Source of the DNA: Patagioenas fasciata | Lineage: Eukaryota > Chordata > Aves > Columbiformes > Columbidae | Assembly: GCF_037038585.1 (NCBI RefSeq) | Contig: NC_092523.1 | Span: 48,687,501-48,751,500, forward strand | Reading direction: 5' to 3' | Length of the DNA: 64,000 bases | Shown: positions 1 through 64,000 of the stretch, piece by piece | How positions within the stretch are numbered: the stretch's first letter is position 1 | How the letters are laid out: every line of letters begins with the position of its first letter | Translations under genes and position numbers: made by a program | Notes under the pieces: generated by a model | What the model was told of the DNA's origin: nothing | Databases searched by the model: none | What the model saw: the letters and a program-made list of their open reading frames with translations, nothing else

Positions 1-95
1 GCAATACCACAAAGAGATGTTGAGGAGGAGGCTGAGATGTTAAGATGCCTGCAGCCTTAGCGTGACCGTCATGCCTGTCCTTATTTGTTCTTCAG

Positions 96-3000
96 AGCAC
101 ACGCAGTTGCAGAGGAATGAGGAGGTGCGATGCTCAAACCATGACAAAACACATACGCTAGTTCTCTCCTCTGATGGGATGCTTTCTGAGCAGTGGGCTA
201 CTGCTTCAGCTCACTGCTCTAAGACAAGGTAAGAAGTGGAGGGATGGATGGTAACAGTCAGAGAAGGTGGCCCACTTTTCCTAAAGGTGACATCCAAGAG
301 ACTGAGGCATGTTCCTGTTGTAGAGAGGGAACTGGAACACATTCTTTCCCAGTACCCAAAATTTATCTTCTTTTATTACCCAGCAAGAAGTACACTGATT
401 TTGAGGATAGTACCAAATTCTGAGCTGCTTGAGATGCGTATGAGACAGGCTTCTCTCAAACTTAGTAAGGTTTAGTAGCATATAGCAGAGTAATGCAGAT
501 GACTTGCAAGCCACATGTGGCTTGAGAAAGCTGTGGGTGAAAGAGCCAAGCACACCTGAACCTTGCCACCATCCAATTAGTCTGGGAGGATAACCATCAT
601 CTAAAAATGGCACAGCAGTTTGCTGTGGGATTTCTGTTAACTTGCCCAGGGCTGAGCCTGGTACTCTTCCATCTTCCCACGGTGCAAACCACAATCAAAT
701 CACTTAGTGCACCTAGCATAAGAGCAGGGTGAATCAACTTACAGATGACCTATATTTTTCCACATAATTCCTGCTAAACATGCTAGGCCTTGGTGAGCAG
801 GAGATCTTCCTTTGTCTCATGGCACAGCATCTATCTATTTTGATTTTTTTTTCCTTATTTTTGTAGGCTGGTGAAAGAACTAGAAGACCATCATATTGTT
901 CAAGTAGCATGTGGGGACCAGCATGCCATGGCACTCTCCAGAGGTAGCCTCTTTCAAGCACATTTTTCCTCCAAACAGGAGTCACATTATGGCAACCTTG
1001 CTCTCAGTGTCAGTGGTGACACTGTTAGAGAGTAATGATCGATGGGTAGGGAACACAAAGTGCACCTGGTATCAGCGGCGCCCTTTCCTCTCAGCACCCA
1101 GGGACCTGCAGCTCTGTCTCTCTCCAGTTCCTTAGCACTACCCCTCTGCAAAGGTGTGTTGTGGAGAGCAGATGTGCCCACCCCATTCTGCAGTCACCAG
1201 ACTTGCTCATTCTTAAGTTGGACCACCCCTTTGGTTAGGGACTTCTTGCAAGTATGGCTTTATAGGTTGCAGCACCCTGCCTTTATTCTTGCTGTCCTGA
1301 GTCACACAAGCAGCATGGGGCTGCCGCGAAGGGATCAGAAGCAAACAGGGAGATTTGGCTCCAAATGATGGTCTCACCTTAGAGCTAGATCTCTGAAAAC
1401 AGCACTGATTTTTTACTCCCACTCCCAAAGTGCAGAGACTCAAGGGAAGCAGAGAGGCTGAGCTGTTTTCTTTTGTTCTGTGTGTGAAGGAGGTGAGCTC
1501 TTCACCTGGGGCCAGAACGCCCATGGACAACTTGGAGTAAGCAGGCAAACCGCGCTCATCCCAAAGCCACAGCTGGTGGAAAGACTAAAGGGCATCCCAC
1601 TTGCTCAAATTGCTGCTGGAGGAGCTCACAACGTTGCTGTGTCACTCTCTGGAGCTGTGTACTCCTGGGGAAAGAATGATTTTGGACAGCTGGGACTCGG
1701 GGACACAAGAGGTAAGGAAGAACAGCAGTAGGAGGGTGTTTTCCTGGTCAGTGAGCTCACTGCAGACACAGGATTGGCTCAGAAATGTCAAGCCGCTTTA
1801 GAAGAGCAGGGGACATGAAAGTTTTTGGGCGAAAGTATGTTTGGATAAGTTCTTTGTTTCTGAGCTATTGTATCCTACCCAGGAAAGACATGCAGGGACA
1901 AGGGATTTAGGGGCTGTATTCTGATGAATTTATGTGACAAACAGGGTAGCATGTGCTCATAAAACTGTATGTCTCATAGGTCTCTTTCCGCTCCCGTTCT
2001 CTCTCCAGGCAGTCTTGTATGAAGGAAATTGACTTTATACCTCTTTGCCTTCTTTAATTCTCTGTAAATGCAAGGTGTGATAAGAATTAAAATCAGCCAT
2101 TGTCTTCAAACCTAGAAGGCTAGAGCAGAGTTGCCCTAGCCGGACAGGCCTTGAAGTCAGCGGCATCTAATCAGTCCAATATCTGACCCTTGAGAGTCAG
2201 ATATTTTGAAGCCAAGTACCTTTTGGCAAGCAAATGTGAAAGAACTGTGTTTTGTTTCGGATTTAATGTAGATGAAAAGAAAACACTATGAAAAAGACAG
2301 AACATTATGAGAAAGATTATGTTACTGTCCAGGGTAGGAAGGAACTCAGACCCAAGGTGTAAATACATTAATTGCTGTAAGAGAGGACTAAAAAGTGCTA
2401 AAAACTTTTTTTCTAAATCTTTATTTGTGTGAGACTCCCCAGTTCTCCTTCACTTTAGCAGTACTGTCTTCTTTCCAGACAGAGGCTGCCCATCCTACGT
2501 AAAAGCATTAGAGCACTGGAAGACTGTATTTGTCTCATGTGGAGCAGATCATACAGCAGTTCTCTCCAAGGTGAGTCTGAAGTGGAAGGTAAGCATCTGG
2601 GCCCTCACCCTCGGAGAAAATATACGCTGCTGAAAGTCAACACAATAGAAACACCTGCTTCCATCAGAGTCTGAGGATGATCCCTAAGGGATACTAAATA
2701 AGCTAGTGGGAAAATTTCCCTTTGCTCAGATTCCTGTCACCTGCATGCAAACTTTTGCAGGGAGATGGTGAATGGGAATCCTGGGGCAAAAAGGTGCAGT
2801 TCAACTTTCAGTATTTTTTGAAAACATTTTCTTTTTTTATAGCATATTGAGGACTTCAGAAAATGTGAACAATAGCTAATTCACTAGGGTTTACTCATAC
2901 AAGTAAGACTCTTAAGCAACAGGGAGTTATTCTCAGCAGTTAAATCACTTTCCTCAGGAGTTAGATGATTGGGACATTAGACAATGTAAGATTAGGCTTA

Positions 3001-4563
3001 ATGTGAAGTGGACTCTACCTGTGTTAGAATTAGGGATGTTTTGAATCAAGTCCCTTATAACATATTGTGTCTTGCTGACTCTAACTCTCAATCGTGACCA
3101 TTTGAATGTTGTTAATAATGTAGTGATCCTGTTGTTTTCTTCTTCATCTTCAAGGAGGGGTTGGTGTGCACCTTTGGAGCAGGAGGGTCTGGCCAGCTTG
3201 GTCACAACTCCACTCAGAATGAACTTGTGCCTCGTCTGGTGGCTGAGCTGTGGGGAGCAAGAGTCTCTCAGATTGCCTGCGGCAGGTGGGAAACTACCAA
3301 TAACCTTCTGAGGCCAAGGTCTTAGGCGAATCACTGCAGAGCAGAAAGGAGGGGAGTCACCAAGATGTTCAAATTGCCGCATCCCAGTAGATTTGCACTG
3401 TCGGAATATTGTCCACTGTTCAGGTGTAAGCCACCCTCCTGCCACAGCCCCAGTAAAAGCACAACCCTCAGCCCATGCTGAGCAGAGAGGCAGGGCTGCA
3501 AAGAACACCAGAAACCCTTGTGGGTTTTTTTCTTTCAAGAAATAGAGGGTATACTGGGTTCCAAACGGCAAAAGCCTGTCAGAAACCTGCATCAAGACAG
3601 TTACCAGGTTCCCATCCACTGGGTCCTTAGAAAGAACAAAAGAGGGGTGACAATTATCCATTTTCATTCTGCCTTTCTGGAACTCCTGGGCTTTGTATCA
3701 GGCTCAGCAGCACAGAATTTGCATTTAAACATAAAAGGCTGTGCAGCTAGCAGGGCATAACACTTTATTTTTGTATGTGGAACCACAGTAAATCACAAAC
3801 ATTAATGGACAGTATTGGCAATTTGGGTCCACGCATTTATTGCTGAATGTTTATGCAAGGACGGGTCCTAAGACTTCGGTTAAAGGCATTCTCTAGTTGA
3901 ACTGTCAGGACTCAGAAAGACAAGCCTCAGCTATCCACTCTGAAAACGTATCTGTAAATTTTATTCTGACTAGCCTGGTGGTATTAGCTTATTATGACCA
4001 TTTTTCTTTTTCTGATCAGACAGCACACCCTGGTCTATGTCCCCTCCTTGGACAAAGTCTTTTCATTTGGTTCTGATGAAGAAGGACATCTGGAAGATAA
4101 AAGAAAGCCTAATCAGTTGATACCACTTCCCATCGATTCACCAGTGAATACTGGAAAATCCCATCAGGGTAATGACCACTGTAGATGTGTACAATCTGTA
4201 TTTGTTTCTTCCAGGGAGATGTTTGCTCTCATGATTTCATATTTACACTGAGAGTCTAACATTCATATCTCATGCTCGTTTGGTCATCCCAGCAGATTCT
4301 ACAGTGGATAATTTGATTGGCTGTTTGATTTATCATCATGGGTAATAGCCACATAAAATCAACTTTTAGACAGACAGCTACTATCTGAGAGCTTTTTTTA
4401 CTGTTCCACATCTGTGCACTGACCTCCCTGAAGATAATGACTGTATCTTTAAATGTTTATTTGAAAATCTTTTTATTCTTTCACAGAAAACAACACATCA
4501 CAAAAGGTGATTGAAATTACTGCAGGAGGAAACCGAAGTATTGTCCTCTGCAAGAAGAACAAG
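96..4563 (+). other. RCC1-like propeller exons of the HERC5/6-type gene
   Basis: Seven exons encode RCC1-type blades. Recognisable signatures are VACGDQHAMALS (867-943), FTWGQNAHGQLG and AAGGAHNVAVSLSG with YSWGKNDFGQLG (1490-1711), VSCGADHTAVLS (2479-2570), TFGAGGSGQLGH and IACGR (3155-3285), and VFSFGSDEEGHL (4020-4168). The closing strand is ITAGGNRSIVLC (4487-4563). Lengths 77, 222, 92, 131 and 77 nt equal those of the matching HERC3 exons. In the family this propeller is a substrate or partner platform. The exon at 96-228 is the weakest: it keeps a THTLVLSSDG core but lacks the WG and GQLG signatures. It is supported mainly by matching entry and exit phases and by a length difference from HERC3 of exactly nine codons. 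Confidence 0.82.
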
Positions 4564-7500
4564 GTAGGTGCACGTTTGATCATGGCTTTTAATTTTGCCT
4601 TGTTCACATTATTGCTAGAAACATTTGCTTATTCCATCCTGCTTTTAGAGCTCCAAGTTGCAGTTCTTTCCATGCTTACCCAGAAACTAACTTGCATTGC
4701 AATTATGTATCTGTTCTGTGGTTAATGCATCTGGATGGTGCTGGGTGACCATTAATTTATTCATACTTAGACTGAAATCTTCTTGTAGTGATTGAAAAAA
4801 ATATCCCATCTGCTAGACTTGCAATCTTGTCGCTATTTTTACTTATTTCACACAGAATTCTTGTTTGAATGGAATTGCCACTCTGAAGGATGAAGATGTG
4901 GATGCATGGATCTCTAGTTCCAGTACACAAGACTGGGAGAGTTTAAAAAAGTAAGTCAGAAACCTGCTGGGGGTTTTTTGGTTGTTTTTTTTTTGGTGGT
5001 TTGTTCATTGTTTGACGGGTGTTTTGTTTGTTTTTGGTTTTGTTTTGGTGGTTTTTTTTTTTTTTCCCACCTCAATACATGATTTATCTAAAAAATATTA
5101 TTCTTTGGACACTGTTGTAGGTAGTGATGGTTGAGAATTTGGCCAAGACAGAACGTTGTATCAGCACTTCTTACCTAGTTTTTGCACAAGAAAAAGAGAT
5201 GTTGATAAGCGACAGCCCTTTGACAACCCTTTTGCAGGAACAGAGCAGATGTACTGCCTGTCTTTGAAATCCTTTCCTTCTCTTCTTTCAGAGAATGGTT
5301 GTTAAGGTGATGAAGAGCTGACAAGTTATATCAGAGAAAGATTCAGTCTGCAGACTGATGCCTTTTGCAAAAATCATAATTCAGAGTATCCAAACTGGAA
5401 CGTTCTTTGTGTGTCAGCATTTAAAAATCAGTGATCCCTTCTTTAATTACCCATTTTCAATAGCAGTAAGTATAAACTGCTGTGGGAAGCCTTACACTTA
5501 TGGCCGAGAATTACAATTGTGTAGTCTTTTTTTCAGATCTTATGTGTGAGATTATTTTATTTGGGAAAGTCTGACTGCAGCTGCTGATTTTGAGCATTTA
5601 AAAGTATTGGCTAATTTGCATCTAAATGTTTCCCTGGCTACTTTTGGTACAGTTTGGAACATGTGGAAAGCAGTTGTTGAGAGGGTGAGAGAGGGAGGAT
5701 TCTTTCCAGATCTCAACAGGAAGGGCCTGACAGAAAACTTTGTAATAAAATAGCTGCTTCAGTAGGAATAGAACCAGGAATACAGGTAGTAAGTCTTGCA
5801 TTCCTTCAGGTGCTGGGAACTCAGCTTTTGTGCAGCAGCAAATGGATCCCCTGATAGATTTTTCCTCAGTGTGATACAAAGATCCCATCTGTGAAGGGGT
5901 TCCTCCTGCCTCCCATGCCATGGTGCCTTTTATTTTGCATAACAAATAAAACCAGATAAGGTCCCCAGCCATCAGGAGAAGCTATCTCCATCACAGCACC
6001 CATCAGGACACAGCAACACTCTCAATGAATTAGTGCTAAAAAAAAAAAAAAATTGTGTTCAGGTGCAGACACACTGGTACTCCCAGTTTTTGCTCTTTCA
6101 GAATTAAAAACCTGAAGCTGCTACTCATGTTGAAAGGATTGACTTCAGTTTGTTTTTTACTGTCAGGAATATCGGATTGATCTTTTCATCTGAGGCCTGC
6201 ATCAACGGAAGCTTCCTGGCAAAAAGGTAGTGTGTGCTGTCTAAAACATAACAGAATATATTGGCTGCATGTAAACTGACCAGAAAGTGTAATTTTAGCC
6301 TGTGTATGTAGAGAAGATTAGTTGTATTTGATTTGCAAGAAGCAAGTCTTAATTTTTCAAAGCCCAAGCTAAAATTAAGTTTTTTATCCCCCCAGTCCTA
6401 TTGAAATTTGCTGTAGAAGCTCACATTCCAGCAGAATATCCCATAGTGGCATTTGACAGATGATTATAATCCATTTAGGCAATATTACAGCTCCCAAAGG
6501 ACCCATAATAGCTCCTCCCAGCACTGAAGTACAAGTCATTTTAGGGTGGAATACAGGAAGCCTGCCCTTAACAGTGCACAGCTGCACAAGGCAGGAAGGA
6601 CAGAATATTAATCAGGTTACACCCCAGTGAGAATGTGTTCTTAGAACAGACAAAATTATATATATACCCACTGGAGCCAGGGCTGAACTTTCTGAGTATT
6701 TTCTGATGTTAGGATGCTTAACTATCCACTCAGTAACAAAAAACAGCTTCTCACATAATTTGATGTTCTTTTTTACATTTGCCATAGAGACAAACATTTC
6801 AAAACTTCCAAAGAAGTCTCAGGTGTAGACATGGCAGAAGTGCAACATTTTTATGAGAAGGTCAGCAAGGTGCCAAAAGTCTTCGGGGAGGTAAGGATTC
6901 AATATAAAGATTCCCACTATACAGATACTGAGAAGCTCTAGATTTGTGCATGAAACTTGGGAATTTCCATGCCAACCTAATTCATCTATGATTTTGACAA
7001 AACATAATTGCACTTTTAACCCTTGTTTCTGTTCTGTGTTTTTGTTTGTTTGTTTTTCTTCTGAAGGTGTTAAAGGGGATTTTGAAGTTACAGCCATCAT
7101 TGTCTTCCTCTCCCATCTCACCTGAAAATTTCAGAGTCTACTTGATCTTGCCTTTCCTTCTCCAGGGAGAGTTTAACACCTCTTATGCTCTCAGGCGGGT
7201 AGCACAAACCATCACAAAACTCCAGCCACACAACCTGCGAACGCTTGGTAGGTTTTTATGATGATAGCACTGAATGATTTAAATGCCTGGTCATTTTTGG
7301 CTGCGAAGTAAGAGTTAGTATCACTGATGTAATTTGTTCCATAGTTTTGCCTGAAATAAATGCATTTGGTAAGAGTAGAAACATGGGGACTGCGCAGCAA
7401 GACACAAGAAAAAAAATCATCTCAGTCTGAATTTTACTAATTTTTGTAGTGCAAAATTAAGCTTCTTTTTGTTTAGTTCATTTGATAAAAAGAGAAAATG

Positions 7501-10500
7501 TGGCTTAACACACAAATTGCAGTTATTTGCATGTTACCTGTGACAAATACTTCACCAGCTGTTTTATTTACAGAATGCCTGTGGTCAAATCTAGAAACAT
7601 CCTTTTTCAAGCAGCTGGTCATTCTATATCAGAGAGTTTCCCAGATGATCCTGTCTGACTTTCTCAAGGATGTCAGACGTTGGCTAGGAAGCCTCTACCA
7701 CCTGGACCCACGTCAAACAGTGACCCTGCAAATGCTGCAGATTCTTTACCAGGTGAGAAAGCATTTGGATCCTGATTAGATAGGACATAACAGTATGAGT
7801 TAGAGTAGTTTAATCCTTTTTACTTGTTGAATTCTCAGAGTTTTCTTCTTACAAGGGAACATGGGGCCTTCTCATGTGGGGTTGCTTCAGGAATCGGTTT
7901 GGCTCTACACAAGCATAACTTCGAAGGAGTCCTGCTCTTACGTTGTGCCTGGACATCCCTCTATAGAAATGAAGAGCTGATGCATATTATAGCCTCTGTC
8001 AGGGGGAGGGATGCTTTCAGTGGTGTGAGGAGTGCATGTATTGATGCGTACAGAGCTATGGATTTGCTGTCCATGATCTAGCATGCCCATTCCCCTTTCT
8101 GCTGGTGAGATCTCTTACCCCAGTAACTGCTCACAGTATGTAAAAGACAACCTGCCTGCATGGCACACTGTGGCTGCCACAGTAATGCTGTGTGGTGCTT
8201 TAAGAGCCTGTTACCTGAGAAGTTTTCTGGGACAATAGAATTAGGGCATCTTTAGCTGCATGCAAACAAGGGGAATGGGCAATAACTGTATTCTTCTTGA
8301 CAACCATCCTTTCTCCTACTGAAATGTCAAAAGTTTAGGAAAGTTAAGAGCTCAAATGTGCATTTAGTATGAATCAGAGAGAATCATTAAATGTTGTTCA
8401 AAATTGAATATGTTTTTGGCCAAGAATGCAGATTTGGGCCTTTAAGTTTAGACTCTTGAATCTGTGTTTATCCAGGTAAGTAGACTCAAAAGTGCACCAA
8501 GCCTATTCCTCCATAAGTGCTTACGTCATTTGAAGCTTTACATTTCACTGTCCCCCTAAAAATCATATCTTTTTATGAAGTATGAACATGTATAGGGAGC
8601 TCCAGACTGTCCAACAACATGAAAGACACTCAAAGTGAAACACACCTTTTTTGATGGAGTTTCGTTAAGGGATCTTCATTGTAAATGGAAATTGCTTTCC
8701 TCAATGGCTTTCTGAGACTTCTCACTGCTGACTGCTGTGCTGCTTGTAATGATTCTATCCTTCCACTACTGTGCAGAATCTTGGAGCTCTTTCTGCAGAA
8801 GCCTTGCTACTCCTTAGTCCTGTCCTGTCACACAGACACATAGCTTACTAGATCTGCTGACACTCGTTTTCATATTGCTTGTTATCACTGCAGGTGAACT
8901 CCAGAACTGGTACCAGAGTAAAAGAAAACAACTTCTATGTGCCTGAAGTGAAAGAGATTATCTGTATGTGTCATTTCGTTGATATAAGAGGAGTAAGTAC
9001 AAAATCTTACCAGCAGTGCAAACCACTTTTTTTTTTTATTATTTTTAATGAGTCAATATATATGGAAGTCAACTCTATACTCTAGCCCAGTACTTTTCAA
9101 AGACAATGCATTTTCCCTAGTTCTCTAGCTGTTCTACATTATGCAACCCATTTGCCATCCCAGTATTTTAGCAGCTACAATAGTGCCTTTCCAGCAATGA
9201 CCCCTGGTTCTGAGAGCTGTCCTCCAGCATCTTAAGCAGCTCTTTGCTTTGAACTGGTGTTTAGTGTGAAATAGCACCACGAGCGATGATTGCTACAGTT
9301 CTTGTTGCTCTGGATTTCACTATGTTTAAATAACAGAAATATTGTGAGGTGTCTTTAAACTTTTATGCAGAAACTTTGTCGAGCATTTCAATTTACTTAT
9401 ATCTAAAACCAAAGCTGTGGTAATAGAAAACAATCTGTGAAGTGGTTCATTTCTTGATGACATGAAGGAGGGAAAATTAGCTACCAAATGCATCGGTGTC
9501 ATAGGAAGCAGCATGAAATGGAAACGTGGATAGTAGGGGCTTCCTTAGGCAAAAAATGCCTGGCTGAAATTCGAAGGGCAACTACCTCTTTCATAACCTT
9601 TCATCTGCTAATGTACCAATTTTGTACCAATTAATCAGAGCAGAAGAGAAGGCTTGAGAAACAGTATAGAATCAAAAGCCAAATAGTACATTACCTGAAG
9701 CTGCTGCCTTATCACACTAGAGGTGTAACACCTTGAATTAGATTATTTTGTATACCAATATCTACTTCGGTATTACAGATAATAAAGCAAACAGTTTTTA
9801 ACAACAATGTACCATAGCTTGGCTATCTAGGACATTTTTACTATGCATTTTGGTTTAGCGGAATTATGGAAAATGCTATTAAGATCACTACATCTCTGTT
9901 TTATTCCTGGGGCACTATAACACAAGTGTCTGCCTGCACAGACACTTCGGGTGCCTCTCTGTCAGGGTTTCTCACTCACAGGAGTGTTTAGCAGACAGCA
10001 TGCCTTTGTTGGTGTAGTGTTCGTGTACACAACAGGGGTGTGTTTTAGAGATAAAGGAGTTTGCCAGGGTACAGACTAGCAGTCCAGTCTGCCCATGTAC
10101 CCCCAAACTTGTTTGATTTTGTAAGAGAAAATCAATACGTCTTTTTCCTCCTTCCTTGTAATTTCAGACAGCCCTATGGATGCTGAGCAGGTATCCATGC
10201 ATCTTTGACATACAAGGGAAGATCATGGTTCATTTTACAGAACGCAACACTCGGGCCAGCCATTCGAGTGATGTAAGTATGGGCTTTTTTTTTTTTTTTC
10301 AATTTATAAGAGAGAAACACACTTGCTAACACATTGTTACTTCAATCTTCAGATACCCTTAATAGTGGCGACCATGAAGCTGTGGCGGTTTCCAGTCAAA
10401 AGACAGTGTCTTCTCCAAGACATATGGACCCATTTAAATAAGGCATCAACCCAGCAGTTTAAGAATCTCTTACAGGTAAGATACCAAATCGTATTGTTAG

Positions 10501-13500
10501 TTATGCTGCAGTGTTCTTTGGTTTTCAGTGTTACTGAAGTATTGGTAGAAGAGGTTTGGTCTTTGCTGAGCAAAAACCAAAACTTCGCATCAAATTGTTA
10601 TGAAACATGTTCCATGGAGGACATAGAGTAAATCTGGAGGGTAGTAACTTACATTCTTATTCCCCACAGCCATCAAGCTTTGTTAGCATAAGTTAAATGC
10701 AAGTGGCAGTGCTATTTACCATGAAGTTGCTTTTGGGTAATGTAATAGGATTGCTCAGGAAAACGGTAACTGGTGAAGTCTATTACTGCTAGGCTGACTT
10801 TAAAGACTCTGGGCTAGTTTGCTGTATGTGGAAAAACCTGGTGGCTGGGGACCCAGCAAGCGACATAGCCACAAAAGCCATTTCTCGCATGGAGATGCTG
10901 CCTGAAGGGACAGAAAGGATAGTGCCAGCAAGAGAGGTGGAAAGCTGATGATAATGCTGCTGTCTCTGTGTGGCTTCAGTCAGTGGTTTCCACACAAACT
11001 CAAAGGTTCTCGCAGCTGTATTTTCTTCAGGTATCGCAATGCTAGCCCTGCCCTACAAAAGCCATTAGATGGTTGATGTGAAAACAGCACCTGGGCAGAG
11101 CAGAGCTCAACTTGGGGGCCACATGCCTTGCCAATCACTGACACAAGGGCTGTCAGAGCCTGGCACCATGCCTGGGCAGAGGGAACGATCAACCTCTGCC
11201 CTGTTACCAATGTCTGGGTCTTTCCATGTGAACCTTCTTGACAGCCAGAGCTGTCAAGAGCTCTTCCTTCCTATACACTTGGGAGAAGATTCACAATGGC
11301 TCCTAGAGCTGCCTTTCCTTCCCCCTTCCTCACTACATCAGCTGAAAAAGGCATTTATTTACAGAGCCAGTCAGGCTTGTGCTCTGTACTGTCCTCTAGA
11401 GCTAGTCTCTCTCCACCAATTGTACATGGACCCATGACAAACAGCTGCACTTAGCTACAGTCAGCCTTTGAATACAGCCTTTGAGTGCTCTTGCAGTCAC
11501 TGCCTTTCATACCATGCATCACAGTATTATTTGCCCAGCAGCAGCCCAGTCAGTTTGACTGGATTATTAACATCTGGCCAAGAGACACTGAGGTCTGCAG
11601 TATGTATAACTTGGTGCTGCATTTCTGAGTTTTTCCAGAAGGCACAGGACATTTATGTGTCTGTGGTACACATATAAACCACCCTGTAACAAAACACAAA
11701 AAAAGAAACTCTTGTAATAGATTGTGGCATTAACCTGTCCCCTTCATAGCTGTGTCCTGTGAAGACAGTTTGTCAGACAGTACCAAGAACTTTGCAAGTG
11801 ACAACCTCATAGTGGTCTGTCATTCCGTTTGCTGTTGTTGCTTTAAATGAAAACAGGGAAGGCTGAAATGTTCAGCAAAAGTATTTTCTGTTCCCTCTAC
11901 TGAGGGGAAAGTTGATCTACATACTTAAACAGAATTTGTAGCTGCCAGCTTAACTACCAAATCCTGGACTCAGTTGGAGTTCTTTTTTCTCTAACCTGTC
12001 AGGAGATGCCTCTTTAATGGAGACGACCCAGCCTGGCTATCAAACTTGGGCACTCAGACACATTTAACAAATAGTACAGGGACACAGATCTCCTAAGCAA
12101 ACACTGGAATATGTTGGAGGCCACTCTAATAAAACCCCCAAATGCACAAATACATTTTTTCTGCAGAACTGTCATTTCCCCATCTTTTTATATTTCTTTC
12201 AAGATAAAAAAAAAGGCAAACAAGCAGCTACTGGACATATAGACATGGGTATCCTCCAAGTAAAAGTATTCATTTAACTCTTGTTATTAAACATCTAATT
12301 TATTTTATATTCTTCTGACAGTGAGACATTTCAATAACACACATCAATTCAAAACAAAACCAAAGCTCATAATTCAAAGAGAGATTCATATTGCTACATC
12401 TTGTCATTGCTTATTATTTAAGATCAGTTATTTCATTCATAAGTTCTTCCCCATAAAAATGCTCACTGCCTAGATCTTCATTAGTGCCACTACAAATCCA
12501 CTTGAATACACAAGAAGGAAGTAGTGCTTCTTGTTATTCCTCCTCTTTATCTGCCTTAGCAGTAATTAAGTAATAGGGTGCTGCAGATGACTTAATACAG
12601 TTCCAGATACTACTAGGAAAATGATGAGTCACTGGTGCTAGGAAGGAACTCTCTCAAATCAACTTCAATACCTGATTAGATTAAATAAACTGCACTGCTT
12701 TAGAGAAGCCCAGGGCTTAGCCAACACCTCACACTAGTTGTGCCTAAAAAGCTTAATCCCCATCCAGGTCCACAGGTGGAAGAACACATAAACCGGTATT
12801 GTAACAGGGAACAGGAGACTGTAGAAACACAAGCTGTTGGTGCTGGTGCAGCCCTGTGGGAAGGTTTCATCGACACTGGCTGAGTAAAACAAGCCTGCTA
12901 GGGACAGGAGGGGAATGAGCACAGTCAGGGTGGGCAGGGAGGGGAGCAGGCCTCGTCCGGCCATCAGTCCCGTCACTGCTCTGACTCCTTCGAGCCCTCG
13001 GCTGGCGGCTTCTTCTGAGTCGTCCTGGCAGCCTCGGGGATCATGTTGGGGATGCCGTCGATGATGGGGTACGCGATGCCCAGCTCCTCGTTAATGAGCT
13101 CGTTGGTAGCTTCTTCGTACCTGGCCAGGCAAGTCAGGGAAAAAAAACAAGAGGAGTGAATGACCGGGTTTGCCGCTGGCAGCCCCTCCCGCTCGGCACG
13201 GGGCGGCTGCAGGCCAAGGGCGGGCGGCCAGACCTGCCATTCCGCCGCTCAGGGCCCGGCCCCGGCCCTAGCCCCGGCCTCTCACCTCAGCGGCCGCTTG
13301 GAGAGCGGGCACACCAGGAACCGCAGCAGCGACGGCTCCAGCGGCTGCGCTAAACTGGTGCCCTGGCCGTGCCCGCCGCCGCTAGCCGCCCGAAGCAGCG
13401 CCGCCGTCCCGCCGCGCAGCATGGCCGCTCCCCGCGCCGGTGCGTTCGCCAGTCCGTCCCGGGCTGCGCCGCGGATCGCGCACGGTGGTTCCGCCCGCCT

Positions 13501-16500
13501 TCCCCGCCGCGGGTGGCGGTGCCGCTCCCCCCGGCGCTATGGGTGTCTCGGTGCCCGCAGGTGTCGTTCGAGGGCGAGCCAGGAGCGGACGAAGGTGGGC
13601 TGGGCCGGGAGCTGTTCAGCGTGGCCGCCAGGACCCTCTGCCAGCCCGACACCGGGCCGTTCCACCACCTCGCCTCCGGCCTGCTGTGGTTCCCCAGCCA
13701 GGTAAGCGGGCCCCGCGGCCCTGGCAGGCGGGGAGCCTGCGCCCGGGAAAAAGCAGTCACGGCTTGTTCTCCGTGTGTTTGTTCCTAAGCAGGCCCCGAG
13801 CAGCCAGCACACCTTCTTCCAGATTGGGACGCTATGCGGAATGGCGCTGTACAACGGGTACACGGTGCCCTTCCCCTTCCCCAGGACTCTCTACAAGAAG
13901 CTGCTGGGCCTGGAGCCCGACCTCGGCGACCTGGAGGAGCTGTTGCCAGCCGCAGGCCGGTACGAGCCAGGCAGGCCCCAGATGTTGCTGGGAAGCTATG
14001 GCTGAGGCAGGTCTGCTGACTTGAGGATGCGCACAGAGATCCCCAAGGCCGTATTTGGGGTACCTCTGACAGCTGTATTTGCCATCGCAGAGCTGCTAAA
14101 AGCTACAGATTATCAAGGTTGCCTTTGTCCAGGGCATGAATGTTGCTCTCAGACAGGGGCTTTCATCGCCAAAATAAAAAGCTGACCCCATGGCTTACAA
14201 GGGAACAGATTTCTGGTCCATGCGAGCTAAAGTCCACACTGAATATGTAGTTCAGAACCGCTTTGTGGAAGAACTAAGCACCCAGTTACTAATGTTGAGG
14301 GTTTTTTCTGATTTACTAATTACCAGTTTCCACAGTGATATTACACAAGCACAGTGTTACCATATGCTGCTGTTGTGCCAGATCTGACAATCCACAGTGG
14401 GGTTTCTACAGGCTGGGAAAGGAGATTTCAGGCAGGTATAGCTGGGAGAGCTGCTGCTGCCACCAATATAAAGCTATGCCCCTGAAGCCCAGCGTTCCAC
14501 GCAAGTGCTATAAACAGCCAAGAAGATGAGAACCCCTTTCCTGAAGGCAGCGAGTGCGTTGAAATGCAAAAGAGCCCTTAGTGCTGACTGAAATATCAGG
14601 TTGCTTGCAATACTTTGAGAGGTGCCGCACCCCAAAACAGTTCTCTTGGATCATCCCACTGGTCCACAGTTAATTCCTCACAAGGCTTTGGTCCAAGCCT
14701 ACCACTGAACTTTGTGTAAAGTTATCCCCACAGGGCATGGGGACGGACTTGCCTGAAACCCTTCAAGGCAAAGGCATTTGCCCTCAGCTTGAGGCAGCAG
14801 CAGGACGTAAGTGTACAGATCAGTTTAGGGCCATATATGGAGGTGAATATAGGTGTTCCATATGTATATGCATTTAAAATCTGCTTGTCAAAGGATGGTT
14901 TTCAGTGGAATTTGAAAGTGCTTTGCATGATCATTTGTCCTCTCTCTTTGCCCCTTTGTTTTTCGAAAGGAGCCTTCAGAGAATTTTGGATGAAGAATGT
15001 GATCAAGTCCTTGAGAGCCTGGACATGGACTTCACGGTAAGACATTATTGTGCCATTCAGACATGCCGTGTCCCACTGCAAATGACACAACTTGTCTGTA
15101 AACTCAAACTAAGAGAAGTGCTGTGTCAGGCCTTGCAGAAGGAAAGAATGTTAGATGTAGCACATTTATATCTGTCCTATATAGATATAGCACCCAATGT
15201 TTTAATTTATTTGTGTAGATAATGGAAGAAGGAGGTTCCATGGTTCCTGTTGAACTTAAAGAAAATGGTGCCAACATTCCTGTCACTAAGTATAACAGGT
15301 CAGTTTTATTTTTCTTATCCTGTTGTCTTGAGTGTGTGAAATAGCATATCTACATTCATCCCCATATACTCTTAGAAAACATTGAACATCAGCATTGAGC
15401 CGTTGGTCTTGGTGCAATAGGTTGTATGCTTTCAGTTCTTGCTGTACATGCTGCATATGCTCTAGACATTGAGTGTTTGTGCAAGCAGTCGATAAGAAGG
15501 GGATCCCTGGACTTCCTGGCATCTGCATATACAGAGATGCCTGGCCTTATCAGGGAAATTCCTAACAAATGTATAAAATACCCCTGAAGAATATTTTCAG
15601 GTAAATACAACACCTCTGGGAGCTCCAGCAATAGCTACACCTCTATAAGGTGGTGTTTTGGTTTTTTTTCTGAGCAAAATGTTTCTGGCTTAGTTACATA
15701 TATGGAATGTATCCTGTATATAACAGAGAAGGAGCAATCTGTCAGTATGGTATTGTGTCAATATTAACCTCAGCACAGAGGAGAGAGAAATTCTGTGGCC
15801 TGAGTTACACAGATGATCTGAGGACCCACAGAGGTGCACAAAAATGATGTTTAGGAAGGTTGAAGTACAGCATTTACATTGAGTTGATTGTACAAGTACA
15901 AAGTCACTAAACAAATCCCCATCAAAACCAGAAGATTAAAACTGTACTGATTAGCAGTGCCAATATTTATTTTGATTTCAGGTTAATTCTTGGGCACTCA
16001 GTGGGAGTTTTGCTGAATTTACCACATTTAGGTCTGCTATGCTCCATTTAATAGTGAAGTGTCTGACAGGATCTCATTGGAGGGTTCACATGAAGTACAA
16101 AGAGTATTATAAAAATGAATCCATGTTGGCCAGCATTCTCTTATTTGTGTTGATCCTTCTGTTATTCAGTGAATAATAATTGCCAGTGATGACTTCTCTC
16201 AGTAAAGACTGAGTCTTTATAGTAGAGCAGGTCCTTTGGAATAAAGAAAGAAAGTTCTCTGTATTTCTCCTTTTAAAAAAACACCTATTGCATTGTTTGT
16301 CTGATTCAAATTATCTTTGCAGGAAAGAATTTGTTGACTTGTATGTGAACTATGTGCTCAATAAATCAATACAGAAGCCATTTGAGGACTTCATGCAAGG
16401 GTTTTTAAGAGGCTGCCCAGCTAAGCAGTGGAAGATATTTCTCCCTGCAGAGCTCCAGATTGTTATCCAGGGACACACAGAATTTGACTGGAATCTGCTG

Positions 16501-17698
16501 GAAAAGGTATTGGATACAAGCACATACTTCTGCCATATCTGCTGACCATACAGTTTTTCAGACCTCTTGTTTTGTTGAGTGCATAGGTCATGAACAAAGA
16601 AACAGAAGCTCAAGAGACTTTATTTTTCTTAATTTGTGTCATTACTTTGAGTGTGTTTCAAATCTATATCAGGTACAAGAATAAACAGGATTAAAAATCA
16701 ATTTGTAGCTCAAGGATTGTCATATGAATCTTTGGAAAACAAATGAACAAGCAGATTCCAGAGGTTAAGAGGATTTTAATATCTATGAACAGGATTATGA
16801 AATTTATCAGATAAACTGTTGTGGCTGTATGGGAATAATGAGGATTAACTGGCTTGGTTTATTTTTATCTCTTTGACAGAATGTGAAGTACATACACTAT
16901 AAAGAGTTAGATCAAACCATCAGGAATTTTTGGGCTGTGTTTCATAAACTCCCAGAAGAAAAAAAGAAGATGTTTCTTGGTAATATATCAGGCATTTTAA
17001 ACTTTTCATAGCCCTTTTCTCTACCCCACAACACACATTTTAGATGCTTGCACATGAAAAATATGTTAGTTCTGAACAGCTCTTGACATGCTCCCTCCCC
17101 CCATTTTCTAGTGAAAGCCACAAAGAATTGCACAGACACAGCTCTGAGCCTCCTCCCCTCCCTTGAGGCTTGGCTGAGCACATCTGACTGCCTTGAGCCT
17201 TGCAATTACTTTATGTCTTACTTTTGTGGTTATCAGTTGTTGGTCAGAGGCCTCAACTTGTGTGAGCAGACTATATAAGGAAAAGTAAAAAAGGGCTTAT
17301 AATTATTATGAATCAGCAAGAGACTTTAATATATTCAGGTACAAATTCAACAAAGCAAAATAACTAACTTACAGAAATAGCCATGTTTTATACTAATTTC
17401 CCCTCATGATTTTCATTCTCTGATAACATCTTGTTTTGTTTTCAGTTTACTAACTGCTTTTTGTTTTTCTTTTTTCCCTTCAGCTTTTTTGTCAGGATCT
17501 GATCGAATCCCTGCCTGTGAAATGGAACATTTTAGTTTTTATATTGTAGATCCTCAAGCAGAAAATCCAGATGAGTGCTATTTTTTTGCCAATACTTGCA
17601 GACGTATTTTGTTCCTCCCCAGATACAGCAATAAAAGAATACTCAAGAAAAAGTTGCTCTGTACCATAGAGCATAATGAAAATTTTGGCTTGCGCTAA
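96..17698 (+). CDS. HERC5/HERC6-type small HERC E3 ligase (RCC1-like + HECT), 5' partial
   Basis: Joined coding exons: 96-228, 867-943, 1490-1711, 2479-2570, 3155-3285, 4020-4168, 4487-4563, 4856-4950, 6167-6226, 6788-6890, 7067-7247, 7574-7752, 8894-8992, 10168-10272, 10353-10475, 13561-13701, 13793-13959, 14970-15036, 15219-15298, 16323-16506, 16880-16979, 17484-17698. The frame is open throughout (about 925 residues) and every intron is GT...AG. The N-terminus, about 75 residues by comparison with HERC3, lies before the window. RCC1-like blades are followed by a middle region and a HECT domain whose catalytic Cys (NTC, codon 17597-17599) is 33 residues from the C-terminus, the same spacing as in HERC3. 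In mammals HERC5 and HERC6 are interferon-inducible ligases for ISG15/ubiquitin; that role here is only inference. Synteny beside PYURF/PIGY and HERC3 supports HERC5/6, but I cannot choose between them. PYURF/PIGY lies antisense in intron 10476-13560. Confidence 0.88.
4856..10272 (+). other. Middle (linker) exons of the HERC5/6-type gene
   Basis: Seven exons (4856-4950, 6167-6226, 6788-6890, 7067-7247, 7574-7752, 8894-8992, 10168-10272) join the propeller to the HECT domain. Family landmarks are IFSSEACINGSFL (6167-6226), which matches [13 protein letters not shown] in HERC3, RVYLILP (7067-7247), FYVPE (8894-8992) and YPCIFD (10168-10272). Exon lengths differ from HERC3 only by multiples of three, and 6167-6226 has exactly the HERC3 length of 60 nt. 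I found no counterpart of the 24-nt HERC3 microexon in intron 8993-10167. The remaining introns of this block show no other gene; 4968-5068 is a T/G-rich low-complexity tract. Confidence 0.8.
4968..5068 (+). repeat. T/G-rich low-complexity tract
   Basis: About 100 bp almost entirely of T and G (TTTGGTTGTTTT, TTTTGGTGG, then a T run), in the HERC5/6-type intron just after the donor of exon 4856-4950. Confidence 0.75.
12299..12304 (-). terminator. Candidate poly(A) signal for PYURF-PIGY
   Basis: The plus strand reads TTTATT, which is AATAAA on the minus strand, about 430 nt past the PIGY stop. It lies in AT-rich sequence, with no better hexamer seen between it and the stop codon. Position and orientation fit a 3' UTR ending, but there is no transcript evidence. 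Confidence 0.4.
12734..12964 (-). CDS. PIGY: PIGY, GPI-GlcNAc transferase subunit Y (downstream ORF)
   Basis: A single uninterrupted ORF of 76 residues on the minus strand, ATG 12964-12962 and stop 12736-12734. The body (SLPTLTVLIPLLSLAGLFYS, QGCTSTNSLCFYSLL, IPVYVFFHLWTWMGIKLFRHN at the C-terminus) matches PIGY closely. Two hydrophobic segments, roughly residues 9-28 and 49-68, would span the ER membrane. PIGY is a small subunit of the GPI-N-acetylglucosaminyltransferase complex (with PIGA, PIGC, PIGH, PIGP, PIGQ and DPM2), which catalyses the first step of GPI-anchor synthesis. The mammalian protein is 71 residues long; here its initiator Met position is not Met, and the first in-frame ATG gives a five-residue extension (MAGRG...). 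A GTG four codons upstream is in frame, but I do not take it as the start. Confidence 0.93.
   Translation of the reverse strand: MAGRGLLPSLPTLTVLIPLLSLAGLFYSASVDETFPQGCTSTNSLCFYSLLFPVTIPVYVFFHLWTWMGIKLFRHN
12973..13422 (-). CDS. PYURF: PYURF (PREY), Trm112-like protein; upstream ORF of the PYURF-PIGY transcript
   Basis: Two coding exons on the minus strand: 13422-13286 (ATG at 13422-13420) and 13120-12973 (TGA at 12975-12973). They are joined across a 165-bp GT...AG intron with an AG|G codon split and give 94 residues. The N-terminus (MLRGGTAALLRAA...) is Ala/Arg-rich with few acids, as expected of a mitochondrial presequence. The Trm112-like core follows: RFLVCPLSKRPLRYE, then NELINEELGIAYPIIDGIP and NMIPEAAR, nearly identical to what I recall of the mammalian protein. 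PYURF is reported to stabilise mitochondrial SAM-dependent methyltransferases for coenzyme Q and complex I biogenesis. The same transcript carries PIGY 8 nt downstream. The gene is antisense inside a HERC5/6-type intron, and its start codon is about 140 bp from the HECT exon at 13561. Confidence 0.93.
13010..13990. promoter_or_regulatory. CpG-rich region: PYURF promoter, overlapping two HERC5/6-type HECT exons
   Basis: CpG dinucleotides and GC are abundant from the second PYURF exon through 13990, in sharp contrast to the AT-rich flanks. The PYURF start codon (13422) lies inside, so the promoter most plausibly sits at 13425-13560, just before the plus-strand HECT exon at 13561. The island spans plus-strand exons 13561-13701 and 13793-13959. 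I saw no TATA box. Whether the promoter also fires on the plus strand cannot be told from sequence. Confidence 0.65.
13960..14969 (+). other. Intron of the HERC5/6-type gene, no feature seen
   Basis: Lies between HECT exons 13793-13959 and 14970-15036. If the donor at 13960 is not used, the frame stops shortly after, at about 14005. I recognise no repeat or gene here. Confidence 0.5.
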
Positions 17699-18382
17699 CT
17701 CTTGGTAAGAAGCACTTTAAAGCAAAAGTAGGAAAACAAGTCCTCGTTTCACGTGTTATATTTCTATCTTAATTACTCCAATATACTGGTTTCCACACTG
17801 GCTTATTTTTAATGCACTTTATACACTTGAGTGTGTGTATTCATTGAGATTTTATACAGATTATAAAAATGAGCTTAGACCAGATTGCCCGATTGTTAGA
17901 TTATAAAGTTAGGATTATAAAGTTTACCATGCTTCAAAGAAACAAGCTGATAACCCAGGCTATTTACGTCTATGTGCATCTTCTCTGCCTTGTGCTGGTC
18001 TTGTTTAGTTGGTGAGCTTTCAGCAGCGGGGATTCTGCAATTTGAACATTACTAAGCGTATAGCCAGTACATGCTAAGCATTCATTGTTGCAAGAGGCAG
18101 CTAGGGCAAAGTTTTAATCTGTATTAGTTAAAGATTATTTTGGGGAGTAAGTAATGCTGAGGAGACTTCTTCCTGCAAACTGTGAATTGAAAGAGCAGTC
18201 CGTGCTCACCTGAATATAGCCTTTGACTTATCTGAGAGAAGTTCTTAGGATGAGGATCTGATCATTCTTAGGCTTTATTGAAAGCTGCATTTGTAAAACA
18301 TTAATGGACTTTTTATTATTTAGTGTGATATCACTGTTATATTTGTTGTCCTTCTTTATATCTTCTAAGGACATGTTGGGCA

Positions 18383-18388
18383 ATTAAA
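18383..18388 (+). terminator. Weak candidate poly(A) signal for the HERC5/6-type gene
   Basis: ATTAAA, a common variant hexamer, occurs about 690 nt after the stop codon at 17698. No canonical AATAAA was noticed between them. Other ATTAAA hexamers lie further downstream (near 18675 and 19750), so the real 3' end is uncertain. Confidence 0.25.
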
Positions 18389-20891
18389 TCAAACAAAATT
18401 TTAGGCTTGCAGAACAGCTATGTACATGAGGCTTGCAGGGATGCTGGAATCCTGTTGCCAAAACTGCGTAGCACTGGCAGGATATTGACCATGTCAGGCA
18501 GGACATAAAGGCAGAGGAGGTATTTTTCTGTGTATTTTGCTCTGTGTAAAAACATAGAAAGAAAGAGAGAGAGTGACAACAATCATGAATTTTCAGCAGT
18601 CCTCCTCCTTCCTTTCGTGTGTTAAATGTGTCAGTGGACATACATATGTAATGAAGACTTTTACTGTATTCAATTAAATGATGATTTATTAGATTTCCAC
18701 ACTTGTAGCTGTGTTCTTCCTTTGTTATGCAGCTGCCTATGCATGACGGTGTATCTGTGTTTTCTGTCCTCATTAACATGGGGAAGTTACTCACAAGAGA
18801 AGCCAAAGGCTGATGTAAATGTAGTTCAAATAGATGCATTGCATGGGCTGAACAAGTCAGGGTCTTTCCTATTTGGTGCAGAATATGCTATAGATGAATG
18901 TATAACATTGAAAGCGAGAAGAAGACAGCAGTTCCTACCTCCTGTTCTGTCTTTGTGTTGGGTATCACATGCACACCCTCTTGGATCAGGGAGGCTGCCT
19001 CTTTGAAGTGCCAGTATACGATACAAAGCTTTTTTGAAAGTGACTGTTAGGCTAGTAAAAGTTTTCCAGGAAAGACGTAGGCATTATTTATGAATTTCCA
19101 GCTCGGTTAAAAGGATGTTTTTACATATTGAGGAAAAGAAAGCTTCATTTTAAGTTACAGTATAGTAATTAGTAGATAAAATCTTCAATCACTCACCTCA
19201 AATGCCAGGGCAGTACAGGAAAACAGGGGACACAGCAGTGGTGACAGGCAGGGGGGGACCAGCGCCTCGGAGGATGCCAGCCGCCAGCCAAGGGGGGTGA
19301 GGGAACATGTGACCAGTGCAGAGCCAACTCCCAGACCCCTCACCCACCAGCAGCAGACAGGACACCACAGGGGTGCTGGCATCCTCTGGGAAAGGCACCA
19401 CCTTGCTGCAGGTGTATTTTTATGGAAAGAGGAAAGTGGCAGAAGCCCATGGTGTTGTCCCCATCAAGCCTGAGGGTCCCCATCCCACCCCTGGCTGATG
19501 CTGTCACAGCAGCTCAGCCTGCTGCTCTTCACCAGCCTGCTCCTGGCTGCTTGTTGCCTTTTTAAATATTTTTCTAAGCCTCTGTTAGGGCTTGGAAATC
19601 TGGAGTGATCCATGCTGTGTGAGTGTACAAAAGATGCATTCTGTTTGGACTTTGAAATAACCCATTAGCAATTAAGTGATAATAGGTTTATTGAGAGCCT
19701 GAAGGAATTTCCTTCTTATCATGTACCGTGTAGTGTCACATGGGAGATTAAAGCTCAGAGTAACTCTACAGGCTATTTTTACTTTGTCCTCAAATAAGCC
19801 ATGCTTTTATATATATTTAAAATACCTTTAGAGGGAGCAAGATAGAGTGTTCCTCTGTCATTTTCTAAAATGATTTGAGCACCAAGCTGTGTCTACATTT
19901 TCTCAAGCAGTGCTTGTTATAAAATATGCAGAGGAATACAAGAAGAGTGACCCTTGCACTCAGCTATGAATTTAAAAGGCTTTACATAGGCAGCAAAAGC
20001 ATATTGAACCTGCAGAGAAATTTATTTAGACCACTCATCTGATATGAATGTTACCCATAGAAAAGCACAGGAGCCTGGCAGAGCAGCTGATGCAACCAGC
20101 GTGGATCTGGGGTGACCAGGACATCCTGTCAGCTTGTAAGCCATGAGAAATTAAGGAGGTAGCCTGGTGAAGTGTGTTAGGGGTGAGCTTCATGCTGGAT
20201 TTGCTCCAGAGGGCACCATGCAGAAATACTGCTTCCATGGGAGGCAGCAGGACCTTGCCTTGGCTGACTAATCCCCAGCTGAGCCCCTCTCAGAAGCTCT
20301 TCCCAAACATGGGCAGGACCGAAAAAGAAAAGTAAAAAATGGAAGGGTTCATTGCTTACAGAACAACACAGAGACATCAGAGGCCACATAGAAGGACTTC
20401 TCCTACTGGGGCACAGGCCTGTGGCCAATGCAGGTGGTTTCCCTGTGGTGGCACACTCTGTGGCCAGCTTTACTCCCCTCCTCATGTTCTGTATTGGCGG
20501 AAAGCTCTGAGAACAGCCAGGACTGACCAAGCAAAAGCATCACTACCTCTGCACAGCCTCAGTAAAAGGTGTGGCCTATGAAGGAAGGCAACCAACAGCA
20601 CCTAGTGAAGGACTCTACGGTAAACAGCTGCTGGAAAGGTTCACAGGGCAGGTGAAATAACTTGTATTACCACAGCATTCAGGAGACTTCACCACATGCT
20701 CACCCATGTGGTTCTTGACACTGGACTGTTGTTCAGTTGTTTGGGGGAGGAATGACATGCTTTGGAAATCAGGATGAGCTGCAGATTCTGGCATCTCTGA
20801 ATACCTTTGGACCTGATCTCTGGATGACCTAACCCATCAAGGAAATGGTGAGGTGCATCTTCTTCTAGCACGTCCAACCTCACCACGGGCC

Positions 20892-20962
20892 CTGTGTGAG
20901 CCAGCACAGGCAGGACACAGGAACAACCACAAAACCACGGATGAAATGCGAAGAGTAAATTT
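20892..20962 (+). repeat. 71-bp dispersed repeat, copy 1
   Basis: This segment is about 90% identical, without gaps, to 49169-49239 in the same orientation. I count seven differences, all transitions. Similarity may begin slightly earlier, since CCAACCTCAC precedes both copies. I do not recognise the family; a fragment of an LTR or SINE is possible. Confidence 0.7.
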
Positions 20963-21954
20963 TATTTCTGTTACTTTGCCATTCAGAGGCTCTTACAAAG
21001 GAATCAGCCAAGGTGGAGGCCTCCAGAGGGAGCTGCACACAGTGGAGTGCAGAGACACAAATAGAATGGCATTATTTTGGTGTCTTAATTTAAAATTTTA
21101 TCCATTTATAAAGAAGCAGCCTTGAAAGTTCTCCACAAAGCTGAAATGTAGCCAGTTAGAAACTGGTTTAAGCAAGAGAGTGCTGGCTTCCTCAGACAAA
21201 TTGTAGGCTATATTCTCTCACAGACTTCTTTTTTTTTTTTTTTGAGGTGTGTGTGTACCTTCCCCTCCTTGATTACTCAATCAGAAACAAACAGAGGAAA
21301 CTGATTTTAAAGGGAAAAACTGTCTATTTTGCAAAGGGCTCCAGATGCTGAAATACATAAAACAAAAAACAATGGAAATATTTTTTTCCTCTATGCTTTT
21401 AGTTATTCCGGAAGCTGCTTGTCACACTGGTTAAGTAAAAACTACTACATCACAGGTGTAATGCTACATGAGAGAGTGGCTCTTTTTATGCTAAACATGC
21501 ATGATCCACGCAAATACAGGTGAATTTTTATCCAATACAGGTCACGTTGCATGCTAAGTACACAAACACTGCAAACTGCCAGATATGTAGCATAAGGAAG
21601 ATGAATGCTGCAGGCACTGGACTTGTTTTAGGGACCTCTTCCTCCCACTTGGAGCCCTTGCAAACATCTCTGTGTGTTTTGCTCAAATATTGACTGTCAC
21701 TTTGATGGTCCAAGTGGGATCGAGTTTGTGCATTGCTCTTGTGGTGTGCAGAATCTTTTTCTAATGGATGGCATTAAAATTAGAAAATGAGTACTCAGGA
21801 ATTACATAATCGCTTGCTTATTGGCTTCCTCCCCGCCCCACCCCCCCTGTTTCTCCCAACAGAGATTTATGCTTTGACCAGAAATATTTTCCAAAGGTTG
21901 AAACATTGTATAAAATGTATGAGTTCCTAAACAAACAAGCCTGTCAGCAATTAA

Positions 21955-23284
21955 GTAGTCTGGACATCCATAAATCCATGGGTCCAGATGAGATGCACCC
22001 ACGGGTGCTGAGGGAGCTGACTGAAGTCATTGCTAGACCGCTCTCCATCATCTTTGCCAAGTCTTGGGAAATGGGAGAGGTGCCTGAGGACTGGAGGAAA
22101 GCAAATGTCACTCCACTCTTCAAAAAGGGCAAGAAGGAGGACCCGGGTAATTATAGACCAGCCAGCCTCACCTCCATCCCTGGGAAAGTAATGGAACGGC
22201 TTGTCCTTGGTGCCATCTCAAGGCATATCAAGGATAAGAGAGTCATTAGGGGCAGTCAGCATGGCTTTACTAAGGGTAAGTCATGCTTGACCAACCTCAT
22301 AGCCTTTTATGAGAATGTAACAAGGTGGATGGATGATGGCAGAGCGGTGGATGTGGTCTACCTTGACTTCAGTAAAGCCTTTGACACAGTCCCTCACAGC
22401 ATCCTCACAGCTAAGTTGAGGAGATGTGGTCTAGACAATAGAGTAGTGAGGTGGGTTGCAAACTGGCTTAAGGAGAGAAGCCAGAGAGTGGTAGTCAATG
22501 GTGCGGAGTCTAGCTGGAGGCCAGTATCTAGTGGAGTGCCTCAGGGGTCAGTACTGGGGCCAATATTATTCAATATATTCATTAACGATTTGGACGAGGG
22601 AACTGAGAAAGCAGTGTAGGGGAAAGGGACCTGGGGATCCTGGTGGACAGCAGGATGACCATGAGCCAGCACTGTGCCCTTGTGGTCAGGAAGGCCAATG
22701 GCATCCTGGGGTGTATTACAAGGGGGGTGGTTAGTAGGTTGAGAGAGGTTCTCCTTCCCCTCTGCTCTGCCCTGGTGAGACCCCATCTGGAGTATTTTGT
22801 CCAGTTGTGGGCCCCTCAGTTCAAGAAGGACAGGGAACTGCTGAAGAGAGTCCAGCATAGGGCAACAAAGATGATTAAGGGAGTGGAGCACCTCCCTTAT
22901 GAAGAAAGGCTGAGAGAGCTGTGTCTCTTTAGTTTGGAGGAGACTGAGGGGTGACCTTATTAATAAGTATATAAAAGGTGAGTGCCATGAGGATGGAACC
23001 AGGCTCCTCTCGGTGGCAAACAATGATAGGACAAGGGGTAATGGGATAAAGCTGGATCACAAGAGGTTCCACTTAAATTTGAGAAGAAACTTCTTCTCAG
23101 TGAGGGTGATGGAGCACTGGAACAGGCTGCCCAGGGAGGTTGTGGAGTCTCCTTCCCCGGAGACATTCAAAACCCACCTGGACATGTTCCTGTGTGACCT
23201 CATCTAGGGCGTTCCTGCTCTGGCAGGGGGATTGGACTAGGTGATCTTTCGAGGTCCCTTCCAATCCCTAACATTCTGTGATAC
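21955..23284 (+). mobile_element. CR1-type LINE copy, 5' truncated and internally deleted
   Basis: A frame open to 22619 encodes the N-terminal two thirds of a CR1 reverse transcriptase: [74 protein letters not shown]. Right after this the sequence jumps to the region downstream of the catalytic FADD box, so that box is missing. The remainder, out of frame in places, reads through [22 protein letters not shown] and [15 protein letters not shown], then reaches a CR1 3' end at about 23280 (CCCTTCCAATCCCT, ATTCTGTG). The element may begin upstream of 21955. It cannot make an active polymerase. CR1 is the dominant LINE of birds and other reptiles. Confidence 0.93.
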
Positions 23285-24047
23285 TGTCAGGTGCCTAGAG
23301 GCCAGGTAAAATACAAAATGAGAAAAACGAAAGAGGAAAGGAACTGGCTATTGTTATTAGTGACATTTCATGCTTAACAAAACCAAGAAAATAATTTTAA
23401 GCAGCGGAAAGCTGGCTTTCCCTTGAGATTTTTATTTAGAATAGCTTATATTATAGAATATTTGCATATGCTTAACTTTGCCCATTGATTTCTACTGTCC
23501 TTAGGGCAGCCCCTGATCCGCTCAGCCAGTAAGACTTGCTCAATCTCTGCAGCCACAGCCCGTGGCCGCGGTTTGCTGGTGTCCCCAGCGCTCGGCCGTT
23601 GGCAGCAGCCCCAGCTGGGATGACGTTTCTCATCGGCGGGGCCGCGGGCATGCCGGCTGACCGACCGCAGGGAGCCCTGACCCCGAGCAGTGCCCTGGCT
23701 CCGCGCAAAGGTCGTTCCCCGAGCAGCTCTTCCTGGGGGTGAGGCGGAAACGGCAACACAACGTCCCCGGGGGAGCGCCATCCCCCACGCCCCAGGAACC
23801 AGGCTGCGGGCACCGCCGGATGCCAGCAGGCCGGGAGCCCCGCAGGGCCGGCCAGCTCTCCCCTCACCGCTGCTCCCGCCAGGCAAACGCTCAGCACCAG
23901 GATGCGGTGCCAGGGCTGCCGGGGCGACGCGAGCCCGCGGACAGCGCTGGGCCACCCAGGGGCGAAGCGGAGCGGACCCAACGTCTGACAGAGCGCCCCG
24001 CCACGCGGCCCGCCTAGTTGTGCTCCGGAGCCGGTCCCGCGCTTCCT

Positions 24048-24052
24048 ATTGG
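24048..24052 (-). promoter_or_regulatory. Inverted CCAAT box in the HERC3 promoter
   Basis: The plus strand reads ATTGG in the context CCTATTGGCCGT, which resembles the NF-Y site in its usual inverted form. It lies about 50-90 bp upstream of the probable start of exon 1, a typical distance. Confidence 0.5.
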
Positions 24053-24079
24053 CCGTCCCGAGCCGTCACTCCCACCGGC

Positions 24080-24142
24080 GGCCGCGGTGTGAGGGGCTGG
24101 ACTTCCTCGTTGCCGTGGTGGTAGCGGCGGAGCCGGCGGCAG
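24080..24142 (+). other. HERC3: Probable untranslated first exon of HERC3
   Basis: A strong splice donor, GGCGGCAG|GTGAGC, ends an exon at 24142 inside the CpG island downstream of the CCAAT box. There is no useful ATG in it. It would splice to the acceptor at 28507, leaving 32 nt of further 5' UTR before the ATG at 28539. The 5' end given is a guess; only the donor is visible. Confidence 0.5.
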
Positions 24143-27100
24143 GTGAGCGATGGGGAGCGGAGTGGCGACTAGAGGACAGGGGGGCTGGGGACAGCCGCTT
24201 GCTTTGGGCGCCCTGCCCCGCTCGGTTGGAGCCCCGCCGGGGTGGATCTGAGCCCAGGCCCGTAGCGCTGGGTTCGGGCCGGGCCGGGCCTGGCCTGGCC
24301 TGGCCTGGCCGGGTTCGGGCCGGGCCGGGCCTGGCCTGGCCTGGCCTGGCTCGGCCCGGCCCGGCGAGTACCGGAGAAGGGGAAGCCCAGCTGCCAGGCG
24401 GGACCGGCGGTCGGGCTGCTGCTGGTCCCGGCACCGAAGCGACGTGAGGAGAAGAACGGGCAAGAGGCAACAGCGGCAGCGCGACGTGCGCGGAGCAGCG
24501 CGGCGGCATGGCGGAGCCCCTCGGCCCCCCCGCTTGCCGCCCTGCCTGGCGCAGGACGCGCGTCCCCGGGCGGGGCCTCCCCGGGCCGCTGCGGGAGCTG
24601 GGCCGGCAGCGAGGCTGCGGCTGGAGCCGGTCGGCGGTGCTCAGCTGCCATGGTGGGCAGGGGTGCGTGTCGCGGGGGACCGGCTCTGAGCGGAGTGGGC
24701 AGCGGGTGTCCGAGGCCGCGGCTGTCGCTCCCTGGCCCCGAGAGGTCGATGTCCCCGCGGAGCTCAGCGCTGGTTGGGGTGGGGAACGGGAGCAGCGGTA
24801 AAGTGCGGAAGCCGAGAAACCTGTGTCTGGGTCGAAGGCAGGGAGCTGTTCTTGCTGGGATTGCAAAATGGAGACGATGTGGGTCTTGTTGAGCTCTATC
24901 TATTTTTGAATGTTTTCCATGGGGACACCTCCACCTGAGTGTGTGTCGTTATACAATGGAAATGCTGTGTCTGCTTTAACTCGTTCATTGTTACACTTTG
25001 CATTCTCTTGCTGTGTAGCCTGGTTTATGTTAGGCATTGAGTTGGGGTAAAACGAAGTCAAAAGGAAGATGAAAATGGGCTTTGGAGGTTTAGTGGCAGA
25101 AAGAAGCAGTGAATTCCTCCATTATTGGGCAGTGCTCAAAAGGAGCACAGTTGCTAGCTGAAATCTCAGAAACAATAGGGAAGGAAAAAACTTGTTTATT
25201 TATGCCCTGCTAGTTGGCAGATCTCTCTGTTTAGGAGCATTTAGCTTTGAGTGTTGCTTGTTGCAAGCACAAACTTAATTAAGTTTACAAGAAACACTAT
25301 AGTTGTGGTTGCAGCTGTGGCTTTAGAGCCGCGGTCTGAAGAGACTGTATGTCATGATAGCTATTAAAAGAAAAAAAGGCAAATTAAAACGTATCCTGTC
25401 ATGATCTTACATGCAGCATGATTATTTCACCAAACCACCAGGGTTGTTTTCTCACTAAAGGATATATACTTAGTATGTCAGCTGAGCCTTATTATAGCAG
25501 AGGGTGGATGTTCTACCCGCAATAGATTTCCTCTGTGTTATTGCCTGCCCACACTAGAAACACTTTACATAATTGTATTAGTATAAGGAGGTATACAGTT
25601 TGTAGAGGTAGTTTGCAGTGTAATGTGCATTTTTACTTCCTTTGCTGATGTAAAAGAAGAGAAACTCCGTTAACCAGATTGGAAACAGAGCATGAAATTG
25701 TTGTTTGAAGCCTTGTTCGGTTTCAGGACACAGCTCCTACTTGAATACATGGTGTATTAAAATTTGCAGCAGCTTTTTCTAGGGGGAGAATAAAACCCAA
25801 ATATTAGTCCAGTTGTGGCTTTAAAAATGTGCTATGTCTTCAAAATAAGTAAATTAAAAATGTGCTTTACTATACCACTGGAAAATATTTGGCTGTGCCT
25901 GTATGCCCAAGTGGCAAGCGGCTACGTTGGTTTTCATCCTTCAGTGGAAAGCACTGCTCTGTCCTCTTGGAATATGGTGGCACAGGGATTTATCAGCAAA
26001 GTGTCTGGAGGATGGTTGTGGGATTCAAGGGAGATACTTTAAAAACACTAACCAAAAATCTAGTTAAGACCAGATTTTCTGGAGGGGATGTTGATGCCTC
26101 ATTCTCTGCCGTAGGGATTGTTAAACTTCAGGGCTCTTCAGAAAATCTGGTCACTAGCATGAATGAGAGTTGAGCTTCTCTGAAACATTATCCTATTGTG
26201 CATATGAATTACTGTGAGTTTGAACTCTTCCTGTTGTAAATAGTGTCATACCCAGACGAAAAACCATCATACCAATCATGTCACATCCCCCTGCCCATTA
26301 CAGAAACTTCTTGTGTGGATTAGGAATACAAGGAAAGTAATTAAAGTATTTTTAGCGTTTTAAATGAAATTAGTACTAGAAAAGATGACTGTAGTCTATG
26401 GGGAGCAAACCGTTCAGCAGCCCTTCTAGAAAGATATCCCAAATTAATATTTAGCTCATGTTGTACAATGTCGTTGTAGTTCAAGTCATACAAAGGTGAA
26501 ATCTCTGCAGCTCAAAGGCAACATCCATTTATACCAGCGGGGAATGTGCTCTTTGGATCTTCAGGTCTGCTGCTATTGTGCTGCCTATATCTTCACAACA
26601 AGGTAATTCCCCAGGCTTAAATGGCAGTCCCAGATTTCTGCTGTTTCAGATGTCAGTTTTGGAATGTTTCTCTGCCTTAGTGTTGTGACCTTCAGGGTGT
26701 TGCTTATGCTGTCCCTTTTTTTTTTTCTGAGATAGAACATGAAGTTCAATTTTACTATGTTCTATGGCATTCCTATTCTTAGTGTAAGAAATGGTGTATC
26801 CAGCACAGACGGTATCTTCCATCAGGCTTTTGTGCAGAGGGCAGCCAAGTACAGAGTGAAATCAACAACCAGATTAACAGCTGGACAGAGCCTTGAAATA
26901 TCCTGCTTTTTTCTCTGGGTGCTTTGGAGCTGGCCAGTGATAAGCACTTATGTGTATGTGAATGAATGGAGTTATGCTATAAAGGAGCAAAGCCTGTTAG
27001 AGATAAATGGGATTCATGGCATACTTAAGAGATCCTAGTAAAATTTGTGGTAGGAAATTGCGCCATTGATGAATTACAACTGGAACATCCAATCCTCTCT

Positions 27101-28506
27101 TCCCCCATCCAACTCAGCCCTGCCCCAGCAGAAGGGACCACACCTGACTGCGTGACCCCAGCTGACAGGCAAGGATAGTGGGGTAAGAGATGAGCACTCA
27201 TTGCTTAGGGCTTAGATTAGGAAAGGCTTTATTGCTAATACCTAGAGCTTGAATTAGCACCAGGCTTTGGAAACAGAGTGCCTGTGTTTCCTCTCTGCTC
27301 AGAGTGGGAAAAGGAATCTTGTTTCCTTGAGGAAACTTTGGGGCTTCAAGGGTTACCTTTTACTTTTCAGTCTTGTGCTGAGGTAGTAAATGCTGCTGCT
27401 GTAAACTGCCTTAGTTTAAAACTTGGCATGATGAGTCATAAGACTTTGTCTTGGATCTTTATATTTCTTTTTTTTCCCTTTCCTTTACCAAAAAAGCTTA
27501 ATCAGTTTCTGGTTCAAGCAGAGGAGTTTTTGATGTCTTGCTAGTGTAGCATGTTTAACAAATAACCCAAACCCACTGAGATTAGGAGTAACAATGGAGT
27601 GTTACTAAAATCTTTCCTATCCTTCTTCTGGAGTGAGAGCTGTTTCCCTCCCTTCAGCTTTTATTCATTAGCATCTTGTTGTTGTTATCAAATTCAGGCC
27701 GACTAGTACCTTGGGCTTTTTATATTGCTGTGTGTTTTTTCCTTCCCATATTAGCCCACTCTGAAATCCCTGACTTTTACTTAGTGCAGCACAGAAGATA
27801 ACAACTGACTGCTGGCAAGTTGTGTTAATGTTATCTGCCCACTGGTGTTGGGGACAAATTGTCAGTGTGCTGCTCCCTGTGAACTGTTTTCTGGGAAATT
27901 CCTGCTGCAGTTTAGGGGTGTGTGCATGTGTACACGCACATATTTGGCTTTCAAGCATGTGTTCAGTTGAACAAAATGCTTCTTAATCTGTATTTATCAG
28001 AAATAATACAGTTCCACATTGGCCAGTACACTGCAAATACCTATGCCTGTCTGGTCAGGATTAGTTTGACCACTGTTGAGATAATCTTTGAAGTTTTCCT
28101 TAGGCAGTGGCCCCAAATGTGACACTGTAACTCCAAAAATTCAGGTTTGGACCCATTAATCTAAAAAACATTGGAGTTGGTTGATTTTGTTTTTTGAAGC
28201 AGGGTGGTTTTGCTGAAGTAAAAGCTCAGGTCTGCTGAGTTTCAAAACACTTCTACTGCCATACAGATGGAGATGGCCAGGGCATGAAGATGCTGACTTG
28301 GTACCTGAGTTCTGAGCTGCCTTGGTTCTTCTTTGTTTGTCTGTGTCGCAGTGGAAATCCTCTTTACTGGCAGTCCACAAAACTGACAATCATGCAGGAA
28401 ATACCTTTTTGGTTGTTTATGCCTCCTGCTCTGAGCAGCTTAGCTGTATGATCACTTGTTGAGTACTTGCTTCATTCACTATCCCCTCCCTGTTTCTCTT
28501 GCCTAG
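24143..28506 (+). other. HERC3 5' UTR intron
   Basis: Between the probable first exon and the first coding exon. The first 700 bp belong to the CpG island and contain the 41-bp tandem repeat. The rest is AT-rich, and I see no gene, RNA or mobile element in it. Confidence 0.45.
24270..24351 (+). repeat. Tandem duplication, 2 x 41 bp, with G-quadruplex motifs
   Basis: Units 24270-24310 and 24311-24351 are nearly identical; the second diverges only in its last bases. Each starts GGGTTCGGGCCGGGCCGGG, which fits a G3N3G3N2G3N2G3 quadruplex pattern, and continues as four CCTGG pentamers. It lies in the probable first intron of HERC3, about 130 bp after the exon-1 donor. Confidence 0.85.
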
Positions 28507-28538
28507 GAAGGATACATGACTTGCGGAAAATAAAGAAA

Positions 28539-31500
28539 ATGCTATGCTGGGGTTACTCGTCTTTTGGACAGCCTGGGATAGGTAGCAACTTCCAGGTCAT
28601 CGTTCCTGAACCACAGGTATATGGATTCATTCATGACAGAAATGTCAAGGAGGTGGCATGTGGAGGAAACCACTCTGTGTTCCTGTTGGAAGATGGGGAA
28701 GTGTATACCTGTGGCTTGAACACCAAAGGCCAATTGGGGCATGACTGTGAAGGAAGCAAGCCAGGTAAGTCTGATTTTTTTTTCTTTTTTTTTAGATGTG
28801 TTTCAAACTGTCTTGAGGCTGGTGGTTTGAGAAGATGAGAGAAATTGCTTTGTGCTAATTGCACTGGAGCTGGAGCAGCTGACAGAGCTGAAGATCATGT
28901 GGGATAATGCAGTAATGATGCTGAATAATATTTGCTGGCTCTGAAAAGCTGAAGCTGAGCAGCATGGGTGGGGAGACAGGTCTGCTCAGTTTGTCTGGGA
29001 AATGCATCAAAACAGAGTTGAGCGCAGATGGTCTCATGGCAAATTTTGTTGTTTGGCATTATGCGCCCTTTTATAAAAGGGAAGAGAGGATCATGAGTCA
29101 CAAGTGTCTTTGGCTTTGTCTTTCCAATTGCACTGCACTGCATCTCTTGTTCAGTTATTGTTGGGAATTTTGTTGTTTACATCAAATAGGAGACCCATGA
29201 GTATAGTTGTGGAGAACAAACTCTATTTTGGCCAAGAGCGTTTATAAATTTTGTTTTGCCCTCTTGGAATTCTCTTGTCAACTTGCACCTTCGTGCTTTC
29301 TAAGTCTTCAAGGTCATTGTAGCCTTGTGTTCCCCAGACTAAAATTGCATTTTCATTGTGTTCTAATGGGCAGAACCTGTGTGTGCAGAACCACAGGCAG
29401 CTAATGCCTCTCCTTTCCATGGTGAAGGAGTAGTTTAATTGTGTATTGTTATTTTAAGAAACCCCGAAGCCTTTCTTATGGACCTTCTTTTGAATGTTTG
29501 CCTTGCAATTTACCTTCCATTAACTGCTTTGTTTTGGCAGGTGGTGAAGATACAGGTATTTCTGTTTCCATAATATAATAAAATATACTAAAAATTCCTC
29601 CATGGGTAATTAGAGCAATAAGGTGTCACCTTGCCTCAAACTGCAGGCCACCCTCTATAAGGCTTGGGGCTTCTGTAATGTACCTTATTATTGCACAAGG
29701 GACATGAGATGTGTACAAAATAGCCACAGTTCCCCATGTATTATGTGCAAATCTGACCTGACTGATTCTACTGCTCTTTTTTTTTCTGTCACTGTGTCTT
29801 TTGTTCCTCTTTCTCAAAATCGGGTGGTAGGTATTGGGTGCTGGATGTTTGTGGTACTGAATTAGAGGAGCTGACCTTTAATCTGGCTTCTCATGCTTTT
29901 CCTACAAGTGGTTTCCAGGCAATTACTAAAAAAGGGTGGGATTATCAGGAGTGCTTAAGTCTTCTCTGTGCACAACCACTGTTTATCTTCTGAGGATTTG
30001 TAAATTTAGGCCCTGGAGTAAATGTGATGCTTAGTAAAAGGAAGCCAAGCCTGGTGAATTTTCCGTTCAACCTGATGAGGATAGTTCATCCTGCAAATAT
30101 CCTAACTGGCTGCATGACTCTAGTGCAGAGGCCTCAGAAATTCGGTATTGTTCTAAGTGCTGTGAAGATGTGTACTCTGAGAAACATTGCTGGGCTAGCC
30201 TTCAGTTACCCAGGAAATAAAGCATAAGATAATAATGAAAATGGAGGCTTCACAGTGAGTAGATCATCAAGCTGAAAATGGATCTTGTGAATCCTAAATG
30301 CTGAAGTGTAGACTTCTAGCAACTAGGTAATCCTTCCTTCAGTGAGGGCTGCAGAAGAGGGGCAGTCTGAGATTTGGAAATAGAAATAAAAAGTTATTTG
30401 GATTTGATTCCAAGTGTCTTCCTTCTACCCCTCAAATTAAAAGACTGTCACTAAACTGTGACAGCAGCTCCCATTTACTCTGCAGGTTTAATTTATTCTG
30501 TCAAAGGTTGTGCAGTGCTGCCTTCTGAGGAACCTGTGACCATCCTTGAGAAACTTTCTCTACCGACACAGCACTACTGGCTGTCTTGCAGCTGCCTTTT
30601 TCCAGGCTCTGCTGGACAGGGCAGTGTGGGCTGAGCCTCTTGTGTTTACTGCCTCGTGGCTTGGTTCTGCTGAGCTCCTGAGGGCAGCTGGAAGCGGCTG
30701 ACCTCTGCCCAGCTGTGGGAGTGAGCTGCATCTCCTGCTGTGGGACACTAGGACACAACACTGACTGTCGCCTTCAGGCAGCTGAGCCCCCTCTAGACTT
30801 CAGAAATGCTTACCATGGCCTGTAGAGCGGCTTGGTTGTGTGTCATTTTAATGTCTTGACATTATCGTATGCAAGGGGGTCTTCAGCCTTTTGAAACCTG
30901 TATAAAAATGCTGGATGACTTCAGAGGGGTGGAGTGATCTCCTTCCTGCTGCCAAGGTCCATGCTCCTAAGAGGAAACTCCCTTTTCTCTCTCACTTTGT
31001 GTGTACATGAGCCTTATGCTGCCAGCACGCTAAAAGCTTCAGTTAGTGTTTTGAGAATGTATGATCATGTTGTTTAATCAGAGATGGTTATTTCTCAGGA
31101 TTATGTCTGCTTGTGAATAAAATTCTGGGACCTAATAATGCACTGAACATGAATCTAACCCTATTCTCCTTGCAAGGCTTACAGGTTTTACCAGTGGGAG
31201 AAGAGTTGTTATATTTGCAGGGAATGCTTTGACGACTTTGCCTCCCTTTCTTCCCTTACTATATATTCCAAATATTTTTTTTTTTCTCTTCTGCTGCTGC
31301 CCACTTACATATGTCTGTAGTTGGAGAATTCAATTTTGCTTCTCATTCATGCTGGTCACAAAAATGTGAAACAGTGGCACAGAATTGTTTCAGCAGTTCC
31401 TCTTAGAGGAATCCTTTAGAGAGCACCTTTTGAAATGAAAGAAAGGTGTTAATTATAAAGCATTGTTTACTGTCACATCAGCTGAGCTTGTGGATTTAAT

Positions 31501-34500
31501 GCAGAGACATGATAGCATCTGGTGTAGTGATTCTTGTCCCTCTCTGCTACAGGGAACAGAAGTTACTGGGGGAGTTCATACCACTGAAAGAGTACAAGTC
31601 AACAGAAGTGCCCTTTCCTTGAATTTTACATTGCGGTAGTAAGAGTTAAGATGTCTAAGAAGTTTATACTAACTAAAAGAATATTAATTTCAACTAAAAG
31701 CTAACAGGCTGTGGTTGCTGCCAGCTCCACATCCCTGAGCTAGGATAATACCAGGTGTGCCATTCCTATGGGCTCCACCAAGAGCCATGTCCCCACAGTG
31801 TCACATTACCATTTCATTCTTTTTTTGAATTGTGGTTGTTAGCAAGCTACTTGAGGAGTCCCTCCCTGTCACAAATGGATACCTGGGTTTGTTCATATTG
31901 AAATGAATGATTTTGCTCACCTTTTTTGTTTTTCTCCTCCCCTGAAACATATAATTGGTGTTTCTGCAGTCACTTGGCAGAGATGCAGAGGGGGAGCTGC
32001 TGTCCCATTGTTCTCTTACCATGAACATAGTTAATAAAGCTTCTGTCTGACCTGTCTTAATTTTTACCTGTGTCATAATGCACTTGGAATCCCCAGAGTT
32101 TCTGACAATGCCTTAGGAGAAGCAACCTGGCAATCTTAGTTGTGACATGTTGAGCCCACTCCATACTTCTGTTCTGCAAAATCAGTTTGAGCTTGTATTA
32201 ATTTCCTGAGCATAAACAGGTGTTAACAGGTGTCTCTTAATGGGAAGTGATGATTTTGTATGGCAATAGTTTTAGAAAGCAATACATTTATTCTCCGTCA
32301 CTATATGTAAATTTCTACTTCTTCAGCCCTGTAATTTCATTTGAATTGATTTTCTTCAGGTCTGACGTGATGTCTTGACTCCCTGTGACATGTTTTATCT
32401 GAATGTGCATGCATATACTGGGGAACAAAATACAGGCCCAGGTAAAGGTTCTCTTGAGATTTGTGCTGAATTACAGAGGAGTGTGAAATAACTAACTGGT
32501 TGTAAGCCACTTGTAAAGCATGTTTGAATCTGAGATTTGGAACTTGTGTTCTGGTCTAGAGATTTTTTTTTCTCTGAAAGTGACTTGAACTTCATGTGAC
32601 TTCTGCTAGTGAGAAAACTTGGGCTTTGGTAATTAATGTCTCAAGAGAGTTACAGGAAAATGTCTAGTCCCAAATTTGCCTTGAGCCTTTCCTCTGGTAA
32701 CATACAGCAGGCAAACCCATGCTTTTTTACCAGTTTCCTGTCTGGATGCAAATGTGCAGGGTAGTATTGCTTCTGTGTGCATTGTGGAATCTATCTGCCC
32801 ATAGCTGCAGGGCTAGAAGTACTATTGATATGTTTGATCTTTTTTTCAAAAAGCAGGAAAAAACCCCACCAAAACAAAAACCCACTACATGATCCAGATC
32901 CCCCTGGACTCTGAACTCAGTGGCCTTTTCAGACATAAATCCACTTGTCCTGAACGTCAGCACATGGTTACAGAGACCTTGGTGCTCACTGTGGCATGCC
33001 TGTTAATCATAAACCCTGTAACAGCTGAGAATTCAGATGCACAACTTGCTTGGAAGGACAGTCTGTATGGATTTTCCTCTTTTAGCCTCTTCCTGCTGGG
33101 TGGGATGTCAGCCAGGAGGCCCCGGGTGCTCAGGAGGAGAGGTAGCAGGGCTTGTGTTTGTGGGAAGCAGCCGTGGAAGTGAGCAGGTGGTGAATGAGGA
33201 GGTATGGCTGCTGCGTTGAATAGGTAAGGCTGAGAGCTGCTCTCATGTGGGATGACAGTGGCAGGAGAATGGTTAGTTTCCCTTGCCTCCTTCTTCTTTG
33301 CACAAGGAGGGAAACAAGGAAGAAAAGAGCTTAAACATCAGCAACTCCAGAAGGTTCCACTAAACAGGCTTTTCATGAGGATCTGAGACAGTTTTGTCAT
33401 GGAGCTGAGGCTCAGCATGCTGCTATTGCAACACTTTCCAAGTGCTGTGGTCTGGGAGAGTCCTCCTTCACATTCATCACATTTTCTCTATGCTCCAAAA
33501 GCAAATTTTCATGCTCTAAAAGATGTAGTAGAGGCACGGCAGCCCTGCTTGTAGGCATCAGTCTTGCCAAATTCTGGCAGCATGTGCTTGAAAACAAGTG
33601 TGCTGAGGGACCTGGGGGACAGAGAGGCACTTCAGAGTCAGACCTTTGGTGCTGGCCTGCAGCAGCTGACTTTAAACCAGAAACATAAATTGCATCTGAA
33701 TCCTTCCTTTATTATGTTTCAGCATGTATTGTAAATCTTATTTGTAAGAAGAGTTAGATTAAACTGTCTGCCTCTTGGAGAGTCAGGTATGTTCATCGGT
33801 GCTCATCCCTCTCCCTCCTTTGATTGCTCACAGGATCTGACCCAGCTGTTTGAGGTTGTTATGTCTTCACTAATGACTGCAGCAACATCCAGCAATCTGG
33901 ATTTGTATTGTGGTGTGTCCATCTCAGGTGAATTGGTGCAATTTAGGCTTCAGGATGATTTTTACATTTCAAAATTAGAAGACTGGATTTAAAAATTACT
34001 TTCCCTTTATCTTAAATATGCATATGTTGCATTGAATTGGTTGACCAGGGGCTCAGAATATTCCAGATATTTGTAGTAGGCTGTTTTAAAATGTATGTGG
34101 TTTGGATCATGAGAACTGACTTCTACCAATACTCTCTGAGACTGAAGAATTAGGAGAGCCTAACCTGAAGAGACATAAGGCTCTTTAGGAGAGCCTAAAG
34201 CAGTAGAAATCTGGCTTCTCGTCAGTATAGAAACTCATAGTCTGAGTCTAAAATGGTTGTAACATGTTCTCTAAAATGTGCTGTCTCTAAAAATGCATGT
34301 ATTGTTAAAACCACCAGATTTCTCTCTTGATTTCACTTTGAGGTGTGAAAACAAGATTGAGCCCAGTGAAGCGAGGCACTGTTGGTGGTAGTGGTTGGTG
34401 GTTTGTTGTTGTGTGTGGGGTTTTTTTTGTGTGTGTTGTTTTTTTTTTTTTTTTTAGAGTCAGTACAATGTGTTTTACTGAGGACATAAGGGACCATTTT

Positions 34501-37500
34501 CATGTCTTCTGTCTCAAAAGGCAGAACTCCATTAGGAATGACCAGCTTTTTGCCTTTTAATGGGGAATTTGTAGAGTAGTCTAGCACCCTAAACTTCCAT
34601 TCTTCCATTTATCTTGGTTGTATCATTTTTGCATTATGTACTATTCATAGGTTTTCTGAAGGTGCAACAGAAATAAAGGCTGTATGCGTGCCTGGCTTGG
34701 AAGCAGCATGAACACTTGTGTTGGCATGGCGTGTGGCACTAATGACTGTCCCCTCCTGCAATCACACTGAAGCTGGAAGGTGGGCTCAGGATAAAATGAG
34801 TGGGTAATTGTGTGTGGTGAGGTAAAGGGAGAGGGCAGGAGAGAAGCTGGAAGCCGTAGATACAGGTTTTCTAAATGCCCCAGACTTTCTGTATTCAGAA
34901 TAGTTGTCTGTGCTAGACAAAAGTGATGACTTGATTAAGCTGAATGCATAAGTAGGGCTGATAATCCCAGTTTTTAGGAGAGATTTCAGTAGTTTGGTGA
35001 CTGTTGATGCTGGAATTTTGTTGTTCTTGTCTTCAAGATGGGACATAGCCACAGATGATAGGCTGTTATTGGGCAGCTTTTGTATAGGTGAGGATCTGAA
35101 ATACGAAATTTCTCCGCACCAATTCCAAAAATTCTATTCTCATTCCAGTAAAGCAGCCCAGGGGCTTTTTGTCACTATGGATAGCTTTTCCCTCGCCTTA
35201 GTGGTCTCTGTTTCCTTTTTGCATGAAAACACGTAGGCATGTGTTTTGCAGTAACAAAGCCTGAGTTTGGTGAAGGTAAATGTAAAGCATCCTGTATTAT
35301 TTGATCTTGAAGGCTTACTAGAGTGTGTGGGTATCTTCAGGATGCATGTCCCCTTTTCCATTAGGATTTACTTGTTTTTCAGTGTGCAACTATTATATGG
35401 AAAGACTGTTTTGATTCTAGCTTGTGGTATATGCTTACTTTCTTGTCTGTAGACATTAAATCTGCCAGATGATGCCTAACTATGTCTGTGATGATTTTAA
35501 GTTTGACTCGGTCAACATTAACCAGCCTGATACTCCTTCTTAAGCTGTATTGGAAAGGAGAATTTGTTTCAAAGATCTTTGTGAAGCTTCTTTTTAGAAA
35601 TCAAATATTTTTGACACCTAAGGCTACTAGCAGGAAACAGCTGTTCCTACAGCAGAGCTGTGAAGAAATGCTCATGCTCTTTATACCTGACTTGCCTTTT
35701 AAACAGCTGCCTGCCTACATAAACTTGCCAAAAAGGAACATACAGAGGCTCATATCTCCTTTTCTCAGAGTGTCTTCCAATCTTACAGTAGAGAAAATTA
35801 ATAAATTTCTGTAAATGTTCATTAGGACTACATTAATGACCTCCCTTTCCCAGTCACCCTGCTTCTTTGCAGTAAGGTATTTTCAAGCGGTATTTGTGAA
35901 CCTCATGGAGATGTCACCGAAAGCAAGGGCAAGGGTGCTGGACTGATTCTGCACTGTGCAGGTGTGACTTTTCGGGAATGTGTGGCATTGTCCTGCTCGC
36001 ATGCAGATCACTGCGGGTTTTAAATAAACGGGAACAGAGTGAAGAGCACACCAAGTGCTTTTGAAAATCACATGGTACTTTGTCACAGCCTGGGGCTGCC
36101 ATAAGTGACACTCCCAAGTGCAACTACCTAGAAAATGTAGCCTCCCTTCTAGAAGAAAGTGTAAAATGCCCATGTGAAGGCTAAATACTTCCTCTTGTGC
36201 AAAACTGCTCCCATAATGTGAAAAGATGGCAAACCAGCACCTATCCAGAGGCAAAAAGTGGAGCAAAGCTTTTCTGGCTTGCTTGCAGTGTGCATGGAAT
36301 ACAGCAATGCTGTCTGAGTTGTGGGAGCACAGAGGTGCTTCACTTTGAGCCCTCTGCTCAGACAGCTGCTGTGGAAGGACACTGGTACAGCAGCGATTTG
36401 CAGGGTTGAGCACAGCAGATGAATAATAGTCAACTCCTGCCTCTTGGGGCAGTGGTTTGCTGCCTGGTAAAATTGAGGCCGAAAGGCAGGCTGTAGATGT
36501 TCCTGGGTCTTTGAGCTTTAAATCTGTTGTGGTTCGCCAGCATGTGTGCTGGATGGGGCTGCGTTAAGGCTGCTGGGAAGTGAGCAGTGCTGTGTTTTGG
36601 GGAGCACTGCAGGGAAGAAGCAAATAGATCTCTCCTTCTTGCAGTGCTAGGAGGTGAAAGTGCTGATTTTTAAGCAGAGCTGTTGATTTTACGCTGGTTG
36701 CCTTTTGTGTTTATAAGGTTGACTCAATAGTTGCCACAGGACTATATTAGCTACTCCATGTGTCTATGATGGGCTGCAGTGAAGGGCTTATTATTTCTTT
36801 TCCCTGATCTGCTATTCTTGCTTATTGCCATTGACATCTGTCACTGCTCTAAAGATTGCTGTGCCCTTGCTTGGGATTTCTCAGGCCAGAATGCTGCTTT
36901 GCACTGTCTAGTACCAGCACATCAAATCCAGTATCTATGCACCAATCTCCCCAGTTCCTCTTTTCACTTCTAGCATCCATCCTCAGCACATCACCCTGAA
37001 GTCCAGTGCATCCTGCCCATGCTGGAGTTGCTGCCCTGGAGCTGTGGCAATTTTCTGGGGTGTGCATGGTGGACCTTGAGGGTTTCACAGCAGCCACAGC
37101 TCAGCCGCAGCTTCTGTGCTGCCTGTGGCCAGCACACCTGGCCAAGTGACCACTCTTTGCAGGAGAGGAAAATGGGCTCTCTCTGGGTTTTCTGTGTTTC
37201 TTTCGCAAGTCTTGGTGCTTTCCCCCTTTGAAAGAGCTGCCCTTACTTGTTTACCTCTGGGATCTGAAGGTGGATTCTTCCCACTGCCAGCTGATGCCTG
37301 CCAGACTGAAGCCTTCTCTGCCCAGGCCTTTCCAAGATTCTCTGGCTGGCTGCTGGTCTGCCTATGGCTTCTCAGAGATGTGCTTGGAGAGGCCATGTCC
37401 CCTAGAGAAAAGGCAGTGATGTGGGGAAGTAAAAGACTTTCTATGGCTATGTCTAGAGGAATAAGTTTGCTTTCTCAGAGTACGTGTCTGCTTTCACAGC

Positions 37501-40500
37501 TGGCAAAGTGTATGTGAAGTGACACCCTGGAGTATCACAGTGACCTCTCACTTCTTGCTTCTATGTTCCTGCCTTGATGTGACCACAAGCAAATTTATAG
37601 AGTGAAGGCAGTGCTAGTAACTAAACCAGTCTCTCTGTTATTTAAGGCTGTAAATAACTGTGCTAAGTAAATTAATGAGCAGTACTGTACATGTTGTGCA
37701 GAGAAGCAGCCATTTCTGTAAATGTCATTAGTGTCTGTGATGAAAGGGGACTGCAGACTCATGTCTGTTACTTGGAGCTTCTCAGCTTTGACCTATGGAC
37801 AGTGTTTCTGGCAATGTCACCTGCTTTGGGTGGTCTTCTGTCCTTTACTGTCTTCCTTCCCGTCTGTTTTTTTCTTTTTTTTAATTCAGCAAGTCTACTA
37901 AATGTTTGCATTTCTTGCTTTGCAACCAAATTATCAGAGCCTTATCAGGTTCAGTGTTGCTGCTGTCAGTCTCTCTAATCAGGCTGCCTTTGGTAGTGCT
38001 CTGCTTTCTACTGCAAGCCTGGCAGTTGTTTACAAAGTTCATGAGAGGAAGACCTCAAGATCTGCGAGTTGAACTTGTAAAACCCAGTCTCCTCGATGGA
38101 TATAGTAAACTTCAGTTGTCCAAAGTTGGAGGAGGTTGCATGCTGATGTAAAATTTGCTTACTCCATACTTTAAAACTTTTGCCTGATACTAAGAGGTGT
38201 TTTAGAACAAGGTGAGCTGCTGTATGTGGGTGAGAACAGCCAGCGGAAATTGAGGGTAGCTGTCATACAGTGGAGGTATGGTCTTCCCATGGGGTCTGCT
38301 CTGGTAGTCTTGTGCCCTGCAGGTGCAGAGCATGGTGTTGCCCACACCCTTGCACACAGTCTCACATAGTCTGAACACAAGATACAACAAGCATGTAATG
38401 CCTTTTCAGAGAAGCTTGGCAAGGAGGAGGAAGGTAGTGGTAGTGAAATTGTGAGGCTGCTGTTGGGCAGGGTGGTTCGAGCTGCTGCCTATGTATTGTA
38501 CGTGTCCTACACCTGGCTGTGCCAGAGAGAGACTGTCTGCAATCAGAAAGGTGTGTTCTGCCCTTCAGCCCTCACCTCCTCCCTGTGAGCCTTCCTTTGG
38601 TGTCACTGCTGGCAAACCACAGCCTGCGGAGGTGGTGTGAGTGAAGGTCCAAGAGCGGTTTTAGCTTAAGTGGTCCATAGGGTGTGATTTCTTCCTCCTA
38701 GTCCCAGACTCCATGTGTTGTCTGTGACAGCTGTGAGCACAAGATGCCTAGGTGTTCAGGGTTGAAAGTGTGCAGAGAGAAATCAGAAGCTCGTTCTTGG
38801 GGCTTTAAAGGAGAGAGGAGGAGGTCAAAGGGTCCTGACAAACAGCATGCATTTCCCCCTCCCCAGTTACCAGTTTCCAAGTGGCAGAATCACAGTTCCA
38901 CTGGGGATGATGTTTCTTGGAAAAGCTGTTGAGTGTACTTGTGCTGCTAATACTGGTAAAAGCATTGAATAACCAGAACATTTGCTTGAAGTTATTTTGA
39001 CAAAATAAGGAGAAACCTTCATAAGAGGAGGGAGAAATCTTGGGTGTACTTCTCTTAGTGCAGTTTGAATAGCAAGCATTTCAGTTGCTACACTTTGTCT
39101 TCCTGTTTTCCTCTTTCCAGATTCATTAAAACATTCTGACATGTTTTAATGATCAGTTGACTTTGTTAGGACTGAAATAATGAAGCTCATCACAGCCTAG
39201 AAATACAGCTAGGATGTCCATATGCAGAAGTATCTTTGGATGTGCTGATGGAGACTGGAGAAGTCATCAGTCAGCTAAGTTTCATACTTAACATACAAAA
39301 ATCTTGTCAGGGAGTCTGGTGATCCACTGTTGTTTACTTTTTGTACAGTGGTTTAATGAAATGCTGGTGACTGATAAGTTTGGGCCATAGTGTTTTTCTC
39401 ATTTTTCTTGTTCTAACTGTTGAAAGCAATAGCAGGTTTTTCCATGGAGATTTTGGCTGTTGAATCAGGCTTCCATAAGTGCTAATGCTGTTAAGTGACG
39501 CCTTGCTAGATGGTTTAATGTGTTAGTGTAATTCATCTCCAAAAAGAGAGAACTTAGCTCCTTTCCTGCAAGAATTAAGGCTTTTCAATATTCAGGGAAC
39601 AGAAAGAACACACGGTGAAGTTTAGGTTGCTGTTGGTGTCTTATTAAACATTCAGCTGCCTCGTGCATTGAAATGTTGTTTCTCACACTTCTAATTTTTA
39701 GATCTTGGTTACACAGTGCTCAGGCATCCTCAATGTGGATGTGGCATGGCAGAGCAAAGAAATTGGCACATCTGTCCACAGACTTTGCAGCTGCTAGCAT
39801 TTACCCTAGAGGAATTTGTGCCAACAGTTGTTTCTCCTTTCCCTGTGTTCTTACTACCATCTCTTCCTTTTCTGATCAGGCTAGTAAGACACTTATCTCA
39901 AAGACTCTGTGAATACTTTCCTAGCAGACAGCAACAACCAAGGAAAGCAAATGCTCAGAGTTGCTTACTGGCAAGCTGGGGAGGCAATGAGGAGTTTTGG
40001 CCAGGTGTCCAAGCAGACTGCAGTCACTTGAAATTCTTCCAAGCCACAGCTTGTTCTCACCAGGGAAGAGATCCAGGTTTTGCCACTGAAGGTGTGACCT
40101 CAGGACTCATAGGTTCTCTACTCTGTTTTCAGGCAGTAAAAACCATCTGGTGCTGTTTGTGTAGCTCCCAATCCACATATGTCTGAAGGATTCTGCCACA
40201 TGCCCTAGAAAAAACCTGTCTTGTGAGCATCTGGAAGCTGTGTGTAGAAAGGGTGTGCCAACTCTCTGATAAACTTACTAGGAGTGGGTAAGCTAATTAA
40301 TCATGCGTTGCCGGTGCATCCTAATCAGTTCATGTAACTGGATGCTTTGTGGTTCCAGGAGACACTGAAGACCTTGTATAGCTTTCCAACATTGTGGAGA
40401 CAAAGTGTAAGCCCTGTTTTTATAAAGGGTGAGGCTGTGGAGTGAGGATGGGCTTTTCAGGGGTCTTCATGCTTGACTCAGCTTTACTGCTGCTTCCAAA

Positions 40501-43500
40501 CCTTCAATCAGAATGTGCTGATTGTTAGAAAGCTGAGTTACAGAAACATATAGCCCCTGTCCTCAGCTTTTGCTGAGTGTCCCTGCGAACCACAAACAAG
40601 CAAGAAAGCACAAGAGCAGTCTTGGGAACTAGGCCTGTCACACCTTTGAGAAGTGTTGTCCTGAAGCTGTTTTGCCTGGACCTCATTCTTTGATCCCATG
40701 TGTATTTTATGGAAAGACCTAACAAGGCTAAAACCAAACAAAGTCAAACCTTGATATGTCTGTTTATGTTGAGATGCGTGAGTTAAAGTGGACAGAAGAG
40801 TGAAAATTTGAACTCTGCCAGATATGAAGAACTGATAAATGACTTCCAAGTATTGTTTCTGGTTTGAGACAGCTGATGACTTAAGAAGAAAAGATTGCGT
40901 CAGTGTGTACTACTTGGAACTTATGTTTTGTTTTTTGAAAGTTTAATTATATGTTGAAACACTGTATTGCATAACACCTTCAGCCCTTCCCTATTGCTTT
41001 CAGGGTTTTGTTCTGCTTAGCTTTGCATGTAATTGTGCCTGTTAAGCTCCATTTGACTGTTCTTATTCATCACTTACTGAAGACATAATACTGAGAATGA
41101 ACTTCACCCTCTGCACCCTTCTTCTCAGTGTTGTTTTTCTAACAAGTGAGTAATGGTGTTGTGATGCTTTGGAAATTAAAACAAGTGTTTATCAACTACT
41201 AAAATGCCTCAAATTTTGATATGAGGAAGGGGTGAGAGGTCAATAAAGAAGAAATTGTCGAATGTTTTTGATAACACTATCCGTGTCAGCAGGGAGATGG
41301 TACATTGAGTGGCTTGGCAAGCCTGACAGTGAACTGGGACCCTTGTTGGACTGCCTGTGCAGTCTGTGCCCCCAGGGGAAGGCTGGCTTTTTTTCTATCT
41401 CTGGAAAGAGATGTCTGTCTGTAAAACTTAAACTGTTTCATGTTTACGTTTCTTTGACTTTGCAGGAAAGCTGCAATTGACAGTCTCAGGAATGTACTGT
41501 AGTGGGATGGACCATATGTGTATACTTCCAAAGGCAAATATCTTCAGCTTCAAGACAGGCATATTTTTTCGTCTGTGGTTGTCCAGTGGGTCCAGGTGAG
41601 GCTGTACTGTGCTTTCAGTGACACAGGGCAGCCTTTCAAAACAAGTCAGTATCTATTAGTCCTCTGGGATGCCACGTAAAGCAAGGTCCCTGTTGCTAAA
41701 TTAAGCTGGAGTCTGTGGGGACTGAATGAAGCAACCACTCTGGATTTCTAAACCCACTGATGTCCTCTCCATGTTCCAGTATGTGAAGCCATCTCTGTGC
41801 AGTCCTTGCCTCCCAGTACCTCAGGGCACTTTTTCTCCAGTTGCAGTACTGCTGTGGTCAGAGTCCTGCCTCTTCCAGCTCCTGATGCTGATCTTTGGTC
41901 GCTCGAATCTTCTGTCACCTCCCTAAGGTGCTCTGATGGCTCAGGGGTAGCTCACAGTGGTACTTTCACAGCAAATGAGATATGTTTACTTATCATGACA
42001 AGTAACAGCTAATTTCTTCCTTGGGAAAGCAGAGTCATGTCTGCAGGTAGCAAAACACATTCTCCATTATGGGTGCCATAGCCTCCTATATTGTTGATGT
42101 TTGCCCTTCTGTCACACTTGGGTTGTTCTCTGGAGTGTTTGGCAATGTGAAGGGATCAGCTTTGGAAGAAGGGCAGGCTGGTGAGTTTATGACCAGTTTT
42201 AAGAGCACAGGCACTCGGGATAATGGTTGGTCTTGGTGTACACTGGCAAGCAAGCTTATAGCAAAGTGATGGGTTCATAGAATAGTTTGGTTTGGAAGGA
42301 GCCTTTAAAGGCCATTTAGTCCAATCCCCCTGCAATGAGCAGGGACATCTCAATAGATCAAGTTGCTCAGAGCCCCATCCAGCCTGGCCTTGAATGTTTC
42401 CAGAACTGGGGGATCTACTACCTCTCTGGGCATCGTGTTCCAGTGTTTCACCATCGTAATTGTTAACAAAAAAAAAAAAAAAAAAATCAAATCTTCCTTA
42501 TCTTAACCTGAATCTCCCCTCTTTTAGTTTAAAACCATTACCCTTTATCCTATCACAATACACCCTGCTAAAAAGTCTGTCCCCACCTTTCTTATAAGCC
42601 CCCTTTAAGTACTGAAAGGCTACAATAAGGTCTCTCCAGAGCCTTCTCCAGGCTGAACAACCCCAACTCTCACAGGAGAGGTGTTACAGCCCTCTGATTG
42701 TGAATCAAAGGTACTTCCTGTGGAGATGAGGATGGTTTCATCTCTCTCTTCTTTTGATGGTAGGATCCTCTTCAGCAGGAGCTTTAGTTTTGAACCTCCA
42801 GGTCCAGTACATAAGCATACACTTGGCTGAACTTAGGTGATGTGACAACACATTGCAGTGTTGTGTTTGTTTGTTTTTTTTTTTTAATCTTGCTGACTGA
42901 GAAGAATAGACCATAAACACATATGCTGTTGAGACACCTTGTCTGTTGTTTGTGATTGACTTTGGCTAGCCTGTACAGCTGCTACTTGTTTAGAGCTCAC
43001 AGATAAAAATAGGCTCCCTCAATTACATATGCAAATGAACATAATAAAAGAGACTGCCAAGAAGTGCTACAGTTGGACACTTATAGGCCCACGTGTGGAA
43101 ACTGCATGTGAAAATTGAGTTACTGCCCTTGAAACCTCCCTGTGTCTTTGCAGAGGGTTGACAGTGGGACTGGGTGAAATTAGTCCTGGTGGAAGGAGCT
43201 GCAGGGCAAAGGGTGTTATTAAGCTAAAGGACAGTTGTATGGCAGGCAAGCCCAGTCCTCAAACCTTCCTAGATGTTTGCGTGCTTATTACTTGTCAACT
43301 GCACCTCCATTGCCCTTAATTATCTTGAGTGAAAGGAAACACATGTTCAGGCAGCATTGTCCTCTGTTAGGATACATATTTAAATATTGGTCACTTTTCT
43401 ATAACATCCATTAAGGATTATTCTCCTTATCATTTTCTGAAACCCAGACTTAAAAAGCAAGCTCTCCTAGGGGGCCTTCCTTTTAAATTAATTTTAGACA

Positions 43501-46500
43501 TTTAGATTGATTGGTTTGCAGGTTTTGGTGCTAAGCATGTTAATGATTTCTGAATGTCCTTGATGTGTGGTATAATTTTCATATAATGACATGTAGCTAC
43601 CCTTCCCTCTCATGTCACATGCAAGAGGGACTTTAACAAAACTAATTATTGCCTTGTAGCTTACAGGGTGAAATTTTTCTTCATCCACCTGAAACATTTG
43701 TATATTCAGGGAAGAAAAATCCAGCTTTGCTTCTGTCTGGCTTTTGGGGAGTTTTTCCATCAGATGATCAGTTTTTCTATCTTCCTGAAAGGAAATTGTA
43801 GTGAGGTGGGTGTTGGTCTCTTTTCCTGGGTAACAAGTAAATGTACAAGGGGAAATGGCCTCAAGTGGCACCAGAGAAGGTTTACATTGGATATTTGAAA
43901 AAAATTATTCACTGAAAGGGTTTTCAGGCATTGGAACAGGCTACCCAGGGAAATGGTTGAGTCACTATCTCTGGAGGTGTTTAAAAGACATGGAGATGTG
44001 GCTCTTAGGGACATTGTTTAGTGGTGGTCTTGGTAGTACTAGGTTAATGGTTCTGAAGCTTCTTTTCCAACCTAAATGATTCTATGTATGGCATTTCCAG
44101 TGTTTTATTGCAAAACAAGGCTTTTTCATGTCCCTTTGTACAAACTCTGCATAACAAGTAAGATCTACTTGTTGATTTTGTAAGAGTAGCTGTCAAACCT
44201 ATTTCAGTTGCTTGACATGACGTAATGATGGAAAGTCAATTGTGGGTGGTCTTCCCGAGAACTGAGTGTGGTGTGCGTGTGTGTGTTTTTTTTTCCTTCC
44301 CTCTTTTATTCCTCTGTAAGGCCTTCTTGCTTTGCTTCCTTTTTATGGGACTTTTTAATGAGTGTCTAACAGTGGTAGTAATAGGTTGATGTGTTCAAAC
44401 CTGTTCCAGGCTTAGCACGGGGGTGTTGTAACCCATAGACTTTCATGTATCAAGCAATACAGCAAGGGGTGGATGGGTTGATTAGCTTTGTGGGTTGACT
44501 TGCCTTCATTGGATGTGAGAGCTGTCAAAGGTCAAATATATTTTACAGGATCTGCCAACTTCGGGGTCCTGGTTGATCCCCACCTCAAAGCTGAGTGAAA
44601 AAACAAAACTTGGGAAGCACGGTGGTTCCTAATTCACCTGATAAATTCCCCTGTATCTGTGAGGCTGGCTGTGTAGACTGTCCTTGTGCCTGGGAGCATG
44701 TACCTGGCTTTCAGAAGAGCTCAACAGCTACGTTTTCAATAAAACATTGGTGCTTTCCTTTTGTAGCAAGTGTTCTAAAACTAAATTGAGGATCAGTGCA
44801 CCCATCTGAATGGTTTTGCAAAACAGATTTGCCTAGACCTGATTGTCTGCATGTCACTGTGAGATGAATCCTGTGACCAGAGAGGATTTTTTTCTGTTTT
44901 CCTCAGAGCAAATTGGAGCCCTGGCCGGGCAGCACATTGTGCACGTGGCCTGCGGAGAGTCTCACAGCTTGGCGCTCAGCGACCAGGGACAGCTCTTCTC
45001 CTGGGGTGCTGGCAGCGATGGGCAGTTGGGCCTCACCACTATAGAAGACGCAGTGACAGTGCCAAGGTAAATTTTGAGCAGGTTCAGGTTTCCTTAGGGC
45101 AGCTCCTTGGAGACAATATGTCAAGGTTGCTTGCCATCCAGCCTGGAGTCAATGGAAGCCTTTTGCTCAGAGGGGCTGTAATCAGGCACTTTACATGTAG
45201 GAGTGTTAGGGTGATGCCTCCTCCTTTTCTGAACTGTACTGCTACTCCCTGAGCTTCTCTCTGGGATTTAGGCAAGTCCTCAGGAGGTTTGGGCAGGACA
45301 GGCCTTCTGCCTGTGGGTGCCTGGGGCATGGAAAAGAAAACCAGAGCAGACTTGGCGTGTTTTGTAGAGGGCAAGGAAATGCATGAGGGAGGACACAAAA
45401 ATAGAAATGCTGTGTGTGATACTCATTTATTGCAGTCCCTAGGAAATCCTCTGACATAGAAGATACCTTTCAAGAGTAAGGAAAAAAAAAATATGACTGC
45501 ATGAACTAGCACCTCAGCTCTGAAACTGTTTTGTAGTGTTGCCCGTTAGCAGCAAAGCTACTGCAATTCTGAATAGTGAATGTTACACTGAAACTTTAGG
45601 GTAGTGTTCAATTTTCTTTGTTTACGTACTCATTTAATGTGTTTTATCTGTGACGGGGCACTAACAGGTTAAGTACAAGGACATGTAGGTAGTGGCAGTG
45701 GCTGCTGGCAGACACCAAGACTCCTCCATCCAAATAGTTTCCAGATGATAGGTCTCAACTTATCACCATAATTAAGATAAATGATCTCTTTGTACTTAAT
45801 GGTGTTGTATCATGCTACATTAGTAGCAGATGTAGTCTGTCCCTTACGCGGCCTGCCACTGCAGATTCCACGCAGAGAAGTTTGGGACGTCTGTCTAGGG
45901 TGGCTGTCGTTGTTGAAACAGTATTTAAAGGAAAAGAGTTTCAGTCACAAAACATTAATGTTTGAGCTGAAGGGCTCTGTGGGAAGACAGTCCTTAACTT
46001 ACAGGTGGCTCTAATGTAGCAGAAAGACAAGGTCACATGTCACTGTGATAGTGCCATTTTAATAATATTTTTGTGAAATAACTTGAACCTTTGACATACT
46101 ATTCTCTGTACAAAGCGCTGAAGAGGTTTAGGTGCTGTAACTCATAGGAACCGCTTGGTCCCTGAGAGCATTAAAAATGTTGATGTCTGAAAAAGAGTAG
46201 TGAGAGACACACCAAGAAGCAGCTATTTTAACCGTTTTCAGATGGCTGGATTTAGTGTTATAGCAGTGCATATAATTGCAGTTAGTATTCAAGTATCTGA
46301 AGGTCTCAACAGATTTGCATCTGTTATGTATGGATCTGTGTTACCTTCAAGACTCCATTCCTCAGTCTCAAAACCATAGGGTATATGTGCACGTGTAACT
46401 AATATTTGAATGGAAATAATAATTTTGACCTAAGGTGATACTGTATGTGTGGATACATATTCTAACAAAGTTGTCTTCTTTAGGTTGATAAAGAAATTGA

Positions 46501-49500
46501 ACCAACAGACAATACTGCAGGTTTCCTGTGGAAATTGGCATTGCCTGGCTTTGGCAACAGGTACTGTAACATGCATAATTTATTACCAATATTTGTGCTG
46601 TTATTTTGCACATTATCCAAGATTGCATATTTCTGCATAATAAACCAGGGACCTCCCTGTTCCAACTACTTTCAGGCCAAATGGGAGGCTAAAAATGGAT
46701 CAGTTCTCATGAATATTGAAAAAGAGCCTTGCCAATACTGTCAAGAAATAAAATGTTACACACAGGCCACCCATTGTCTCACTGGTAAATGGTGGCAGGA
46801 ATACTTAAAAGCTTTCTATCTTGATGTAGAAAAATGTGTGTAATTAGTTTTTTTTTGTGCTGAAATTGTCCTTGGCTACCCTTTTATAACATGTGGAAGG
46901 TTCTTTGTTTGAGTTAAAGCAGTCTTATGTTGTATTTTGCACTTAGTTGCATGTCTGTTTATTTACCTGGTGGCTTCAGACTGTAGTTTTATTTTGACAA
47001 AGAGAATGTCCTTGATTTTTTCAATCATAAGACCCAAGTGAGAGTGAAGCCCCCAGTACTGGTTATTGTTCATTTTGACAAGCTTACTTTTCTGTTGACC
47101 AACTTTTACTTGACGTTCTCTTTTTTTTTTTTTCAGATGGCCAGTTCTTCACATGGGGGCAGAACAGCTATGGTCAGCTGGGCTTGGGTAAAGAATGTCC
47201 CTCCCAAGCCAGTCCACAACGTGTCAAATCTCTTGATGGGATCCCTTTGGCTCAGGTTGCTGCAGGCGGAGCCCACAGTTTTGCCCTCTCTCTCTCAGGA
47301 GCTGTGTTTGGCTGGGGGAAGAACAGCTCAGGACAGCTGGGACTAAGTGATGAACGAGGTATTAAAGTTATGCTCCTAGGTGTAAGAAGGATGGGCTTTT
47401 TTGGCCTAGTGTCTCTTTTCACATTGACAGTGTATTTTTTCTGAGCAGATATGTAACCTGCAGCAGCTGCTCTTGGGAGGAGGGGGCAGAGGAACAGTCT
47501 CTGATGGGACAGGATTTTCATACTTAGTAAGAACAGAAACACTTTTTTTTTCTTCTTCTGGATATTAGTAGAAGTGAGGAAGGTTGAAAAGAAGGATCTT
47601 GCAAACCTGAGTATTAATATGCAGGCATTGAAGGAAGTACTCATATTTTTTTTTTCCTCTTCTCAAAAATGCTTTGTCCATATTTTGTTTGAAGTTGATG
47701 TGGAGCAAAGGCCCTTCCTGCAGAACATCAGGTTGAACCCATCCCCTTGTTTGCCAGTGTGTTTATGACTGGTGAGCAACTGTGTGCTACAAAATGATGG
47801 CAACATGGAGTATCTCAGTATTGTAAAATGTTTAGTTTATTGGTTGCACAGTTTTCCAGGCACAGAGGGCCAATGGTGTAGTTTTTTTTTGGGTGGCCAT
47901 GTTCAGTGAAGCCTAGCCATCAACAGGCTTGAAGATAGGTTTGTAAAAAGGTCTTTTCCAACCTAAATGATTCTGTGGTTCTGTGAGGCCAAAAAGTGGG
48001 TGTGACATTACCACTGGTCTGAAAAGCTCAGATCTCCCCTGCTTGCTATTAACTTTTTGCAAGAGCAAGTGAGTGAAAGATTTTCTTTGGAGCTTCAAAT
48101 CAATCTCTTTACCATTTTCTTCATAGTTGCTGAGTAGCTTTAAATATCTAGGCAAGTTACTAAGTGTGGATGTGATACCTAGCATGCATGGATAATTTAT
48201 TTTGCATGGGTGAGTACACGAAGTGTGTAGATTTGTAAATGTTAGGTTGCATAATGTGGTAGTATATAAACACTGTATGTTGCAAAAGAAGAGCGTTACC
48301 TATAATGGAATGATGCACTTTGACAACCCACCCTACCAGCTGGAGTGTATTTAAAGCAATTACTCAAAAATAACCTGTAATTTTGCAAAGGAGGCTCAAA
48401 TGTTGTATGCATTGTTTCAACTTGCTTTATGCATTTAGGATATGAAACCCAATTGTAAGACTTGCAACATACCTTGCGTTCTCTCAAAAATACTGCAGAT
48501 CTACTCTCTTGTACTGTATGTAAGCTAGAGTTGATCTAGTGTAAGAGCAGCCATGTTATTTCCACGTAGACTGGCAGATAAAGCTTGTAGTTTCAAGAGC
48601 TGCAGTTTATATGTGAGAGGCTTGCTTTGACATGGAGCTAATCTTAAATGAACATTTAAGGGACATTTGCTTGTGGGACTGTGTTGGCCAGAGATCATAT
48701 TCTGCTTACCTCTGAATACGTGGCACTGTACTAAATACATGATATTTCTGGTAAGTGAATCATGGTAAGACAGTGCGAGTTATACCTAGTGAACATAAAC
48801 AGCAAAGTGTACAAACATGAGTAGTCTGCAGCGCTGTTATTTAAAAAATTATGCTGTAGAGATAAGTGTCATTGCTGTCAAAATAAAGATCAGAGTGCTA
48901 AAATATAGAACAAAGTAAATGAAAAAAATCTGCTCTCATTTCTAAATCTAGGAAAATGTGGCTATTTTTCTTTCACTACCGAGAAAAAAAACCACCTGTC
49001 AAATCCTTGGGTGAGAATCTTAAAAAATGGACAACTTCTGTAGGTAGGAACCTGATTTTTTTGTTGACGTGAAGTAAGCTGATGCTTCCCTTAATATCTG
49101 TTTCAGGGTGCCTACAGCTCCTTGAGACACTTACGTGTTTTACTGACATAAAGTAAAAGCCAACCTCACTGTGTGAGCTAGCACAGGTGGGATGCAGGAA
49201 CAACCACAAAACCACAGATGAAATGCAAAGAGTAAATTTACCTCATCAGCTGGGGAATCCCTGAAGCAGCACCTGAGCAGAGGCACACCAGCACCATGGA
49301 GCTGGATCCTTGCTAAAGGATCACTGAATCTGCTGTTTTTGCCTGTATTTCAGAGATTTGCGCAGGTGTAGTTTACCCCTGTGCTTTGATCTTTACGACA
49401 GCAGGGCAAGAATGTCAAACATGTTTGATAAGGTGCCTCTGAACCTCTCACAGACCTGTGTTGTCTGAACACAGGTGTTCTGCTTGTCCAACATACAAGA

Positions 49501-52500
49501 CTAAACAACAAGTAGTATAGAATCATAGAATCATTTTGAATGGAAGAGACCCTTAAGATCATCAAGTCCGACCATAACCTAACTCTGGCACTGAACCATG
49601 TCCCTAAGAACCTTGTCTGTGCGCCTTTTAAATTTCTCCAGGGATGATGACTCCACCGCTGCCCTGGGCAGCCTGTTCCAATGTTAGCCCTTTCCATGAA
49701 GAATTTTTTCCTAATATCCATTTCTTAATATTATATGTGTTTTTGTACACCTCAGCTGCAGGTAAATTGAGTGTGTTTGTAATCCTCCTTACCTTTCCCC
49801 ACACTTGCTTAGTCTATTCATTCTCAGGATACCCACTTCTAATAGTGAGAATATCAGAGCAAAGGAGAATAGCCATCATTTGACAGTTGGCAGAGATTAG
49901 CCTTTTCAAGTAGGAGGATCTTCTTGAAGGATGACAACAGAAGGAAGGATAGGCATTTAAATACACCTTGGGATTCACCTTGTCATGTGTTGTGCTGGTG
50001 TCTGCCATGTGTCAGGATTGTTCTGTGTGGAAAAGGTCCAAGCAAGATTTTGGAAACAAATGTTTGCAGTCATCAGTGTGAAGTCTGGAATGGAACATGA
50101 GGCTGAAGGTGGGCGTAGCTAGGCTGCATCATCATACCTCCTAAACTGCAAGTGCATGTTGAGTTGATACAAGATTCTCAATATTTGCATTCTTGCTCTG
50201 GATGATTTTTTTTGAGTCAGGACAAAGCTTTTAAGAATCGGAGGGGCAACACCAGTGAAGTACTCAAAGATGTGTGTTTTTTTTTTTTCCCCCAGTTGTT
50301 GAAGCTTCCATTGCACATGTAAAACACATCTGAAAATCAGACTTGTCAGTGGTTTTCTCAGACATTTAGGTTTGTGTTAATGAAAGAGCTCTTTTATTTT
50401 GTCTTCAATGCAGACCGAGAATCTCCTTGTCATGTGAAGCTGTTGCGGTCTCAGAAGGTAGTTTACATCAGCTGTGGAGAGGAACACACAGCTGTTCTGA
50501 CAAAGGTAAAGATGCCAACCTGAGAACCCTGGCTTCTGTCTTGCCTGCCTGATGGTTTCACATTAGTTTCCTGGGTAACAATAGAGAAGAACAGATTGAA
50601 TTACTGTATTCCATCTGACCCTGGTAAAAGAAACTAAATGGAAAGTGTAGTCATCTTCTGATTTATTCTGAGATTCATTGCCAGCATGATCTGTTGCTCG
50701 TTTTGACAAGAAAACTCAGGTGAATTGCTCAAAAAAAATAGCTTTGAGCAAAAAAATGAACAAGCATACATCCAAAGGGGTGAAAATAGCATTTTGTTGG
50801 AAGATGAAAAGAGAATGATACTATACATCAGAATAAAATGCAAGTCAAAATGGGTGTTTAACTGAAACATTAGCAGTCGCTCACAGAATTTACAAGAGGT
50901 TTTCATTTCCAAACCTTCTGTTTCGTAGTGGAGTATGATTTAGTGGACAGAGGACAGGGCTAGGATTTGGAAGACCACTACTCAGTTCTTGCCTTGCCTC
51001 TGCCGCTTCCCTTGTGTTACTTCCTTTTCTGGTGGCTCAGTGTACACCACTGTAAAATTAATTAAACAGCTGTCTTTGGGATTCCTGTAGGAAAAACACT
51101 GTTATAAAAGCTGCTACAGTTCTAATCTTCTATTCAAATAAAAAGGTTGCAGTCTTTCTGATCAGCTGCTGACAGAGATGGGTGTAAAGTATTGTGGAAA
51201 TGGGGTGCTGTTCAGCCGTACTTAAATCTACAGGGATCTTGGACTCATCTGGTGATGGTGGGGAGAAGCTTACCTAATGTAGACATGCCTAAAGATAATT
51301 TTGTTTGTCTCTGATGGGTGGCAAAGTAGCTAGTTGGAAGCTGCATTTGCAGAATCCAAGTTTCTTTTCTGAATCCTTTGGAAATCCCCAGCAATCTCTG
51401 CCTAAGCCTAGGCTCATACTGAAACTGGAGTCAGAGAGATGCTGCTGGGTTACGGGTCCCTAAATGGAGAATATGCTGTTTGATTTGCTAACAGAGTGGA
51501 GGGGTGTTCACGTTCGGTGCAGGTTCCTGTGGGCAACTGGGACATGACTCCATGAATGATGAAGTGAACCCCCGAAGAGTTCTTGAACTGATGGGCAGCG
51601 AAGTATCCCAGATTGCTTGTGGCAGGTGAGTCGTGTGCAGTCAGAAATTTTCTTTGGTGGAGGTGAATGCTGACACTGAGTCTTTGCAAATAGGGAGAGT
51701 AATCTTGCTTCTGTATCCTATGTGTTAGAATTATGTTGATTTAAATTTTACTTCCTGTGAGAATTTTCAGACCCTCTAAAGAAGGTTGGTTTTTAATTGG
51801 GATTGTTTTTTTTACTGTAACCTGGTAAAAGATGGCTCTCCATCTTAATAATTCAACAAGACTTTAAAGCAGCAGCCCCTTTGGCTTCAAGTTTCCAGCC
51901 TCTTTCATGACAGGAGGGTTAGTAACACTGGTGCTGTGTTGTTGCCTTTTGATATGTACAGGCTTAGCAAATGACTAAGCTAATTCCATCTGTGAGCCTG
52001 ATACCAGCCACATGCTGGCACATGTTGCTCTTTGTCACTTCCACCTAAAGAGCTCCATCCCATAAACTGGTGCCATCAGGTGGCAAAAGCAGAGCATTGG
52101 TGCTAAGTTAAAGATGCTGCTCTGTACCAGCTTCTGGTCTAGGGGAATGGAGAATGAATTTTAGGCTGCATTTGTTTTTTTGGTGTGTTGTGTTTTTTTT
52201 TTTTTTTTTTTTTCCCCTCTCCTGTTTGTTAAATAAGGCGCAAATTTTGTACCCATCTCTGTTACAGACATCACACTTTAGCCTTTGTGCCTTCTTCAGG
52301 AATGATCTATGCATTTGGCTGTGGAACGAGAGGCCAGCTGGGAACGGGGCACACATGCAATGTTAAGTGTCCCTCTCCTGTCAAGGGTCACTGGGCAGCT
52401 CACAATGGGCAACTCTCAGGGAAACCTGGTACGTATTGTGTGCAATTTGAAGTCACAAATGGACATAAATAATTTCATTTCACCTGTGGCTCTCTGAAGA

Positions 52501-55500
52501 CATCTTGACATTGTTCTGTGGAAGTTCCTGAAACAGCAAAAGAAACCCATGCTCCTGTCCTGTGGAAATGACTGGGTGACCTCATGCTCCCTCTGTTAGG
52601 TATTGTGGCACTGGACAAGCCTCTCCCTTTTGCTTTTCATGGCAGAGCTCAACATTGGGCAGTCTTGAGGCTTCATGAAATTGTACTAATGCTGATTTCT
52701 GAGGGCTTTGGTTTCTCTTTAAAACTCCCATTGCAGTTTAAAAATTACAACTTTCCCCTCCTACCAGGCCTGGTGTATCTCAAGAAGGTGCTACAGTGCT
52801 TGAGTTCCAACTGATTTCAGCCTGCACTTCAAGGAACTTGGGTGCTCCTTGTAGTGTAAATCCTGAGACACAGGCAGTGCAAATGTGGGGAAGAGGCACA
52901 GTAGGAACTTGCGTTCATCAGCCTCTAACACAACTGTGTCTCATTCTTCAACAGATGCCTGTAAATATCACATTGTTAAACATATCTTCTCTGGAGGAGA
53001 CCAAACATTTGTGCTTTGCTCCAAATATGAGGTAAAATAAATTAATTATCTTCTTGAGTCTGCTGCCCTGTCCCAGCCTTCACAATGCATCATTTGGGTT
53101 TGGTCATATCTCCCAAAAGCGAACTGTTGCTTTGGAGTCTGTTCTGCCTTAAAAACCTTACAAACGATGGCAATTGTTATAGGGGTGACTGAAAGTTGCC
53201 TTTATTTAGAAGCGTGTCATTGGGAAGACACTGCTTTCAGTTTGATCATCAGGGAGGCGAGTCCAGTCTCCCTTGCACACTGGAAATGAGGGGCTGCTTT
53301 CCTCGTGAGACACAGGTACATGTGATTAGGGTGTAGGGCTGTGGACTGCAAACACTAGTGTTCTGTCAAGACACGCTAGATGGAAGGCTGAATGCTGAAT
53401 TGGTTTTTCTGCTTCCGTCTTCTTATTTCTTTGACATACACATTTGAGGCCTGGAAATAGGTCTAGAATAAATGTACTAAACCTGTAGTTATATATGTAT
53501 GGCTGTATTTAATAAGGCTTTGGCAAACTTAAGGAATTTTTTTTCCTCTTTTTGAAAATGTATTTGGTGATGATCTTGTTTCTCTTTTGTACCTTTCCAT
53601 GCCTTTCCTTTTGGACTTATTCATAATGCCACAGCTTCTTAGCCAAACCTGTTCAGAGGCTACATTAAGGAAACTATCAGTTATATATAGAAAACAGAAA
53701 TTATGAATTAGAAGAAATTGTTTTACAAGCCTTGTCTTTGCTGAAATCTGTATCTTCTCACAGAATTCCTTGCCTGCTGATGATTTCCGGACCATAAATG
53801 AAACACGTTACACCTCTTTAATAAATGATGAAACTATAGATGTCTGGAGGCAAAAGCTTTTAGAAAAGAACAGTTCTAATTCTGTCAAGTAGGTATTGTG
53901 GCACTGGACAAGCCTTTTGTTGAAAGTTTTATTTAAATAATTTTGTTGGCTTCCGTGCCATGCTTTCACTTGAAATTTAGCAACATTTTCAAGTGTGGTT
54001 CTTGGTTGTATACAAGGGGAGGACAGTTGTCAGTCACAAGGCTTCCAGGTTAGCACTTCTGAGCAAAACCAGAACAATTTAAAGCTGCCTCAGAACATTG
54101 CAAATGGTGGGTGGGAAACAGATTTTAAAGTTGTCCTTCAGTGTGTGCTTAGAGTTCATGAAAAGCATTAAGAACTTGTGAACAGACTGATTAAATTCCT
54201 TCCCCTGTGTGCCATGAGAAGGGCAAAATAGGCGGAAAGGAGTCACTGCTAACAACCCTCCTTTCAAAGAGAGTGGTCCTGAATGAACCACTTACCCTGT
54301 GCTCCTCTGAAGGGGTGATCCTGACATTGTTTCCCATAGAAGGAAGTTAAGAGAGCTGAAGAGATTTGCTGGAGCATATGTTCATTACCACTCTCTCTGT
54401 TTTCTTTTGTCTTCCTGCTGCAAACAGTAATGTTGTTCAGATCCTGTCCTCAGCTGCTTGCTGGAATGGGAGCTTCTTGGAGAAGAAGTAAGTGGCAAAC
54501 TTACAGAAGTGTGCCTTTCCCTTGAGGCAGGCTGAAATCCCTTTACTTCACTCACTGCTGCAATGGGATTTGATTTTTCTGATCAGACAGGAGACAGGGG
54601 CAGAGGTGAATAGGCGGGTGTTTACAGCTGGGTAAAGAAGGTGAATGGTCTAAGAAAGTGCATGGTGAGTGTACTGTAAGTGGTGCGCATTCCTTGGAAT
54701 TGTCACAAGTGTTATTTTTCCTTATGAAATGAATATCAACATCTTTAGAAGAGAAGGATAGGAATACAACATTAAGGGAAGTGAGCAATGCCGGGTATCT
54801 GAATAGTTTCTTACCCAGCTGAGCTGGCTGATGGGGACTGGTGCATGTGAAGGTGTACTTCAACACAGGCTGCTCTTGAAAGATACATCTGGGGCAGCAT
54901 GGGAGCACTTTCCTTTTAGGTGACATCAGTTGTGGAAAGTTTTGTTTGTGCTTCTGCTTAGAAAAGCAGGAACTTCAAATAGGTGTAACTAACAATAGGT
55001 GGTGACAAGGATGTAATATGCATAGCTGAGTCAAAGGCTGTGGGTTGGGAAGGATTGTGTTGGCTGTGTCTGTGAATGTTGGGGAGGTAACAGCATAAGG
55101 TGAGGAGGAGGAGAAATTTTTTATGGTGGTGTAGTGAGTAAACGACCTGTAACTAGGTGAAGAAAAGCTTAGTTACTGTGAGTAATATTTTCCAAGAGCA
55201 ACTTGAAAAAGAAGACAATTTAATCATTATTATTGTGTTTCTCTGCCTGTGCAATGGTTTCTTCTCTGGTAGGGTTATGACAAGGCAGTGTCTTACTGCA
55301 TCAGATGAGTTGTGTCATGTTGGCTTGAAACACTTGTTGAGGTATCCAAATTGTTGAGTCACTGTGAATAGTCCCCCTTCTCCTTTGAATGTGGAATTGA
55401 GTGGAGTTTATGACTTCATCACCCCAGTGCAGTTCTCCTTCCACTTTAGTGATGTCTTGGCTAGTGCAGGACTTAACTTTTACAGAAGATCTTTGAACAA

Positions 55501-58500
55501 ATGAATGATGAAATTTGAAGCCACAGTACAGTGATGTGAGGGTGTATTTAACCATGTACCTTTATCCTTGAAGTCTTACATCACGGTGCACTTGATAGAA
55601 ATATCCCTCCAATATCCTAATGCCATATGGTCCTGTTTACAATACAGTATTGTGGTACACAGGCTTAGATGGAAAAGCAGCTTTTCCATGGCTGTGTGAA
55701 TGGGCACGCTCCAGTACTGGTTCTGCACACCACAGCCTGTAGCACTCTGTAACACAGCATGATTGAGGAGCTATTTCTGGCTTGGTGCCTGTGCTGTGAT
55801 GAAAATAGCCATTCTGCTACAGCAGGTTGCATTTAGCTTCTCGTGTTGTTGTAGCCACGCCACCAAACTGACAAATGCCATCCCATCTCTAATAGCTGCC
55901 TTTTCCTTCAGAGTGTCTAGTACAGCACAGTCTTGGGTGAGTAGTGACAGACTTGGGAAATCCTTGAGGTGGATGGGAGGGTGTCACCTTTTTTTACTAG
56001 CAACTGCAAGGTTTTGTGTGCAGCTCTGCTGCAGATAATTGTGGTGAGAGCCTCTGCCAGAGATGTTGATCATGCTCTAGACACTGAGCTGGGTAACTTA
56101 CCTGCTGGACTGGACATTGAGTGTTGTTAGGTGTGGCTGTTAGGCTGTTGTCTTCCTCAGGCTTGCCTTTATTATCCCCCTTACACAGGTTGCCTGAGTA
56201 AATTACAGCCTTTCAAGCACAGCAGAAAGGACAGCACATCTTTGTTACAACTAAAGACACGTGAAGCCTGTTCTCAGCTGTGTGAGCTTTTGATTGTGGT
56301 GTTTGTTTCGTTTTAGAAAATTTGAGAGTGTAATTGCCAAAAAGCTACTCTGAATATCTTCCCCTGTTTTCTTTCAAAAACTCTTACTTGATGTTCCCTT
56401 GTATAGCAGTCAGTGTCTTCTTATGCATCACCCTTCCCTTTCTTACTGAGTGTGGTTAAACAGATTTTGCTGTAAAAAGCAGTGTACATGAAGACACCAC
56501 AGAGCATCCTAATACGTATGATAGGTATGTATTTTATAGTTTTTAAAGCAGTTTGGCCTACCTAGGGCAGGGTTTTAGGTCAGTGAAGGAGTCTTGGGGA
56601 AAACAAAGACTTCAATAGTGTTTCTCTGCAAGAATCCCAACCCTAACCAAGGCACAGAGGAGTTCAGAAAGGAGAGTGGCCCATCTTGTCTTTAGCAAGA
56701 AGATTCCAACTTTTGCTTAGTCTGATTAATTCCTCAGAGGTTGTTTCTCCATTGCTTACTCACAGGCCATGCCAATGTGCAGGTGATGATGTCTCTTCAT
56801 TAAACGTATGCCTGTCTGTTGTTTGTGGGTTTTTTTTGTTTTTTTTTTTTTTAAAGAATTGATGAACATTTTAAAACCAGTCCGAAGATCCCAGGGATTG
56901 ATCTGAACTCCACCAGAGTGCTGTTTGAGAAGCTGATGAAATCTCAGCACTCCGTTCTCCTAGACCAGGTATTGCATTTCTGGGGTTTTGGGTATTCAGA
57001 AGGGAAATAAAAGCTTTGTCCCTCTGTAACGTGCAAGTAACAGCAGCTTTTTTGGAGAACAGTTGCATTGCAGGTATGCAGGCCAGGTCCTTTATGATAT
57101 CAGTGGATACTTCTCCATTGACCTGGGCTGAATTTTACCTTCTCAAAATGTGTCTCTAAGACTTGGTTTTTTAAAAATTTCTCATGGCATTTAATACTTG
57201 AAATGGCTGCCAAATTTAATTCTGTGTGTGTTATACTTGTAAATAATGACTATGTGCTTATTTATTGCCTGTTAGGAGTTGAGCATTTTATGGTTGTATA
57301 ATGTATTCCAACTCAAAGGATTTATTTCATGAGTGTGGAGCTGTGGGATAAAACTGTGTATGTTCCCCATGCAATTTTTTAGCCATAGTTTTTACACCTT
57401 TTTTTTTTTTTTTTTTCCTCTGGGTTTGACTTTTAAACCAAGGCTGTGACCTTAACAAGAAGGGTTAACTAACATTTAGCCAGCCCTGTAAAAACCTATC
57501 CAAATGTTTGTGCATTTTGGAAAAATCAGAATTTAGTTCTGTCCTATGGAGTGTTTTTAAGAGGTTGTGAGCAAAAGCTGTTAAGTCCACCCATTCTGAG
57601 TATGTTCCATTTCATCAGTTCTTGCACATCATCTACATTGCAGGTGCTCTATCGCCTGGGATAAGTTGCCTTCTTTTGCCTTGTTTTCCCCTAGATACTG
57701 AAGAGCTTTGAAAGTTTTTTGATTCCTCAGCTGTCCAGCTCACCACCAGATGTCGAGGCGATGAGGATCTACCTGATTCTCCCTGAATTCCCACCCTTCC
57801 AAGACTCCAAGTATTATATCACATTAACACTCCCTCTAGCAATGGCTATTCTTCGCCTAGATACCAACCCCAGCAAAGTTCTTGGTAAGAGGCTGGCATG
57901 TAAGATGCATGTTACTCTCAGTATCCAGCTGGAACACAAAGTGGTGCCTTTAGGTTTTTCAGTCATGTTTTTGTGTTTAGTTCTTTTGTTCTGTTGAAAT
58001 GGCTACAATGATAATTGGGTATTATTTGTGATATAGTGTTATGAAGCAGTCACCTCTAAAAAGCATCTGGGAACCAAGCTGATTCAAGGAATCCTCCCCT
58101 TAAAACCCTAAATAATTATGAATATAAAATTTGAATTTTAAACATGAACTATGAGGAAATTAAGAATGTGCTGTGTAGACGAGATATGGGAAGTTAGTTA
58201 CAATAATATAAAACATACAACATTTATGGTGGTGTGGATAATATATGGGAGAGAAAATTCAGGTTAGGGATTGTTTTAAGTTAGAAGCAGAATATTTCGA
58301 AGACGTTTTACTAGGGAGGTTAATCTAATTTACCTTATCCAGTTTACCTACATTCAGAGAGTCATTTCCAGATAAATTTGCATGTCTCTATTTGAACATG
58401 GATTTTGTATATAATGAAGATCACACTGTTTTATGCTCTTAAATACAATAATATACTAAATATAAAGTTACTTTGTCGTGTATAAGGTGCGGAAAAATCT

Positions 58501-61500
58501 ATTGACTGGTCTGTGACCAAGCTGAACACCCTACCTCTTTTCCCACTTCTGAATATGCTAATTTCTGCTAATATTATTTCCTGTGAGCTTATTTTAAGCT
58601 AAGCAGAACATACACTGCTTAATGATTGTTACTATTGTTATTGTTACTATTACTTGTTATCTTACTCTGTTTCTTAAGATTATCTTAGACTAAATCTCAT
58701 ATTACCATGTAAAATGTTATGTAATGCATTCACATGTCCAGGAGTGTTGCTCTGGTACAATTTATTTTGAGGTTCAGTGATTTACTTTTTCTATTCAAAG
58801 AGGCTTTGGAACAAAGTTTCCTCCTCTACTCAGAGTATGTAGTCCACTGTGGTTGTTAGCATACAGAAATGTAAAGAGTTCTTATACTTTTACCTGCCAG
58901 AATCTATTGTTGTGATGACTCCTGAGAGGATAAATTGGTGTTTGTTTCTAACAGCTGACATGATGGTTTCCCAGGCTCCACCTTCTGCTTTGCAGGTGGC
59001 TTGGTTCTAACAAAGAAGCTAATAGTCAGGGTCCCTTCAGAGGAGAGGTAAGGGTTACCTGTCTTTGGCAACAAATAAATCAGCCTTTCTAAAGAGGGGG
59101 AGTTCAGACCTTTTGTGCAGATGTGCCAGGTTCTGACACCTGCTAGAAAAGTATATGGTACTACAGAGGATTGCCCAGGCAACTGCTCTTTTATCACTCA
59201 TGAGAGACAATGGTTTACCTGCAAGATTATGGCATCTTGAATACAAGTTAGTTGAAACAGTATCTTGAATTCAAGGCTGAAAAACCTTGAATTGGGGTTC
59301 TCACACTGGTCAGGAATTGGGACTGGGTAATGACTGGGGTGGTTGTATGAGTGGAAAGCGAAGAGCTTTTAATTTTCTGGTATCTAGCTGACTCTTTGCA
59401 CACTTTCCTGTTGCTACAGTTAGGAGAGAAGTAGGGAAGTTTTTTGAAACAATCTTTAGGCGTGTTCCCTTCTTTTCAGCTGTAACTCCGTATTTAGGTG
59501 TTACTCTGGCATTTAATTCAGGATTTATATAGGTGTTCCTCTGCTTTCCAGATAACTGGTGGTCTCAAGTGTGCCCAAGATATTTCCTCAGGCTAGTGGA
59601 CCTCTACAAAGGCGCAGTGGTTTACCTCCTCAGTGGAAGAAAGACGCTGTTGATCCCAGTCCTGTTCAGTAGCTACATTACAGCTGCTCTCAAACTTCTG
59701 GAGAAGCTCCACAAGGTAAGAGGGAAGCCTGGGTGTGTGTTGGCTCAAGATGGTTCAGTCTTGGCTGCCTTTTGCCAAGTGACAGTAATGATCACAGCCC
59801 TGACTTGTGAGCTGTGTCATTGTCCACCAAGACACCACGTGGGGAAGATGTTAGTGGTTTTCCTGAATTCAAGGTGCTTAGTCCCATCTCAAACACTAGG
59901 AAAAATTTACCCTAAAGAATGCTGCGGAACCACCAGGCTGTGTGCACTGTGGCATCACAAATACCTGTCGTGTGTTTTCTGTTCTCACTGCACTGGTGCT
60001 AGTCAGTCTGGGTGAGGAGGAGGGGGAACAGTCAGAAAGAAGTTTATCTTGATTCTTCTTGGTTCATACTAAGTTGTAAGTGACAGTGTGTTTTTTGCGA
60101 GACTTTCTGGGGCCTGTTGTTGGAAGCTGCTATAACTGATTTTCATGAAAACAAACCTGCCTGTTCTAAGAAAAAAGTTGAATATATCTGTATTTTAAAA
60201 AAATCTGTTTTCCTTGCTAGGTAAATCAGAAGGTTAAACACGTAGAATATGATAAGTTTTATATCCCTGAGATTTCCAGCTTGGTGGACATTCAGGAAGA
60301 TTATCTCATGTGGTTCTTACATCAGGCTGGAATGGTAAGAGGTTTTATGTATTTTCATGAAATAGCTGTCCATGTTGGTCTCTCTGGTTGTAGAGATCTG
60401 TATTTTTAATATCCTTAATGACACTGTAATGTATTCTGTATAGGAGCATCTACATGTCCAGTCTCTCAGATTTGGATACACAGTGGCTTGATAAATTTGA
60501 TTTAAAATAAGGCTGTCAGAAGAGCTGGAGCTAACAATATTTAACTAACACTTGCAACCATCTCTGTGATTATTCATGTGAATCTCATTCAGAACTTGCA
60601 CAAGGGATTAGTTCATGCACTGGATCCTTTTAATGTAATGGAGATCTCAGGAGCAAAATGCCGTATTCTAAAATTATAATTTTTACCCTTTACTTCTGCT
60701 GTTTAGGCAGGTATTGTGAATAATGTAGCCAGTGATCTTAAAAGGTTGCTCTGTAAGAGAAGGCCGTGTAGCATTCTGGCTAGGGGACTGAACCAAGACT
60801 CAAGATATGGGTTCTGTTCCTGGCTCTTCCAGTAATCTGCTGGGTGATCTTGGGTAAGACCCTTCACCTCTTTTATGGCTCACTTTCCAAATCTGTAAGA
60901 AAGGAGAACTAAACTGACAACTGGAAGATGCTGTTTAGGAAATCAGTGAGATTATTTAATTATAGCAAGGAAAGGAATCCCAAATGTGAGGAAACACACA
61001 CACACAAAAATCTGCCAAGGGATGCTGCAAGAGCAAAACCTGACTGTAGCTTTAATTTTTGTATGTGTTTTTATGGACTTTCGAAATGTCGTGCGTGCTG
61101 TGTCCCCCATCCCTCACTTTCCATCACTTAAATAGTGCTGTTTTGTGCTTACTTTTAGTGCGCTGGACAACAAAATACTGACTCAAATTTATGTAACTGT
61201 GATAGTTAGTTTAAATGTATTGATATGTCTAGTGAGCAGAGTAATTTGCATTGCAGGAGTCATGTTGTGGCCTTACTTCTCTCCTGTTGTTTCATACGGT
61301 CCCTGCCTTGGGGGTGTTTTTTTTGGTGGTGTTCTTAAGAGTAAGCTTCACCTATGGCAGACTAACACAGGCTTCTGTGCCAACTAGTCCTCGTAGTAAT
61401 GTTTGATGTGCAAGTTTTGAATTAGACTTGTGCATTTTCTTGAGAAGGAAGTTCCTGTGCTTTTCTCTAAGAGGAAAAAAACTGGGTGGTTGGTCCCAAA

Positions 61501-64000
61501 GGAGAAAAATTTTATTTGGGTCACCTTTTAACTAGTCCATCAAAAAAAAAAAACAAAACAAAACCAAGACACAAAATCAAAAGAGTAGAAGATTTTCATA
61601 TTTTTCCTTTTCCTTCACAGAAAGTAAGACCATCTATCATGCAGGTAAGAAAACAGTTTTTCATTATTCTAATTTAAAGAAGGGTTATGGAAGCTGTAAA
61701 CAGGGACAAATTTACCTGCTTTTTTTTTCAGGATGCTGTGACACTCTGTTCTTATCCTTTCATCTTTGATGCTCAGGCTAAGACCAAGATGTTACAGACA
61801 GATGCAGAACTACAAATGCAGGTAATCCTTCTCTCTCCCAATTTTCCTGCCACATGTCTTTTTTTCCTGCCTTCTGCATTGGTGCCTGCAAGGAGAGGAG
61901 TTCACTGGGCGTTAGTGTGTGCAGCATTTCATTGTTTCCATGATACAGGGGAGCAGAGTAGCTGGAAAGCCTATTTTTCCTGGATATTGCAGAGGCAGTG
62001 CTTGATATTTGGTAACATCAGAACTGCCAGATGTGCATGCTGTGAAAATTTAAACTATATAGGGAAGGAGTGATTGTGTATTTATGATAGTGCAAGGATA
62101 AGAAGTCAGGCCCTTGATTGTCAGGTTCCTTCAGAGTGGAAAACTGTCACCAGTTACTTGTGGCCATGGTGCCAGTTCCATGTAATATCCATCTTTTAGC
62201 TTTTCTATGGCCATTTGAACATACAGCCTGCAGCAAGGCAAAGAAGACTTGACCTGCCCTCAGAACCTACAGTCACCTTCTGCTTTCATTTTGTCAAACC
62301 TCTTGTGTGTATTTTTAGCAGCCTATTTTGTGAGCAGTGCACTGCTGTGAGGAATGTATCTGCCTTGTCTTGGCAGGAGAGCAGGCTGGTAAAGGCTTTG
62401 TGGCCTTGAGAGATAGAATCTTTATGAAGACAATCAATTAGAGGCCAAAGAAACCAGTACTTCTGTGGGTGTCGGAAGGTGAAAGCCTGGTTTCCAGTGG
62501 ATTTCTGTTTTAGGGTTCAACTGACTTTTAAACTGAATTTACAAAAGTGTATTTGCTATGGATGATGTGTGAGAATAAAAATACTATGTGTGATCAAAGC
62601 TTTGACTGGACTTTGTGCCTTACCCAATGCCAGAAAATCCATGTAGATGGAAGCTTTGAATTGTATGCAATGGGTTCTTTGGTGCCTTGCAAGGTGTGGT
62701 TGTCAGTTGGCTTTTCGTTTGGTATGTTAGTAACCCTGCTTTCCCTCTTGGACTCTGACTCTTATGAGGGTTGTGTTCACACTGAGTTTCTTGCCTCAAT
62801 AAGAGCATGAATAAAGTGTCCTTCCCACCCACCTGGCTGACGTCAAAAGTGTTCAGGAATTTGGTGTGTCTGCTCAAATTTGCTGAATTGATCAGTGGAC
62901 TCAAAAGGTGTTGATGTGGGAAATGGTGAAGGGGACAACTAGGCAACACATGCACGCACACGTGTGAGCATGTAGTCCTTGTACCCTGGGGGAACCAAAC
63001 TAAGAGAGTAAGGAAAAAAGGAACACCAGGCACATAGTTTTTAACTATTGACCTTCCATAGGAAGAAGGGAGCTGAGCAGCAGCTGGTTTTCACCTCTTT
63101 CATATTTATAGGTTGCAATAAATGGTGCAAATTTGCAGAATGTCTTCATGCTTCTCACCCTGGAGCCTCTGCTGGCCAGAAGCCCTTTCCTGGTACTTCA
63201 TGTTCGCAGGAGCAACTTAGTCGGTGATGCTTTAAGGGAGCTGAGCATCCATTCAGACATTGATTTGAAAAAGCCTCTTAAAGTAAGTTTTCCCTGCGCC
63301 TTTAGCACCTTCTCACCCAGCTGACATTTCTGCAGCCTTTTAGCCCTTCATTATACCACCTCACCATTTCATTTCATTTTCATTCTCCGAAGGTGTAGCA
63401 CACAGGGACACTTGATCTAGTCAGTGCTGGGGTTGAGTCTTTCTCCTCTCCAACTCCCAGAGTGTTTTGGCAGTGAACAGTTTACAAGAAGGCAAGGAGG
63501 GGGTTTACAGTATTTCCCTGGTGTGTCTACTGTGTAAGGAGTGAGGGAGGAAACATTTATATGATATTATTCAGACTCTGTTTTGCTCTTCTGTGGGAGC
63601 AGGCCACTTACAATAGAACATGTTTTAACTCTGAGAGGTTGCTACAAAATTCAGCAGCTGCTTTCATGTTGCTGCTTCTGTTGTTGGGTGGACAGGTGGT
63701 TATTTATGATTTGCATAACATTTTCACAACATGTGATTTGCCATCCCCTGTTCTCTTTCCCTTCCTACAAGCAGAGCACTGAACGAGGCTCATGGGTTGT
63801 GATGGGTTTGGGTATGTTAGACAAATTGCTTTTTGTGGCTCTCTGTTAGAAGGATGTCTGATTCACTCAGTCTCAGGTCGGCATCCCTGTTACTGACCTG
63901 CTTTTTCTACAGGTCATCTTTGATGGTGAAGAAGCTGTTGATGCTGGAGGAGTGACGAAGGAGTTTTTCCTCCTGCTGTTAAAAGAACTCCTCAACCCCA
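28539..64000 (+). CDS. HERC3: HERC3, RCC1-like and HECT domain E3 ubiquitin ligase, 3' partial
   Basis: Coding exons: 28539-28764 (exon starts 28507), 44907-45066, 46484-46560, 47137-47358, 50414-50505, 51495-51625, 52268-52428, 52955-53031, 53764-53888, 54428-54487, 56857-56968, 57695-57884, 59552-59715, 60221-60334, 61621-61644, 61732-61821, 63112-63282, 63913-64000. They join without frame breaks to 761 residues of a protein that is about 1,050 residues long in human. The ATG opens [15 protein letters not shown], the HERC3 N-terminus, and similarity to the human protein as I recall it is very high throughout. HERC3 is a ubiquitin ligase of the cytoplasm and vesicles that binds ubiquilins, and it is reported to act on NF-kB RelA. 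The catalytic half of the HECT domain lies beyond the window. HERC3 is the downstream paralogue of the HERC5/6-type gene. Confidence 0.95.
34377..34457 (+). repeat. T/G-rich low-complexity tract
   Basis: GTTGGTGG-type repeats pass into GTGTGTG and then a long T run. It resembles the T/G-rich tract at 4968-5068 in the upstream gene. It is probably a simple repeat. Confidence 0.75.
42275..42670 (-). mobile_element. CR1 fragment, minus strand
   Basis: On the plus strand the segment opens TCATAGAATAG and TTGGAAGGAGCC, then CCAGCCTGGCCTTGAATG and CTCCAGGCTGAACAACCCCA. This is the reverse complement of a CR1 3' region. A run of about 19 A interrupts it near 42470. Confidence 0.88.
43802..44086 (+). 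mobile_element. CR1 3' fragment, plus strand
   Basis: Contains GGAAATGGCCTCAAGTGGC, GGCATTGGAACAGGCTACCC, GGAGGTGTTTAAAAGACATG and TTTTCCAACCTAAATGATTC, ending ATTCTATG. These are diagnostic of the last 300 bp of CR1. It has no coding capacity. Confidence 0.92.
47950..47987 (+). mobile_element. Short CR1 3' tail
   Basis: GGTCTTTTCCAACCTAAATG followed by two ATTCTGTG/TTCTGTG units, the CR1 terminus. Little or nothing of the rest of the element is recognisable upstream. It lies in the HERC3 intron after exon 47137-47358. Confidence 0.75.
49169..49239 (+). repeat. 71-bp dispersed repeat, copy 2
   Basis: Ungapped match of about 90% to 20892-20962, same orientation. It lies about 280 bp before a minus-strand CR1 fragment in a HERC3 intron. 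Confidence 0.7.
49519..49720 (-). mobile_element. CR1 3' fragment, minus strand
   Basis: The plus strand opens AGAATCATAGAATCATTTTG, continues AAGATCATCAAGTCCGACC and ACTCCACCGCTGCCCTGGGC, and ends near TGAAGAATTTTTTCCTAATA. This is the reverse complement of a CR1 end, in the HERC3 intron 47359-50413. Confidence 0.92.
50925..51075 (+). mobile_element. Old MIR-like (CORE) SINE remnant
   Basis: The order of fragments resembles MIR: TTTAGTGGACAGAGGACAGG, GGCTAGGATTTGGAAGACC, CCTTGCCTCTGCC, GTGTTACTTCC, then ACTGTAAAAT. It is strongly diverged, so the call rests on this order of short matches. Confidence 0.6.
52597..52622 (+). repeat. 26-bp exact direct repeat, copy 1
   Basis: Identical over 26 bases to 53890-53915. 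It lies mid-intron between HERC3 exons 52268-52428 and 52955-53031. Confidence 0.85.
53890..53915 (+). repeat. 26-bp exact direct repeat, copy 2, at a HERC3 splice donor
   Basis: Identical to 52597-52622, 1,293 bp downstream. It begins with the T of the GT donor of exon 53764-53888 and so includes most of that 5' splice site. Confidence 0.85.
60765..60960 (+). mobile_element. MIR-like SINE remnant
   Basis: Shows the MIR series: a tRNA-like head (GGCTAGGGGACTG, GGGTTCTGTTCCTGGCTCTT), then CTGGGTGATCTTGGGTAAG, CCCTTCACCTC and TTTCCAAATCTGTAAGA. It is better preserved than the copy at 50925-51075 and has the same orientation. It lies in HERC3 intron 60335-61620. Confidence 0.75.
61621..61644 (+). 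other. HERC3: 24-nt in-frame microexon of HERC3
   Basis: Eight codons (KVRPSIMQ) are flanked by a strong acceptor (CCTTCACAG) and donor (GTAAGA), in phase 0 on both sides. Human HERC3 has almost the same eight residues at this place. The following exon starts only 87 bp later. Confidence 0.9.
63112..64000 (+). other. HERC3: Start of the HERC3 HECT domain (N-lobe), cut by the window edge
   Basis: Exon 63112-63282 gives [20 protein letters not shown] and [14 protein letters not shown]. Exon 63913-64000 gives [17 protein letters not shown] and KELLNP, the standard HECT N-lobe opening. The window ends one base into the next codon. E2-binding residues and the catalytic Cys are not in view. Confidence 0.93.

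Follow-up and report, generated by a model that had tools for sequence, protein, structure and literature searches.

A single small HERC gene of Patagioenas fasciata spans both sides of the PYURF/PIGY locus, which lies on the opposite strand inside one of its introns. The gene was located in a stretch of 64,000 nucleotides, analysed as a whole and called the window below. For chicken, this layout is already in print, with LOC422513 described as spanning PYURF (PMC4974698, excerpted text). The proposal added here concerns mechanism: HERC polymerases driven by interferon probably cross PYURF/PIGY in the antisense direction and occlude its promoter. If true, an antiviral gene silences a housekeeping locus merely through its own transcription, and the locus would offer a natural inducible system, available in ordinary cell lines, for studying how antisense transcription interferes with an active CpG-island promoter.

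A HERC gene on both sides of the intron

The HERC gene was modelled on the plus strand as 22 coding exons in the window (925 codons, stop at 17698), its 5′ end lying beyond the window. The features are as follows.

96..228, plus strand: probable first in-window HERC coding exon (RCC1-repeat region), with AG/GT ends and a frame running into 867; the least certain exon
867-943, 1490-1711, 2479-2570, 3155-3285, 4020-4168, 4487-4563 and 4856-4950, plus strand: HERC RCC1-repeat/spacer exons, first part (GT-AG, phase, Pfam)
6167-6226, 6788-6890, 7067-7247, 7574-7752, 8894-8992 and 10168-10272, plus strand: HERC RCC1-repeat/spacer exons, second part (GT-AG, phase, Pfam)
10353..10475, plus strand: HERC exon preceding the nested locus, its 3′ part coding for the beginning of the HECT alignment
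10476..13560, plus strand: phase-0 intron of 3,085 bp containing PYURF/PIGY
13561-13701 and 13793-13959, plus strand: HERC exons inside the CpG island
14970-15036, 15219-15298, 16323-16506, 16880-16979 and 17484-17698 (stop TAA), plus strand: remaining HECT exons
28539..64000, plus strand: HERC3, from its start codon at 28539, with the 3′ end beyond the window; comparison gene for intron positions, with a CpG-rich 5′ region at about 23500-24900

The joined reading frame was found to contain no internal stop across its 925 codons, and all 21 donors are GT and all 22 acceptors AG, partly by construction since the ends were chosen by the analyst. Pfam returned a single HECT match (E 5.2e-73) together with RCC1 (8.9e-53) and WD40_RLD (6.8e-53). 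The protein thus shows the order of a small HERC ubiquitin ligase, with an RCC1-like domain first and a single HECT domain at the C-terminus; the N-terminus lies beyond the window. In the C-lobe, Cys893 of NTCRR aligns with the HTC (TC) cysteine in the HECT domain of E6AP, the catalytic residue of that enzyme.

At the intron of interest, the exon closing with QQFKNLLQ at 10475 (CAG|gtaaga) remains in open frame into the exon that opens with VSFEGEPG at 13561 (ccgcag|GTG), and both ends are phase 0, as the earlier note had read them. Its further observation that HERC3 is interrupted at the same place also held, the HERC3 junction KPLK|VIFDGEE (63282|63913, in the window) being phase 0 and at an identical intron position. 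The shared phase had been offered as proof of one gene; alone it is insufficient, because introns of small HERC genes are common to paralogues and the match is also expected if the two sides derive from different HERC paralogues. The claim that one HERC gene occupies both sides rests instead on the uninterrupted frame, on there being one HECT domain and on the lack of spare exons: tblastn with the in-window HERC protein gave no match in 10476-13560 at E values up to 10. On the same search, a second, broken HERC gene within the intron was rejected. The junction is spanned by the HECT alignments of 55 of 60 PDB rows (the best 60 of 75 matched), although in 6 of these 55 just 7 residues lie to its left. 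In 17699-28500, the same kind of search gave three weak matches (best E 0.086), which were taken as chance.

The two splice sites of the intron were found to differ in strength. The donor is the second strongest among 21, whereas the acceptor at 13561 has the lowest score of the gene's 22 (−1.51; next 2.69) and ranks 61st of 224 intron AGs, under a small matrix built from the gene's own sites that penalises GC-rich ones. The weak acceptor would favour two transcription units, both induced by interferon, namely an RCC1-only HERC transcript terminating within the intron and a HECT transcript initiated at the PYURF CpG island, on its divergent side. The intron also carries plus-strand AATAAA at 12128 and 12684 and ATTAAA at 12286 and 12680. 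The two ends of chicken LOC422513 differ in basal level, and the authors suspected that they might be two genes (PMC4974698, excerpted text). In C. elegans, ceh-10 is likewise nested on the strand opposite to its host polq-1, but the effect of the nested gene there is to induce a short transcript of its host (PMC12274878, excerpted text); a similar effect might explain the unequal basal signal in chicken. Nevertheless, two units appear quite unlikely. The frame stays open from 13561 back to 13354 without offering an in-frame ATG, and in the 318-letter translation of the right part (stop included) the first methionine comes at residue 64, so that a transcript from this side would lack a whole HECT domain unless an upstream coding exon exists. 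By itself, the left part is missing most of the HECT domain, and PMC4974698 states that RefSeq treats chicken LOC422513 as one gene. The full HERC gene could exist alongside a short basal transcript.

Misassembly would also produce an apparent nesting. It is very improbable here: the window contains no N, the coding frame is continuous over the in-window junctions, and the chicken locus was described with the same order (PMC4974698).

The nested PYURF/PIGY locus

The earlier note placed PYURF and PIGY between these exons on the minus strand, and both were recovered there.

13422-13286, minus strand: PYURF coding exon 1, with ATG and the minus-strand donor GTGAG
13120-12973, minus strand: PYURF coding exon 2 and stop (Pfam PF03966)
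12964-12734, minus strand: PIGY open reading frame, 76 aa (Pfam PIG-Y, PF15159, E 1.9e-09)
12299..12304, minus strand: nearest candidate PYURF/PIGY poly(A) signal, AATAAA
12901..13950, no strand: CpG island (200-bp windows with GC 0.59-0.79 and CpG observed/expected 0.59-1.17)

PYURF is a mitochondrial chaperone, and PIGY is a subunit of the GPI-GlcNAc-transferase. The PYURF found here is a spliced gene of two exons encoding 94 aa with a Trm112-like domain (Trm112p, PF03966, E 4.3e-12), upstream of PIGY on the same strand. The PIGY frame, a match to the PIG-Y family, begins 8 nt past the PYURF stop, a bicistronic layout in which the second frame is probably carried on a transcript shared with PYURF. 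The coding region, 12734-13422, lies wholly within the HERC intron. PYURF/PIGY as a retrocopy was rejected, as PYURF retains a GT-AG intron. Further minus-strand signals occur at 11359 (AATAAA) and 12018 (ATTAAA), and a tRNA scan of the window found none.

Within the CpG island lie the presumed PYURF promoter, the first PYURF coding exon, most of the second, and the HERC exons of 13561-13959. These two HERC exons (13561-13701 and 13793-13959) have GC3 values of 0.91 and 0.89, versus 0.31-0.60 in the other 20, and the 5′ untranslated part of PYURF/PIGY may extend into them.

Interferon response of the chicken locus

The published chicken data were applied to the window by likeness of layout: in chicken, a HERC-like gene starts upstream of PYURF/PIGY, spans it in antisense and extends downstream, with HERC3 next, and the interferon behaviour reported fits the present proposal (PMC4974698). 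In chicken fibroblasts treated with interferon, each of three platforms singled out PYURF or PIGY as the sole down-regulated gene (FC>3, FDR<0.01), with a 24-fold decrease by RNA-seq at 6 h, while LOC422513 was induced 87-fold at one end and more at the other (PMC4974698). PIGY was the most down-regulated gene in an IFN-alpha/IFN-gamma comparison in DF-1-derived cells, and was named among the genes suppressed by all IFN types (PMC6963425). In ileum after H9N2, PIGY headed the down-regulated genes in the second of three time columns (PMC8517014). The earlier note predicted that an interferon-induced HERC gene would conflict with PYURF/PIGY, which agrees with these three reports. Repression is not confined to PYURF/PIGY in every system: 29 genes were lowered by IFN-alpha in PMC6963425, and in embryonic stem cells of chicken 577 transcripts fell with interferon.

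Among genes changed by avian influenza, LOC422513 stands alongside classical ISGs in three four-species rows, which together cover chicken, crow, duck, goose and turkey; it is missing from the five-species row, and the passage gives no direction of change (PMC10011077, excerpted text). The earlier note's label of HERC5/6-type for the gene is a candidate assignment; a chicken gene has been placed in HERC7 (PMC10003058).

In their excerpted text, the chicken reports PMC4974698, PMC6963425 and PMC8517014 propose no mechanism for the repression, PMC4974698 also leaving the one-or-two-gene question undecided, and a literature search for PIGY with the phrase "transcriptional interference" found no paper in the collection searched.

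Promoter occlusion as a proposed cis switch

In the proposed mechanism, the HERC promoter would be nearly silent at rest and PYURF/PIGY would fire from its own CpG island. Interferon would then strongly raise HERC transcription, as reported for chicken. HERC polymerases would come into PYURF/PIGY from its 3′ end, collide head-on with its polymerases and sweep its presumed promoter, which either overlaps HERC exons 13561-13959 or lies next to them. PYURF/PIGY would then fail to initiate and existing mRNA would decay, giving a switch in cis with the antiviral-type ligase on and PIGY and PYURF off. In the window, the gene model with its open frame, the one HECT domain encoded on both sides of the intron, the lack of a spare HERC exon there, the CpG island/GC3 overlap and the lack of ISRE-like or GAS-like motifs in 12900-14300 are consistent with this; in chicken, support for interference comes from the opposite expression changes of LOC422513 and PYURF/PIGY (PMC4974698) and from the fall of PIGY (PMC6963425, PMC8517014). 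The proposal is weakened by the 13561 acceptor being the weakest, by the chicken authors' suspicion of two genes and by the short mRNA half-life that so large a fall demands.

Alternatively, interferon may repress PYURF/PIGY via its own promoter or through mRNA decay, the nesting being coincidental. The repression recurs in the same three chicken papers, and a rapid fall would fit active decay: by arithmetic, if loss of synthesis were the only cause, a 24-fold drop in 6 h would require the mRNA half-life to be no longer than about 1.3 h. This explanation is judged unlikely. It leaves unexplained why PYURF/PIGY, between strongly induced exons, stood out in fibroblasts, and no ISRE-like or GAS-like motif (no GAAANNGAAA, no TTC-N2..4-GAA) was found in 12900-14300 by a simple consensus scan, a kind of scan that misses sites. 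Direct interferon control at the PYURF promoter was rejected on this result. Across the whole window, GAAANNGAAA was observed 8 times (4.6 expected) and GAAANNGAAAC once (0.8 expected). The HERC promoter lies beyond the window; interferon induction has been reported for chicken LOC422513 (PMC4974698).

Promoter occlusion offers a physical reason for a repeated and unexplained chicken result, PYURF/PIGY as the lone interferon-repressed gene on three platforms in fibroblasts. A broader reading, possible but doubtful, is that the bird layout is a built-in interferon off-switch: HERC induction would stop GPI-anchor synthesis and PYURF-dependent mitochondrial functions within one and the same cell by promoter occlusion, and the overlap of CpG-island promoter and HECT exons would lock both states, with antiviral selection also selecting metabolic shutdown. 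The proposal bears on whether birds, unlike mammals, show a change of GPI-anchored surface proteins under interferon.

Comparison with other overlapping loci

The human HERC5, PYURF-PIGY and HERC3 genes form the same neighbourhood (PMC4974698). The earlier note had PIGY outside both HERC genes in human, which proved too sharp: PYURF/PIGY is indeed downstream of HERC5 rather than inside it, but a HERC gene does overlap it, namely HERC3, which shows no interferon induction in chicken (PMC4974698).

At LUC7L/HBA2 and H13/Mcts2, as proposed here, one partner is impaired in cis when a CpG-island promoter or a nested gene is transcribed through; unlike the present locus, the LUC7L case, with antisense transcription across the CpG island of HBA2, is a disease allele caused by a deletion, and H13/Mcts2 is same-strand and imprinted, the nested gene disturbing the host and not the reverse (PMC13309782). 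In Polr3e, an antisense MIR element in an intron similarly gives transcriptional interference, but the unit nested there is of the Pol III type, and it is the host that is lowered (PMC5358760).

HERC gene model and nested PYURF/PIGY locus

The HERC gene, a plus-strand small-HERC ubiquitin ligase gene whose 5′ end is outside the window on the left, has 22 coding exons within the window, from 96-228 to 17484-17698. These join into 925 codons without an internal stop, and Pfam identifies RCC1 repeats and a single HECT domain in the gene's protein. All donors are GT (21/21) and all acceptors AG (22/22), with consistent phases, although these counts hold partly by construction because exon ends were picked by hand. 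Its 3,085-bp phase-0 intron at 10476-13560 contains PYURF and PIGY in antisense.

Features of the HERC gene and the nested locus
96-228, plus strand: HERC-gene exon, the least certain of the in-window exons
17696-17698, plus strand: HERC-gene stop codon TAA, from the joined exon frame
13422-12973, minus strand: PYURF, 94 aa, two coding exons, open frame, Pfam family match
12964-12734, minus strand: PIGY, 76 aa, open frame, Pfam family match

The minus-strand AATAAA nearest to PYURF/PIGY is at 12304, and the PYURF start codon lies 139 bp from the start of the HERC exon at 13561. A CpG island spans about 12901-13950 and therefore takes in HERC exons 13561-13701 and 13793-13959, the GC3 values of which are 0.91 and 0.89 (0.31-0.60 in the other 20 exons). 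The presumed PYURF promoter and HECT-coding DNA thus appear to have overlapped for a long time. HERC3, a separate plus-strand gene further along, has a CpG-rich 5′ region of its own at about 23500-24900. Past the HERC-gene stop, plus-strand AATAAA is absent from 17699-19500 (1.8 kb), where the only poly(A) candidates are ATTAAA at 18383 and 18673.

One gene across the intron

The sequence shows the layout and the continuous coding of a single HERC gene on both sides of 10476-13560, in agreement with the earlier note. The frame is open, and HECT-structure alignments cross the exon junction at residue 609 in 55 of the 60 PDB matches listed (of 75), 6 of these 55 having just 7 residues left of it; the remaining five are UBR5, starting right of the junction. 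The top match among those listed is E6AP 1c4z (1.3e-57). As that note also stated, the flanking exons are phase 0 at the HERC3-equivalent junction: 10475/13561 matches 63282/63913 of HERC3 (start codon at 28539). This agreement is weak evidence for one gene because introns are common to paralogous HERC genes.

That the RCC1 and HECT sides are instead two separate transcription units is improbable. Beyond the junction-crossing alignments, the first in-frame ATG of the right-hand part by itself comes at its residue 64, and a search of the intron for a spare HERC exon found none. In favor of two genes, acceptor 13561 scores lowest of the 22 HERC-gene acceptors (61st among the 224 AGs of the intron), as judged by a matrix that was derived from the gene's other sites and is biased against GC-rich ones. 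The donor at 10475 is the second strongest of 21. The authors of PMC4974698 likewise suspected that LOC422513, the chicken HERC-like gene spanning PYURF, may be two genes, and report different basal levels at its left-hand and right-hand ends. Speculatively, these unequal basal levels could come from a short transcript that starts divergently at the PYURF island. Acceptor 13561 also has the lowest pyrimidine content in the gene (0.56), and skipping its 141-nt exon would keep the frame and lose 47 HECT-domain residues.

Interferon response and proposed transcriptional interference

In chicken fibroblasts treated with IFN-alpha for 6 h (FC>3, FDR<0.01), PMC4974698 reports 180, 156 and 137 up-regulated entries on three technologies (probe sets, probe sets and genes), and a single down-regulated entry on each, always PYURF or PIGY. 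When the RNA-seq data were put through a second statistical test, 37 more genes came out as up-regulated. LOC422513, which spans PYURF, was strongly induced and HERC3 was not. LOC422513 and PYURF/PIGY are thus reported as oppositely regulated in chicken. The methods, results and down-regulation section of that paper offer no mechanism for the repression. Its methods name the library kit and are silent on strandedness; if the library was unstranded, antisense HERC intron reads would mask part of the PYURF/PIGY fall. PIGY is also the most down-regulated gene in the IFN-alpha/IFN-gamma comparison of PMC6963425, where IFN-alpha lowers 29 genes, and in PMC8517014, which gives three time columns after H9N2, it is the most down-regulated of 14 ileum genes in the second column. 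PMC10011077 tabulates the changed genes that species have in common, without direction; LOC422513 appears there in three rows of four species each (together chicken, crow, duck, goose and turkey) and is missing from the five-species row. In chicken stem cells interferon lowers 577 transcripts (PMC6471371), and therefore the singularity of PYURF/PIGY applies to fibroblasts.

It is probable that interferon-driven transcription of one HERC gene represses the nested PYURF/PIGY in cis. HERC transcription would itself be the cause, through head-on collision of HERC and PYURF/PIGY polymerases and through occlusion of the PYURF/PIGY promoter. For the fall to be so fast, the mRNA would need a half-life no longer than about 1.3 h, unless extra decay contributes.

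Relation to known loci

Transcriptional interference and nested genes are already known (PMC13309782, PMC5358760, PMC12274878), and the chicken layout and PYURF/PIGY repression are in print. A literature search combining PIGY with the phrase "transcriptional interference" found no paper in the collection searched. The earlier note had placed human PIGY outside both HERC5 and HERC3, a contrast that needs correcting, as PMC4974698 describes human PYURF/PIGY as overlapped by HERC3. PMC6002735 and PMC10003058 argue against the earlier note's label HERC5/6, and the gene may be either HERC5/6 or HERC7.

Repeats in the window

Between the HERC gene and HERC3, 21950-23290 (plus strand) is presumably a truncated CR1-like LINE, judged by eye, with its end near ACATTCTGTGATAC. 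Such an element suggests a bird or another sauropsid. Two more CR1-like fragments were seen by eye in a HERC3 intron (42278-42700 and 43890-44090). The CpG-rich 5′ region of HERC3 holds a GC-rich tandem repeat at 24270-24365, with two perfect copies of a 41-bp unit and overlapping 36-bp and 5-bp periods. The 26-bp TAGGTATTGTGGCACTGGACAAGCCT occurs in identical copies in HERC3 at 52597-52622 and 53890-53915, the latter at a presumed HERC3 5′ splice site (exon end at about 53889, by eye).
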